Shown piece by piece: positions 1-64,000 of a DNA stretch of 64,000 bases. This DNA is from Physcia stellaris (Eukaryota; Ascomycota; Lecanoromycetes; Caliciales; Physciaceae): NCBI GenBank assembly GCA_018902385.1, contig JABSSW010000042.1, positions 1 through 64,000 on the forward strand, read 5' to 3'. Position numbers and translations under genes: made by a program. The number at the start of each line of letters is the position of its first letter. The stretch's first letter is position 1. The notes below the pieces were generated by a model. It was not told where the DNA came from. It saw only the letters and a list, made by a program, of their open reading frames with translations, and ran no database searches.

Positions 1-938
1 CTACAGTATTCTTAGCTCATGAATGGCACGCCGCTGGTCAGCACTATACTCGGACTATCAACTTCTTACGAGTTGCGACCAGAACCCGGATCAGCATTCA
101 ACACTTCGGAAGTACTAGCAACCATCGAAAACGTTGTCGCTGCACAATTTATCACGGCCTTCCCAATAATCACATTTCACCAACAAAAACCCCCAGCACA
201 TCCCCAGCACCATTCCTTAGGATCCCCCTACGAATTTCCTTATGAGCAGGCATAGCAACGGCGAGTGACATGTGAGACGCAGCGGCTGGAGGTGGAGAAG
301 CTTGATGCACGGTACGAATGCAATCTATGGACATCCCATTGCATTGGGGGGTTACAATCCACGCACCGGGGATATCTTACCAGCTTATGGTTATGAAGGC
401 ATGGAATTTGATAGGGCGGCTTCCGGGGTGGTAATGATGCTGCTATGCCTTGCTCATGTGTTTTCTCAGCTTTCCCCCTCGAGCGTCTTTTGTCGAAAGA
501 AGGCTGGCCGTGTGGTGCGTCTATGGTGGATTTAGTTTTCGAGCTTCGACAGCAGGCCAGCTACTTACAAAGACCCCAATGGCAGCCGAATCCCTGAATT
601 CTTTTTGTCCACGAGAGTGAGATCAGTGAATGCTCGGCAAATGTTCGTATGATTGAGGTTTTGCGCATGATACTAACGACTTTTCAATTATCTTCCGACT
701 CTCTACGTGCAATCATGTTAGTTTCAGCCACTGTGAAGTTTGCATGCTGCATTTTGAAATGCTGGTCGCTCTCTATCGAGTGAATCACCTTTCCAATAGG
801 TCGGTCCTAGAACTAGCAAACACTTTCATGCATGAGAGATGCTATCAAGGTTCGGCATCCCGTGTCACCACAATCGTTTCGACCGTTTAAACGCGGCTTC
901 AATAAACCAACCGAACTACATACGCGTGAAAACGGAAA
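1..938. other. Left flank, no gene assigned
   Basis: Balanced base composition, unlike the AT-rich right part of the window. Two short open frames on the plus strand (19-255 and 272-535) have no motif I recognise and no clear intron signals joining them. The segment may hold the end of a gene lying to the left, but I cannot show this. It also includes the upstream region of the phosphatase gene that starts at 939. Confidence 0.4.
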
Positions 939-1862
939 ATGCACGGACCCAACCCCCTCCTCCTCGTCCTCGACTTCGACTCCACCCTCACAACCACATC
1001 CACCCTCCCCGAATTCCTCTCCATCCCAACCACCGTCTTCCTGCGCTTCCCCATCTGCACCCCCCAACCCAACCAACGCCCCCGCCACAGCAGATGCTCT
1101 CGCAGCCGCGTATGTAGCTGATTTGGAGCAATATCACGCTACTAACCCCCTTTCCTCCCAATTTCACACCCATTTTCTCTAGCTGCAGCGCTATCCCACC
1201 ATAACGGCCTCCGCGCCATCGAACGCGCCTCTTTCCTGCGTGGGGTCAGGCTTTCAAGGCTGTGGGTGTGACGGAGGAGGAGATTTGGGGAGGCAGGGGA
1301 AGCGGGCTGTGGGGAGGAGGAGTGGTTGTTAGGAGGGGGTGGGGGTGTTGTGAGAGGGGGATGGGGCAAGGGGTTTGAGAATGAAGAGCGCAGGTCCACG
1401 TCCTCAGCGTAGCCTGGGCCCAGCTTGGATCTATGGTGTCTTGGGTGGGGAGATGGGCGTTCATGTCGTTTGTAATGATGTGTTATTAGGCGAAGCGGGG
1501 AGCAGGGGCTGTATGTCGCGGCGGATAAACTACGGTGCTTGCGGGGGCTTGTGGCTGCGGAAAAGGGAGGGGAGGGGAAAGCGCGGGTCATCTACGTTGG
1601 GGACTCCGTGACGGATTTGGAGTGCTTGCTCGAGGCGGACGTGGGCATTGTGGTGAGAGACGAGGGCGCACTTGGGAGCGAGCAGAGGGAGTTGAGGGGA
1701 GGTTTGGGCAGAGCGGGGTTGGGACGTATTGGGTGGGGAGTTTGGGGAGGGTGCAGACTGGGGAGGGAGAGGGTTTTGTGGTGGGCGAGGGACTTCGAGG
1801 AGGTTGTGGCGAGTGGGTGTTTGGTTTTGGAGGGGAAGATTTTTGGGAGGAGTGTTTGGTGA
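939..1862 (+). CDS. HAD-superfamily phosphatase, CTO1/YCR015C-like, frame-disrupted
   Basis: The start at 939 is chosen because HAD motif I follows directly (LVLDFDSTLTT, residues about 9-19), with the nucleophile Asp and the acid/base Asp present. Further pieces fit the same family in order: a segment like AAAYVADLEQYHATNP near 1105-1150, IERASFLRGV near 1218-1247, VTEEEIWG near 1268-1290, VHVLSVAW near 1394-1417, ADKLRCLRGLV near 1525-1555, and the HAD motif III/IV block VIYVGDSVTDLECLL near 1588-1632, then ARDFEEVVASG near the end. Total length (about 300 codons) matches the family. The pieces lie in different frames; at least one change, between FLRGV and VTEEEIW, is explained by one missing G in a G run. 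This is probably a real cytosolic small-molecule phosphatase with sequence errors; true decay is the alternative. One short intron could account for the first frame change, but I could not place it. Confidence 0.65.
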
Positions 1863-2751
1863 ATAGGTAGGTACTTGGTAGATTTGGTGGTTTTATAGAG
1901 AGCGCTGCTGAAGTCTAAGTATGTATGTATATCTTTGATGCCCAAGTGCTGGATCTCGTGATCTTCGACTTCGGAGGCGAGACCCTTATTCTAGACACAA
2001 GGGCTAGACTGTTTGAGGATGGTGAAACGGAGACAAAGCCGAGCCAGACTCGAATTCGACCATATCGACCCCTGAACCAACATCACACCGGTGCCTGCAC
2101 CCACTCGGTGGTACACTAGAACAACGTAGTTATGAAGTGTCAGTGAAATCTCCCCTTGTGTATTTGTACTTCATCTTGTTGTTTGGAGTGACAGTAAAGG
2201 GATAGTAGAAGGGATTGAATTGTATGATTGGCTCTGGGTGAACACAGATGGCTGGGGCTCAACGGGCTAGATAAAAAAACCAGGAACGGCAAAGATCCGG
2301 ATTTCCCAGACGAAAATCATTTTCCATTTGCTTGCCGAACACTCACCTCAACCCCCATTCAACCCGCAACCTCCTTCCTCCACCTAATCCGCCATATTCA
2401 CTTATCTATATCCCACCAGTATCTTCATCTTCATACCAGATGCGCATCCATCATTTGCGCAATCCCTCTCCTGTGCTATTCTCTTTACTGACAGGGGAGA
2501 GCGCCCCCGGTCTCGCTGCTGAGCCTCATTAGCTGAGTGCTCTCAATGAACCCGCGGCTCTCCTGGGATCCCACGACTTTGACGAAAATAGTCCTTGAAC
2601 TTGTAATCTTTACGACCGAATCCGAATATCGCAACGAAGCCTTCATTCTTACAGACGGCCAATAATCTGAAGACCAAACCCCGCGGTCGCAGCACCTGGG
2701 TTGAACACATTGCCTTACCTGCACTAAGGCGGCGCAACCGGCGCACTCAAG
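1863..2751. other. Intergenic, tea1 upstream region
   Basis: No supported gene. The stretch 2330-2480 is pyrimidine-rich on the plus strand (runs of CAACCC, CTCCTTCC, TCTCCTG), which is common in fungal promoters upstream of the start codon. A short AT-rich patch (ataaaaaaacc) lies at 2270-2281. No operator or known binding site is identified. Confidence 0.4.
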
Positions 2752-5700
2752 ATGTCTTTCTTGTTCGGCAAAAAGGAGAAACATAAAGACAAGGAGCCTC
2801 ATACGAAAAGTGGTACCGCCGTCGAGAGATGGGCATGGAGCGCCGAGTCCCGGGTCGCTGGTACCCTAACAGGGTGAAGGCCAAACCTGGCGCAATAGGC
2901 CAAACGCCGGTACAAACACCTGGAGGTAGCGTTAACCACTCCATCACGAACTCTATTAATGGTGTGGGTGGGAAAACTCCCAGTCCGGATCATGGACAGG
3001 GAAAGGATGTGCAGGGTGGAGAAGGGCCAGCGGAGGTACAGGTATGTTTTTGCGATAGCTTACTATCATAAAGTTCTACAGAATGCGACCTCGACGGTGA
3101 TGGCAAGCCTATGCAGAATGCGACTGGAGGCTGACATTCCTTTCTCCAGCAGTATAACCCCGCCGAGAAATGCCCTCAATGCACCTGCGACCCAAACTCC
3201 ACCTAATCCAGCAAGTCTCTATCCGTGGTCACAGCGGCGCCTTCATTCACCTCATCCCAACCAAATCCATTTCCTCGGTATGGCGCAGCTGTCAATGCTC
3301 TGGCTTCCAAAAAGGCGACGTCTACCTGATGGGAGGATTGGTGAATGGTACTACCGTAAAAGGCGACCTGTGGATGATTGAAGCTGGGGTGGCAACCCTA
3401 GCTTGCTATCCGGTCGGTACGACATATGAAGGACCAGGACCCGTGTCGGCCACGCCAGTTTGCTCGTTGGAATGCCTTTATCGTTTTGGTGGAGACACCA
3501 AGATGGACGATCGCGATAAGTTGGATGATACCCTTTACCTCCTTAATACATGTAAGACTTCTTCCAAGTCCTGTGTGCACGTGCTGACTTTCCAGCTACC
3601 CGGCATTGGTCACGATCCATGCCTCCCGGTCGACGGCCAGCCGGACGATATGGCCATACACTTAATATTCTAGGCTCTAAAATTTACGTCTTTGGTGGAC
3701 AGGTGGAAGGCTACTTTTTCAATGACTTGAATTTGCTTTCGATCTCAATGCTCTTCAAGCCGCCAATAGTCGGTGGGAAATACTCGTTGAAAATTCAAAT
3801 GACGGAGGACCGCCAGAGGGCAGGTACCCCCTGCGCGAACGAATCATACTATTGTTAGCTGGAACGATAGCTTTATCTGTAAGTAGGCATTGGAATTTTT
3901 CAATCGATGTCTAACTGTGACTAGGTTCGGCGGTACAAATGGAACCCAGTGGTTCAATGACGTCTGGTCTTATGACCCTCGTACAATAACTTGGACCCAA
4001 TTAGATTGCATTGATATATACCTGCACCTCGGGAAGGTCACTCTGCCGCCCTGGTTGGCGACGTCATGTACATTTTCGGAGGACGAACAGAAGAAGGGGC
4101 GGACCTTGGAGATCTTGCAGCTTTCAGGATTACCTCACGTCGATGGTATACCTTCCAAAATATGGGACCTTCGCCTTCGCCTCGATCTGGTCATAGCATG
4201 ACGGCTTTTGGGAAACAAATAGTGGTGCTGGCTGGAGAACCAAGCTCTGCGCCGAGAGACGCTGGCGAGCTGAGCTTGGTCTACATGTTGGATACGGCAA
4301 AGATTAGGTATCCGAACGATCAGCAGATTCAACAGACGCCTACCGGTGAGCGTGTTCCTGGCAATCGTCGACCAAGCGCCGAGAGGCAAGCGCCTCAGCT
4401 TCGTGGTCCTATACCGCGAGATGGAGCACGAAGTGCCTGTAGGGAATGATGGGTTACGAAGGAAATTCAGTGGGTCTCGTGAGAGCTTGACCAATAGGGG
4501 AAGCCGTACAAGGAATGGGCCCAAGGGGACCAGACATGAAGTATGATGAACGGCCCCCACACGGTATGCCGCATGGCCCACCGCCACAGGGTCCCCCACC
4601 AGGACCTGGATCTCGAATGGCCCGATCTGCAGCACAAAGTCCAGGACCACCACCATTGCAGCAAGCGCCCCAGCCAAGACCAAATGGTGTTGCTCCTGTG
4701 ATGGGTGCCGGGTCTGCAGGATCGAGGAGCAGAACGCCTACAAGAGATGCTCGAAGCCCTTACGGTCAACAGATAGACACGTCGAGAACGGAGTCCTATG
4801 AGAAGGAACACGGCTCTCCAGTGGTATCACCAATATCCGGCGAGAGTCCAAGAGGCGCCCTCAATAATCGTTCAGTCAGTCCAATCTTGAATGGCAGACG
4901 AACACCAACCGCGCAACAGCCGCAGAAGATGATGAATCCCATGGTAGACCCTGAGGAAGCGCAAATCATGGATGCCGGTGGTGTCCGGTCGCGTTCAAGG
5001 CAAGCTGCGCCCGAGGACTCGTATGAGGAGATTCAGAATTTCCCTACTCCAAGCCAACAACCGCCGCGTGAACCGAGTCCTTTTGATGATGGAGCTGACG
5101 AGACGCCACCCTCAAGAAATTATATGCGCCAAGAGTCGAGGAATCAAGAGTCACGGAATCAAGAATCAAGAAACATTGTGCGTCAAGATATTCCTGATCC
5201 CGAGGAAATGCGGCAACATCAGCAACTTGAAGAGCTTGCAAATCAGCAGGAAGCTCTGATTGGCGAATTGGAAACTGCCAGAACTCGCAATGCTTGGTTT
5301 TTGAGTCGGAATTGGCTCTTGCCCGAGAAGCTGGCTATCAGCCGAATGTCTCTGAAAATTCATTTCTTGAGCATGACAAAGCTGTACAGTCGTTCGATGA
5401 CGATGACCGACCTCTCGTTGAAGCTCTGATTACTATGCGTGCGCAACTTGCTGAGGTGCAGGGATCTCTTGATGCTCGGGGTGAATGCTGCGGCGCAGGA
5501 GGTAGCAGCAATTGAGCAGCAGAGAGATGTTGCAATTCGAGAAGCCGCTTATGCTAAAGCCAAGCTTGCTGCTCATGGCGGAGCCGGTAGTGTTGCTAAT
5601 ACTCCTCAATCCGAGGGTGTGAGGGATATGGAGAGTGAAGACCGTTCAAGCGACATTGGTCAGCTTGCCGTTGCTCTTGCTACGCAGAACGAGCTTCGTG

Positions 5701-7868
5701 CCACCATCCAGGCCATGACTGCAGAGATCCAGAGCGAGAAACAGGCACGAGAATTAGCAGAGGGCACTGCTGAGGTTGCACAGAAACGCGTCGCGGATTT
5801 TGAACAATCTTACAATCCGGGTGAGCTTGAAAGCCTGCGAAGAGAGCTGCACGAAACTTCGAAGGCAGCTCGGGATCATGCTACGCAAAAGACCGAAGCA
5901 CATTCTCGAGCTGAACTTCTTGAGGTCGATAAGAATGATCTAAGTCGTAGACTAGACGAGGCGCTCGAGAATGCTAATCAACACAGTGTCACGTTCGCAT
6001 CTTTACATGAGGCTGTAACATCGTCGAACGACAAGACGTCGCTGCTAGAGAGAAAGCTCGAAGAAGAGCGAGGGCCAAGAGAAAATCTCGAACAAAAACT
6101 ACTGCAACTCCGCGCCGAGCATGAAGAAAGAACTGCAGAGCTTGACGCGACAAGCCGCAGACTCAGAGACGCTGAAGAATTGGCCGAAAACCATGCTAAC
6201 GAAGCTCGTACCCACCGAACAGCTGTGCTCTCTGGCCTCGAAACACTCAAAATGCGAAGCCCCGACACCCGCTCTGATCCTATGGCTGAGGAACGAGTGG
6301 TGCTACTAAAGCAGCAAGTTGAGAACGCTCACAATCTGCTGCGCCAACACCAAACCGAAGCTGATACAGCGGCGGAGAAGCTTCGTGGGGCCGAAGAGCG
6401 TATCGCAGGTCTGGAGGCTTACCAGGAGCAGGCCAGTCGTGAGAACTTTGAATGTTCGGAAGCAAATGCAAGACACCGTTCGAGAACATCAAGCGCTCCA
6501 GAGCAAGCACAACGACATCTTGCAGCATTTTGAAAGCCACCAGCGTGATACGAGCGCATTGACGGTTCAGCACAACGCCCTCAAAGAGCTGTTGGATGAG
6601 AGAGGTGCGAGCCGTGCTTCTCGCCGGGATACTCCCGAGCAGAATCGTCTAAAAGATATAGAGCAGCAATTGGAGGATAGCCTGAGAGCACATGAAGAGA
6701 CCAGATCCACCGCTGAGACAAGAATGCAAGAAGCCGATCAAGGCTATCGCGAGAAGTTGGAGCAGCTTGAGGCAGACTACCAATCTGCGGTTCACTACGT
6801 CAAAGGCACAGAGAAGATGCTCAAGCGGATGAAAGACGAGCTTCAGAAATACAAGGGCGAGAACCGTGATTTGCGGAAAGAACTAGACAGCGCCCATTCC
6901 CGATCGGAGCGCTCACTCGACCCAGAAGCAGCAGCAGAATGGGAACAAGAGCGTCAACAGCTCCGGCGAGAGATTGACGAGATGCAAGAAAGCGTCAAAG
7001 ACACCGTCTTCCAGCTCGAACGCCAAATGGAAGGCGTCCAGTCGGAGCTATACGAGGCCCAACGGCAACGTGACTTCTACCGCCACAACAACGACCAAGC
7101 GCAGCAACAAATGTCCCAACTCCAGCACCAAGCCCGCTCCGAGCTCGACCAGCTGAAAAGCGAAAACTCGATGCTCGAATCCCGCGCCATGGACGCAGAG
7201 CAGAAAGTCACCCTCCTCCTCGACCAAGTCGGCAACTCGGTCACCAACTACCGCCGCCAATCGCAGCAGATGATGACCAACGGCCACGCGCACTCGCGCA
7301 ACCAGAGCTCCATCTCCACCCGCGCCCACGACAGCACCTCCACCGACGCAACCTTCAACCTCGGCGCCTCCCCACCACCGGCGATCCCCTCCTCCACACC
7401 ACCACCAACAACCGCAACTCCGTCGCTCTAGACAGCCTCGCCTCGGAGCTCGAAACGCTGCGCACGCACTGGGAGGGCACGCACCGCAACTACCGCACCA
7501 GCTCCCAATTCGACTTCGAGCGCACGCCTACTTCCGCTGCGCTCGGTAATGATGGCATGTTGGTGATAGCCTCGCCAATTGGCGCAAGCGCCTTGAGGCG
7601 GAGGAGAGGGAGAAGGAGGCTGAGAGGAGGGGAGGTGAGGGATGACAGTCTGAGTGGGAGTGAGAGCGCTGTTGGTGCTCCTGCTGTTGGTGGTGGTGCA
7701 GGCATGCGCCCCGCGCTGAAGAGCAATGAGAGCGAAGTCACTGGCTTGACGAGGGGGATGCCTGGTGCGTTGAGGGACGAGGTAGTGATGAGGATGAAGA
7801 AGAGGGGAGAGGCTTGCAGCAGAGAGTGTGGTTACTTGACCCCTTTTTCTCCCTACACCAGCTTATAG
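2752..7868 (+). CDS. tea1: Tea1/TeaA-like kelch-repeat cell-end marker
   Basis: Cell polarity protein carried on microtubule plus ends to the growing tip. The start MSFLFGKKEKHK (2752) is the typical short basic N-terminus. Kelch repeats follow from about 3200 to 4300: GDVYLMGGL, IYVFGGQVEGYFFNDL, FGGTNGTQWFNDVWSYDP, VMYIFGGRTEEGADLGDL and MTAFGKQIVVLAGEP. A Pro/Ser-rich linker (4515-5100) then leads into a long coiled coil (about 5230-7250, rich in E, Q, R and L heptads) and a tail with LDSLASELETLRTHWEG. Three introns are visible: 3042 to about 3150, 3552-3595 (44 nt) and 3879-3924 (46 nt, CTAAC branch, TAG acceptor). The product would be about 1,600 residues. The frame shifts many times, almost always where a homopolymer is one base shorter or longer than the conserved protein requires (e.g. 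near 3242, 3309, 3386, 3440, 3471, 3484, 3818, 3872, 4013), so sequence error is likelier than loss of the gene. The exact stop is uncertain. Confidence 0.9.
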
Positions 7869-7889
7869 TAATATCAATCGTAAAGAATG

Positions 7890-8820
7890 CGCGCGGACGA
7901 GGGATGGTTGATTGACGCACGTTGATGGGTCTCATGAACGGGTTCGCGATAACTATATAGGCGCTTCTTTTCTGTTTCTTTTTCTCCTGTTCTTTCGGCC
8001 TCGGCTGAATGAGGGCGTCCATTGACTTTGGATTGTGCTTGGGGAGAAGATCCATTTTTCCTATTGGGCTGGCGGGAAGGCGGGCTTACTATCTACATGT
8101 TTACTTTCCCGTGAGCCGTTTCTCGGTTTCTTCTGCCTCTTGTCGCTTTTGTTGGGTTTGTGAGGTGGGGGGGGGCATGTTTTGTATATTCATTCCCTCT
8201 TTTGGGGGGTGGGGAGGGGGTTTGTTGTGTATGTTTGATGGATTGATGGGATGGACGCTCATTCTTTTTGTTTTTGATAGGGTAATGTAAAGAATATTAT
8301 CTGGTAACATATGATATTTCTTTTTTTCATTTTCTCACTCCATCAGCTCGTATTACATCATCGTGAAATAGAGTGGCGAAAGGATGAGGGACGACGTTGA
8401 TGGTTCATGAACGATTTTTGCAAACATGGGCGGGTACAGTTCCGTCGACGCATATCCTTGTGGTTTCATGGATCGCGGAACGGGGGCGAAAGTTGTTTTG
8501 GGTTCGTTGTTTGTGCTTTCTTTCTACTTTTTTTCGTCTCTATGCTGTGGGATCATGGGCCTGTTTGTTGGGGGATGTTTTTGTATATTTTCGCCTGAAT
8601 GATGGGGGGGAGGATTGGTGATGGGATGGGGGTGGAGGTTTGCTGTGTATGTTACATGAGATTGGATTTGATGGGATGGGATGGGAGACGCACGAAGGAC
8701 GCTCATTCTTTTACTTTTAACTATTTACTAGGTTAAGGTTAATGTAAAAGATATATTCAATGGAAAGGAGGTGTTGAAATATGATGTTCCTTTCTTCTTT
8801 TTTTCTTTCTCTTTTCTCTC
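7890..8820. repeat. Degenerate tandem duplication, about 475-bp unit
   Basis: Two diverged copies follow the tea1 stop: about 7890-8345 and 8380-8820. Shared landmarks in the same order are a GATGG..TCATGAACG block (7923 and 8399), a pyrimidine-rich stretch, a G run followed by ATGTTTTTGTATATT, a GATGGGATGG block, GGACGCTCATTCTTTT (8256 and 8697), GTAATGTAAA (8282 and 8741) and an ATATGAT.TTC block (8309 and 8779). No protein is encoded. It probably forms the tea1 3' UTR and spacer. Confidence 0.6.
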
Positions 8821-8991
8821 TTTCCGAGCCGACTGCTTTCTTGGTATGTTGTTTACAAGATGAAGCGATTGAGTTTTGACTTCCATGGGAAGGAGCTGTA
8901 TTCCACCCGTTTCTTTTTCTTTTTTTTTTAGTAGTGGGGGGGGTCGGGGTTAGAAGTGGTTGAGGTTGATGTGAGGGGGAGAAGAGGGTGA

Positions 8992-9193
8992 AGGATTTGG
9001 GTGGGGTTGATAGATGGTGAAACGTAGAGAGAAACAAGGTAGTACTTTTCTGATTTGCGTAATCCGAGGGCAGAGTCGACGTGGAAGTGAGAACGAAAAG
9101 ATTGTGCAGGATTTGGGTGGGGTTGATGGATAGATGATGTTGAGATCCTGAATCGTAGAGAGAAACATCTGAGTCCGTATTCCGAGAGCAGAG
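8992..9193. repeat. Two-copy tandem repeat, about 116-bp period
   Basis: Copy 1 (8992-9075) and copy 2 (9108-9193) both begin AGGATTTGGGTGGGGTTGAT, contain CGTAGAGAGAAACA in the middle and end CCGAG.GCAGAG. The segment lies just past the 3' end of the minus-strand gene at 9320-10722, so it is probably that gene's terminator or UTR region. Confidence 0.7.
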
Positions 9194-9319
9194 GCCATCG
9201 ATCTCTTCTCGCGTCTAGCAATTCCGCAAACACTCCGGCCGTCCCAGATCGCTTACATCTCGCAGGGTTCCAGCTAATGAAGAGTAGCTTTTACCAGGAA
9301 CAGAGGTAGCAACTCACAA

Positions 9320-10722
9320 TCAGCCCCTCTCCCTCTTCTTATCCTGCCAGAAACTATTCCTCCACCAAATACCCCGGCTGCATTGAATTAGTGATATCTC
9401 GCAGCGCGGGCGTCCGACGCTGGGGGACTCGACGACAGCTTTGGACCAGATCGGGAAGGATTCCTCTACTGCTGACTCCTCAACTTCTTTGATATCTTCG
9501 TTGACGTTGAGATTTGTGACTTCTAGCCAGTTTTCGATTCGCCTATCGGGGTTTGGAGGATGTGATAGTTTGTGGAGATTATCCTCTGTGAGTGTTTTAT
9601 TTTGGGTTTGGTGTTGGTGTTGCTTTGATTCCCGTGCCTCTCTGAGCGGTTTCGGGTGTGTGGGGGATGGAAAGTTGAGGGTGCTTCCTCCTATTGATAA
9701 TGATGCTGTCTGAGGTGGTGGAGGTCTGTTATAGTCTACGGGTATTGAGGTTATGGAATGGCGTTCTGGGTCTGGGGCGGTTTGGAAGGGTAGGGTTGAG
9801 CCTCGTGGTGGGGTATCATGCTGCTGCTTGGGCTTGGAGTGTTGGGAGATGTCTGATGTTGTAGTTCCTTGTTCTGGGGATTCGCAAGCTAACCCCTGAC
9901 GTTCTTGGGAAATAGTCGAGGGCTGAGGCTTTGCTCCCGGTGTCTTCAGGTTCGGGATCAGGGCGGTATCCATACTGAATTAATCATCAGCTTCTCTTTC
10001 CTGGAATAATCCTTGCGCTTGGCGACATACCGGATCCCGGAGAACTAAACTTCTCTCGCTCGATACAATCGATTCTACCAAAGACTCTGTCAGTTTCCCT
10101 ATCCCGTGGAACCGTTTGATTGCAGAACGCCCGTATATACGTACCGTTGGTGTTGAACGATGGCGCAAGCTATCATCCGATAGATCCGCTATAGAGCTGC
10201 CCAAGAGTGAATGACCAAAAGCGATCTGGAAATGGCCATCATAGAACCCTCTTCTTCCGACTCGCACTGGTGTTACTGAGTGTTCACAGAGATCTGGAGT
10301 TGAATCAAAGGATGTTGTGATCCACGATTCTGAGTCATCGTCTTCCTGAATCGCTTGCTCGAGAGTTGGAGCTTGAGGCTGGTCGTGGTCCGCTATCACT
10401 TTCGAAATGGGTCTGTTGGGAAGAAAGCCCAAACTCTTGAGCAGATGCCGTGGGACTGTCTCTGGAGACTGGGATGACTCTACCAGTCTGCTATCGAGCT
10501 CAAATGGTGGATAAAGTATTTCTTGACGCGTGGGATCCAAGATTTGCAGCTGCAGGTTCTGAATGTCGGAATCGCCTTTCCATCCCTGTGAGTCGTGCCT
10601 TGGGCACCGAAACTCTGCACAGCTTCTAGCGGATCTCCATATCCAGGCTGTCGTCTGTACCTTCCTTCATTGGGGCTATTTTTAACTCTGAGACCTTCTA
10701 CGAGTCTTGATAAATTTTCCAT
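9320..10722 (-). CDS. Hypothetical protein, at least two exons
   Basis: I do not recognise this family. Reading on the minus strand, an N-terminal part starts at 10722 (MENLSRLVEGLRVKN), the main part runs 10540-9980 (acidic and Ser-rich, e.g. EDDDSESWITTSFDSTPDL, then a conserved-looking GHFQIAFGHSLLGSSIADL), and a Pro/Gln-rich third part at 9973-9320 ends WWRNSFWQDKKRERG. A standard intron joins the second and third parts (9976-10030 in plus coordinates: GTATGT donor, CTGAT branch, TTCAG acceptor, 55 nt). The first and second parts overlap in different frames around 10480-10540, consistent with a one-base error like those in the other genes here. No signal peptide or membrane segment is seen. 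The low-complexity, charged character suggests a nuclear or scaffold-type protein, which is only a guess. Confidence 0.55.
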
Positions 10723-12250
10723 CCTTTTCCTGCGAGTCGTGCAAATTACTGCTTAAGAAAGACGAAAAGAATATACAAAAAAGTTCATCATAATGGCAAG
10801 GACACCTACTACAATATTTACGGGAATTTCAATTAAATAATATAGAACGACACTCAGTCCGTGGTCATGACACTCAAGCGAGTTCTCTACTCCGTGTCGG
10901 ATGAAGCCCGACACTCTGGTGTTCTAATGCCCCAAAATCTTCATTATGTATAGAGGTGTCGAAATGTAGACTTCCTACACGTTCTAGTGTTCTTGTTGAA
11001 CTGATGTGTGAAATAAAAGCTAGCGCGAACACCTTTCTAGGTTTAAAGCCTAGCATTTTGTAAGGAGTCGAGATCCAGAATTTGCAAGTCAAAGCTCTTG
11101 ACCTCGATCAGGAGTTTTAACGCTTTTGAGCGGCGTTGGTCTCTCCGACTCCTGTATGCTTAGAAAAGCGATCATCGTTCCGGGCACTCTACCCATCAGT
11201 TCGTATTGCTCGACTTCCTGCAACATGACCAAAGTCCCATTGCGTCTAGTGAAAGTGTCTGGAATCAGGGAACGCCTTCATGCGTTAGGACCTCTCTCCT
11301 GTCTCTTACCGCATGCTACTGAAGTAAATCGCTTTGGAATATACACCGCTTAGCCTCTTCTCGATGGCTCAGTAGACGTCTGCCTCGGGTGCCCGGTTTC
11401 ATGGAAGGGTTCGGCCGAGTATATCACCGCCTAGAAAGGATTTGGAACAATGATCTAATGCGAAAACTCCAGTATCTGCCTTCCATTTTAGAATTGCGTC
11501 CTTCATGGCGATATCAGATCCAGTCACTCTCATCTCTTAGTTGAAATTTGCCTCTTGAAACCCTCGGTTGCTCGTTTACCGAGCACTGATTGGCAGGATA
11601 GCTGGTCATAGAAAAAGAAACATTGGGGCGTCTGAATTATGTTTTATTGATCTGTACCCGTCATCTACACAGTCCCGGGTCCCAAGTCAATGATCTCAAC
11701 CTGTTGTGTGCTAAAGCATATCAGGTGCATTTCTCGAAACTAGCTCTTGGAAGCTTGGATTTCAAAGTGCGTTATTGGCCAGATTTAGCCTAGAAACTCG
11801 CTATGACCGATTAAGGCTTTACAGATGAAGTTCCTTGTAAAATATTGTTCAGCTTTCAATGCTTTACCTCAAACCAAGGTCGGTTCACTGGATGGCTGCT
11901 CACTGCTGTGAGTGATTGGGTCGCTGATTTCTGAAAACACTAGAGAGGGAGAGGAAGAAGCAGAGGTGCAGTGCATTGAAGACGATGACAGAATGACGAA
12001 GATGGATGATAATCTCGAAATGAACTTAGCTAAGAAGATCTTGACCGTTATTTTGGCGCATGCAAAAACGTGTCAGTCAGCTTGTCACATGACACAGCAG
12101 CACTGGATAAATAAATACGGCTAGGGTCATAGGGTAGTCACATTGAAATCCTCCCATCGTAAGAGACTGCATGCTATTTATTGTTTAATGATTGGCGAAA
12201 TCTCCTTAAAGTAGTGCTACGATCTGTTGGAATGTGCAATATTCAGAACC
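10723..12250. other. Intergenic spacer with stem-loops
   Basis: No gene is supported; short open frames here (e.g. 10874-11092 minus, 11912-12124 plus) show no motif. Several inverted repeats are visible: GTGTCGG/CCGACAC around a 7-base loop near 10895-10915, CTAGG/CCTAG near 11036-11052, and CAGGAGT/ACTCCTG enclosing AACGC/GCGGCGTT near 11110-11155. Composition is balanced, so the strong mutation seen further right has not acted here. Confidence 0.35.
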
Positions 12251-12400
12251 TTTCAGAATTCTAGTCACGTGTTATTCAGGATCCAGATGATCAGATCATT
12301 CAAAATTCAATCATCTGATTCAGAATTCAATCATCAATAACGCATATCGCATATATCGCATATGTCGCATGTATTAATATTCAATGTTTTCACGTAAATA
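12251..12400. other. GC-balanced to AT-rich boundary
   Basis: Composition drops abruptly here. The junction holds short direct repeats (two copies of CAATCATCTGATTCAGAATT-like sequence at about 12309-12340 and a CGCATAT run at 12342-12372). I see no LTR end or target duplication that would fix the left end of the Copia element. Confidence 0.5.
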
Positions 12401-14478
12401 TTTGTTAATTAATCAATCAATTCAATGTTTGAATCGATGTGTTTTAATTCTTTTAACAAATTATAAATTCGAATCGTGTTTTCGTTTTTAATAATTTGAA
12501 AATCACGATTTATTGAATAAATCATCGATTTTATATATATTGTTTTAATAAAATGCAATCGAAAAATTTCAACAACGCAATCACACAAATTCAACAACAA
12601 AACATTTTTTAATTTCTCAATTCATTCAGAAATCTTTCTATAACATCATAAAATTTTTTTTTTGAAATATACAAAATTACGAAATTGAAAAAAATCGACA
12701 ATTTCATTTTGTGAATCGAAAAATTAAAATTCTGTTTCGTATTTTCTCAATTTTGATTTTACATTTTTGAAATAAAAAAAAATTATTTTCATTTGCGAAA
12801 TCAAATTTACGCAAAAAAAACGACATCGAACGTGTTATGATCAAAATTGAACAAATTATTTACGACGCAAAACACAAACAATACAAAAAAAATCACAAAA
12901 AATAAATTATTGTTCATAACAAAATTTGTACAACAATGCATATTTCGTTTAAACAGAAATTTCGTTCACACGTCAAAAATATGAAAAACGACACCAAAAT
13001 TTTTTTGAAATTCAAAAATTTTTACGAAACGATCGATTTGATTATTATCGATTTCGTTGTAAAAAAAATTTGCAACAAATCGTTTGTCGATTTCAAAAAC
13101 GTTGACGATTGAACAAAACATTTGAAAAAATAAAAAAATAAAATTAATACGATCGACGAAAATTTTTTTGTTTGATTCATGAACAATCGTTTTCGTATAA
13201 ATTTAATTAGAAATTTGAATTCGTATATGTTTCATTTTATTCACGAAATCAAATTACGTGAAAAAATATTGATTATCGATGAAATGATCAAAACGTTAAT
13301 CGATCAAAATAAACGAAATATTTATATGAAAAAAAATCGAAATTCAATTCGAACAATCAAAAACAATCGAAACAAATTTTCGAAAAACGATAAAAATAAA
13401 AATAAAAATAAAAACAAAAAAATCGTGATATTGATTTATGCGAAATATGTAAATTTTTATTTATGACAAATTACATTATTTTTATCATAACAAATTTCAA
13501 CGTATTTTGATTGAAAATTTTACGAAATCAAAATACATTTGATCGTAAATTGATTAAACAAAATCAATTTCGTATCAATCAACAAAATTGACAAAATAAA
13601 AAAAAATCGATAAAATCAAACGAATCAAATTTGATTCAATTGTTTCGATTTTTAAATCAAATTTTCAATCGAAAATTCAATTTTTCAGATTTCGAAAATA
13701 ATACGTTTTCAATTACATCATTTCGTCATTTTGCAATGAACAAAATCAAACGTATTCGATTGATAATTTCATTTTTCAAATTAATTGTGCAACACGTATC
13801 GCAAAATCGACAATTTTATTCAAAAATTCGAATTTTTTTGACAACGAAACGAACAATTATTTGTGTTACAACAAAAATTGTTTCACGAATTGAAAAATTT
13901 CGCAACAATCAAAAAAATCGAATTTATCATTTTCGAATTTAATATCGACGACAAACGAATTTGTAACATCATTATCGACGTTGAATACGTTTTGATTTCG
14001 AATACAATTTCATATTTATTGATATTTTCGAAAAAAATTATGCGAAATCGTTGTCAAAAAAATCGTTTCAAAATCATTGACGAAAACGACGATAAAATTT
14101 TCATAATCGATATACGTCAAAAAAAAATAATTCATATATTTTCGATATGTGAAAATTTGTCACTAAAACACGATTTGCGAAAATTTTTATTTTTTGAAAT
14201 CAATGACATCGTCGATTTGAATATTTCAATTTACGCGATGTCAAAAAATTTGTAACAATGAATTTTATCGATGATTTCGAATGTTTCAAATTCGAAAAAA
14301 TCGATTCACAGCACGATAAATGCGAATCATATATTATAAACAAAATTTATCGAACATCAAATCACAAAACAATGAAAACGAATTCAATTAAACGTGTTAC
14401 ACGAAAAAAACAAAAATTTCATACGAATTTGACTGAAAAAATCATATTGTTCGAATTTTTCGCGATAAATGTTACGCA
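12401..14478 (+). mobile_element. Ty1/Copia fossil, left part
   Basis: Left half of an old, heavily broken Copia-type retrotransposon on the plus strand. Protein traces lie at 13631-14255 (probably gag/protease), followed by the conserved pre-integrase region at 14258-14478, where a C..C...K.HR core and VTRKKQKFHTNLT fit Copia elements. The part ends abruptly at 14478, where the first LTR of the B array begins; the matching remainder resumes at 47038. The upstream 12401-13630 shows only short frames. The 5' LTR was not found. Broken many times; old. Confidence 0.7.
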
Positions 14479-14784
14479 TGTAAAATTCAAAAAATGTGAC
14501 ATCAAAATGTATAACAGAAACGATTGTATGATTAAACTAATAATTGCAAAATTAATTAATTTGTACATTTTCAATTATATATTTAATCAATTTGTTCAAT
14601 CGTATACACATTTCGAAACATATTCGAAAATATGAATTTGTTGAATTCAATCGAAAATTTGATGTTGACGTGATCAAATTAATCGTTTTCATAATTTATT
14701 CGTTTCGATAATCGAATTGTTTGTATAATTTTATCGAAATTCGATTCGTAATGTTTTATTGATTTGAATTTTGAATGTTTTATA
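14479..14784. repeat. Family B LTR, left (B1)
   Basis: 306 bp, starting TGTAAAATTC with a slightly mutated inverted end. It aligns over its full length with copies at 31643, 32324 and 46731 and interrupts the Copia pre-integrase/integrase region. Confidence 0.85.
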
Positions 14785-14895
14785 TGCGTTTTTTTAACAT
14801 CGAAATTTCTTGAAATGATCAATATTTTTCGACATCGAAATTTTTGAATTTGTGTAAATATATTTTGTTTTGAAATTTGAAAAATCGTTGTAATC

Positions 14896-15215
14896 TGTAA
14901 GAAATAAGAATTCAGAATTTTCGAAAATGCGATTCGCATTTCGTCGAAACAATTCGATTATCGAAATTCGAATGATTTCGAAAAAATCAATTTCAATTAT
15001 TTTACAACTCGATCAACGATAAATTCAACAAATTCATATTGTCAGTCGAAATCGATCGAATTTGTACGATTAAATAAATAAAAAATAAATAAAAAACAAT
15101 TGCAAAACGTAATTTGTTTTGTAACGATAAATAAATTAATATATTTTATTTCAAATTATACATTTTTGATGTCAATAATTCATTAAATTATATTATTTTT
15201 AATACGAATTTTACA
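14896..15215 (+). repeat. Element A 5' LTR
   Basis: 320 bp, starts TGTAAGAAATAAG and ends GAATTTTACA. It matches 21230-21550 throughout, and TAATC precedes it. Confidence 0.9.
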
Positions 15216-18200
15216 TTTTAATCGTTATCATATTTCAAAATGATGTCATTCGTGTATATTTAACAAAATACAATTTTGTTGTTTCGCATATATCATGTCG
15301 AATTCTGATAATGATTTGTTTTTTGAATTTGTCGAAAATATTGACGTATTTTTTTGATTGATTTATTACAAACAACAAATCGAAAAAAATTATAAAAAAA
15401 AATCAAATTGCAAATTCGAAATATTGAACGTTCGAAATTTGTAATTTTTATTTCATTTGTTTTTATTTTATTTATTTTTGTTTTTGATTTTGTTTGAAAA
15501 TTTTTCGTCATGAAAATTATCGAAACGACATCGAATCAATATGAAAAAAAAATTACAAAAAGTGAAAAAAATATTGCAAACAAATGAAAAATCAATTCAC
15601 GCAAAACAACGTGAATCACATAATTTAATTTTCGAATTTAATCAAAATCGCATACGTTGATATTTATTTTAAATCAAATAACAATGCGAACAAATTTTGA
15701 AACGCAAAAATCGATTTTCATTCAAACAAACAATACATTTGAAACGAATTCAAAATTTTTTTGAAAAACGATATCGAACGAGCAATCACGTTGCAACAGA
15801 ATTTTTGAAAAAATATCGCAAACACAAACAAAATCACAATCAATCGATTAAAAATTACAATGTCGAACGAATAAATATGTTTGCTGAATTGAAATTCGAA
15901 TTCAAATTCACGAAAACAATAAAACTCAATGATTTTCGTGACGAATTACGTTTGAAATTTCGCTGCATACTTTTTAAAAAAAAAAATTTTCACAAAAACG
16001 AAACTGCTTGAACGATTTAAACGTATGAAAAACGTTCAAATTTTGAAAAAAAAATTCAAAAGTTTCAAAAAACGTAAAATTTCGTTCGATATTGACAATT
16101 TTGAAAACGAAAACGAAAAATTCAAAATTGCGAAATTCAAAAATAAAAAAATCAAAAATATTAAAATCAATTCGAATCACGAGTCAATCAAATCGAAAAA
16201 TATTCGAATGTATCGTTGATTCGTCAACGAATTCAAAAAAATTCAAAACAAAAATAATTGTATAAATTGTGACAAATCAAATTATCAAATCGAAATTTGC
16301 ACAAACAAAAAAAACAAAATCATTTTCGTTGATCAAATTTTTGAACAATCAAAAAATTAATCGATTTGATGATTTTCGTTCAAATCGTTAAAAAAAAAAA
16401 ATTTTCGAATTTCGATTTCGATACGTCGTTTTTTTCAAACATGAACAAAAATCATGTTAACAAAAAAAAAAAACGACGCAAAAAATTTAAAAAATTCGTG
16501 ATTCGTAAATGCGTCAAAATCAAAATTAACATACAAAACGAAAACAAGATTTGAAACGAATCGAAAACAATACTCGATACAAAAACGAAAATTAATTTGA
16601 TAAATCATGTCTATGCGAAAAAATTGAATTTTCGTCGTTTTGAAATTTTAAATTGTGATGCAATAACAATTGACAATCATCGTTTGAAAATTTATGACGT
16701 TTATTTCGTACAATTCGAAATGTCAAACGTCAAAAAGATTAATCGTTTTTTCGAAAAATCGTTTTTGATCGTGAATTTGAATTGAAATTTAACGTTAAAC
16801 ATGTTTTGAATACAATTTTCGAAAATCAAAATGAATTGAAACGACGACAATATCAAAATTTGACGTTGCAAAAAAAACATTTCATTTTTATCACATGTCG
16901 TATCGAAAACATCGAATTAAAACAATTGATCATAAACGTTATCGATAACGAAATCGAAACGTATTTCATGTTCGTACGAATGTATATTGACAAACAATTC
17001 GACATGCATGAAATGCACGTTTCAAAACGAATTCAAATAAAATTTGTTTTGATTGAAATGAAAAAAAAAATTCGATATCAAAATCACGTTTTTCGATATT
17101 TTGAAAACGTATGAAAAATTCGATAACGAAAATAAAATTTACGAATTATCGAATCATGATTCAAACGATCATGTTATTGATTTAAAAAAAAACAAAAAAT
17201 CGTCGCATGAATCAATTTACTTTTTATTCGAAAATGAATTTCGAATATTACGTGTTTACATCGAAAAACATTTAATTAACGATTTCATTCGATTTTCACA
17301 ATTTTTTGCAAAAACGTTCATTTTGTTCGTCAAAAAAAAAACGATAATTTACGATTATGCGTGAATTACAAAAATTTTAATGTTTTCACGATAAAAAATA
17401 AATATTTTTTATCGTTAATCGATGAAAATTTAAATAAATTCAACAAAATCGTCAAATATATCAACATTGATTTGATTGTTGTTTATCATCGATTGCGTAT
17501 CAAACATGAAAACGAATAAAAAACAATTTTTCGTATTCGATATAATCATTTCGAATATAACGTATTTTTTTTCGATTTCATTAACGTTTCGACGACGTTT
17601 CAAAATTTTATCAATAAAATTTTAACGATTCGTTTCGATATTAACGTCATTATATATTTGAATAATATAGTAATTTATTCGATAAACGTCGAAATTCATG
17701 TCGACGATGTCAAATGAATTTTTGATCGTTTTAAAAAAAATAAATTATACATTGTTTTTGAAAAATGCAAATGATTCGTTGACGAAATAAATTTTCTTGA
17801 ATTTGTCGTTTTTTTTCAAAAAATGAAAATGCAAAACAAAAAAATCGAAATTATTCAACAATAATTTGTATTTCGCAACGTTTTCGACATCATGCAATTT
17901 TTCGATATCGTTAATTTTTATCGACGATTCATTAAACATTTCAATAAAATTGTTGAATTTTTGATCGTTATGTTAAAAAAATCGCAAAAATTTCGAAAAA
18001 ATATTCATAAACGCAAACGAAATCAAAATCGAAATCGCAACAAATTATCGAATATTCACATTTTTTTGATCAGCGAAACATTGAAAATTTTCAAACAATT
18101 TCGCAAAACATTTATCGAAATATCAATTTTACGTCATTTCGATTTCGAACGTGTTATTCGAATCGAAATCGACGCATTCGACAAAATTTTAAAAATCATT

Positions 18201-20640
18201 TTATGTCAACAAGACGACGAAAATCATTGACATTTTGTTGCGTATTTTTCGCGCAAATTGATTTCGATCGAATGTCATTACGAAATTCATGACAAAAAAT
18301 TGTTGATTATTGTGATTTCGTTCAAACAATGAAAACATTATTTCGAAAACGCAAAAAAACAAATTTTTGTTTTTATTGATTATCGTAATTTGAAACAATT
18401 TATGATTACAATTAAATTGTCGTCACGTCAAATTCGATGAATTCAAAAATTGAATCGATATAATTTTTTAATCGATTATCGTTTCGATAACAAAAATTTT
18501 ATTAACGAATTTTCAAAACGATTTGATTACATAACGATTATTGAAAAAAACGTCGAAAACAATCGTTAAATTTTGAAACAATTGCAAAAATTATTGATCG
18601 CAAATTCGAAACGTTTCGAAAAAATGCGAATAAATGCGATCAAAATCATGAATGCGATACATGTCATGAAACGATTCATAAATGCGATGCATAACATGAA
18701 ACGTCGATCGCATTTAAATAGTTTAACAATCGAATCAATCAACGTTGTTTCGAAAACATTTTATTCAAAAAATTCAAAACGAAATCGAATTTCAATCAAC
18801 GTTATTTCGAAAATATTCGATTCAAAAAATTCAAAAAATTCGAAACATTCGATTGAACAAAAATCAAACGTGACATTCATAAAATAAAAAATTTTTGTGT
18901 TAAAATCAACGATTGTATTTGAATGCGCAATGCATAAAATTCGAATACAAATTGTTTTACGAAAAAAAACGACATATAACGACGAATCAACATTTTCATT
19001 GTTGAATTTCGTTCGTGATTTGATCGTTAAAAATCAATTCGTTTTTGAAATATGTCGAAAATTAATTATTTCGAAAACAAAAACAAACAATTGACAACAC
19101 AAAAATGAATTTTTGTATTACGACGATGTCGTTTACATTTCAAAAAATTTGCGTGAAAACGTTATTCGTGCATATCACGATAATTCGTTCGTTGATCATT
19201 TCGACATCGAACGAACGTTAAAATTGATACGTCGAAAATATTATTGATCGAATCAAAATTTTATCGAAATTTTTGAAATGCGACAACAAATCAAAAAACA
19301 TTATGAAACATGCGTCGTTTGCAAACGAAACAAAATTGCACGACACAAATCATACGACGAATTTTTTTTTTTTTTTCGATTTTTGAATTTAAATGAATTG
19401 ATTTTTTCATGAATTTCGTGACAAAATTTTTTCAAATAAAACATGAAATGAAACGATTTACGATTCGATTTTAATGATTGTAAATCGTTTAACGAAAATG
19501 ATTCATTACATATCAATAATTAAAACGATTTTCGCAAAAAATTTGATCGAAATTTTATTTCGCGAAATCATTCGATTTCACGATTTTTTTTCGTCAATCG
19601 TTATCGACAGAAATTTTATTTTCACGTTCAAATACAACGATGCATTGTGTTACGTTTTGAAAATCAAACGTAAATTGTCAATCGTTTTTCATTTTCAAAT
19701 CGATAAACAAATCGAACGAATGAACAACGTCATGAAACAATTTTTCGAATTTTCGTCAATTTCGAACAAAATGATTGAATAAAATTGTTGTTCATGATCG
19801 AATTCGTTTACAACAACAACAAACATGCATTTACAAATATTTTTTCGTTCGAAATTATGTTTGAATATTCATTTCGCATGTTTTTCGAAAAAACATAAAA
19901 CAAAAAAATTAAATTCAAATTCGCAAAAAAACACGTTGAACATTTAATTGAATTATTTCGAATATTGAAAAACAATTTATTCGTGACACAACAACAACAA
20001 ACGATGTATAAAAACGAACGTACGAAATCAATGTCATACAACGTCGAAAATTACGTGAATTTGAACGATAAAAACATCAAAATTAAACGAAACAAAAAAT
20101 TGAAATGAAAATTTTTTGATTCATTTCAAAATTTGAAAATTATAAGAAATCAAATTTATCGTTTAAATTTATTTAAACGTTGACGCATTCACGACGTTTT
20201 TCACGTTTTTTTTTGAAAAAATTCAATTTTAAAAGAAAAAAAAACGCGCATACGTCACATTTTTTTGAATTTTTTTATCAAATTGAAAATATTGAATTCG
20301 ACGAAAACATGAAAATGAAAATCACGAAAAAATTTTATGAAATCGAAATCATCAAAAACAACAAAATTTTCAAAACAAATGAAATTTCAAACAAATTTTA
20401 CAACGAATTCGATTTTTATTATTTCGTGAAATGAAAAAATTATGAAAACGCGATTTGAAAATTTGCATCGTTTGTCAAACATTTTCGAAAAATTTTACGA
20501 CAATTTCACAACGAAAATTCGAAAAAATTTGATATCAATAAAAAAACAAATCATCGAAAATCAAAAAAAAAATGAATTGAAATATTTATTGCATATTAAC
20601 ACATTTTCGTTTTCAAAATTTTGTGTGTTATTTATTGTTT

Positions 20641-21229
20641 AAAATTTACGACGCATGAAAAATTGAATCGTGTCAAAAACATTTTCAAAAATTGTTGTTC
20701 GATTTGATCGAACGATAAATCGTTAAATAAAAATGTGAAATGAAATAAAAAAAATTTCGAAATTTGAATATTAATGCGATCGCGATTAATGAACGTTTAT
20801 CGCGTTACATATTTTTTCATGATATCGATGTTGATATTCGAAATAAAAAAATGAAAAAATGAAAAAATGTTCGAATTCAGAATTTTTTGTCAACAAATCA
20901 ATTGTCAATCATCATATCGAAAATTGTGAATAATACGAAATCAAACATTCGATTATGAAAACAACAAACAATTGATTTATCAAATTATGTTTTTTTTGAA
21001 TCATTCAAAAAATATTTTTTCAGATTTTTAACGCAAATTGATTATTGAATTCGAACAAAAATATTTCGAAATGCGAAAATCACGATCATAATGATTTTTC
21101 AAATCAATGCAAAATCAAAACAAACAAAACACGTTAAAACAAACAAAACACGTCAAAACAAACAAAATACGTCAAAATTTTTGTTAGCATGTTGATTTCA
21201 AGAAATTTCGATATTTAAAAAAAAACGTA
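20641..21229. other. Element A 3' untranslated region
   Basis: Lies between the last coding traces and the 3' LTR of element A. It contains three short direct repeats of an AACAAACAAAACACGT-type unit at about 21117-21175 and no recognisable protein. Confidence 0.5.
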
Positions 21230-21550
21230 TGTAAAAATAAAAACTTTAAAATTTTCGAAAATGCGATTCGCATTTCGTCAAACAATTCGATTATCGAAAT
21301 TCGAATGATTTCGAAAAAAATCAATTTCAATCATTTTACAATTCGATCAACGATAAATTCAACAAGTTCATATTGTCAATCGAAATCGATCGAATTCGTA
21401 CGATTAAATAAATAAAATGTGAATAAAAAACAATTGCAAAACGTAATTTGTTTTGTAACGATTAATAAATCAATATATTACATTTCAAATTATACATTTC
21501 TGATGTCAATAATTCATTAGATTATATTATTTCTAATACGAATTTTACAT
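21230..21550 (+). repeat. Element A 3' LTR
   Basis: 321 bp, the pair of 14896-15215, followed by the target duplication TAATC. Confidence 0.9.
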
Positions 21551-23835
21551 AATCGCGATTTTCGTATCGAAAATTTTGAAATTTGAAAAAATATTGTGAT
21601 CGTGATTTTCGTATTCGAAATTATTTCATTTTTTTCGATTTATAATCAGTTTGCGTTAAAAATTTGAAAATTATTTTCGTGAATCAAAAAAACAAATAAT
21701 TTATTTGTTTGTTGAAAATATCGAAAATTTGATTTTAAAAATTTATATAAATTTGAAAATTGACAGTTGATTTGACAAAAAAATCGAATTCGATTTTTTT
21801 TTTAAAAAAAATTTTCGAATTTTCAATACAAAAATCGATTTTTTGTCAATGATATTAAACGAAATAAAATCGAATAATCGCGATTTCAACAAAATTAAAA
21901 TTTTTAAATTTTTTCGATTTTTTATTGCAATTTTATCATGATATTCAACGTTCAAATTAAATCGAACAACAATTTTTGAAAATATTTTTAAAATGCAAAA
22001 ATTTTTTATGTGTCGTAAATTTTAAACAATTGAAAAAAAAAACGATACAAATGATGACATGAAATCAAACGAACATGATTATTCGAATCAATTGTTTTAT
22101 TATATAAAATGTATTTTAAAAACGTTGAACGCGTCACGATATCGATAATTATTCGAATCAATTGTATCGTCAAAAAAAATTGCATTTGTCGTGTTATTGA
22201 TTTTCAAAACGTTTTCGCTATATAATTTTATTTTTGATTTTTCATCAAACGAATTGATTTTATTTTTGTTAATGTAATGTTTTTGATTGTTAATATGTGA
22301 ATTTTAACGAATTTTTTTTTAATTTTAATTTTTCAAAAATGAAACGACGTTCAAAAAAAAAACATTTTTTAATTTTGTTTTTCGACAAATCGTTATTTCG
22401 TAACAAACAAATCAATTTTCGTTGAATTGAAACGATAAAATTGTGTAATTTTGAAATATTTGTTTGCAAAATTTTAATTTATGTTTGCAATTTCGATTTT
22501 GTTAAAATGTTTGACGAATAATTTATATTTCGCAATTTATAATCGTTTTGCATATTAAAAATTTGATTTTTATTCGTAATTTTAATTCGAACGAAATGTT
22601 TTGATCGTTAAAAAATTTCGTTTTCGATTTTTTGTAATTTGTATTTTTTTAAAAATTAACAAATGTTTTGAAATATTTTTTATCAAAAAATTTAATCAAA
22701 ATCGTTTTTATCGAAAATTTGATCAAAAATTGTTTATATTGACAACGTTTTTTTAAAAAAATTTATTCGATTTACAATATTTTCGTTTGATTTTAAATGT
22801 TTTAAATCGAATATTCGATCAAAAATTATTTATCGAATAAAAAAATCAATCGAATATAATTATATCAAAAATAATTAATTTTTGTTTTATTTAAAAATTT
22901 TTCACGAAATTTGCGTTAAAAAATTATTCGAAAAATTGTCGATAATTAAATCGTCGTTATTGTTTAATAATGAACGAATTTAAACATCGAAAATTGTCGT
23001 TATTGTTTGACAATAAACAAATTCGAACATCGAAAATCGTCAAACAAAATTTTTTGTTTAAATTTTTAAATTTTTGAATATGTTTTTCAATCGATTTATT
23101 GATCAAATTCGAAAATTCGCGCATTATCAAATCATTTCGCAATGAACAAAAATTCAACGAAATATCAATGATTTTAAAAACATGTTTTTAAATATGTTTT
23201 CGAAATAATCGTTAATCGATTGAAAAATCAAAAAAAACAAATTCGAAATTATTGTTTTTTATTTATCGACGATTCGTTTGATATACAATCGAAAACAAAA
23301 ACGAAATCATTTCGAAAAATTAATTTTTCGTTGTCAAAAATCGATCGAATGTTTTTTTTATTTTTTGTTTTGAAATTTATTCGAACACGAAATATTGTTT
23401 TTCGTTTTTTGATTTGATTTTTGTATTGTTGTTTAAATTCATATCGAAAAATTTGAAAAATTATTATAATCGTGATTTTCGCATTTGACAAATTCGTATT
23501 CGAATTGATTGCAAAAATCGTCGCAAATACGTTAAATTGACGATTGTTTTTGAATTTTTTTTTCAATAATTTCATTTCAATTGAATCGTGTTTTTTGAAA
23601 TTTCGATAATGTTATAATCAATATTTTTTTTAAATTTGCATTGTTGACATTATGATTTATTGTTTTGTTTTCGATGTCGATTTTTATACAAACGATTTAA
23701 TCGAATCAAATTGTTGCATAATAAATGTTTTTTGTAAAACGTTTCGTCGTTTTTGTTTTGATTTGATTATGAAATTTCGATTTCGTTTTTTTTTATTTTT
23801 TTATGAAATTTTGTTGATTTTTTTAACGTTGAAAT

Positions 23836-24070
23836 TATCATGAATCGTGTTTGAATAGACGTATTATTGACTAATTAAACGAAAACAATAAGTTTGCAAA
23901 AACAAAATAAATACAAAATGATAAAATTGCAAACAATGTGCAAACGTCAAATTTCAAATCACGTTAATTTCGTCAAAAAATTAAAACATAATTCGATTCA
24001 AACATATTTGTTTAAATTATTATATCAACTATTTATTTGTCAGATTTATCTGTCAGACATGTTCGTAACA
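23836..24070 (-). repeat. Element D 3' LTR
   Basis: 235 bp; matches 30293-30528. The left end reads TATCATG rather than TG in both copies. Confidence 0.85.
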
Positions 24071-27000
24071 TTATTTTTTTTTTTCGCGAACGTCGTCTCG
24101 ACGATTTGTTGTTGAAATTTGAAAATTTTGTAAAAAACGTTGCTGATCAAATTGTATAATTGCAAAATTTTGAAATTTCACGATCATCAAATTTCATTTT
24201 TTAGTATTTTATTGTCATTTCAACGTTCAATAAAATTTGACGACAATTTTTGAAAATGTTTTTGACACGATTCAATTTTTTATGCGATGTAAATTTTGAC
24301 TGTAAATAACATCGAAAAAATAATAAAATTTGAATTGTTGAATAAAAATCGTGAAATCAAAAACAAATGAATAAAAATTGAATTCGTTGCGTCAAATGTT
24401 AATCGAAAATAATTTCGATTAATGTTAACATGACGATTTTTCTTCGAAAACGACGACGATTCGTTGAAAAATCAAATTCGTTGACGATTTTTTGAAATAT
24501 TGAAATCAACGTTTTGAACGATTTTAAATTTGTTGTCGTGAAATAAATACGATGAAAATCGTTTATTACGTCGCGAGCATTATCGAATTTTTCGTTATCG
24601 ACATAATATCACGTTCGATTATGAAATCAATTCGATCAATTGACACGATATTGAAAACGATTGTAATGATATCGAAATTTCAAAATATCGTTCATTTTTC
24701 ATTCGAAATTTTCGTTGATTATGACGAAATCGAAAAATTTATTGATTTGATTTTCGAAAAATCACGAAAATTTTTGCGAAAAAATCAACAATGAAACACA
24801 TCGTAAATTCGCATGATTTCTGACAATTCGAATCGATAAAAATTGTTTATACGTTTTAATATTTTGTAAAAATTTAATTTTTGTCATCAAATTTGTCAAA
24901 CGATTTGATCGTTTTGATGTTTCGTCGATCGAGAAAAACGAAATTTTTTTCGACGTATTTTACGATTTTTCGATGTTTGTTGATTTGAATTGTCATACGT
25001 TTTTGAGTCATTTTTGCATGATTTCGTACGTAATTGAGAATATTTTGCATCGTGTCGATGATATTTTTTGTTTTGACGATCAAAAGTCGTTTTCTCGTCG
25101 TAACATACGAAATAAAATTTGATGAAAAATTTATACAAAAATGAAAATTTTTATTGATGAAAAATGATGATAATTTTGTTGTTGCAAATATCGCGTTGTT
25201 GTTTGCAAATTCGATCATGAACAATCAAACGTTTCAATCGTTTTGCATGTAATTGCAATATTGTCGCAATTGTTTTTCGATATTTTGATTGATTTTTTCG
25301 ATTTGTTCATCGATTTCTGAATGAAAAACGATGAAAAATTTACATTTGATGTCGAGAATTTTGCAAAATGTTTGTCAAACGAATGATATGAATTGAAATT
25401 TTCGATTTAACGTTATAAAAAAAATAATTCATGCGTACGAAACACGTAATTGATAAATATTTTGATCGTGATTTTCAATATTTGATATTTTTCGTCGTCG
25501 ACGATACAAAACACGTAATGACGTTTTTTATTAAATTTGTCGATTATCGTGCAAATGACGTTGTGATCGTGAACGTCGAACAATTCGATGATAAAATTCA
25601 TTAAATATGTCGATTCAACGTTGCAGAAAATATGATCAAAAAAATGAATAAATCGTTTTTCGATTTTTGAAAATTTTCGTACGTTGACATTTATGACAAT
25701 TACGTACGTATCGACGAATCGTTTTGCGTATGTTGAATCAATAATAATCGCGACGTATAAAATTTTTCATGCGATTAAAATTTGAATGTTTTGAAATCGA
25801 AAATTCATGAATTTTTTTGAAAAAATCAACGAATAAAAAAACGTCGACAAACATTCATAATCGATTTTTCGATATAAAACATCGTTTTTTCAATGCAATT
25901 TCGTAAATTGATTTCGTTCATTGATGTGAAATTTTGTTCGATGATTTCACGATAAATCGTGCAATCATCGTCAATTTTATTGACAGTTAAAAATTCGTTC
26001 GTAAATAAATTCGTCAAATTTTATCGCGTGAATTTCGAATCGTTTTGAAATAAACAATATTTGTTTTCGATATTGATGTCGTTCGTCAATATCGTTTTTG
26101 AATCGTGAATCAAACATACGAATCAAAAACATTTGTTTTAACGTTTTGAATTTCGAATTGAAATTGAATGACAATATTGAATTTCGAAAAATTTTGTTCA
26201 ACGAATTTGACGAAAAATTAATTTTTTGACGTTATGAAAATTTTCAAATTTTTGTGATCGATGAAAATTTTGATCGATTTTTCGATATTTTCAAATTCAA
26301 AACGTCAATGTTTTAAACAACGAATAATGATTAATAATTTTTTGTTATAAATTTCGTAATTGCATTCGATTGAAATCATGTTGCGATTATAAAAAACAAC
26401 GAAATGCAAAATTTTTCGTCGTCGTATTGAAATAATATTTTTGCATTGACGTAATCAAAAAAATCGATTTTCAAAATGATTTGTTTTGATTCGATCGTAA
26501 TGTCGTAATATGAAAATTTTCGTCATCGTTTTTTGAAAAAATTGAAAATTTTTCGATTTTTCAATTCATTCGAAATTACGAATTTTTTGATCATTCGAAT
26601 GAAAATTCGAATTTTTTCAAAAAATCACGAATGAATCGTCTGTAAAAATTGACGAAATTCACGAAAATTTGCATTTTTTTCAAATTCGTAAAACGTTTTC
26701 AATTGACAATGATTTTTATTTTTTTCGAATTCATGCGAAAATCATTTATCGATAATATGACGTTCAAAAATGTCATTTTTTTTTTGAAAAATTCGCATTT
26801 TTCAATATTCATTTGTAATTCGATTTTTTTGAATTTTTTCAATATTTTACGAACGTGAACGATGTGCTTTTTTTTGAATTTGCTGTAAATGAAAATATCA
26901 TTTAAATAAATTTGACAAAAATCGTTCAAAAAATTGAACAACAAATCGTTTATGTAATGTTGTCAATTCGCGAATTCGTTGATCAATTCGAAAAATAATA

Positions 27001-30000
27001 TTCGATATTTGTATGATTTCATGAAAATAACGAACGTGATAAATTTTTCATTTTTTTCATTCATTCGAAATTTGTTGAAAATCGATATGATATTCAATTT
27101 GATCAAATATTTGCAATTTTGCATTTTGATTAAAGTTTTTTCGATCAAAAAAATGAAATATCGATTGCGTTTCGTGATGTGATTAAATCGTCGATAATTC
27201 ACACACAAACGTAATTGATCGTTCGACTTGATTGCAAATAAAACGAACGAAACGTATGCAATTTGATTGAATACGATAAAATTTTTTGAAAATTATTTTT
27301 CAAATATTTCTTGAATTTTTGAAATTTGAATTCGAACAAGAAATATATTTTGTTTCGAAACAATAAACTGTTATCGTTTAAAAATTCGATTTTGTGATCG
27401 TAAAATCGATACGATGATAATTCAATTGTTTTTTGAAAATCGAATATTTTTGACAAATGTTTGAAATATTTGAATATTTTTTTCATTATGCGTTCAAAAA
27501 TCGATTTGATTTGTTCGTGTTTCAAAATTTTTTTGATCATGACAGCAATTTTCAACGATTCAAAATTTGTTCGCAATGTTTTGAACGCGAAATCGATTTG
27601 ATTGATCGTAATGAAAAAACATTGCATTTTTTGTTTTTTATTTTTGAAATCGACGAATAAACAAAAAAAATTGCATCAATCATCGCGATATTCATTGAAT
27701 CGTCTGAATTCAATTTCGATGATGAAAAAATTTCGAATTGTTGTTTTTTGATTTTTCAACGTTTATTGCGTTGTTTTTTCAAATTTTTTTTTGATGAATG
27801 TCGTTTTCGTAATTGTTGTGATATCAATTTTTGAATCATTTGATTCGATAATTGACGATTCGTTATCGTCGTCGACGTTCGAATGAATTGAACATTCGAA
27901 ACATTTCGAATCGAATACATTTGATTCATTTTCAATTGTAAAAAACAAAAATTTGACTTTAAAACGAATCAAAATGATATATCGAAATTTTATCATCGTT
28001 ATATGTTTCGAATTGTTCGTTTGCAATAATACAATATCACGACGTCAATTAAATACATTTTATCGTCGATTTGATTTGAAGATTTTTAAACGTCGAATTT
28101 GAACGATTTGACTGAATATATTGTCATGATGATTGCATTTAAACGATTTGAAAATCAATTTATCGTAAATCATGTTCAGTATGATTTCATGTTTGTTCAT
28201 TCACGATTTTTTTAAAATTATCGAATAATTATTCAAATCGATGATTAACAAAAAAACGATCAATTCGAAATGCAATTTTATCGTTAATTTAAAATATATG
28301 ACATGAATTATTGATGAAATTTGACGATCGTCGAATTCAATCAATGATTTCGATTTTAATAAAAATACGAATTTCATGTTCAGCATGTTGCATACAAATT
28401 GCGCGATTTTTTTATCAATGAATGCATAATCAATTGCATCAATGTTTATTAAAATTTTTAATTTATGTTTATTATCGTTGAATGATAACGTACAATTGAT
28501 GATTAAAAATCGTTTGATGAAAAAATCAAACAAATCATCGTTATGAATAAAAAATTTTTTTAAACATTCATCAATCGCGTTTTTGATGTGAATTGTTAAT
28601 TTTTCGAATCAAAATCATTCGATTCGACGATTAAATTCATATACGATATTTGCATTTTGTGTCAATGACGTTTTTGATGTTTGTGATCGTTCGAACATTT
28701 TTTTCAAACGTGATTCAATTCGTCACATGTGAAACATTTGTTCGTGACGATCAACTTGTCGATCATCGAATCACGAATTTTGATTTCAACGTTGAAATGT
28801 AAATGAATTGTAAATTTCACGAAAAGAATCGAAATGACAGATTTTGTAAAAAACATCGAAATCGAAACGACAAAGATTGATTTGAATTGAGACAATTCAA
28901 AACGTTGTTGACGTGTCGCGATTTTTTTTTTCGAAAATTCGATTGTCGATTGTATATTTGTTGCAAAATGATTCGAATTTCGTCGAACGTGATAAATTCA
29001 CGTGAATATACACGTTTATAATTTTTTTCAAATTTCAGAAAATTTTGTTTATCAATTTTTCGATTTTGATGATTTCGTTATAATTGATTGAATTATTAAA
29101 ACGAAAAAAATGAAATAAAAAATTGAAAATTTTGAATATTCATGATCAATGTTCGAAATTGATTACGCATATTGCGTTTGAAATCAAATTTTCGTAAATA
29201 ATGTTTAAAAATTTCAACATCATATGTCAAATTTTGAAATGATTTATATCAATATCACGAATCGATTGTATGTGATTATCGACATCATTTTCAATTCAAT
29301 CAATCACAATAATGATTGCGATTATGTTCGTGTCGTAATGACGTTGACGTTGATCGTCATTTTATCGTGTATTTTTGTTTTTCAAACACGTCAAATGTGA
29401 ATTTTATTTCATCGATGAATTTAAAAAATCTGAATGTGTTTTGAAACGTCGTTTGTTTTTTTGAAAAAATTAATTACGTTGATTTTATCGTCGTTTTTTT
29501 TATTGTCGACGTTCAAAATTTCGTGCACGATCGCGAATCTTGATCAACAAAACGTCGTAATTTTTTTCAAAAAAAATGTAATTTTTGATTTTGATCAAAA
29601 AGTAAATCACGTTGTTTTTCGTATTTGCTTTTTCAAAATATTCAATTTTCGACGAATTTCATTTAATTCGATATTCGTATTGATCAACTCGTCACGATCG
29701 ACGTTGACAATATTGTACAAATTCTGATATTGAATCAAAACGTTCAAATAATTGTCACGATCGATGCGTAATCGATCAAATTTCTTTAAAAAATCGACGA
29801 TTTTATGATTGATTTATCATTTCAATTGATCGATGATGACGATATTCAAAAAATGAATGACTTTTTCATTTTTCATTTTTATGAAATCGATCGTTGATAC
29901 AAATCGACGACGTTTGAATTGATCAACGAAATTTTCGTCAAAAAAATTGTCGTTAATTTCATGCAACATACGATTCACGTTGACGCGTAACGTTTTGAAA

Positions 30001-30292
30001 CGTTGTTTAAATCGAAATAGAAAATTCGAAAAAAATTGTTTCGTGATGATTTCGAATCATAACTGAAAATGAAAAATTGAAAATGATAAAAAAAAAAAAT
30101 TAATCGAATTTTTTCGTTTTTTTTATCGTCGAAAACTTCGTCGTTGTTTCGTCAAAAAAATTTTCAAATCGTTTGTTTGATCAGCAGAATTTTTCGTCGT
30201 TTGTTTCGTCAAAAAAATTTGATCGATTTGAAATTTTATTTTTGAACGTTCGCGTATTTCGACGAGCGATAAAAATTGAAAACTTATTGTAA

Positions 30293-30528
30293 TATCATGA
30301 ATCGTGTTTGAATAGACGTATTATTGATTAACTAAACGAAAACAATAAATTTGCAAAAACAAATATGTACAAAATGATGAAATTGTAAACAATGTGCGAA
30401 CGTCAAATTTCAAATCACGTTAATTTCGTCAAAAATTAAAACATAATTCGATTCAAACATATTTGTTTAATTATTTATCATATCAACTATTTATTTGTCA
30501 AATCTATCTGTCAGACATGTTCGTAACA
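30293..30528 (-). repeat. Element D 5' LTR
   Basis: 236 bp; pair of 23836-24070, followed by the target duplication AAAAT. Confidence 0.85.
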
Positions 30529-31642
30529 AAAATCAAAAAACGAAATTTGTCGATTGATTATTGTTTAATTTTCGATAAAAACAAATGATTTGAATTTTTT
30601 GTTCGATTTGCGTTTTATGCGAAATCGTATTTTCGTTACAAAATATTCGTACGAATACGACAAAAATTTTGTTTCGATTATAAATAATAAAATCGATTGA
30701 TATTTTAAATTCGAAATGTTCGAAACGATTTATGATGAAAAAAATTTTCATCGCAAAATGTCAAAATCGAATTTTGATCGATATATTTATTTTGATTTTC
30801 GATAATTGTGTATGTTCAAAATAATATCACGAAATCGATTGATTTAAATCAACATTTAAAAATTTTTGTTCATGAAACGTTTACAATCGTTTTTATTCGA
30901 AAATGTTATTCGTACGAAATAAATATCAATGATTTGAATTGATTGTTGTTCAAAATTACAATTTCGCGATTAAAAATTTGAAATAAAATTGTTTTTGAAT
31001 TCAACAAAAACATTATTTTGAATTGATTTTTTTATTGCAATCAATCATGCAAAATTTTTTGCGACAACGTTTAATAATAATGTTAACAAAATTCGTCGCG
31101 AAATGTAAATTGATAATATTGTTTATTATTTATTGAACAATTCATTATACGAATTTGTTTGAAAATAATCAATTGATTCAATTGTTAAATAATTCAATAA
31201 TTGTTTGTTTTTCAAAATCAATTCGAAACAACATGAATCGAAACATCGACGATACAATTGTATTTTGATTGATTTTTCGTTAATTTTATCGAACGTGAAT
31301 TTTTTTATCGTTGTTTGATTTTGAATAATATTGTATTTATACAATTTTGCAATCGCGTGTTTTTGTTAAAATCGTCACGTGATTTTTGACAAAAATATTT
31401 TAACATATTTTTGTTAAAATCGTCGTTTGTTTCGATTTTAAAATCGTTTTTATTATTTCGATTTTTGAAATTTTGCAATGAAAATAAAACGATCAAAATC
31501 GATATTTTCGAATTGTTTTTCGATAATTTGAATGAAATTTATTTCGCATGAAAATTTTGACAAATTGCGCAAATTATTTCAATGAATTTGACGTTTTTAA
31601 TTTGTCGTTATTGTTGTAAATAATCGAAAATTTGAAACAATT

Positions 31643-31949
31643 TGTAAAATTCAAGAAATGTGACATCAAAAATGTATAACAAAAACGATTGTATGATTGA
31701 ACTAATAATTGCAAAACTAATTATTTTACAAATTTCTGTTTATATAGTCAGTCAATGTGTTCAATCGTACACACATTTCGAAATTTATTCGAAAATATGA
31801 ACTTGTTGAATTCAATCGAAAATTTAATGTTGACGTGATCAAATTAATCGTTTTCATGATTTATTCGTTTCGATGATCGAATTGTTTGTATAATTTTATC
31901 GAAATTCGATTCGCAATGTTTTACTGATTTGAATTTTGAATGTTTTACA
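31643..31949. repeat. Solo LTR of family B (B2)
   Basis: 307 bp with intact TGTAAAA...TTTTACA ends, flanked by CAATT on both sides (31638-31642, 31950-31954). It sits inside internal copy I. The same place in internal copy II (36200-36204, CGATT) has no insertion. A solo LTR results from recombination between the two LTRs of a full insertion. Confidence 0.9.
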
Positions 31950-32323
31950 CAATTGACGCATGTCGTTGAAAACGTAAACGAAATCGAACGATTGAAATCA
32001 TTTGTGTAAATTCGTTGCGAAAACTCGTTGTATTGAAATAATTTGTTTTTGAAATTTTGTTTTGAATTTTTTTTTGTAATTTTCAATTTTTTCAAATTCG
32101 AATTTGTTTTTTAAACGAAACAATGCGTAATAACAAAACAACACAATCAATCATAAATGCGATATTTAATTGTATAATTGTCAATTTTTCATTTTCGATT
32201 TGATGTTCGTTTCAATTTTCAAAAAACCTTTTTTTCGTTTTTTTTTTCAGAAAATTGTTTGATTGCTAAATTGTTAATTATACACGAATGATGTTAATCT
32301 GATAATTATGATAATTATTAAAA

Positions 32324-32630
32324 TGTAAAATTCAAAAAATGTGACATAAAAAATGTATAACAAAAACGATTGTATGATTAAATTAATAATTACAAAATTA
32401 ATTAATTTGCACATTTTCAATTATATATTCAATCAATTTGTTCAATCGTATACACATTTCGAAACATATTCGAAAATATAAATTTGTTGAATTCAATCGA
32501 AAATTTGATATTGACGTGATCAAATTAATCGTTTTCATAATTTATTCGTTTCGATAATCGAATTGTTTGTATAATTTTATCGAAATTCGATTCGCAATGT
32601 TTTATTGATTTGAATTTTGAATGTTTTATA
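32324..32630. repeat. Shared middle LTR of the B array (B3)
   Basis: 307 bp. Its upstream 280 bp match the sequence left of LTR B4, and its downstream sequence matches that right of LTR B1, which shows that it serves both tandem copies. Confidence 0.9.
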
Positions 32631-35600
32631 TGCGTTTTTTTTTTAACATCGAAATTTCTTGAAATGATTAATATTTTTCGATATCGAAATTTTTGAACTT
32701 GTGTAAATATGTTTTGTTTTGAAATTTGAAAAATCGTTGTAATCGCGATTTTCGTATCAAAAATTTTGAAATTTGAAAAAATATTGTGATCGTGATTTTC
32801 GCATTCGAAATTATTTCATTTTTTTCGATTCATAATCAATTTGCGTTAAAAATTTGAAAATCATTTTCGTGAATGATTCAAAAAAAACATGATTTAATAA
32901 TTTCATTATTTGTTATTTTCAATATCGAAAATTTGATTTCGTACAATTCACAATTTTCGATTTGATGATTGACAATTGATTAAATGACAAAAAAATCGAA
33001 TTCGAATTTTTTTTATTTTTTTAATTTTTTTATTTTCGAATTTTATACAGAAATCGAACGTTGCAATGATATTAAACGAAATATAATCGAATAATCGCGA
33101 TTTTAACAAATGATATATCGAATTTTCGAAATTTTTTCGATTTTTTATTTTTATTTTATTATGATATTCAAAATTCAATTAAATCGAACAACAATTTTTG
33201 AAAATGTTTTTGACACGATTTAATTTTTTATACGTCGTAAATTTTAAACAATAAACAACACAAAATAATGACATGAAATCGTAATACGAACATGATTATT
33301 CGAATCAATTGTTTTATTATATGAAATGTATTTTACAAAATTTTGAACACGTCACGATATCGATAATTGTTCGAATCAATTGTATCGTCAAAAAAATTGC
33401 ATTTGTCGTGTTATTGATTTTCAAATACGTTTTCGTTGTATAATTTTATTTTTTGATTTTATTTTTTGATTTTATTTTTTGTCAATGTCGATGTTTTTTG
33501 ATTGTTAATATGTGAATTTTAACGAATTTTTTTTTTTTTAATTTTAATTTTTCAAAAAACGAAACGACGTTTGAATATAAACATTTTTTATGTTTTATTT
33601 TTCGACAAATCATTATTAAATTCACGTAACGTTAATTCATATCAATTTTCGTTGAATTGAAACGATAATTTATTGTGTAATTTTGAACGAAATGTTTGTT
33701 TGCAGTTTTTGATTTATGTTCGCATATTTCGATTTTGTCGAAATATTTGACGAATAATTTATATTTCGCAATTTATAATCGTTTTGCATATTAAAAATTT
33801 GATTTTTATTCGTATATTTTAATTCGAACGAAATATTTTGATCGTTGATTCATATTTCGTTTTCGATTTTTTGTAATTTGTATTATTTTTTTTAATTAAC
33901 ATATATTTTGAAATGTTTTTTATCAAAAAATTTGATCAAATACGTTTCATATCGAAAATTTGATCAAAAATTGTTTATATTGACGACGTTTTTTTTTAAT
34001 TTCATTCGATTTACAATATTTTCGTATTGATTTCAAAATTTTTTATTAAATGTTCGATCAAAAATTGTTTTACACGAATAACGTTTTTTTTTGTTATCAA
34101 TGCGAATGTAATTATATCAAAAATAATTAATTTTTGTTTGATTTAAAAACGCGTACGAAATTTGCGACAATGAACGAATCATTCGACAAAATTGTTAATA
34201 ATTTTATCGTCGTTATTGTTTAACAATGAACGAATTTAAACATCGAAAATTGTCGTTATTGTTTGACAATAAACAAATTCGAACATCGAAAATCGTCGTC
34301 ATTGTTTATTTTATTTTTAAATTTTTGAATATGTTTTTGTTCAATCATTTATTGATCAAATTCGAAAATTCGCGCATTATCAATATCATTTCGCAATGAA
34401 CAAATCATTCAACGAAATATCAATGATTTTATCGTCGTATGCACATGTTTTTAAATATGTTTTCGTGCAATAATCGTTAATCGATTGAAAAATCGATACA
34501 TTATTCAATATTATTGTTTTTTATTTATCGACGATCACGTTTGATATACAATCGAAAACAAAAACGAAATCATTTCGAAAAATTAATTTTTCGTTGTCAA
34601 AAATCGATCGAATTTTTTATTTTTTTTGTTTTGAAATTTATTCGAACACGAAATATTGTTTTTCGTTTTTTGATTTGATTTTTGTATTGTTGTTTAAATT
34701 CATATCGAAAAATTTGAAAAATTATTATAATCGTGATTTTCGCATTTGACAAATTCGTATTCGAATTGATTGCAAAAATCGTCGCAAATACGTTAAATTG
34801 ACGATTGTTTTTGAATTTTTTTTTCAATAATTTCATTTCAATTGAATCGTGTTTTTTGAAATTTCGATAATGTTATAATCAATATTTTTTTAAATTTGCA
34901 TTGTTGACATTATGATTTATTGTTTTGTTTTCGATGTCGATTTTCACACGAACGATTTAATCGAATCGAATTGTTGCATGATAAATGTTTTTTTGTGAAA
35001 CGTTTTGTCGTTTTTGTTTTGATTTGATTATAAAATTTCGATTTCGTTTTTTTTATTTTTTTATTGTGAAATTTTGCTGATTTTTTTAACGTTAAAATCA
35101 AAAAGCGAAATTTATCGATTAATCATTGTTTAATTTTCGATAAAAACAAATGATTTGAATTTTTTGTTCGATTTGCGTTTTATGCGAAATCGTATTTTCG
35201 TTACAAAATATTCGTACGAATACGACAAAAATTTTGTTTCGATTATAAATAATAAAATCGATTGATTTTTTAAATTCGAAATGTTCGAAACGATTTATGA
35301 TAAAAAAATTTTGCATCGCAAAATGTCAAAATCGAATTTTGATCGATATATTTATTTTGATTTTCGATAATTGTGTGTGTTCAAAACAATATTACGAAAT
35401 CGATTGATTCAAATCAACATTTAAAAATTTTTGTTCATAAAACGTTTGCAATCGTTTTTGTTCGAAAATGTTATTCGTACGAAACAAATATCAATGATTT
35501 GAATTGATTGTTGTTCAAAATTGCAATTTCGCGATTAAAAATTTGAAATGAAATTGTTTGAATTCAACAAAAACATTATTTTTCGAATTGATTTTTTATT

Positions 35601-36299
35601 GCAATCAATCATGCAAAATTTTTTACGACAACGTTTGATAATAATGTCAACAAAATTCGTCGCAAAAAATTTATTGATGTTATTGTTTATTGTTTATTGA
35701 ACAATTCATTATACGAATTTGTTTGAAAATGATCAATTAATTCAATTGTTAAATGATTCAATAATTGTTTATTTTTCAAAATCAATTCGAAACAACATGA
35801 ATCGAAACGTCGACGATACAATGTATTTTGATTGATTTTTCGTTAATTTTATCGAACGTGAATTTTTTATCGTTGTTTGATTTTGAATGATATTGTATTT
35901 ATACAATTTTGCAATCGCGTGTTTTTGTTAAAATCGTCACGTGATTTTTGACAAAAATATTTTAACATGTTTTTGTTGAAATCGTCGTTTGTTTCGATTT
36001 TAAAATCGTTTTTATTATTTCGATTTTTGAAATTTTGCAATGATTATAAAGCGATCAAAATCGATATTTTCGAATTGTTTTTCGATAATTTGAATGAAAT
36101 TCATTTCGTATAAAAATTTTGACAAATTGCGCAAATTATTTCAATGAATTTAACGTTTTTGATTTGTCGTTACTGTTGTAAATAATCGAAAATTTGAAAC
36201 GATTGACGCATGTCGTTAAAAACATGAACGAAATCGAACGATTAAAATCATTTGTGTAAACTCGTTGCGAAAACTCGTTGTATTGAAATAATTTGCTTT
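32631..36299. mobile_element. Family B internal region, copy II (left piece)
   Basis: Uninterrupted stretch of the B internal region, with the undamaged target sites for A (32740), D (35094) and B2 (36200). It holds only short frames on the minus strand (34597-34836, 34910-35101, 35119-35316), two of which have close counterparts in copy I (23249-23575, 30533-30751). No known domain. The two copies differ by several short length changes as well as point changes. Confidence 0.75.
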
Positions 36300-36483
36300 T
36301 GTAAAAATTCAAAACTAATAAAATTAATGTGAAAAATCGTTTGACTTTATATAATAAACTAGTCGCAAGAAACGCATAATTGATTTTGACAAAATTCAAA
36401 ATCAGAATTAAATTTTGAATTTTAGACGAATATATCGTTTCGATTGTCGAAAAATTTTTTTGTCAAACAATCTGATCATTACA
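36300..36483 (-). repeat. Element C 3' LTR
   Basis: 184 bp; matches 46270-46452 apart from point changes. Confidence 0.9.
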
Positions 36484-37114
36484 TTTTTTTTTTAAATAAC
36501 AAACAAATAAACAATCATATTGCGCATCATCAAGAAAATTTTCGCAAATATCGTAAATTGATTTCAAATCGTGTACGAAATAAATGTTTGAAATAAAAAT
36601 GTTAAAATCATTTGAATGTCAACAAAACAAATTTTTTTTATTTTTCGACAACAACAACATGATCGAAAAATTTTGAATCATTTGTAAAATAATTTCGTTT
36701 TCAGTCAATTTGTATGCGCAACTGATTGAATCAACGATAATTTATGATATCGATCGCGTTCGAATTGTCAATCAAACGACGATGAATGAAAATTTAATTT
36801 TGTGATAATCGTGATTAATAATGAACAATTTCTAAATCGTTTGACGACGCAATTTCGTGAAAAACATTCGAATTTGCGTCGAACAACAATAAAAATGAAC
36901 ATCGAATATTTCGAAAATGAAAATAGTTTTCAAATTACGCATTTTCAAAACTTGACAATTATTTTAATTCAAATAAAAAATTTTTCAAATTTTCAATATT
37001 TTTTTGTTGAACGTGTACGATGAACATTTATGTTAACAATTGATTTAATGTAACGATCGAAAAATTGAATTTTCATGCAATCAATGTTCGAACATTCGTT
37101 CGTTCATTGTTTGT

Positions 37115-37651
37115 ATGATTTTCACAAACGTCAATCAAAAAACATACGACAATTGCATTTACATGCATCGTGTTTTCGAATGTTTTTTTAACAAATACGT
37201 TTTCGTTACAAGTTTTGATTCGATAATTGAACAACACAATATTTCAATTACGTTCGATAATCGAATTGATACGCGTGTTCACGACGATGCGATTGACAAT
37301 TTATCGTCGTATTTTTTTGTGCGAATCAATCGACGAAAATTTGAAATATTATCAATTTCAGCGATTTTGTTATCGTTATTATCGCAATCAATGTTTGCAA
37401 TAACATCGATTGCGACGACGATTCAAATACAATTCGATCAATTATCAAATGAAAATGAGAATTTTTTCATGAACGATGAAAACGATTCGATGTTTGCGTC
37501 GTCAAATTTATCGTTTTCATCGACGAACGAAAACGAAATATTCGAGTCGAATCAATCAACACAATCAACGATTGTTGCACAATTATCGATTGTAACACAA
37601 TCATCGATTGTTCAAAATTTCAAAACGATGTCGTTTTTTGATTTTTCATGA
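37115..37651 (+). other. 178-codon open frame antisense to element C
   Basis: Longest uninterrupted frame in the plain AT-rich DNA outside the zinc-finger elements. It lies in the 3' region of element C on the strand opposite to gag and pol, between the integrase trace and the 3' LTR. The C-terminal half is Ser/Thr/Asn/Gln-rich (e.g. SNQSTQSTIVAQLSIVTQSS) and the middle has a short hydrophobic stretch. I recognise no family. It may be chance: this mutation process leaves Gln codons intact and rarely makes new stops in some frames. Confidence 0.25.
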
Positions 37652-40600
37652 TCAAAATCATTTTTTTTGATTTTGATTGATTGATTAAACGTTTGAAACA
37701 ACGTCGTTAAAATGAAAAAAATGATGCACGTTTCGAACGTGTTCATGTTTTCGTCGTCAAATTTGAAAAATCGATCGTTGCGTTACGACGTCAAAAAAAA
37801 ACGTTTGATCGTTCGATGTCGTAATATCGATAACGTTAAAAATTAAAAATTTCGTAAAACATGATTTTCGAAATGAGAATTGAAAAAAACGATAAATTTT
37901 TTTTGTTGAAAATTAAAAATTCGACGTTGAACGTTATTTGTTTTTATGAATTATGTTACGAAAAATCAATATTATGAAAAACGATTTCATCGTGTTTGCG
38001 TTACAAACGACGATACGAAAAAATCAATCAATTATTTTTTGATTGCATTAATTTATGATTTATTCGTATTTCAAATCAAATTTTACAAAACGAAACAAAG
38101 ATGCGAAAGTTTGAGTTAATAAATACGATTTTTTTTCATTTTTCGAAAATCTCAAAAGAAAAAAACGACAATAACAACAACAATAACATAAAAAAAAAAA
38201 AGCAACAAAAAAATTCGATTTTTCGCGTGAAATCACTTTTGTATGAATCGTACAAAATTCGACAAACATTTTTTTCTTCTAAATGATTCATATTATGTCA
38301 TCGTTTTCAAAAAATTCATTATTCGAAAATAACATATAGTTTTCATTCGGATTTTTTTTTAACATTTCGAACTTTGCGCGATTTGTCACGTTTTTTTTTC
38401 GATATTACGATTTTTTTCGCAACGACGTCAATGATATCAAATTGCTTTTTGTTTTGAACGAACGTTCGCGATTTTTAAACATACGTCAATTTTTGTTCAT
38501 TTTTTCATTCACATTGATCAATTTCATTTTGTTATTATTGATAAAATATTTATTTGACGATTTTTCAAACGATTTGAACATATAAATATTCAAAATTTCA
38601 TTGCGTACGATTTCGTAAAAATCATATCAATCGATTTCGAATTTTTTTGATTTTTTAGTTCGTATCAATATTTTGTCGTTTTCGTGAAAAGTTTTTTTTT
38701 TATTTTCGCATTTCAAATTGTTTTGTTTTTTTAACACGTTGCATGATTTTTTTGAATGTTTTTGCACGTTCACGATTCAAAAATGAAATCGAATTTATTT
38801 TTTCGTCATAAAGATTTGAAATTGATTCGTCGATATCGTCAAACAAAATCGAATTGATTTCATAAAAAAAATAAAAAAATAAAAAATCAATCGTCGTATG
38901 CGTTCGAATTCGCGTGACGAACAAAATTTGATTCAAATAAATATTTCAATTTTTGATGAAATTTTCAATGCAATATTTGATCAACATATGATTCAAAACG
39001 TCATTGAAACGTTTTATTGTTTCGTTCGTTCTTGAATGATAAAAAGTAATATTTTTATGTTTGATTTCAAACAACGCAAATGTTTTGATCATAACAAATG
39101 TTCACAAATTGACATTTTTATCAATGATGATTTTTTTGAAAATTTCGTAATCACGATAAATATCATTGATCACGAAATTCGCAAAAATTTCGAAAATTGT
39201 TTCAAAAATAGCGCGTGCAACAAATCATTTGATCGTATAATCAATAACAATCACGATTCATTTGTTATTATTGACAATGATAAATAATGATTCGATTAAA
39301 TCGAAATTTCAACGTTCAAATGATTGATTTTTATCAAATCAAATTTTTGAAAAATGCATTACATTTTTTTTGACGTTTTTGAATTTGACGATCAATTGAC
39401 ATTCTGAACACGTTCGCACAAAATGTTTGATATTTTTGCGCATATCGAATCATCATTGTTTGATTTTAATGATGTCAAACAAAATCGTATTCGAACAATG
39501 ATCATAAATTTTGTGAACATGATTCAAATAATTTGCACGAATTCAAAATTCGATGTAAAAAATTCAATTGTCAACGAAAAAATTTCGATAATACGAAACA
39601 TTATCGTCGTTCAATTTGAATTGATTTTCATATTTTTTCAATTTCGCATTTCATTTTATTTTATTTGACAAAATTTCATCGCGCGCATAAATTATCATCG
39701 TTTCGTCGAAAATGATGATACGCAAATTTATTTGCAAAAATCGCAAACGATAATCGCTTTTTCGATTTAAAATATCGAACACAATCATTTCAAATTTCGA
39801 TTTATATTTGATGTTCAAACGATATTTTTCGAATTCAACGAATCAACGAATTAGACGATTCGATAATTTCATCGTATTTTTCAAATGTTGCAATTCGACG
39901 TGATTCGTACGCATCAAAATTGTCGTTTCATTTTTCACGTAACATTTTCATTTTCGCAAATTTTTTTGATAATCAAAAGTTCACGTTCGTGAATCGCATA
40001 ATTACGTTCGACGAAAAAAAATGCTTTGTTTTCGAAAACAATAAAATGTTTTTTATTATCGAAATCGACTTGATAAAACATCGTTTTTCATTCGAAATTC
40101 GAAACATCGATTTCAATGATAAATGACAAAAACGTATTAAATTGCGTCAATACACGATCATTACACATGACGTTTTTGATGATCGTAAAAACGTTTTTAA
40201 TCGAAAATGTTATAAACATCGATTTGTATTTGCGATTTTCAATTTTCTGAATAAATTCATAAAGTGACTCAATGATAATGACGAAATTTTTTATGAATTT
40301 TCGATAATAAACACAAAAATTCAAGAAAAAACGAATATCGTGTATCGTTTGAAACGACGATCAATTTTGAATGATTTTCAATTTGATTTCGTTCATGCGC
40401 ATTTCATTATTGTCAACGATATGTTCACAAAATTCAATTTGTTGTTGAAAAAAAAAACATTTCGACGATTTCGCATAATAATCATGTTTATGAAAAATTT
40501 CAATTATGAATTTCACATGTTCGAAATGTTTTTCGTCGTTTTTGAAATAAATCAATATGTCGTTCAAATAAACGATTACAAATTTGTTCAAATACGATTT

Positions 40601-41576
40601 CAACATATCATTCATGATTGTTTGAAAAATCGCAAAAACATTAATCAATTCGAAAAACATGACGCAAAATTCATATTTGTTTCGTTTGATATTGAATGTT
40701 GTTTTGTAACGATTTTTTTCGATCACATTGATTTGTCAATAATCATTAATTAAATCAATTTTGTTAAAATTTTTTGCTGTTTCGATCATGTTTAAACAAT
40801 TTTGAATTTTCGACAATGAATAGTCGTTTTTTTGCGTCATCGCGTTGAAAATTTTATAATTTATACACATACGTCAAAAATCATTTTTTTTGACAAAAAG
40901 AATTGACGTTTTTCATGACGACGTGTTTGATCGTATTAAATTTTTTTTTGTTAAATAATCGATTTGAATAATTTGTTCGTTCAATTGTTTTTTAAAAAAT
41001 TCGTACGAAAACTTGTTTATTGATTTAGCGTTTTCGATATCAATGCGATGATTTTGCGATCGTTTCGAAAATGATTGATTCGAAAAATCGTTTTTAAAGA
41101 CATTTTTCAACACGTCGAAATTCAAAATTTTGTTCAGTTTCGCGTTGTCGATAATGTGCTGAATGAAAGCAAATTTTTCAAAAAATTTGACGATTTTTTG
41201 ATCAATAATACGAACAACGTACAGATAAATTTGAACGTTTTTTCGTATCAATCGCTCGAAAACACGTTTCGTTACAATTTGAATTTCAAATGATTGATTT
41301 TCGAGAATTTGCAAACGAAAATTGTGATTTTTCATGTTCGCAAACAAAAATTTCTGATTTTCGTCTGTTACACGCATATCGAACGTATTGTAATCAGAAA
41401 TTAAACGATATTTTTGTCAGAAATTTTCGTTTAAAATCAAATCGTTATTCATATTAAAAATCAAACAGTCAATGATTGTATGAAATTCATTTTTGTTTCA
41501 ATTAAATTTAGTGAAATCAACGACGTCAACAGTTTTATTACTTTTCAACTGCATTTTGTCAGAAAAGTGTTGTAAT

Positions 41577-41749
41577 TGTTACAGCCGTGCATGGTAGTCG
41601 ATATTCATTAAACGAGAATTCTAAAACTAGAAAGGAAAGATGTACAGGTGAAGGTCGAAATGACCTGATGTAGAACTTGCAGATGCCAAGGCCCTAATCA
41701 CGTGTTCCTCCCAGCCCTGCGGCAATGCCTCCGGGGCACGCTCGTAACA
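41577..41749 (-). repeat. Element H 3' LTR, unmutated copy
   Basis: 173 bp, GC-balanced. It differs from the other LTR at about 30 sites, all transitions, and nearly all fit C-to-T/G-to-A decay of the other copy. Confidence 0.95.
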
Positions 41750-41766
41750 CTATCCCCCCCTCTCTG
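41750..41766 (-). promoter_or_regulatory. Polypurine tract of element H
   Basis: On the minus strand the bases directly before the LTR read AGAGAGGGGGGATAG, the expected plus-strand priming site next to a 3' LTR. It fixes the orientation of the element. Confidence 0.7.
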
Positions 41767-41790
41767 CAAGCTTCGTCCCGAAGCGACTAC

Positions 41791-42912
41791 CTATCCCTCC
41801 ATTCCTCCTCCTATCGGCCGGCGGTTCGAGGGGTATCGTTGGCGGAGCCGTCGGTAGTCGAACAGGCCATTGCTGAAGCTGGAACGACCGAAGCAGGTGC
41901 AACAAACGTGATCTGGGGGCGGAGATCGAAAGGACGGCGGAGACGTAGGCGGAGATGTAGGAGGCCAAGGCCATGCGAATGAGGACCTTGATGAGGACCT
42001 TGGCTGCAGCGAGGTGTAGGAGATGCCTGCCATTTTGTATGGCGAAAAGGCCGATTTCTCTAGCAGAGCAGAAGCAGGGCGGATCGGTTCCGCAGGCGTA
42101 TGCTGCTGAAAACTCTTCGGATTCGGGCTTTTCAGACCCTGACTAATCGGTGCCTTCTGATTGGATGCAGGCAGGAAGTATGCGGTGATTCGTGACTGGT
42201 AGGGAGTGCCAGGGCTTCGTGGAGAATGACGGCGCTTTTGGTGCTGCGGTAGGCCAAATGGTCTGGGCTTCCCACGAAACATGCGGACCAGGTCATCGAT
42301 TGTAAGGTGGGGCTTCGAAGCCGATTTTCGAAGCATTGGTGGAGGTGTTGCGGGAGGAGTAGGCAGCGGGCACGTTGTTGATGCTGTCTCCACACGCTTT
42401 GACGTTATTTTGGGTGTAGGTAGTGGGAGACGCGAGCGTTTTGGCGAGGTCCAGGATATCTGCTTTGGTGTTGCAGCAGGGGTAGCAGGCGGAGTAGGTA
42501 GATTTCTCAGCCGTTCTGAAGATGTGACTGGTCTAGATATCGAGATTTTTGATGTTGTTGTTGGTGAGATGATTGATTGAGTTGTTTGTGAGATTGTTGA
42601 TGAAATTGTTGAGATTTTATCTTTCTTTCTATTGAAGCTTCGTCTCGAAACTTTAACTATCTTCTTCGTGTGGTGTTGACGAATGTGCTCGTGAAGTTTA
42701 TTCTTTGAATCGAAGACTTTTTCGCAGTGCTTGCAGACGACTTTCTGACAAACAATCTGAGTATGTTGTAGCAAACGTGTCAACGAGAAAAAGAATGCGA
42801 AACACTGCACGCAGAAGTGATATTGCGACGAGAAAAAGCAAACGAAGCAAAAGAAATCTCGAATTTCGAAATAGATTTTGCAGAAAATGCAATGATCAAA
42901 ACTTCTAATCAC
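41791..42912 (-). CDS. C2H2 zinc-finger protein with PIP-like tail, in element H
   Basis: A 373-codon uninterrupted frame that stops 42 bases short of the 3' LTR. The N-terminal 85 residues hold Cys/His pairs: C8/C11, C22/C25, C34/C37 with H50/C55, and a classic C2H2 finger C60-x2-C63-x12-H76-x3-H80 (CKHCEKVFDSKNKLHEHIRQ). A basic stretch (83-100) and a Ser/Thr/Pro-rich linker with repeated LPTPPATP follow (101-200). The tail has TIDDLVRMFRGKPRPFG (204-220), then QSRITAYF (239-246), which matches the PCNA-binding PIP-box pattern Qxx(I/L/M)xx(F/Y)(F/Y), then NPKSFQQHTPAEPIRPASALL. Further finger-like Cys/His pieces lie upstream at 43377-43658 (CLTCFLKLYTKYYTFKSLKKH), so the original protein may have been longer. 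Related tails occur in elements E and G. Nuclear DNA binding is inferred from the fingers; function is unknown. Confidence 0.75.
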   Translation of the reverse strand: MIRSFDHCIFCKIYFEIRDFFCFVCFFSSQYHFCVQCFAFFFSLTRLLQHTQIVCQKVVCKHCEKVFDSKNKLHEHIRQHHTKKIVKVSRRSFNRKKDKISTISSTISQTTQSIISPTTTSKISISRPVTSSERLRNLPTPPATPAATPKQISWTSPKRSRLPLPTPKITSKRVETASTTCPLPTPPATPPPMLRKSASKPHLTIDDLVRMFRGKPRPFGLPQHQKRRHSPRSPGTPYQSRITAYFLPASNQKAPISQGLKSPNPKSFQQHTPAEPIRPASALLEKSAFSPYKMAGISYTSLQPRSSSRSSFAWPWPPTSPPTSPPSFRSPPPDHVCCTCFGRSSFSNGLFDYRRLRQRYPSNRRPIGGGMEG

Positions 42913-44421
42913 TCGCTTAGATTTCTCTTGACAATTTCGCTTTCGATTTGATTTTGTTGTTGTCTGTATCAGATTAACGCAAAATCACGCAAACAATCGA
43001 ATAACAAAGTCAGCAAATTTGACTCACGATATTGATGTCGACGTTGTCGAAATCGTTGCACAAAGTTCGCAATCTCGCGAAACAAACTGAATTTCTGAAT
43101 ATCGCACAAAAGAATTGCATCGAAATAATCGATATCGGCAACAACAAAAATAGATTTCGAAATTTCGACAATAACTTCTGAAATTTCAAATCTCGTCGTT
43201 TCGAATTGTATGACGAACGAACATTCGAATGATTGTCGAAAATAATATTTTAACGATTCTTTTTCGCGATCAACGTCGAATATTTTTATCGAACAATGAA
43301 CACATTGTGTCTTGTAACAGATATCAATGTCACTGAATTCGACGACGATTAAAACATTCTTTGAATCAACGTTACGTCATTTGTCTAAACTCGCTAGTCT
43401 GTTCTCGTATGTGCTCAGAAGTTTGACGAAAAGAGCGAAAGTAAAAAAAAATTCGATTTTCGACTTTTCAACAATATCGTTCGACTCGACTTTTTGTTGA
43501 AATTGTTGAACGAGCGAACAGTGTGATGCGTTTCGAAAATGCTTTTTCAACGACTTGAAAGTGTAATATTTCGTGTATAGTTTCAAGAAGCAAGTCAGAC
43601 ATTTCATATCATTCGAATTTACTGAATTGTTTTTTTCTGAAAAGTCAACGACGATCATGATTGTCTTGAAATGAAAACGACGTGTTGCGCTGAAATAAAA
43701 TCAAATGATTAACAGATTCGCTAATCGCTCTTCGTATGTGAATAACGATTTCAACGAAAAAGAAATCGAAATCGTACGATCTGTAAAGATCGCGAAAATA
43801 AAGACTTTCATGACGACGAAACGAAATCGAAATCGAACGATTTGAAAAATCTTCTGAATGAAACAGAAAAAAGCGCGTCGATTTGACGAACAAACGCGTA
43901 TGATTTCGTCACATATTTCGAATTGTATTGAAGATGTTCGAGCACTTGTTGAGAAAAAATGCTATATCGAACAGATAGAATAAATGAAATTGACGACGAA
44001 TCGAAAAACTGTTCCGAACGAAAACGAAAAAAACACGTCTATTGAACTTGTCAACGCGTGTATTTCAGAATTTTTTCGAGTTGTAAAGAGTAAAACACTC
44101 GTGCAATCGTTGAAGAAATTGTCGAATAAATAAATAGATAAAAGTTGAAATGTTGACTCGTGCAATTATCGAAAGAATATGACGAGCAAATAGATAAAAA
44201 GACGATCAATCATTGTACGAATAGCAATAAAACGTACTCGTATTGATGTGACAATAAATTTTGCAATTGATAAATCAGATTTTGATCTTGATTGACTGAT
44301 TCGATAACATCGTTATTGAATGTCATTCAATCGTGTTGTTTTTTTTCGATCACTGATGATTAAAAAGACGTATACAACAAGTACACGTCTCTCATTAAGT
44401 AGAAGTGAAATTTTAGAATAA
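42913..44421. other. Element H upstream region, partly mutated
   Basis: AT-rich but with many CT and AG dinucleotides kept, while CC and GG are nearly absent. Finger-like Cys/His pieces on the minus strand at 43377-43658 suggest that the zinc-finger coding region extended here. No gag-like protein is recognisable. Confidence 0.5.
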
Positions 44422-44594
44422 TGTTACAATCGTGCATGATAGTCGATATTCATTAAACGAGAATTTTAAAACTAAAAAAGAAAAATGTACAGATGAAAAT
44501 CGAAATGATCTGATGTAAAGTTTGCAAATGTCAAGATTCTAATCACGTGTTTCTTTCAATTTTGCGACAATGTCTTCGAAACACGCTCGTAACA
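44422..44594 (-). repeat. Element H 5' LTR, mutated copy
   Basis: 173 bp, exactly the length of its partner, followed by the target duplication GTAAT. Confidence 0.95.
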
Positions 44595-46269
44595 GTAATT
44601 TCAATTTCAACAAATCGACAATGCGTTGAACAATGAAACAATGAAAATTATTCGAATTTGCAAATATAACGACGCGACGTTTTTTTTTGCGTTCACATCG
44701 AAACGTAATCACGTTTTCGACATACGTTTATTAACATTCAAATTGATTAAAAACATCAATTCGTTTTTCGATTGTATTTTTGAAATGTACGAATTCTTTT
44801 CACGAATTTTAAAGTTTCAAGATTTCGACGTTTTTATATTTGACACTTTCGAAATCGTAATTGTGATAAACGAAATTTGTTCATTTTCAATTATCAAATC
44901 GTTTTTTTTGTAGATTTTGAACGATTTATCGTAATCATCGTGCAATTCATGCGACGACGATTTCAAACGTTTTTCGAATTTTTGTTTTTGTCACGATTTT
45001 TATCGTTTCGACGAAATCGTTAATTTGACGAATCATTTTTTGACACGATGAAATTCGAACAAATTGAAAACAAATAACTCGTTTGATCACAGTTGTAACA
45101 CTTTTTCGCGAAAACATTCATAACGTTTAAGTTTTTTTGTTGTTTATTGTTTTGAGCGACAAAAGTTTGTGTTAATTGATTCGTCGTTGAAATTGTTCGA
45201 AAAACACGAAAAACATATTTTTTTGCGTTGACATTTTCGTGTTTCGAAACATTCGTTATCATGTTGTGCAAATTCATATTCGAATACATTTGATTTTGAT
45301 TGAAAATGTAATTTCGAATATCGATTTTGAATTCGTCACGATATTTTTTTTTGATCGCAAATTCAATAACGTGTTCGTGAATGTTTTCGTATATCGACGT
45401 GAATTTGTTATTGTAATCGACGATTTTGTTGTATGCGTCAAATTGAATGATTTCGTTGTATATTTTGAAAAATTTCTGTTGTCAATCGTGTTCGTTTTAA
45501 CGAATAAAAAAGTATTTTTTGAATTCGAATCATTTGTCATCAGATTTTTGCAAATGAACAAACAAAAAAATAAATCATTCGACAGTTTTGTTTTCGAAAT
45601 ATTGTTCGATAACGATGAAAACGTTAATTTTGTTAATTAAATGTGAATTGAACACATGAAATTTTTCGTGCTTAAAAAGAAAGTTTTTGATTTCAACATG
45701 ATTACGTTCACGTTTTTGAAAAATTGAAAAACGACGATCGATAATTTGATCATCGAAAATAATTTGCGTTTCAATTTGAACGTCAAACAAAATAAAATCA
45801 AACAAATAATCGTCATCGTTAAAATCAACGATGCTCGCAAAAAATTGATTGTGATTCATGAATAAATTGATTCGTGATGTACGTTTTCGATCGCGACGAA
45901 ATTGATCATTTAATTGAACGACGACATCATTTTCGACGACGATATTATTTTCGACAAAATCGACGTTTTTTTCGTTCGAATTTTCGACGAGTTCGTCAAC
46001 GATTTCATCGAATTGATTGTCGAATTTTGTTGCAATGTTCGCAAAATCTGAAAAATCGAAAACAATCGTACGTTGTGAAAAATCATTTGAACGATCACGA
46101 CGACGTTTTAAATTATCATTTTGAATAAACATGATGATTGATGAATAAAAAATTCTAAAAATTTTGAATTTTCAAATGAATATCAATGACAAAAAAAGCA
46201 ATTTGAATTGACAAAAAGCAATGAACACAATCAAATACATTGTAAATGTAAAAAAAATGATGTTATCAA

Positions 46270-46452
46270 TGTAAAAATTCAAAACTAATAGAATTAATAT
46301 GAAAGATCGTTTGATTTTATATAATAAATTAGTCGCAAAAAACGCATAATTGATTTTGACAAAATTCAAAATCAAAATTAGATTTTGAATTTTAGACAAA
46401 TATATCGTTTCGATTGTCGAAAGATTTTCTGTCAAGCAATCTGATCATTACA
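46270..46452 (-). repeat. Element C 5' LTR
   Basis: 183 bp; pair of 36300-36483, followed by CTTTT and then by internal B sequence. Confidence 0.9.
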
Positions 46453-46730
46453 CTTTTGAAATTTTGTTTTGAAATTTTTTTTTTGTAATTTTCAATTTTT
46501 TCAAATTCGAATTTGTTTTTTAAACGAAACAATGCGTGATAACAAAACAATACAATCAATCATAAATGCGATATTTAATTCTATAATTGTCAATTTTTCA
46601 TTTTCGATTTGATGTTCGTTTCAATTTTCAAAAAACGTTTTTTTCGTTTTTTTTCAAAAAATTGCTTGATTGTTAAATTGTTAATTATACACGAATGATG
46701 TTAATTTGATAATTATGATAATTTCTAAAA

Positions 46731-47037
46731 TGTAAAATTCAAAAAATGTGACATCAAAAATGTATAACAAAAACGATTGTATAATTAAACTAATAATTGC
46801 AAAAATAATTAGTTTGCATATTTTCAATTATATATTCAATCAATTTGTTCAATCGTACACACATTTCGAAACATATTCGAAAATATGAACTTGTTAAATT
46901 TAATCGAAAATTTGATGTTAACGTGATCAGATTGATCGTTTTCATAATTTATTCGTTTCGATGATCGAATTGCTTGTATAATTTTATCGAAATTCGATTC
47001 GCAATATTTTATTGATTTGAATTCTGAATGTTTTACA
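46731..47037. repeat. Family B LTR, right (B4)
   Basis: 307 bp, TGTAAAATTC...TTTTACA. It closes the tandem array; the Copia integrase region resumes at the next base. Confidence 0.9.
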
Positions 47038-48779
47038 TGACAATTATATTCGTGAACGATTATATTGATTACATTTGATTGTATTTGATCAAAAATAAAT
47101 TCGATTTCGTCATCGTTTTCAAGAATTTTATTCAAATGATCAAAATTCAAAAATTAACAATCGAATTTTTTCGCATGAATAACGTCAAAAAAATATCAAC
47201 AAAAAAATCGAAAAATTCATGATCGAACACGAAATTCAATGAAAATTTATTGTTTCGAATAATTCACATCAAAATGAAATGTTTGAACAAACGTTTCGTA
47301 TTATTTTCAATAAAATACGTTTTATTCTGTACGATTCGAAATTATTCAAAACGTTTTGAAAAAAAATCGCTCACACGATGATTTATTTGAAAAACATCAA
47401 TTTTATTTTTTCGAATAATATGATATCGCATGAAATCTGAAATGAACAAAAATTCGATTTATTCAATTTATATTTATTCGAAACGTTGTGTTTTTCGAAA
47501 ATGAAACACATCAAAAAATTTGACGAACAAAAAATTTGACGAACAAAAAATTAAAAAATATTTATTCGATTACGAAATTTCGAATCAATATCGTATTTGA
47601 AAATTTATTAAACGTCAAATCATTAAAATTGTTCATGTGATGTTTAACAAATATATTAAATTTGAAATCGAAAAAAAAAAATGAAAATTACAATATTTTT
47701 GATTTCAATTTTTTGATTAATCAAACAAATCAAAATTTTTTAAATAATCAATGTACGATTGCAAATATTGCAAATTCGAACGATTTGAATTCGAATTTTG
47801 CAAAATCAAATGTTGAAAAACATAATTTCGATAATTTCGACGATTATCATGATTTATCAATTGCATTTATTGAAACAATTTTATCAATTGAATCAATTAT
47901 TACAATCGAATTATCAAAATTTTGTAAATTCATTTGTACGCAAAAACAATTTGAACGCAATTACGTTCATTAACAAAATTTTAGAAACAAAAATCACGAC
48001 GATGACGAAATTGTTGATTTCGAAACACAACGCGAAAATGTCAAAATTGCGAAACAAATCAAGCAATCACGAATCATCGATATGAAATACAATATATCGC
48101 GTAATTGACAAAAAATTCAATTTTATTCTGATAAAAAACGATGAATTCAAATCGCAAAAAAAATTCGAACATCACAAACATAATGACATTTGAAAATTGT
48201 TAATGTCGTTTTTAAAAATCAACGTTATTAAAATCGTTGAATATTTTCAATCAAACGTGATTTTAGCGATGAAATCGTCAAATACAAAACACGATAAATG
48301 ACGAAAAATTTCTTGCAAATAATTGACAAAAATTATTTCGAAATTTATTCAAAAATCGCTAAATCAATGATTTGAAAATGTATATTTGCATTGATCATCG
48401 AAAACAATTGAAAAATGCATCACGTTGACGTCGTTATTGCGTTTTTTGAATTAAATTTCAAAATGAAACAATAAATACAACAATCGTTCGATTTCGAAAA
48501 AACAAAATCGAAATTCGTTTGTTCGTTGAAAAATTTTTGTATAAATTGAAACAATTTTTTCGCGAATAATATGACTGTTTGAAAAAATATTTTATTTCAT
48601 TGAATTACATTTGTTTGTTTGTGAATAATTGCGTTTTCGTATATTTTATTGACATCATATTGTCAATTTACGTTGACGATTTTTTATTAATCAATTTCAT
48701 TATCAATGATATCGATCAAATTAAAATCGATTTGAACAAACGTTTTCGCATCAAAAATTTCGATGAAATACATTTTTAT

Positions 48780-49392
48780 TGTGACGAACGTGCATCGAAT
48801 TCAACATTTGACAAAATTAACATCGTGTTAACATCGTTATTTTATCACATCGAATGTTAAAATCGAAATTCGTCTTGACGCATTCGAAAAATCAAATTTT
48901 CTACATATGTTTTTGCAAGTTTTCATGTATTTGTTTTCTATTTAGAAATTCTCGTGTAATAGAACACAATTTATAAAAAAATATTCAATATATTCGCTTA
49001 ATGACGAATGATCGATCGAGAAACATTTTGATCAATTTTGCGTTCAAATTTGTTAAAGTCGATAATTTTCATCAATTGAAAATTCAAGTTGTCAATGCGA
49101 TAAATTATCAAATTCTTTTCGTTCAATCATCAAAGTTTTTGCGCTCGTGCAATTGTTGCATATTTTGCATCGAAATCAACAACAACGTATTATTTTAACT
49201 TATTTACTCAAAGTTGTAAAGCAAAATTAGCGCAATTCAACGTTGCAACAACAACGAAAATCGTTTCATTATCGCAATAATCATGTGATTTGAAAAATTA
49301 TGTTGTTGTCAATTTTCGAAAGAATTTTTTTTAAAAAAATTTCGAGTTTGTTTGTTATGTATTAATATTATATCAATGTATGACATTTCATA
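48780..49392. repeat. Solo LTR of family E, itself interrupted
   Basis: Ends TGTGACGAACG...TGACATTTCATA, flanked by TTTAT on both sides (48775-48779, 49393-49397), inside the Copia reverse transcriptase. About 400 bp at roughly 48960-49358 is foreign to the LTR and belongs to repeat F. It has one copy of the 48-bp block that is doubled in the LTRs of element E. Confidence 0.85.
48960..49358. repeat. Repeat F, copy 1
   Basis: Shares about 250 bp with 49845-50080, beginning at ACACAATTTATAAAAAAAT. It is inserted in the solo E LTR. Ends and type are unknown; no target duplication is evident. Confidence 0.5.
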
Positions 49393-49844
49393 TTTATTTT
49401 GAAATCAAAATCATCAAAAATCGCAAAAATCGAATTATGTGATTTACGCAAAAACGTTTATCAAACAATTTGTCAAAAATTGTGATTTTGAAAATTGCAA
49501 ATCAACGTCAATTTCAATGAAATCGTATTCATTCAAAACGAATATTCATAACGATGAAATGTATCAAGCATCGAAAAACGAAAAACATTTTTTTCGCAAA
49601 ATTATTGAATTTGATCAATGATTTATTTGAATAATTCGTTCAAATATCATCGTCGCGATCAATAAATTTTCGAAATACGTTTGTAATTCAACATCAATTC
49701 ATATGCATGTTGTCATGTATATCGTTCGATATTTATCGAACATTTCGAATTTAAATTTACGATTTGAATCAAAAACGAATCACAACAAAAAATTAATAAA
49801 TTATACAAATGCATCATATGCAAAATGCGAAAATATTTCTCGTT

Positions 49845-50080
49845 TTATAAAACACAATTTATAAAAAAATGTTCAGTATATTCGCTTAACACGAATGATC
49901 GATCGAAAAAAATTTTGATCAATTTTGTTTTCGTATTTTTTAAAGTCGATAAATTCAATCAATATTTAATTCACGTTTTCAATCGAAACATACGTCAAAA
50001 TCATTTCAAATGTGTTTCAATTTTTGCAATTGTTTTTTTCGTTGTATCGTCAACAATCATGACAAATTTTTTTATATTTT
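49845..50080. repeat. Repeat F, copy 2
   Basis: Same sequence family as 48960-49358 (shared ATTCGCTTAA and CGAATGATCGATCGA blocks). It interrupts the Copia RNase H region. Boundaries are approximate. Confidence 0.5.
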
Positions 50081-50202
50081 GTTGATTGAAATTTTGAAAT
50101 TCGTTATGCGTTTTTCAACGTCGTTGAAATGACGCGTTTTGATTATATGATTGTGAAATAATCACGTTGTTTATTTTTTTTGTTTGTTGATTTCATCAAA
50201 CG

Positions 50203-50408
50203 TATTGAAAAAATCATGAATGATTATTATTTTATTGTTTTGAATTTCGTTATTTTAATAAGTTACATGCAAATGAAAACACAAAAAATATGCGAATATC
50301 AAGACATTAATTTCAACAAGAACGCATTAATTTTTTTCGTCAAATTATATCAATTGAATTTTGATTACAACATTTGCACAGCACATTTGCGAAAATTATA
50401 TTTTAATA
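50203..50408 (-). repeat. Element G LTR, left
   Basis: 206 bp, preceded by AAACG; matches 59855-60062. Confidence 0.85.
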
Positions 50409-50550
50409 TTTTTTCACAGCAATCGTTTGTGTCATTTGCTTTGTATTTTAACGAATTCAGTTTGAAGTTTTCGTGCAAACTTTTTCAACGATACGTGTTT
50501 TGAAGTTTTCGTGCAAATTCTTTCAAAACGACGAATTCTGAAACTTTTTC

Positions 50551-50630
50551 AGCGATGTGATTTTTTCAGCGATGTGATTTTTTCAATGATGTGATTTTTT
50601 CAACGATGTGATTTTTTTAGCGATGCGTTG
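50551..50630. repeat. 18-bp tandem repeat in element G
   Basis: About four and a half copies of AGCGATGTGATTTTTTC with small variations, directly after two copies of a GAAGTTTTCGTGCAAA block. Confidence 0.8.
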
Positions 50631-50884
50631 TTTGAAATTTCCGAACAAATTCTTTCAACGATGACGTAAATTTTGTAAAATTAAATCATACATCGATGCG
50701 AAGATTGCAAAAACGAACGAATCGAAATTCGATACACGTAATGATTTGAAATATGACGTGAAATCGATTTCTAAAACGTGCGATCGAATAACTGAAAAAT
50801 TGCAACGTTTTGATTATGACTTTTTTTGAAATGCGACATCGATGTGAAATTTGATATTTAAAATTGACTGAAAAATACATCATG

Positions 50885-51149
50885 TGTGACGAACGTATAT
50901 CGATTTCAACATCTGAAATCAACATTTGATCAGTCATTAGAACGTGCATCGATTTCAACATCTGAAATCAACATTTGATCAATCATTAAAATTAACATTC
51001 TTATTTTATCACATCGAGTGTTAAGATCGAAACTCGTCTATGATCAAATTTTCTACATATGTTTTGTCAAATTCTCTGTACTTGTTTTTTCATTTCGATA
51101 TTTTCGTGTAATTATGTATTAATATCATATCAATGCATGACATTTCACA
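50885..51149 (+). repeat. Element E 5' LTR
   Basis: 265 bp; contains a 48-bp block in tandem twice (CGATTTCAACATCTGAAATC...). Preceded by TCATG. Confidence 0.9.
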
Positions 51150-52580
51150 TTATATCGAAATCACTTTAATTCTTTCAAATTGTTCGGAATACGACAACTT
51201 AATCAATAAACAAGATTTCAAACAAACGCGAAAATCTAAAACGTCATCAAATTCTAAACGTGCAACGAGAACGACGTAATTTTGCTCACGTGAAATCAAA
51301 AACCTAGACGATTTGAATGAGAACAACGAAACTTTATTTCACGCGAGTCATTCATTCAAAAAACAGCGATTTCGAGTGTGAATTTTCACGAAAAAATCAT
51401 TCCGATACTCAGCGAGACGACGAGATAATTGTAAATTGTGATCGAAACGACGAACTGAATCAAACGTCGAGATTCATGATCATTGACAATAGCGAAAACA
51501 ACGACGTCTTTTTCGTCATTGATTTCATAATCATTACATATCAATAAATCAGACTTAAATCATCAAGTCACAAAAACATCATATCAGAAATATTCGATCA
51601 AAAATCGAATCAGAAATTTCGTTATTCGATCAGAAATTTTCGATCGAATTTTCATCTTCTCGATCGAATTCGAACTATCTATTTTTTTCGAAAATTCTTC
51701 AAAATTCTATTTATTTTATTCGCAATTCGATCATTCTCTTTTATTTATTCGATTGCTTTAATATTTCAATCAGAAAGCTGTACGAAAATGACTGTGATAT
51801 CAAATCAAGAAATTCTCATATTTCGATTCAACATTTTCACAATACATCAGCATTGAAACTATTCTTTTTGTTCGAAAATTAGTTCGAAAAATCATCTGTC
51901 GATTTTACATATCAGTCTTTCTTTTCTATTCATTCGATGAACTCGATATCACGTCAAAAATCAACAACACATTGAGTCAACGAATTTCGAATATTCAGTC
52001 AACGATTCGTCAAAAAAATTTGATACAAAAATCATCTATTTTCTTCGAAAACATTGTCAAGTCATATCTGTTTTTCTCATCGATTGATCATACTCTTTGA
52101 TTTCAGCGATAATTTCAATATCGATCAAAAAAATTGTTCAAGTTTTCATCAGCATCTAATATTGCATCAATTCTTTTCACTTGAGAATTTTTCAATATTC
52201 TATTTATTTATTTAGCAAATCAGCATTTGTTTTCTGTCTCGATGTTAAATTCAATATCAAGTTTTCGAAACTTTGCATCAAAAATCACTGCATCAAAAAC
52301 GTTAAGAATTTTCTAACGAAATTCTTTTTACGCATTCGATATTAACATTATCTGAAATATTTGAAAATATTTAAGAATCACATCTGTTTGTTTAGCAAAT
52401 CGATTCTGATTTTCAGTTTTTGCGATGAAGTCAATATCATTTCAATTCAAAAAACTCATATCAATCATTTTTTCAAAATTCTTTTTCAACATCACTATTC
52501 GAATCATTTTTCACGTCGAAAAATCAGTTCAAAAACGTATTCAATTATTGAACAAACAGTCTTTCTTCTTTCGCATGAGC
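51150..52580. other. Element E leader region
   Basis: Lies between the 5' LTR and the zinc-finger region. One open frame (51317-51547, rich in Asp, Glu and Asn) shows no family. The rest, including many TCAATATC- and TTCGAAAAT-type short repeats, holds nothing recognisable. Confidence 0.4.
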
Positions 52581-52581
52581 A

Positions 52582-55500
52582 ATGACGTCAAAACAACAAA
52601 AACGAGAAACTCGAAAGCGAGCTGAAATTGCGAAATTTGCATCTTTTGCATTTTTCGATCTTTTCGATCCAAAACTCACACAAAATGATTCAGAATTTGA
52701 ATTGTTTTGCGAAATCACAGACATTTTACAACAATTTCGACAATTTCAACATCAACATCGAAAGTCGAATTTGTTTATGCTGTTACACGGCTGTTTGATG
52801 AATTTCGCTCTGAATTGATTCAAAAATCAATCGAAATTCATCTCATTATACGATTTCGATATAGATTTGACGAATGCATTTTTTTTCAAACAAATCAACA
52901 ATTCGTCTTTTTCAATCACTGTTTCAGAATCGACGTGCGAAACTTACGAAAACTTAACAAGTTTTACTATGATCATCTCGATTGCTTCGTCTGTTTCGCA
53001 AAAACAACAAAAATTTGAAAACTCAATTTCAAATCGCTGTCAATGATGTCAACTAATTTACGAGACTTGAAATTCACATCGTTTTCAATATTCTTCATGT
53101 AATATTCAAAATCAGCAAACATACGAATTCGTTTTGCAATTTCTTGAAAAATATACGAACGAAATCGTCGAACAACAAAAAGCGAATGCTCTGAAAATCG
53201 CGAAAAAAATCAAATTCAACGCAATCAAAAATGTCAAACGAATCAATTCAAAAGCGTTAAAAACAGAAAAAATTGCAAAATCAACATTAACAATTCAAAA
53301 TATCGATATTTTCGATTCGATTTTCACATGTAAAGATCGACGATTCGATGAATTCGCGAAATTCTTGTAACGTCTTCAGAAATGTCAGCATTTGTATCGG
53401 AAATCAAATTTGCTTATGCTATTATTCATTTGTTTTTGAAATTTTGCTTTCGATATCTGATACGATAAACAGAACAACATGAAATCAACATTTTTGAATG
53501 AATGAATTGAAATTCTGCGAGTCGAATTCGTCAACGTTTCGTTTGTAAAACTAATTAGTTGTTCGAAAATAATCTGCATGCGATGCGAGAAAAATTTCAA
53601 TTTCAAAAACAAGTTTCGCAATCATGTACGCAATCAACATGCGAAAAAATCGATCAACAATTCGAATTTCATGATCAATGCAGTCAAATCAACATGCGAA
53701 ATCGTCGAAAAATCAACAGTTTTCTGTCTGCTCGATTCGTTTGTTTTGCAAAAATCGCTTGTCTTTCTCGCAACATCACGAAAGTTCGTATCGAAATCTG
53801 AAATAATTGTCGAAGCGATTATTTCATCAACGAATTCGATTCTCACGATTGCGACAGTCAGTAATATTTTACAATCAATGAAAAACGATTCAATTCAATG
53901 CTTTTCTGTTTCGTGAATCTCATTTTCAACGCTGAAATCAAAATATCAAGAAATTCTTGTTCGAAAGTTTGCAACATTTAATCAGATACGCGAATCTGCA
54001 TCAATTTCCGAATCAATCATTTCATCAGAGTGTTCAAGTCTTTCGTCTTTTACATTTGAATACATATTCGAATCGACAGAAAATATATCTATTCAACGTT
54101 TTTTTGATTCGTCGAAATTGCAAATTTCTATTGCAACATCAAAGCAAATTTTTGAGTCAGCATTGATTTTCAAAGCGATCATTTCATCGAAAATTTCGCA
54201 TTTTTCATCTAATGCATCAAATACTGTATCAGAATTGATGAAGAACATATCAATTCAATGTTCATTTATTTTGTCGAAATCATCATCTTTTCAAACGTTC
54301 GAATCAGAGCATCATGAATTCGCTGTTCAAAAATCGAACGAAAAAAGCTCGCTTTTCAAGATTTCGTCAAACAAATCAGTATGCGAAAACGAAAAAAATT
54401 CAACTGTCATTGATTCGTTTGTTTCGCTTGCATCGTTTCTTTCAGTTTACAAAAAAAATTATTCTATTTGTCGAATCGTTGTTATCTCAATCAAAAAACA
54501 TTATTTCGAATTTTCTTCGTGTCATGAAGCATTACGTCATAAATTAAAGCAACAATTCGCTCGTCGTGCACATCAACGAAAACAAAAAACTCAAAAACAA
54601 ATCGAGTTGTTCGAACAAAACGCTCTGAAACAAGCAAAAATTGAAAAAATCATTGATCAGTTCGTCAAAAATTCTCATCTCTTTATCAATACAATCAATT
54701 TCGTATGCGAAATCGAAAAAACAACAAAATCAGCGAAAAAATCAGCAACTTGTCGACGTTGCAATCAAATATTCAATTTCAATAACAAATTTCACGAACA
54801 TATACGCGAACGTCATGCTCGAAAATTTGTCAAAAATTCTGATTTTCGAATCTTCGCATCAAAACTCACACACAAAATCATTGAAAAATCAACAAACATT
54901 GATTCGTCTGTTTCGTTTGTTTCGCAAATATCATTTAATTTCTTTGCAACATCTAGAAGTCAGAAATTCTGAATTTCAATAATTTTCGAATCAATCATCG
55001 CATCAACGCGTTCGAATCTCTCGATTGCGACATACAAAATCAATTCAAAGTCGATGAAAAGCGCAATCGTCAATCGTTCGCTCATTTTTTCATCTATTTC
55101 ATCGCATACATCAGTTCGAAAACATCAAAAATTTCACGTTCAAAAATTCTATCTGATTATGAATGACTTGCATCGCATGTTTCATGAAAAATCTAAATCA
55201 TTTGATTTACGTCAGCATCAAAGACGTCGTTTTTTTTCGCAAAACATCAACGCTCGATTATTTGTCACATATCAATTTCGCATCATCGTTTATTTCTTGT
55301 TTGCAATCAATCAGAAAACATCAATTAGTCAAAATCTGAAAAGCTCGAATTCGAAAAGTTTTCAACAACATACGTTTGCGAAAGCGATTCGTTCTGTTTT
55401 TGTTTTGTTTGAAAAATTTGTCAATTTATCATACAAAATGTCTGATGTTTTTTGCACTCATTTGAAATTTTCTGTCGAGACTTTTTTTTTCATTTTCATA

Positions 55501-55650
55501 TTTTTTCGTTTTCTTTCGGTTTTTTTTCTTGTTTTCGCATTCGTTTCGATTATTTTCGCTGCAAAAATGAACTGTATTAACGTTTATCAACAAGTCATTT
55601 TCGTCATTGATCGTGTCAATATTGAATTAATCGTTTCGAAACGAAACTGA
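52582..55650 (+). pseudogene. C2H2 zinc-finger gene remnant in element E
   Basis: Several open pieces on the plus strand. Finger pieces are CEKNFNFKNKFRNHVRNQH (about 53578-53650) and CRRCNQIFNFNNKFHEHIRE (about 54757-54820), both C-x2-C-x12-H type like the finger in element H. The longest piece, 54118-54972 (284 codons), has a Gln/Lys/Arg-rich stretch before the finger. The tail at 55054-55650 parallels the tail of the H protein: MNDLHRMFHEKSKSFDL, QFRIIVYF (55273-55296, same QxxIxxYF pattern) and SFQQHTFAKAIRSVF. Two partly similar blocks at 52740-53000 and 53390-53760 suggest duplication of a finger module. The element is a broken fossil. Confidence 0.65.
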
Positions 55651-55732
55651 AAAAAAACGAGAAATAAATATTCAGTCACGAAACATTTTCATGAAAAATG
55701 TTTTGCATACACGTTTTACTGAATAAATCGTA

Positions 55733-56080
55733 CATATCGATTATCGCATGCGTTCAAATATCGATGCGTTAATCGTTGTTACGCGAATTCTGTTAATACA
55801 GTGAAACTGTTTGTTTCATGATATAATCGATTTAAGATTTTCAAGAATTCTCAAGAATGTTGACACGTTTTTGCTTACTAATGATCGTCGAAGTTACTCG
55901 TAAAAAATTGTATAAATTGATCATTTTTCAGAAAATTTATTACATTCATGTTCTGTTGAATGCAATGTACACATCGACAATCGCATATGCGTAAATATCA
56001 ATGCATTAAACGTTGTTGCGAAAGTTTTATCAACATGACGAAACTGTTCGTCTCATCGTATAATCGATTTGATGTTGCAA
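55733..56080. repeat. Diverged tandem duplication in element E
   Basis: A block at 55733-55835 (CGATTATCGCATGCGT...GAAACTGTTTGTTTCAT...ATAATCGATTT) recurs at 55970-56075, a spacing of about 240 bp. It lies downstream of the zinc-finger frame. Confidence 0.6.
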
Positions 56081-56692
56081 GAATTCAACATTTACATTAA
56101 TGCGAAACATTTACATTAATGTTTTCATTAAATTCAAAAGTTCGAGTTTTCGATTTTTTACATTCTAAACTACGTATTAAATTTTAGAGAAGCAAGTTTT
56201 CAGTCGTTTGTTCATTTCATCATTTACGTCATCGTTTGCATTTTTTGCGAATTGATTGCAAATCAATTTCTTTATCAATTGCAATGATTTCGATTTCAAA
56301 TATTTCGTATAAATTTGCATTCGTCATCAAATTACAAATATTTTTATTTACATCGAAAGTCTGATAAAAGCGAATCGTTATCTCGATCAGAAATTCAAAA
56401 CGTTGAACAATTTTTTCGTCTCGATCAGTCAATCTGCTTTAAAATTTTTGAATTTCAAATATTTCTAAATGATTTATCATATCATTTATTCGCAAATATT
56501 ATGATTCATGTTTCGCAATCAGATTTCGAATTGAAATTCGAAAACGTTTTCATTTTTTTTATTCTGTATTTGTATTAATCACTAATGAACATCGCATGCA
56601 TGATCAAAAATTTGCAAAAGAAAACGTTTTTTCATCATACGAAATGACGTGATATTTTTCGCATATTTTATGTTTTAATAATTTTTTCACAT

Positions 56693-56983
56693 TTGAATTC
56701 AAACGCAAATTTTCTGAAAAATTTTTCTGCTCAGAAAAAACGATCGTTTCATTATACTAAATGTCAGATATTTTCGACATTCAAAAATTTTCGCAAACAT
56801 CAAAGTCGCATCGATTTGCAAAAATTTTTTTCGTCGTTTTCAGTTCAGATTTTTGTGCATCTTCATGACTGTCGCGTTCGTTATGAATTCAAAACATTTA
56901 CGAACAAATCATCGAGATCACGTACATTGTCGATCGATGAAAAAAAAAATAACAATGAATTGATCGCTTCGAGACGAAACTGA
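56693..56983 (+). other. 96-codon frame near the element E 3' LTR
   Basis: Unrecognised. It ends NNNELIASRRN, much like the end of the zinc-finger frame at 55650 (NIELIVSKRN), and both are followed by a purine-rich GAAACTGAAAAA stretch. It may therefore be a duplicated gene end. Confidence 0.35.
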
Positions 56984-57000
56984 AAAAGAACGAAAAGTAA

Positions 57001-57264
57001 TGTGACGAGCGTGCATCGATTTCAACATCTGAAATCAACATCTGATCAATCATTAAAACGTGCATCGATTTCAACATTTGAAATCAACATTTGATCAATC
57101 ATTAAAATTAACACTTTTATCTTATCACATCGAATGTTAGAATCGAAACTCGTTTATGATCAAATTTTTTACATATGTTCTGTCAAATTTTCTGTATTTG
57201 TTTTTTCATTTCGATATTCTCGTGTAATTATGTATTAATATCATATCAATGCATGACATTTCAC
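57001..57264 (+). repeat. Element E 3' LTR
   Basis: 264 bp; pair of 50885-51149 with the same doubled 48-bp block, followed by TCATG. Confidence 0.9.
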
Positions 57265-57690
57265 ATCATGAAACAAATATCAATTGTTTGAATTTTGCGA
57301 TGATGAACGAAAATGCAAATCACATCATGATTTGATAACATCATTGTGATTCAAAATTTTCAAATATTTTTTGCGACATCAATGATCGAATATTGATGCG
57401 ATTTGACTGTAAAATGTTCATAAAATATGTCAATGATGTGAAACAGACAAAAAATGATCGAGAAATCGATAAAAAAAATAATGCATCGAATGCGAGCAAA
57501 TTTTTGCGAACATACATCGATGCAACGAATGCAAAATCGAACTTTTCTGATTTTATTAAATTTTGTCAGAGAATCAGATCGATTAATATGCGAAAAAATC
57601 AAATATTTTCAACATTATTTATTTTTCTTGATCGAATTCTTGTATTTTTGATCGAATTTCTGTTTTGCAAAATCGAAATGTAATGATTTC

Positions 57691-57948
57691 ATAATACGCT
57701 TTTTCGAAACGATATTATGTGATTACATGTCATACGAGACTGTATAGTAGATTTTTTCGAAACGATATTATTTGATATCAAATTTTTGTTGTAACAAATT
57801 CAATACGCTTTTTCGAAATTGTATTGTTTAGTTTATTTTTTCTCTTTTAACAATTGTGCGTACAGTACGTCAATACGTTTTTTCGAAATTGTATTGTAAC
57901 GACTGTACGTCTATTCTGACGACTGTACGTTTTTTCGAACTGTATTGT
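57691..57948. repeat. Array of hairpin units with a shared loop
   Basis: Five units of 25-30 bp centred on ACG(C/T)TTTTTTCGAAA, at about 57691, 57747, 57801, 57871 and 57926. Flanking arms pair and differ between units: ATAATA/TATTAT in the first, CAATAC/GTATTG in the third and fourth. It lies inside element G, to the right of E. Confidence 0.7.
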
Positions 57949-58489
57949 CATTTTTTTTTCTCGTATTTATCGAGCGACTGAAATTTCAAAAAATAATAAA
58001 AAATAAAAACGATAATCAGTCGTGTTAAATCAAAACGAAACAACAAAAATAAATTTTTACAAAAACATACAACAACTTTTAAAGTTTTTTCAGATCATAA
58101 AACGAAAAAGACGAAATATCGAATTCATTAAAACAACAATTTTTAGTTTTTTCAGATCATGATCGATCAACGATTGATAAAAACGAAAAAAAACGAACAA
58201 AACAAACAAACAACATGTTAATTTTTTCAAAATAGTAATTTCAAAAAGATCAATATTTTTTCAAAATAGAACGAAAAGAAGAAAAATTTCAATAACGCAT
58301 TTTCATGCATATTTTATTGTTTTCAATTCTTGAAACATTTGACATGACTCAATCAATAAATCAATGAAAAACGAAACGTTTTTGACAATGCTTGCAAATA
58401 AAAAACGAACGAAAAACTCTTGAAAAAAAAAAAACGCATCGAAAAAAAAAATCGAAAAATTCGCGAAAATAACGTGCGAATCGAATGTT
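57949..58489. other. Element G internal, no gene seen
   Basis: AT-rich, with A runs and short TTTTTCAGATCAT repeats (58087 and 58149). No protein-like frame. Confidence 0.4.
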
Positions 58490-59320
58490 TCATCGAAACG
58501 TGAATTGATGAAATGTTTCGAATTTGATCAATTTCGAAACAAATGAAATCGTCGCATGAAAATATAACGTAATGCGATTTTGTATGAAATCACATTTGTT
58601 TTTGAAATTGCATTTGTCAAAATTGCGCGAAAACAACGATTTGTTTTGATTTGATTGCAAATCAAACGAATTCGACTTTTCAACGAACATGTCAAACAAA
58701 TTGTTCACAATGAAATAAAATCTCGATGATGAAATTCGATGCGAAATAAACGAACAAACAACGTTTGCATTTTTCAAGAATTTGCACATCGATTTGAATG
58801 TCGCAATCGAAAAACTAGAAAATTTCGACGCAACGATTGATTTTGAGACAATTTTTACTCAAAATATCGATTTTCTTGATGTTGCAATCGACGAAAAATC
58901 TGACAAAATTTCGAAAAAAAAATCCGAAAAAACAAGAATAGAAGTAGTTGATGACTCGACTATTAATTTCGATAACGCAAAAAATGACGAAATAATCGAT
59001 TGAAATGACGAAACAAAAAATGAAAAAATCATCGATTGAAATGACGTAAAAAATGAAACAATTGATTGTTGAACAGACTTCGACTTTTTCGCATGTCGAA
59101 TGCGAATATGTTCGTGAAATTTGATGTTGTTGTCGAATTTGATCGAATGTTTGCAACGTTTGCACGTATATTTTTCAATTCGTTTCGTTGTTATGCGAAT
59201 TTTCTCTTTTTGCTTTGTCAATTTTTTTGCTTTTTGTTTGAGTTTGCTTTTGATTTTCGATTCGTGTTTTCGCATTAAATAATTTTTTGCGTTTTTTTTG
59301 CTTGAACGAATCAAACGCAT
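58490..59320 (-). pseudogene. C2H2 zinc-finger gene remnant in element G
   Basis: Two minus-strand pieces. The first (59320-58859) has a basic Lys-rich N-terminal part and the finger CKRCKHSIKFDNNIKFHEH followed by IRIRHAKK, close to the fingers in H and E. The second (58789-58490) is the tail: IVNNLFDMFVEKSNSFDL, then QNRITLYF (58582-58559), the third instance of the QxxIxxYF pattern, then FETFHQFT. Gene order and tail match H and E, so the three share a common origin. A broken fossil. Confidence 0.65.
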
Positions 59321-59854
59321 TTTTGATTGATTTGATTTTGTTGATATTATTCGTACAAAAATCGAAAATTTTGCGTTATTGATTCATTCGTGAAAATGTT
59401 ATTCGCAAAAATGCAAATGCAAAAAAAAAATGATCAAAAAAGAAAAACGAACGACGATTCGAAAATGAAAAATGCGAAATTCGCAAAAAAAATACGAATT
59501 GTCATTCTGATTGAATGATAAATAAACGAATTCGCGTAAAAATTTCGATATCGTAAAACAATTAAATAAACGAGTTCGTAAAAAATTCGTACGATGAATA
59601 AATAAATCGAAAACTGACTGTTTCGAAAAATAATAAAATAAATAAAATGTTCGAAAACTGATTTGTATCAAAATATTGAATGCTGTCAATGCAATTGAAT
59701 CAATTCTGATTTGACAAGATTGAATATTTCATTGAGTTGATATTGTTGTTGTATTGCAAATCTGTTGTATTGTTTACGACTAGATATTACGTGCGTTTAT
59801 GTTGTAATTGATCTTGATGATATAACGAAAATTGTTAATTCGATTTTCATAATC

Positions 59855-60062
59855 TATTGAAAAAATCATGAATGATTATCATTTTATTGTTTTGAATTTC
59901 GTTATTTTAATAAGTTACATGCAAATGAAAACACAAAAAATGTGCGAATGTCAAAACATTAATTTCAACAAAAACGCATTAGTTTTTTTTTCGTCAAATT
60001 ATATCAATTGAATTCTGATTGCAACATTTGCACAACACATTTACGAAAATTGTATTTCAACA
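59855..60062 (-). repeat. Element G LTR, right
   Basis: 208 bp; pair of 50203-50408, followed by AAACG. Confidence 0.85.
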
Positions 60063-60067
60063 AAACG

Positions 60068-63000
60068 TTTGTTTGTCAAGTTTTTTTTTCGTGTTTTGAT
60101 TTTGCATTTTCGTTTCATTTTTTTTTCAATTTATATTTACATTTCAATTGTTTATTTGCTGTCAGAATGATTTTTTTCGATCGTTTTATTTTTGTTGTTG
60201 AAAATCGATTCAACAATATTATCAATCGAATTAACAATCAAAATCGTCAACAACAATTCGCGATGTTTGTGAATTCGTATGAAATTATCATTTTGTTTTT
60301 TCATTTTGCAAATTCAACGAAAACAACGTTTAAACGATTTTTCAATGATGTTATCAATATTGTTAACAATGTGTTTTTCAAAAAACGCGATAAAAAAATC
60401 GAATATCGAAAAAACGTCACGTTTGCATCATTGTCATTCAGAACGTTTTACAATTTTATTTTTTTTGAATTTGTTGTTGTACGTTTTCGTCAAAAAATAC
60501 GACGATTTGCGCGTTTCGCGAATCGTTTTTTTTTTTTCAATTTTTTTTTCAAGAAAAAAACGACGATCACGATTTCGACGATTTTTTTCTTATACGATCA
60601 TACGCAAATTTCGTTGATCACGAATTCGATTAGAAATTTGAACACGTTTTCGATCAAAATAATGACGAAAAGAAAAAATCACGTTTGTTTAATCGAAAAA
60701 ATAAAAAAACATACGCGAAAAAAATCGTCAAACAACGCGTTCGAATTCGAAAATTTGATTTCAAAAATCGACGTGACGACAAAAATTTGAATTTTGATTA
60801 TATGATCGTTCGCAAGAAAAACGTGATATTTGACAAATATGTATTGTCGAAATTGCATGACGAACACGACAACAACGTGTGTTTTTTTTGCGATGTTTAT
60901 CAATATTTCGAAAAATGTCATCGCAAATTTATCGACGATAAATATTGACATTGTTGCGTCAACGACAAAATCTCATCGAATATGATGATTTTTGAAACAA
61001 ATTTTGACGTTGTAACGAAATTGCTCGACGATTTCGAAAAAAACGCAATTTTACAACGTGACGTTGATTTCAAATATTTAAATTATTTTTTGTATGAAAT
61101 GCGATTTACAATCGATTTCAATTCACGCAAACGATTGAATAAACGATACAAAAAATTTCAAAAAATGATCATTATTTTCAACAACGTTTTGTCGTTTATC
61201 AATGAAAACGCGAAAATGAATGAAAAACACAATTTTTGAATTACATTTCGCATCATGAAATCAATTCATCACATGTTGAATGTTTTTTTTGTCGATTCAA
61301 ATGATCGTCGTCGTTTTTGTCAAATATATTCGTTTGATTTTTCGCAAAAAATTTTATTGAAACGTTTGATTCACGATGAACAATTGTTTGAAAAAAAATT
61401 TCACGAATTACAAAAATTGATAATCAAATACAATTCGTACGTTTAATCGTTCAAAAATTGTAATAATCGTTTGAAAAATAACGATTTTAAAATCAAAATC
61501 GTTTTGAAACAACATGATTTCAAACGAATATTGAAAAATACGCATAATTAATTCATTTTCGAAAAAATCGTTGTTGTTTTAAACATGTTCGAAATGTTTG
61601 ATTCGAATAAATCAATCGAAAAAAATATTGTGATGCAAATTTACGACGATGATTTTATTCGAGTATTTTATTGACATTTTTGTTACATGACGTTTCGATA
61701 TTTTTTTCTGTTTTCGTGCGAAAAACAAAATTGAATGTTTATTATATTTTTTTTCGATCACGAAAACAGTCGTGATTTTCGTGTTCGCAAAATTTCATTC
61801 GACGCAATATTTCGATCGATTCAAAAACACGATCAGAAATTCGACGATAACGAAAACGAGAAATTTGCACGTAATCAGAACGAGAAAAACGACGACAACA
61901 ATGTTCGAATTGAAAAAAAAAAATCGAAACGAATGATTCAAAAAGAATTTTATTCGTATATTATTCAAATACGTCGTTTTTTGCATTTTTTGCACTGAAA
62001 TACGTTTTCGATTTCGACTAGTTTTTTTACGTAAATTTTGTCAAATGTTTCGTTTTTTGCATATTTGAAAAAAGAAAAATTGTTGCGAAAATCATTTTTT
62101 TATTAGTAAAATTTCTCATTCGTTAAATCGTGAAATTTTCAATAACGATAAATTGTTATTCGTGTTCTGAATTTCAACAACGTATTTCTGACACGATTTA
62201 ACGCGTTGTTGAAATTTTCATCACGATATAAATTTCGCATACGTTTAACGAATCGATCGATTGATGCAAAAAAAATACGATAAATTTGTTGTTTTTCTGT
62301 TGCGCGAAATCAATGTATTAATATAAAAATTTCGTTTTTTTATTTTCGTCAATGTATTGATGTCAAAATCACGTTTTTTTTGATGTTATACATATACAAA
62401 ATCGTCAGAAAAAATTCAATCGTGTGTTGCATTCGAAACGTTTGTTCAACATTTTTTGATAAATGCGTTTGCTTGCGTAAAATTCAATAATTTCAATTTC
62501 GTTCGTTTTAATCAGCAGTTTTTGCGAATTGAATTTTATCGAAATTTGATAAATTGACTGAATCAAAATTTTGAATTCAATGATATTAATCAAAAAATGA
62601 CGATATTGTCGTCAAATCATACGAAATTTTTTCGATACATGAAAATCAAAAAGCAAAACGTTTTCGTTTTGATTCGAAAATTCAATAAATTCATTTTTTT
62701 TATTATTTTCATTTGCAATTCACGCTAAATGAAATTCGAACGAGATTTTTTTTCAAACGTTAATATCGTCAATCGTTTCGATTTGATAATTAAAATGTTT
62801 CAATTGAAATTCAAAAAATTTTTGCGCGATTTTATCGAACGTTATGTCATGAAAATGATAAACGCGCACATTTACGTTATCGAATTTCAAAAAAAGAAAT
62901 TTGTCACACGTTTATATTTTATTCATTGCAAATTTTCGAAATGAATTCGATGAAAATAACATTGACAACGTCATTTATGCAATCATATTTTTCAAAAAAA

Positions 63001-64000
63001 TATTTGAATTTAACGCAATACGCAAAACTTTTTACGAATTAATTGTTGATTAAATGATTCACAAAAATTGCAAAAAAATCAAAAAAGTTTTTTGTCATGA
63101 TTTCGAAAATAAATGCATCAAATGATTTTTCAAGAAAAAATTGATAATGACGAATTTGTGTCATCATTCGAATTTTTCGCGATATCGTCGTTTTTCGTGC
63201 GAATTTGTCGAAGAAAAATTTTGAAACAACAAATGAATGATTTTTTACAATTTCTGATTGTTGCAAAAATATGAAATTTATATCAACGTTAAAATTTGCA
63301 TCAATGCGAAATTCGTGAAATATTTGTACAAATATATTTTCAAAAAAACGATCACGTCGATGTATTTTTCAATTTTATTACAATTCGTCGAATCAATGAA
63401 TTTTATGCGAATCGTCAAAACAACGATAAATTCGTTGACGAAATCAAAATATTTCATAACGCGCGTTGAATAAAATTTTGTGAAATCGTTTAACGAATAT
63501 TCGATTTTTTTTTCGACGAAATCAAATTCGCGATTATTCGATTTCAATTGCATTTGAAAAATCGAAATCGAATAATCATTAATTCAAACGATAAAAAAAT
63601 TTCAAATCAATTGATTGAAAACGAAAATTTTCGCACGATTCAATTAATCGAATATTTCGAATTCAATCGCAAAGTTCACGAAATCGAACGCAATAATGAA
63701 TTTTTTCTTTTTGTTATTCGCAAAAAAAATCGCGATATCGTTGTGAATTTACGAAATCATTTTTATCAAAATATTTTCGAATTTTTTGTATGAAACAAAA
63801 TCAAAAAAATTTGAACGATACGAAAAATGAACAAATTCATAAATCGAATATATTTCATGAATTTCAAATTAAACAATGTTTTTTATTTACGTTTGCTGCT
63901 CGTCAATCGAAAAAAATGTATTTTTTTTGACGATTTAAAAATCGTGAATGTGCAAATTGAAAAAACGTTTGATAAAAAAATCGTTTTTCAATTTTTGAAT
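60068..64000 (+). mobile_element. Helitron remnant, Rep part, runs off the right edge
   Basis: Plus-strand traces of a Helitron RepHel protein in the expected order. N-terminal cysteine region at 60685-60948 (CFFCDVYQYFEKC); HHMLNVFF..RRRFCQIYSFD and KIIKYNSYV-type region at 61255-61446; KRMIQKEFYSYIIQIRRF at 61735-61998, matching the KRVTMREFYAYRLQIR motif; Rep core at 62729-62944 (DLIIKMFQLKFKKFL, VIEFQKK); and INVKICINAKFVKYLYKYIFK at 63258-63473, matching the HINVEICASIKAVKYLYKYIYKG block. The HUH site falls at about 62904-62915, in a frame one step from its neighbours next to an A run; its first His is kept and the second reads Tyr. Several other frame changes and stops. The helicase part lies beyond 64000. 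Gly and Pro are nearly absent. A dead DNA transposon. Confidence 0.75.

What the first reader, a model, noticed from the sequence alone, without database searches (positions are those of the whole stretch)
41577..60062. Three different LTR elements each carry a related C2H2 zinc-finger gene and no recognisable pol
Elements H (41577-44594), E (50885-57264) and G (50203-60062) have unrelated LTRs (173, 265 and 206 bp) and separate target duplications, yet each carries a zinc-finger protein with the same finger style (CxxC...FHEHIR) and the same tail (NDL..MF..K..SFDL, QxxIxxYF, SFQQHT). In H a polypurine tract shows that the gene is in sense with the element. Repeated association suggests a lineage of non-autonomous LTR elements whose cargo, or own protein, is a zinc-finger factor. 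I know of no named family with this layout.
Basis: partly seen in the sequence, partly recalled or inferred. Interest (0 to 1): 0.92.

Follow-up and report, generated by a model that had tools for sequence, protein, structure and literature searches.

The report
Pol-less LTR elements sharing one gene
In a lichen fungus, several families of jumping elements that lack the copying enzymes carry versions of one unusual gene, a zinc-finger protein with a motif that looks made to grip the DNA-replication clamp and sometimes a chromatin-binding type domain, so the elements may share a helper protein of their own.

Summary
H, E and G are LTR elements with exact 5-bp target duplications and related zinc-finger genes. 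The window matches the lichen fungus Physcia stellaris. Family genes fall into 133 position clusters on 65 contigs. Among the best-scoring copies fetched, an LTR pair plus exact duplication flanks 12 of 21 class I and 20 of 26 class II; mismatched flanks agree in 32 of 1260 pairs. All 12 close-spaced class III LTR pairs enclose a family gene.

Some proteins carry BIR (survivin-type) domains (4 of 21 class I, 10 of 26 class II insertions). Intact class I proteins have a domain that models like a retrotransposon capsid. The QxxIxxYF tail fits the PCNA-binding (PIP-box) consensus, in 79 of 90 relatives against 4.3 expected.

H and E share LTR ends. Undamaged class I copies look self-primed, and their 3' junction matches an apparently intact Ty3/Gypsy element, the likely helper type. 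G and gag-less class II have other LTRs and no self-priming match, so one gene family is shared between different pol-less LTR families, under purifying selection.

PCNA or histone binding and the tether role are inference. Most literature searches failed.

The parts
41572..41576 (.). H target-site duplication GTAAT, left copy
   Evidence: exact 5-bp repeat
41577..41749 (-). H 3' LTR (TGTTACGAGCG...GGCTGTAACA in sense)
41750..41766 (-). H polypurine tract next to the 3' LTR
   Evidence: sequence; the same junction in C26, C36 and C48 is 38-39 of 44 identical to Gypsy L040, (H itself not scored)
41791..42912 (-). H open frame, 373 aa: C2H2-type fingers, TIDDLVRMF motif, PIP-box-like QSRITAYF, SFQQHT tail
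42652..42828 (-). C2H2-type zinc-finger pair of H (Pfam matches under cutoff)
42864..43160 (-). capsid (Gag CA)-like domain of H, broken by stops
   Evidence: tblastn; predicted fold of the C26 homologue
42828..43649 (-). N-terminal part of H gene (BIR region plus capsid-like region), hypermutated
   Evidence: BIR in intact homologues
44405..44421 (-). position of the primer-binding site (TTATTCTAAAA...); in less damaged type A copies it is complementary to LTR-internal AGTTTTAGAAT, in H itself only 7 nt remain, no better than chance
44422..44594 (-). H 5' LTR, hypermutated (31 of 32 differences to the 3' LTR are C>T or G>A)
44595..44599 (.). H target-site duplication GTAAT, right copy
50203..60062 (-). 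element G (class III type, LTR related to C66), interrupted by E; TSD AAACG at 50198-50202 and 60063-60067
58490..59320 (-). G zinc-finger gene remnant (KRCKHS..FHEHIRIRHAKK; NNLFDMF; QNRITLYF), relative of P0083/P0085/P0086
50885..57265 (+). element E (related to H at LTR ends), nested in G; TSD TCATG at 50880-50884 and 57266-57270
50885..51149 (+). E 5' LTR
57001..57265 (+). E 3' LTR
53559..55650 (+). E zinc-finger/PIP-motif gene, broken frames

Best explanation
H, E and G are non-autonomous LTR retrotransposons of Physcia stellaris. Each encodes one protein, from a family carried by at least three LTR-element groups. Shown by sequence: class I (H, C26, C48, C36 and relatives; E by its LTR ends and tail) reads BIR or other N-terminus, capsid-like domain, C2H2-type fingers, proline-rich tail, TIxDLxxMF motif and a PIP-box consensus. 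Class II reads BIR (in some) or another N-terminus, finger, TIxDLxxMF, PIP consensus, second finger, without a capsid domain. Class III (G) has one finger-like CRRCK..LHEHIRTRH stretch, TIxDLxxMF-like and PIP-like motifs. Copies are LTR-bounded with 5-bp duplications and no pol was seen in them. Inferred: (1) reverse transcriptase and integrase come in trans. For class I the best candidate is a self-primed Ty3/Gypsy element of the L040 kind, because undamaged class I copies match its 3' junction and layout. (2) In class I the protein serves as the element's own Gag-type RNA-binding subunit. (3) In all classes the protein is a nuclear tether: fingers hold nucleic acid and the PIP box docks on PCNA at replicating DNA; BIR, where present, adds a histone-tail type contact. 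(4) Because it helps whichever helper is used, the C2H2-PIP module has moved between LTR families.
Confidence: 0.58

Rival explanations
1. The gene is host cargo: nuclear zinc-finger or BIR host genes captured several times by LTR elements that are otherwise passive, with selection acting for the host or left over from it.
For: BIR proteins are normal host proteins (Bir1; PMC3158057, passages read). Class II proteins look like complete cellular nuclear proteins without Gag. Two BIR loci in the genome are not in elements I identified (C2, C23), and the BIR of two class II copies is closer to C23 (39-43%) than to class I. 3 of 26 class II insertions examined showed no LTR.
Against: No non-LTR copy of the C2H2-PIP core was identified as a parent, though not every copy was fetched. 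The core motifs are conserved across three LTR groups.
Confidence: 0.22
2. The protein protects the elements from the genome's own hypermutation or silencing (acting through PCNA or histone contacts) rather than helping copying or integration.
For: Strong RIP-like mutation surrounds the elements, yet many copies have open frames.
Against: Many copies, including H, E and G, are hypermutated. The 29 elements compared are only 79.8-89.5% identical to their nearest neighbour, so low similarity alone may let them escape a homology-triggered process.
Confidence: 0.12
3. Class I is a derivative of an unknown autonomous Gypsy element whose Gag had C2H2 fingers; classes II and III took over part of that Gag.
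For: Capsid-like domain; 3' junction and self-priming layout shared with Gypsy L040.
Against: L040's own Gag shows a CCHC knuckle and no BIR or C2H2 match. In both same-strand neighbours checked an LTR separates the gene from pol.
Confidence: 0.3

Closest known systems
TR-GAG and other gag-only non-autonomous LTR elements of plants (recalled; searches and look-ups for them failed)
   Same: LTRs, TSD, short internal region, one Gag-type protein, no pol (class I).
   Different: Capsid-like domain is joined to C2H2-type fingers, a PIP-box motif and in some copies BIR, instead of CCHC knuckles; classes II and III lack the capsid domain yet share the rest.
Self-primed Ty3/Gypsy (Tf1/sushi type, recalled), here the element L040
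   Same: Primer site complementary to an internal LTR site; TGTTACGAGC LTR start; similar purine-tract junction (undamaged class I copies).
   Different: No protease, RT, RNase H or integrase in the elements; different protein.
Bdelloid rotifer LTR elements that share extra ORFs with other retroelement classes (PMC5408684, abstract and section 3.4 read)
   Same: The same accessory ORF type occurs in unrelated retroelement groups.
   Different: There the ORF is an addition to gag-pol; here it is the only gene, and its domains differ. That paper shows DEDDy ORFs closer to each other than to host genes; here this was not shown, and for BIR the comparison points partly the other way.
HeT-A of Drosophila (recalled)
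   Same: Gag-only element relying on RT in trans, its Gag thought to direct nuclear targeting.
   Different: HeT-A is a non-LTR element of telomeres.
IAP/Bir1/survivin BIR proteins
   Same: BIR domain by Pfam and by sequence match to BIRC1 and survivin structures.
   Different: Fused to C2H2 and PIP-type motifs and carried on mobile elements.

Membership tests
LTR retrotransposon, non-autonomous | paired LTRs with short exact target duplications | tested here: met
   control in 112
LTR retrotransposon, non-autonomous | no pol inside the element | tested here: met
   gene runs to the 3' LTR in H, and the class I and II elements cut out are 1.9-3.0 kb; two same-strand RT neighbours lie beyond an LTR
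TR-GAG type element | encodes a Gag capsid domain and nothing else of gag-pol | tested here: inconclusive
   class I by predicted fold only, sequence support weak; the class II and III proteins scanned gave no Gag family
self-primed Ty3/Gypsy (Tf1/sushi) group | PBS complementary to the start of its own transcript | tested here: inconclusive
   9-11 nt complement to an LTR-internal site in the 12 class I copies and E, not in H; transcript start not known; no such match in class II or III
self-primed Ty3/Gypsy (Tf1/sushi) group | RT and integrase of that clade in the element | tested here: not met
   no pol; at most it borrows from such elements
BIR (IAP) domain proteins | PF00653 over curated cutoff with C..C..H..C zinc ligands | tested here: met
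   class I P0001, P0002, P0004, P0034, P0040; class II P0067, P0065, P0078; not in class II P0081 nor class III P0083, P0085, P0086
BIR (IAP) domain proteins | histone H3 or caspase/Smac-type binding | not testable with these tools
   needs binding assay
PCNA-interacting (PIP-box) proteins | Qxx[ILMV]xx[FY][FY] (consensus recalled), conserved | tested here: met
   79 of 90, 4.3 expected from shuffles
PCNA-interacting (PIP-box) proteins | binds PCNA | not testable with these tools
   needs binding assay
Ty1/Copia | initiator-tRNA (half) primer site in G/class III | tested here: inconclusive
   GGTTATGAG after the LTR of C66 resembles the tRNA-iMet anticodon loop (recalled); the tRNA pattern tried was not found

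The most novel reading that the evidence does not exclude
A self-contained accessory gene, a C2H2/PIP-box nuclear tether (with BIR added in some), is the common currency of pol-less LTR elements in this lichen fungus. It is shared between LTR families with different priming and lets each borrow different helpers by docking its RNP or cDNA on PCNA at replicating chromatin.
Probability: 0.27. Interest if true: 0.9.

Novelty: new variant of a known kind. Interest (0 to 1): 0.8.

Why it matters
Non-autonomous LTR elements are usually regarded as passive. Here they appear to keep, under purifying selection, a single protein with replication- and chromatin-type motifs while giving up the enzymes, and the same protein family is found in LTR groups of different kinds. 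If it does tether elements to PCNA or histones, it would be a testable case of a parasite of a parasite that supplies its own nuclear targeting. It would also carry BIR domains, of which Bir1 homologues are reported in most fungi (PMC3158057 passages), into mobile DNA.

Tried and rejected
Gag-pol fusion: C6 and C100 had gene and RT on one strand, but an E-like 3' LTR lies between them. Single-lineage view: class II and III LTRs and priming sites differ from class I. Host gene family without LTRs: rejected for the copies with LTR and TSD, not for all. The C7 Copia upstream region as helper of class II: no matching LTR or PBS seen in the 2 kb read. Initiator tRNA by pattern TGGGCNCATAACCCAG: no match. 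A PDB sequence search with a PIP peptide gave nothing; one with the capsid-like profile gave one unrelated weak row. Full-length model: mean pLDDT 53.5; only the BIR, capsid-like and finger parts were used. 'Chromovirus' for L040 was dropped: Pfam shows Tf2-1-like SH3 but no chromodomain at E 0.01. Pfam matches such as Pox_VLTF3 or Nrap in single proteins are under their cutoffs. In one search the one control hit overlaps the H gene. In one search an apparent TSD at C106 was not counted because its ends do not look like this LTR; C126 was counted although one LTR end is altered. L069 and L071 (class I places) were left out. A first set of domain dN/dS values (first finger 0.03, core 0.06) was discarded as biased, since the segments were picked by patterns that demand conserved residues; the alignment-based values replace them. 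That script stopped with an error at its last item (BIR). In one search only ORFs of at least 330 aa (17 of 18 class II) and 440 aa (9 of 12 class I) entered, and 24 of 36 class I pairs passed the filter.

Odds: after checking, confidence was lowered from 0.62 to 0.58 and the novel case from 0.3 to 0.27, because BIR proved a minority feature and the domain selection values were weaker; the host-cargo rival was raised from 0.20 to 0.22.

Literature: only searches gave text. Paper searches failed and look-ups in 81, 82, 85, so no claim is made that this is absent from print. The third protein search (class II/III profile) could not be made.

Full report
What is in the window. H (41577-44594, TSD GTAAT), E (50885-57265, TSD TCATG) and G (50203-60062, TSD AAACG, split by E) are LTR elements with exact 5-bp target duplications. 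H runs on the minus strand: 5' LTR 44594-44422, primer site, gene, purine tract, 3' LTR 41749-41577. A profile from 49 database relatives finds H, E and the right part of G at E 8.9e-167, 3.8e-93 and 3.5e-31, while in 672 control frames the only match overlaps H itself. H and E share LTR starts and 3' junction features; G does not. H's two LTRs differ at 32 sites, 31 of them C>T or G>A, so the 81% identity reflects hypermutation rather than age.

Organism and copy number. All named relatives listed are Physcia stellaris proteins, and a contig length agrees with that assembly. Searches with P0002, P0067 and P0081 gave places that fall into 133 clusters more than 4 kb apart on 65 contigs. This is a rough count: positions were typed in, only those not seen before; nested insertions can split a copy; only the best candidates were scored, and G itself is not among the places. 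The unnamed hits come from ENA contigs of unstated origin, so the wider host range is not known.

Three groups. DNA was returned only for the best-scoring copies. Class I (H, C26, C48, C36 and others): of 21 stitched insertions, 17 show a repeat pair, three of these (C74, C34b, C100) partial or weak, and 12 have an exact TSD with believable ends. Class II (P0067 type): of 26 distinct insertions in 28 loci, 23 have an LTR pair (some cut or diverged) and 20 an exact TSD; L059, L067 and L070 have none. Class III (G type, P0083/P0085/P0086): C66 has LTRs 93.9% alike, while C34 showed one LTR only. Of 40 LTR matches scored (164 candidates) 12 pairs lie 2.7-3.2 kb apart, all 12 enclosing a family gene; of the 16 unpaired LTRs 7 have a family gene nearby.

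Recent, yet without close sisters. Own-LTR identity is 89-100% over the 29 class I and II elements compared, with 100% in C26 and C23, but the nearest other element in that set is only 79.8-89.5% identical. The set is not the whole genome, so a closer copy may exist. My explanation is that a homology-triggered mutation process destroys close pairs, so that only divergent singletons stay intact. This is inference.

Selection. Median pairwise dN/dS is 0.38 for 9 class I ORFs (24 of 36 pairs usable) and 0.57 for 17 class II ORFs (136 pairs, 22% under 0.5). By alignment columns in class II an ISWAEIA motif gives 0.22 (17 sequences), the TIxDL core 0.26 (16), the PIP region 0.37 (16) and the C-terminal finger 0.57 (15); the first finger was too divergent or poorly aligned to compute. 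The core and PIP motifs are being kept; the case for the fingers is weaker.

Mobilisation. Class I primer sites are exact 10-11 nt complements of a site inside their own LTR in 10 of 12 copies; C41 has 9 nt and C5 11 nt of A and T only. H itself is too mutated to show it (7 nt, matched by 774 of 2000 random pieces) and E shows 10 nt. The motif differs between types A, B and E in step with the LTR. Random internal 30-mers did as well in 0 of 2000 trials for 8 elements, 12-50 of 2000 for C48, C42, C5 and E, and 166 for C41. The Ty3/Gypsy element L040 (gag 486 aa with CCHC, pol 1061 aa with RT, RNase H, integrase; LTRs 100%; flanks GAATC on both sides) has the same layout with its own 11-nt motif. 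Its 44-nt 3' junction is 38-39 of 44 identical to C26, C36 and C48, 29-31 to C41, C53, C46, C20 and C14, and 25 to E, against a best of 21 in 20000 random placements. This makes L040's kind the best helper candidate for class I; only this one Gypsy was examined. Class II has AATGGTAGCATCATC after the LTR, found at 17 sites that all match class II copies, and no clear purine tract. Class III C66 has GGTTATGAG after the LTR. Their helpers are unknown.

How it works, and what is only inferred. Shown: mobility signature, lack of pol, domain make-up, selection, sharing of the gene family across LTR types. Inferred: trans supply of enzymes, Gag role of class I, PCNA and histone docking, and exchange of the gene between families rather than repeated capture. 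Rivals are host-gene cargo, an anti-hypermutation role, and a decayed unknown Gypsy Gag.

Comparison. The nearest named kinds are gag-only LTR elements (TR-GAG, recalled) and the bdelloid case of one ORF type shared by unrelated retroelements (PMC5408684, abstract and section 3.4). The domain combination and the gag-less class II and III fit neither. Because most paper searches failed, I cannot say it is unpublished.

Noticed in passing
window 12001-41000 and 45001-64000; also H against C26: The RIP-like hypermutation here hits CpC and CpT and spares CpA and CpG: on both strands of 12001-41000, C is followed by C 21, T 236, A 3424, G 3406 times (GC-rich 1-11000: 1480, 1451, 1486, 1244). H against C26: C>T at CC 229/410, CT 130/370, CA 26/357, CG 24/380. 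Canonical RIP prefers CpA (recalled), and TpA is depleted (0.43), so a TpA/ApT index would miss it. Possibly more novel than the finding given; the one paper search on it failed.
   Followed up: partly
H, window 41577-44594: Hypermutation is uneven within one element: against C48, C>T at CpC is 128/163 in the 5' part and 54/216 in the 3' part.
   Followed up: no
29 elements compared: LTR pairs up to 100% identical while the nearest other copy in the set is under 90% identical: recent insertions without close sisters.
   Followed up: partly
class II and III proteins, e.g. P0067, P0086: A further conserved motif ISWAEIASRPVxAPKPSRLPI (class II dN/dS 0.22) of unknown meaning.
   Followed up: no
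G000 C12:57396-64108 (L040): Ty3/Gypsy element with open gag and pol frames and identical LTRs in a genome with many hypermutated copies.
   Followed up: partly
G000 C2:1420246-1420686: A second non-element locus with two BIR domains in a 300-aa frame, besides the likely Bir1 at C23.
   Followed up: no
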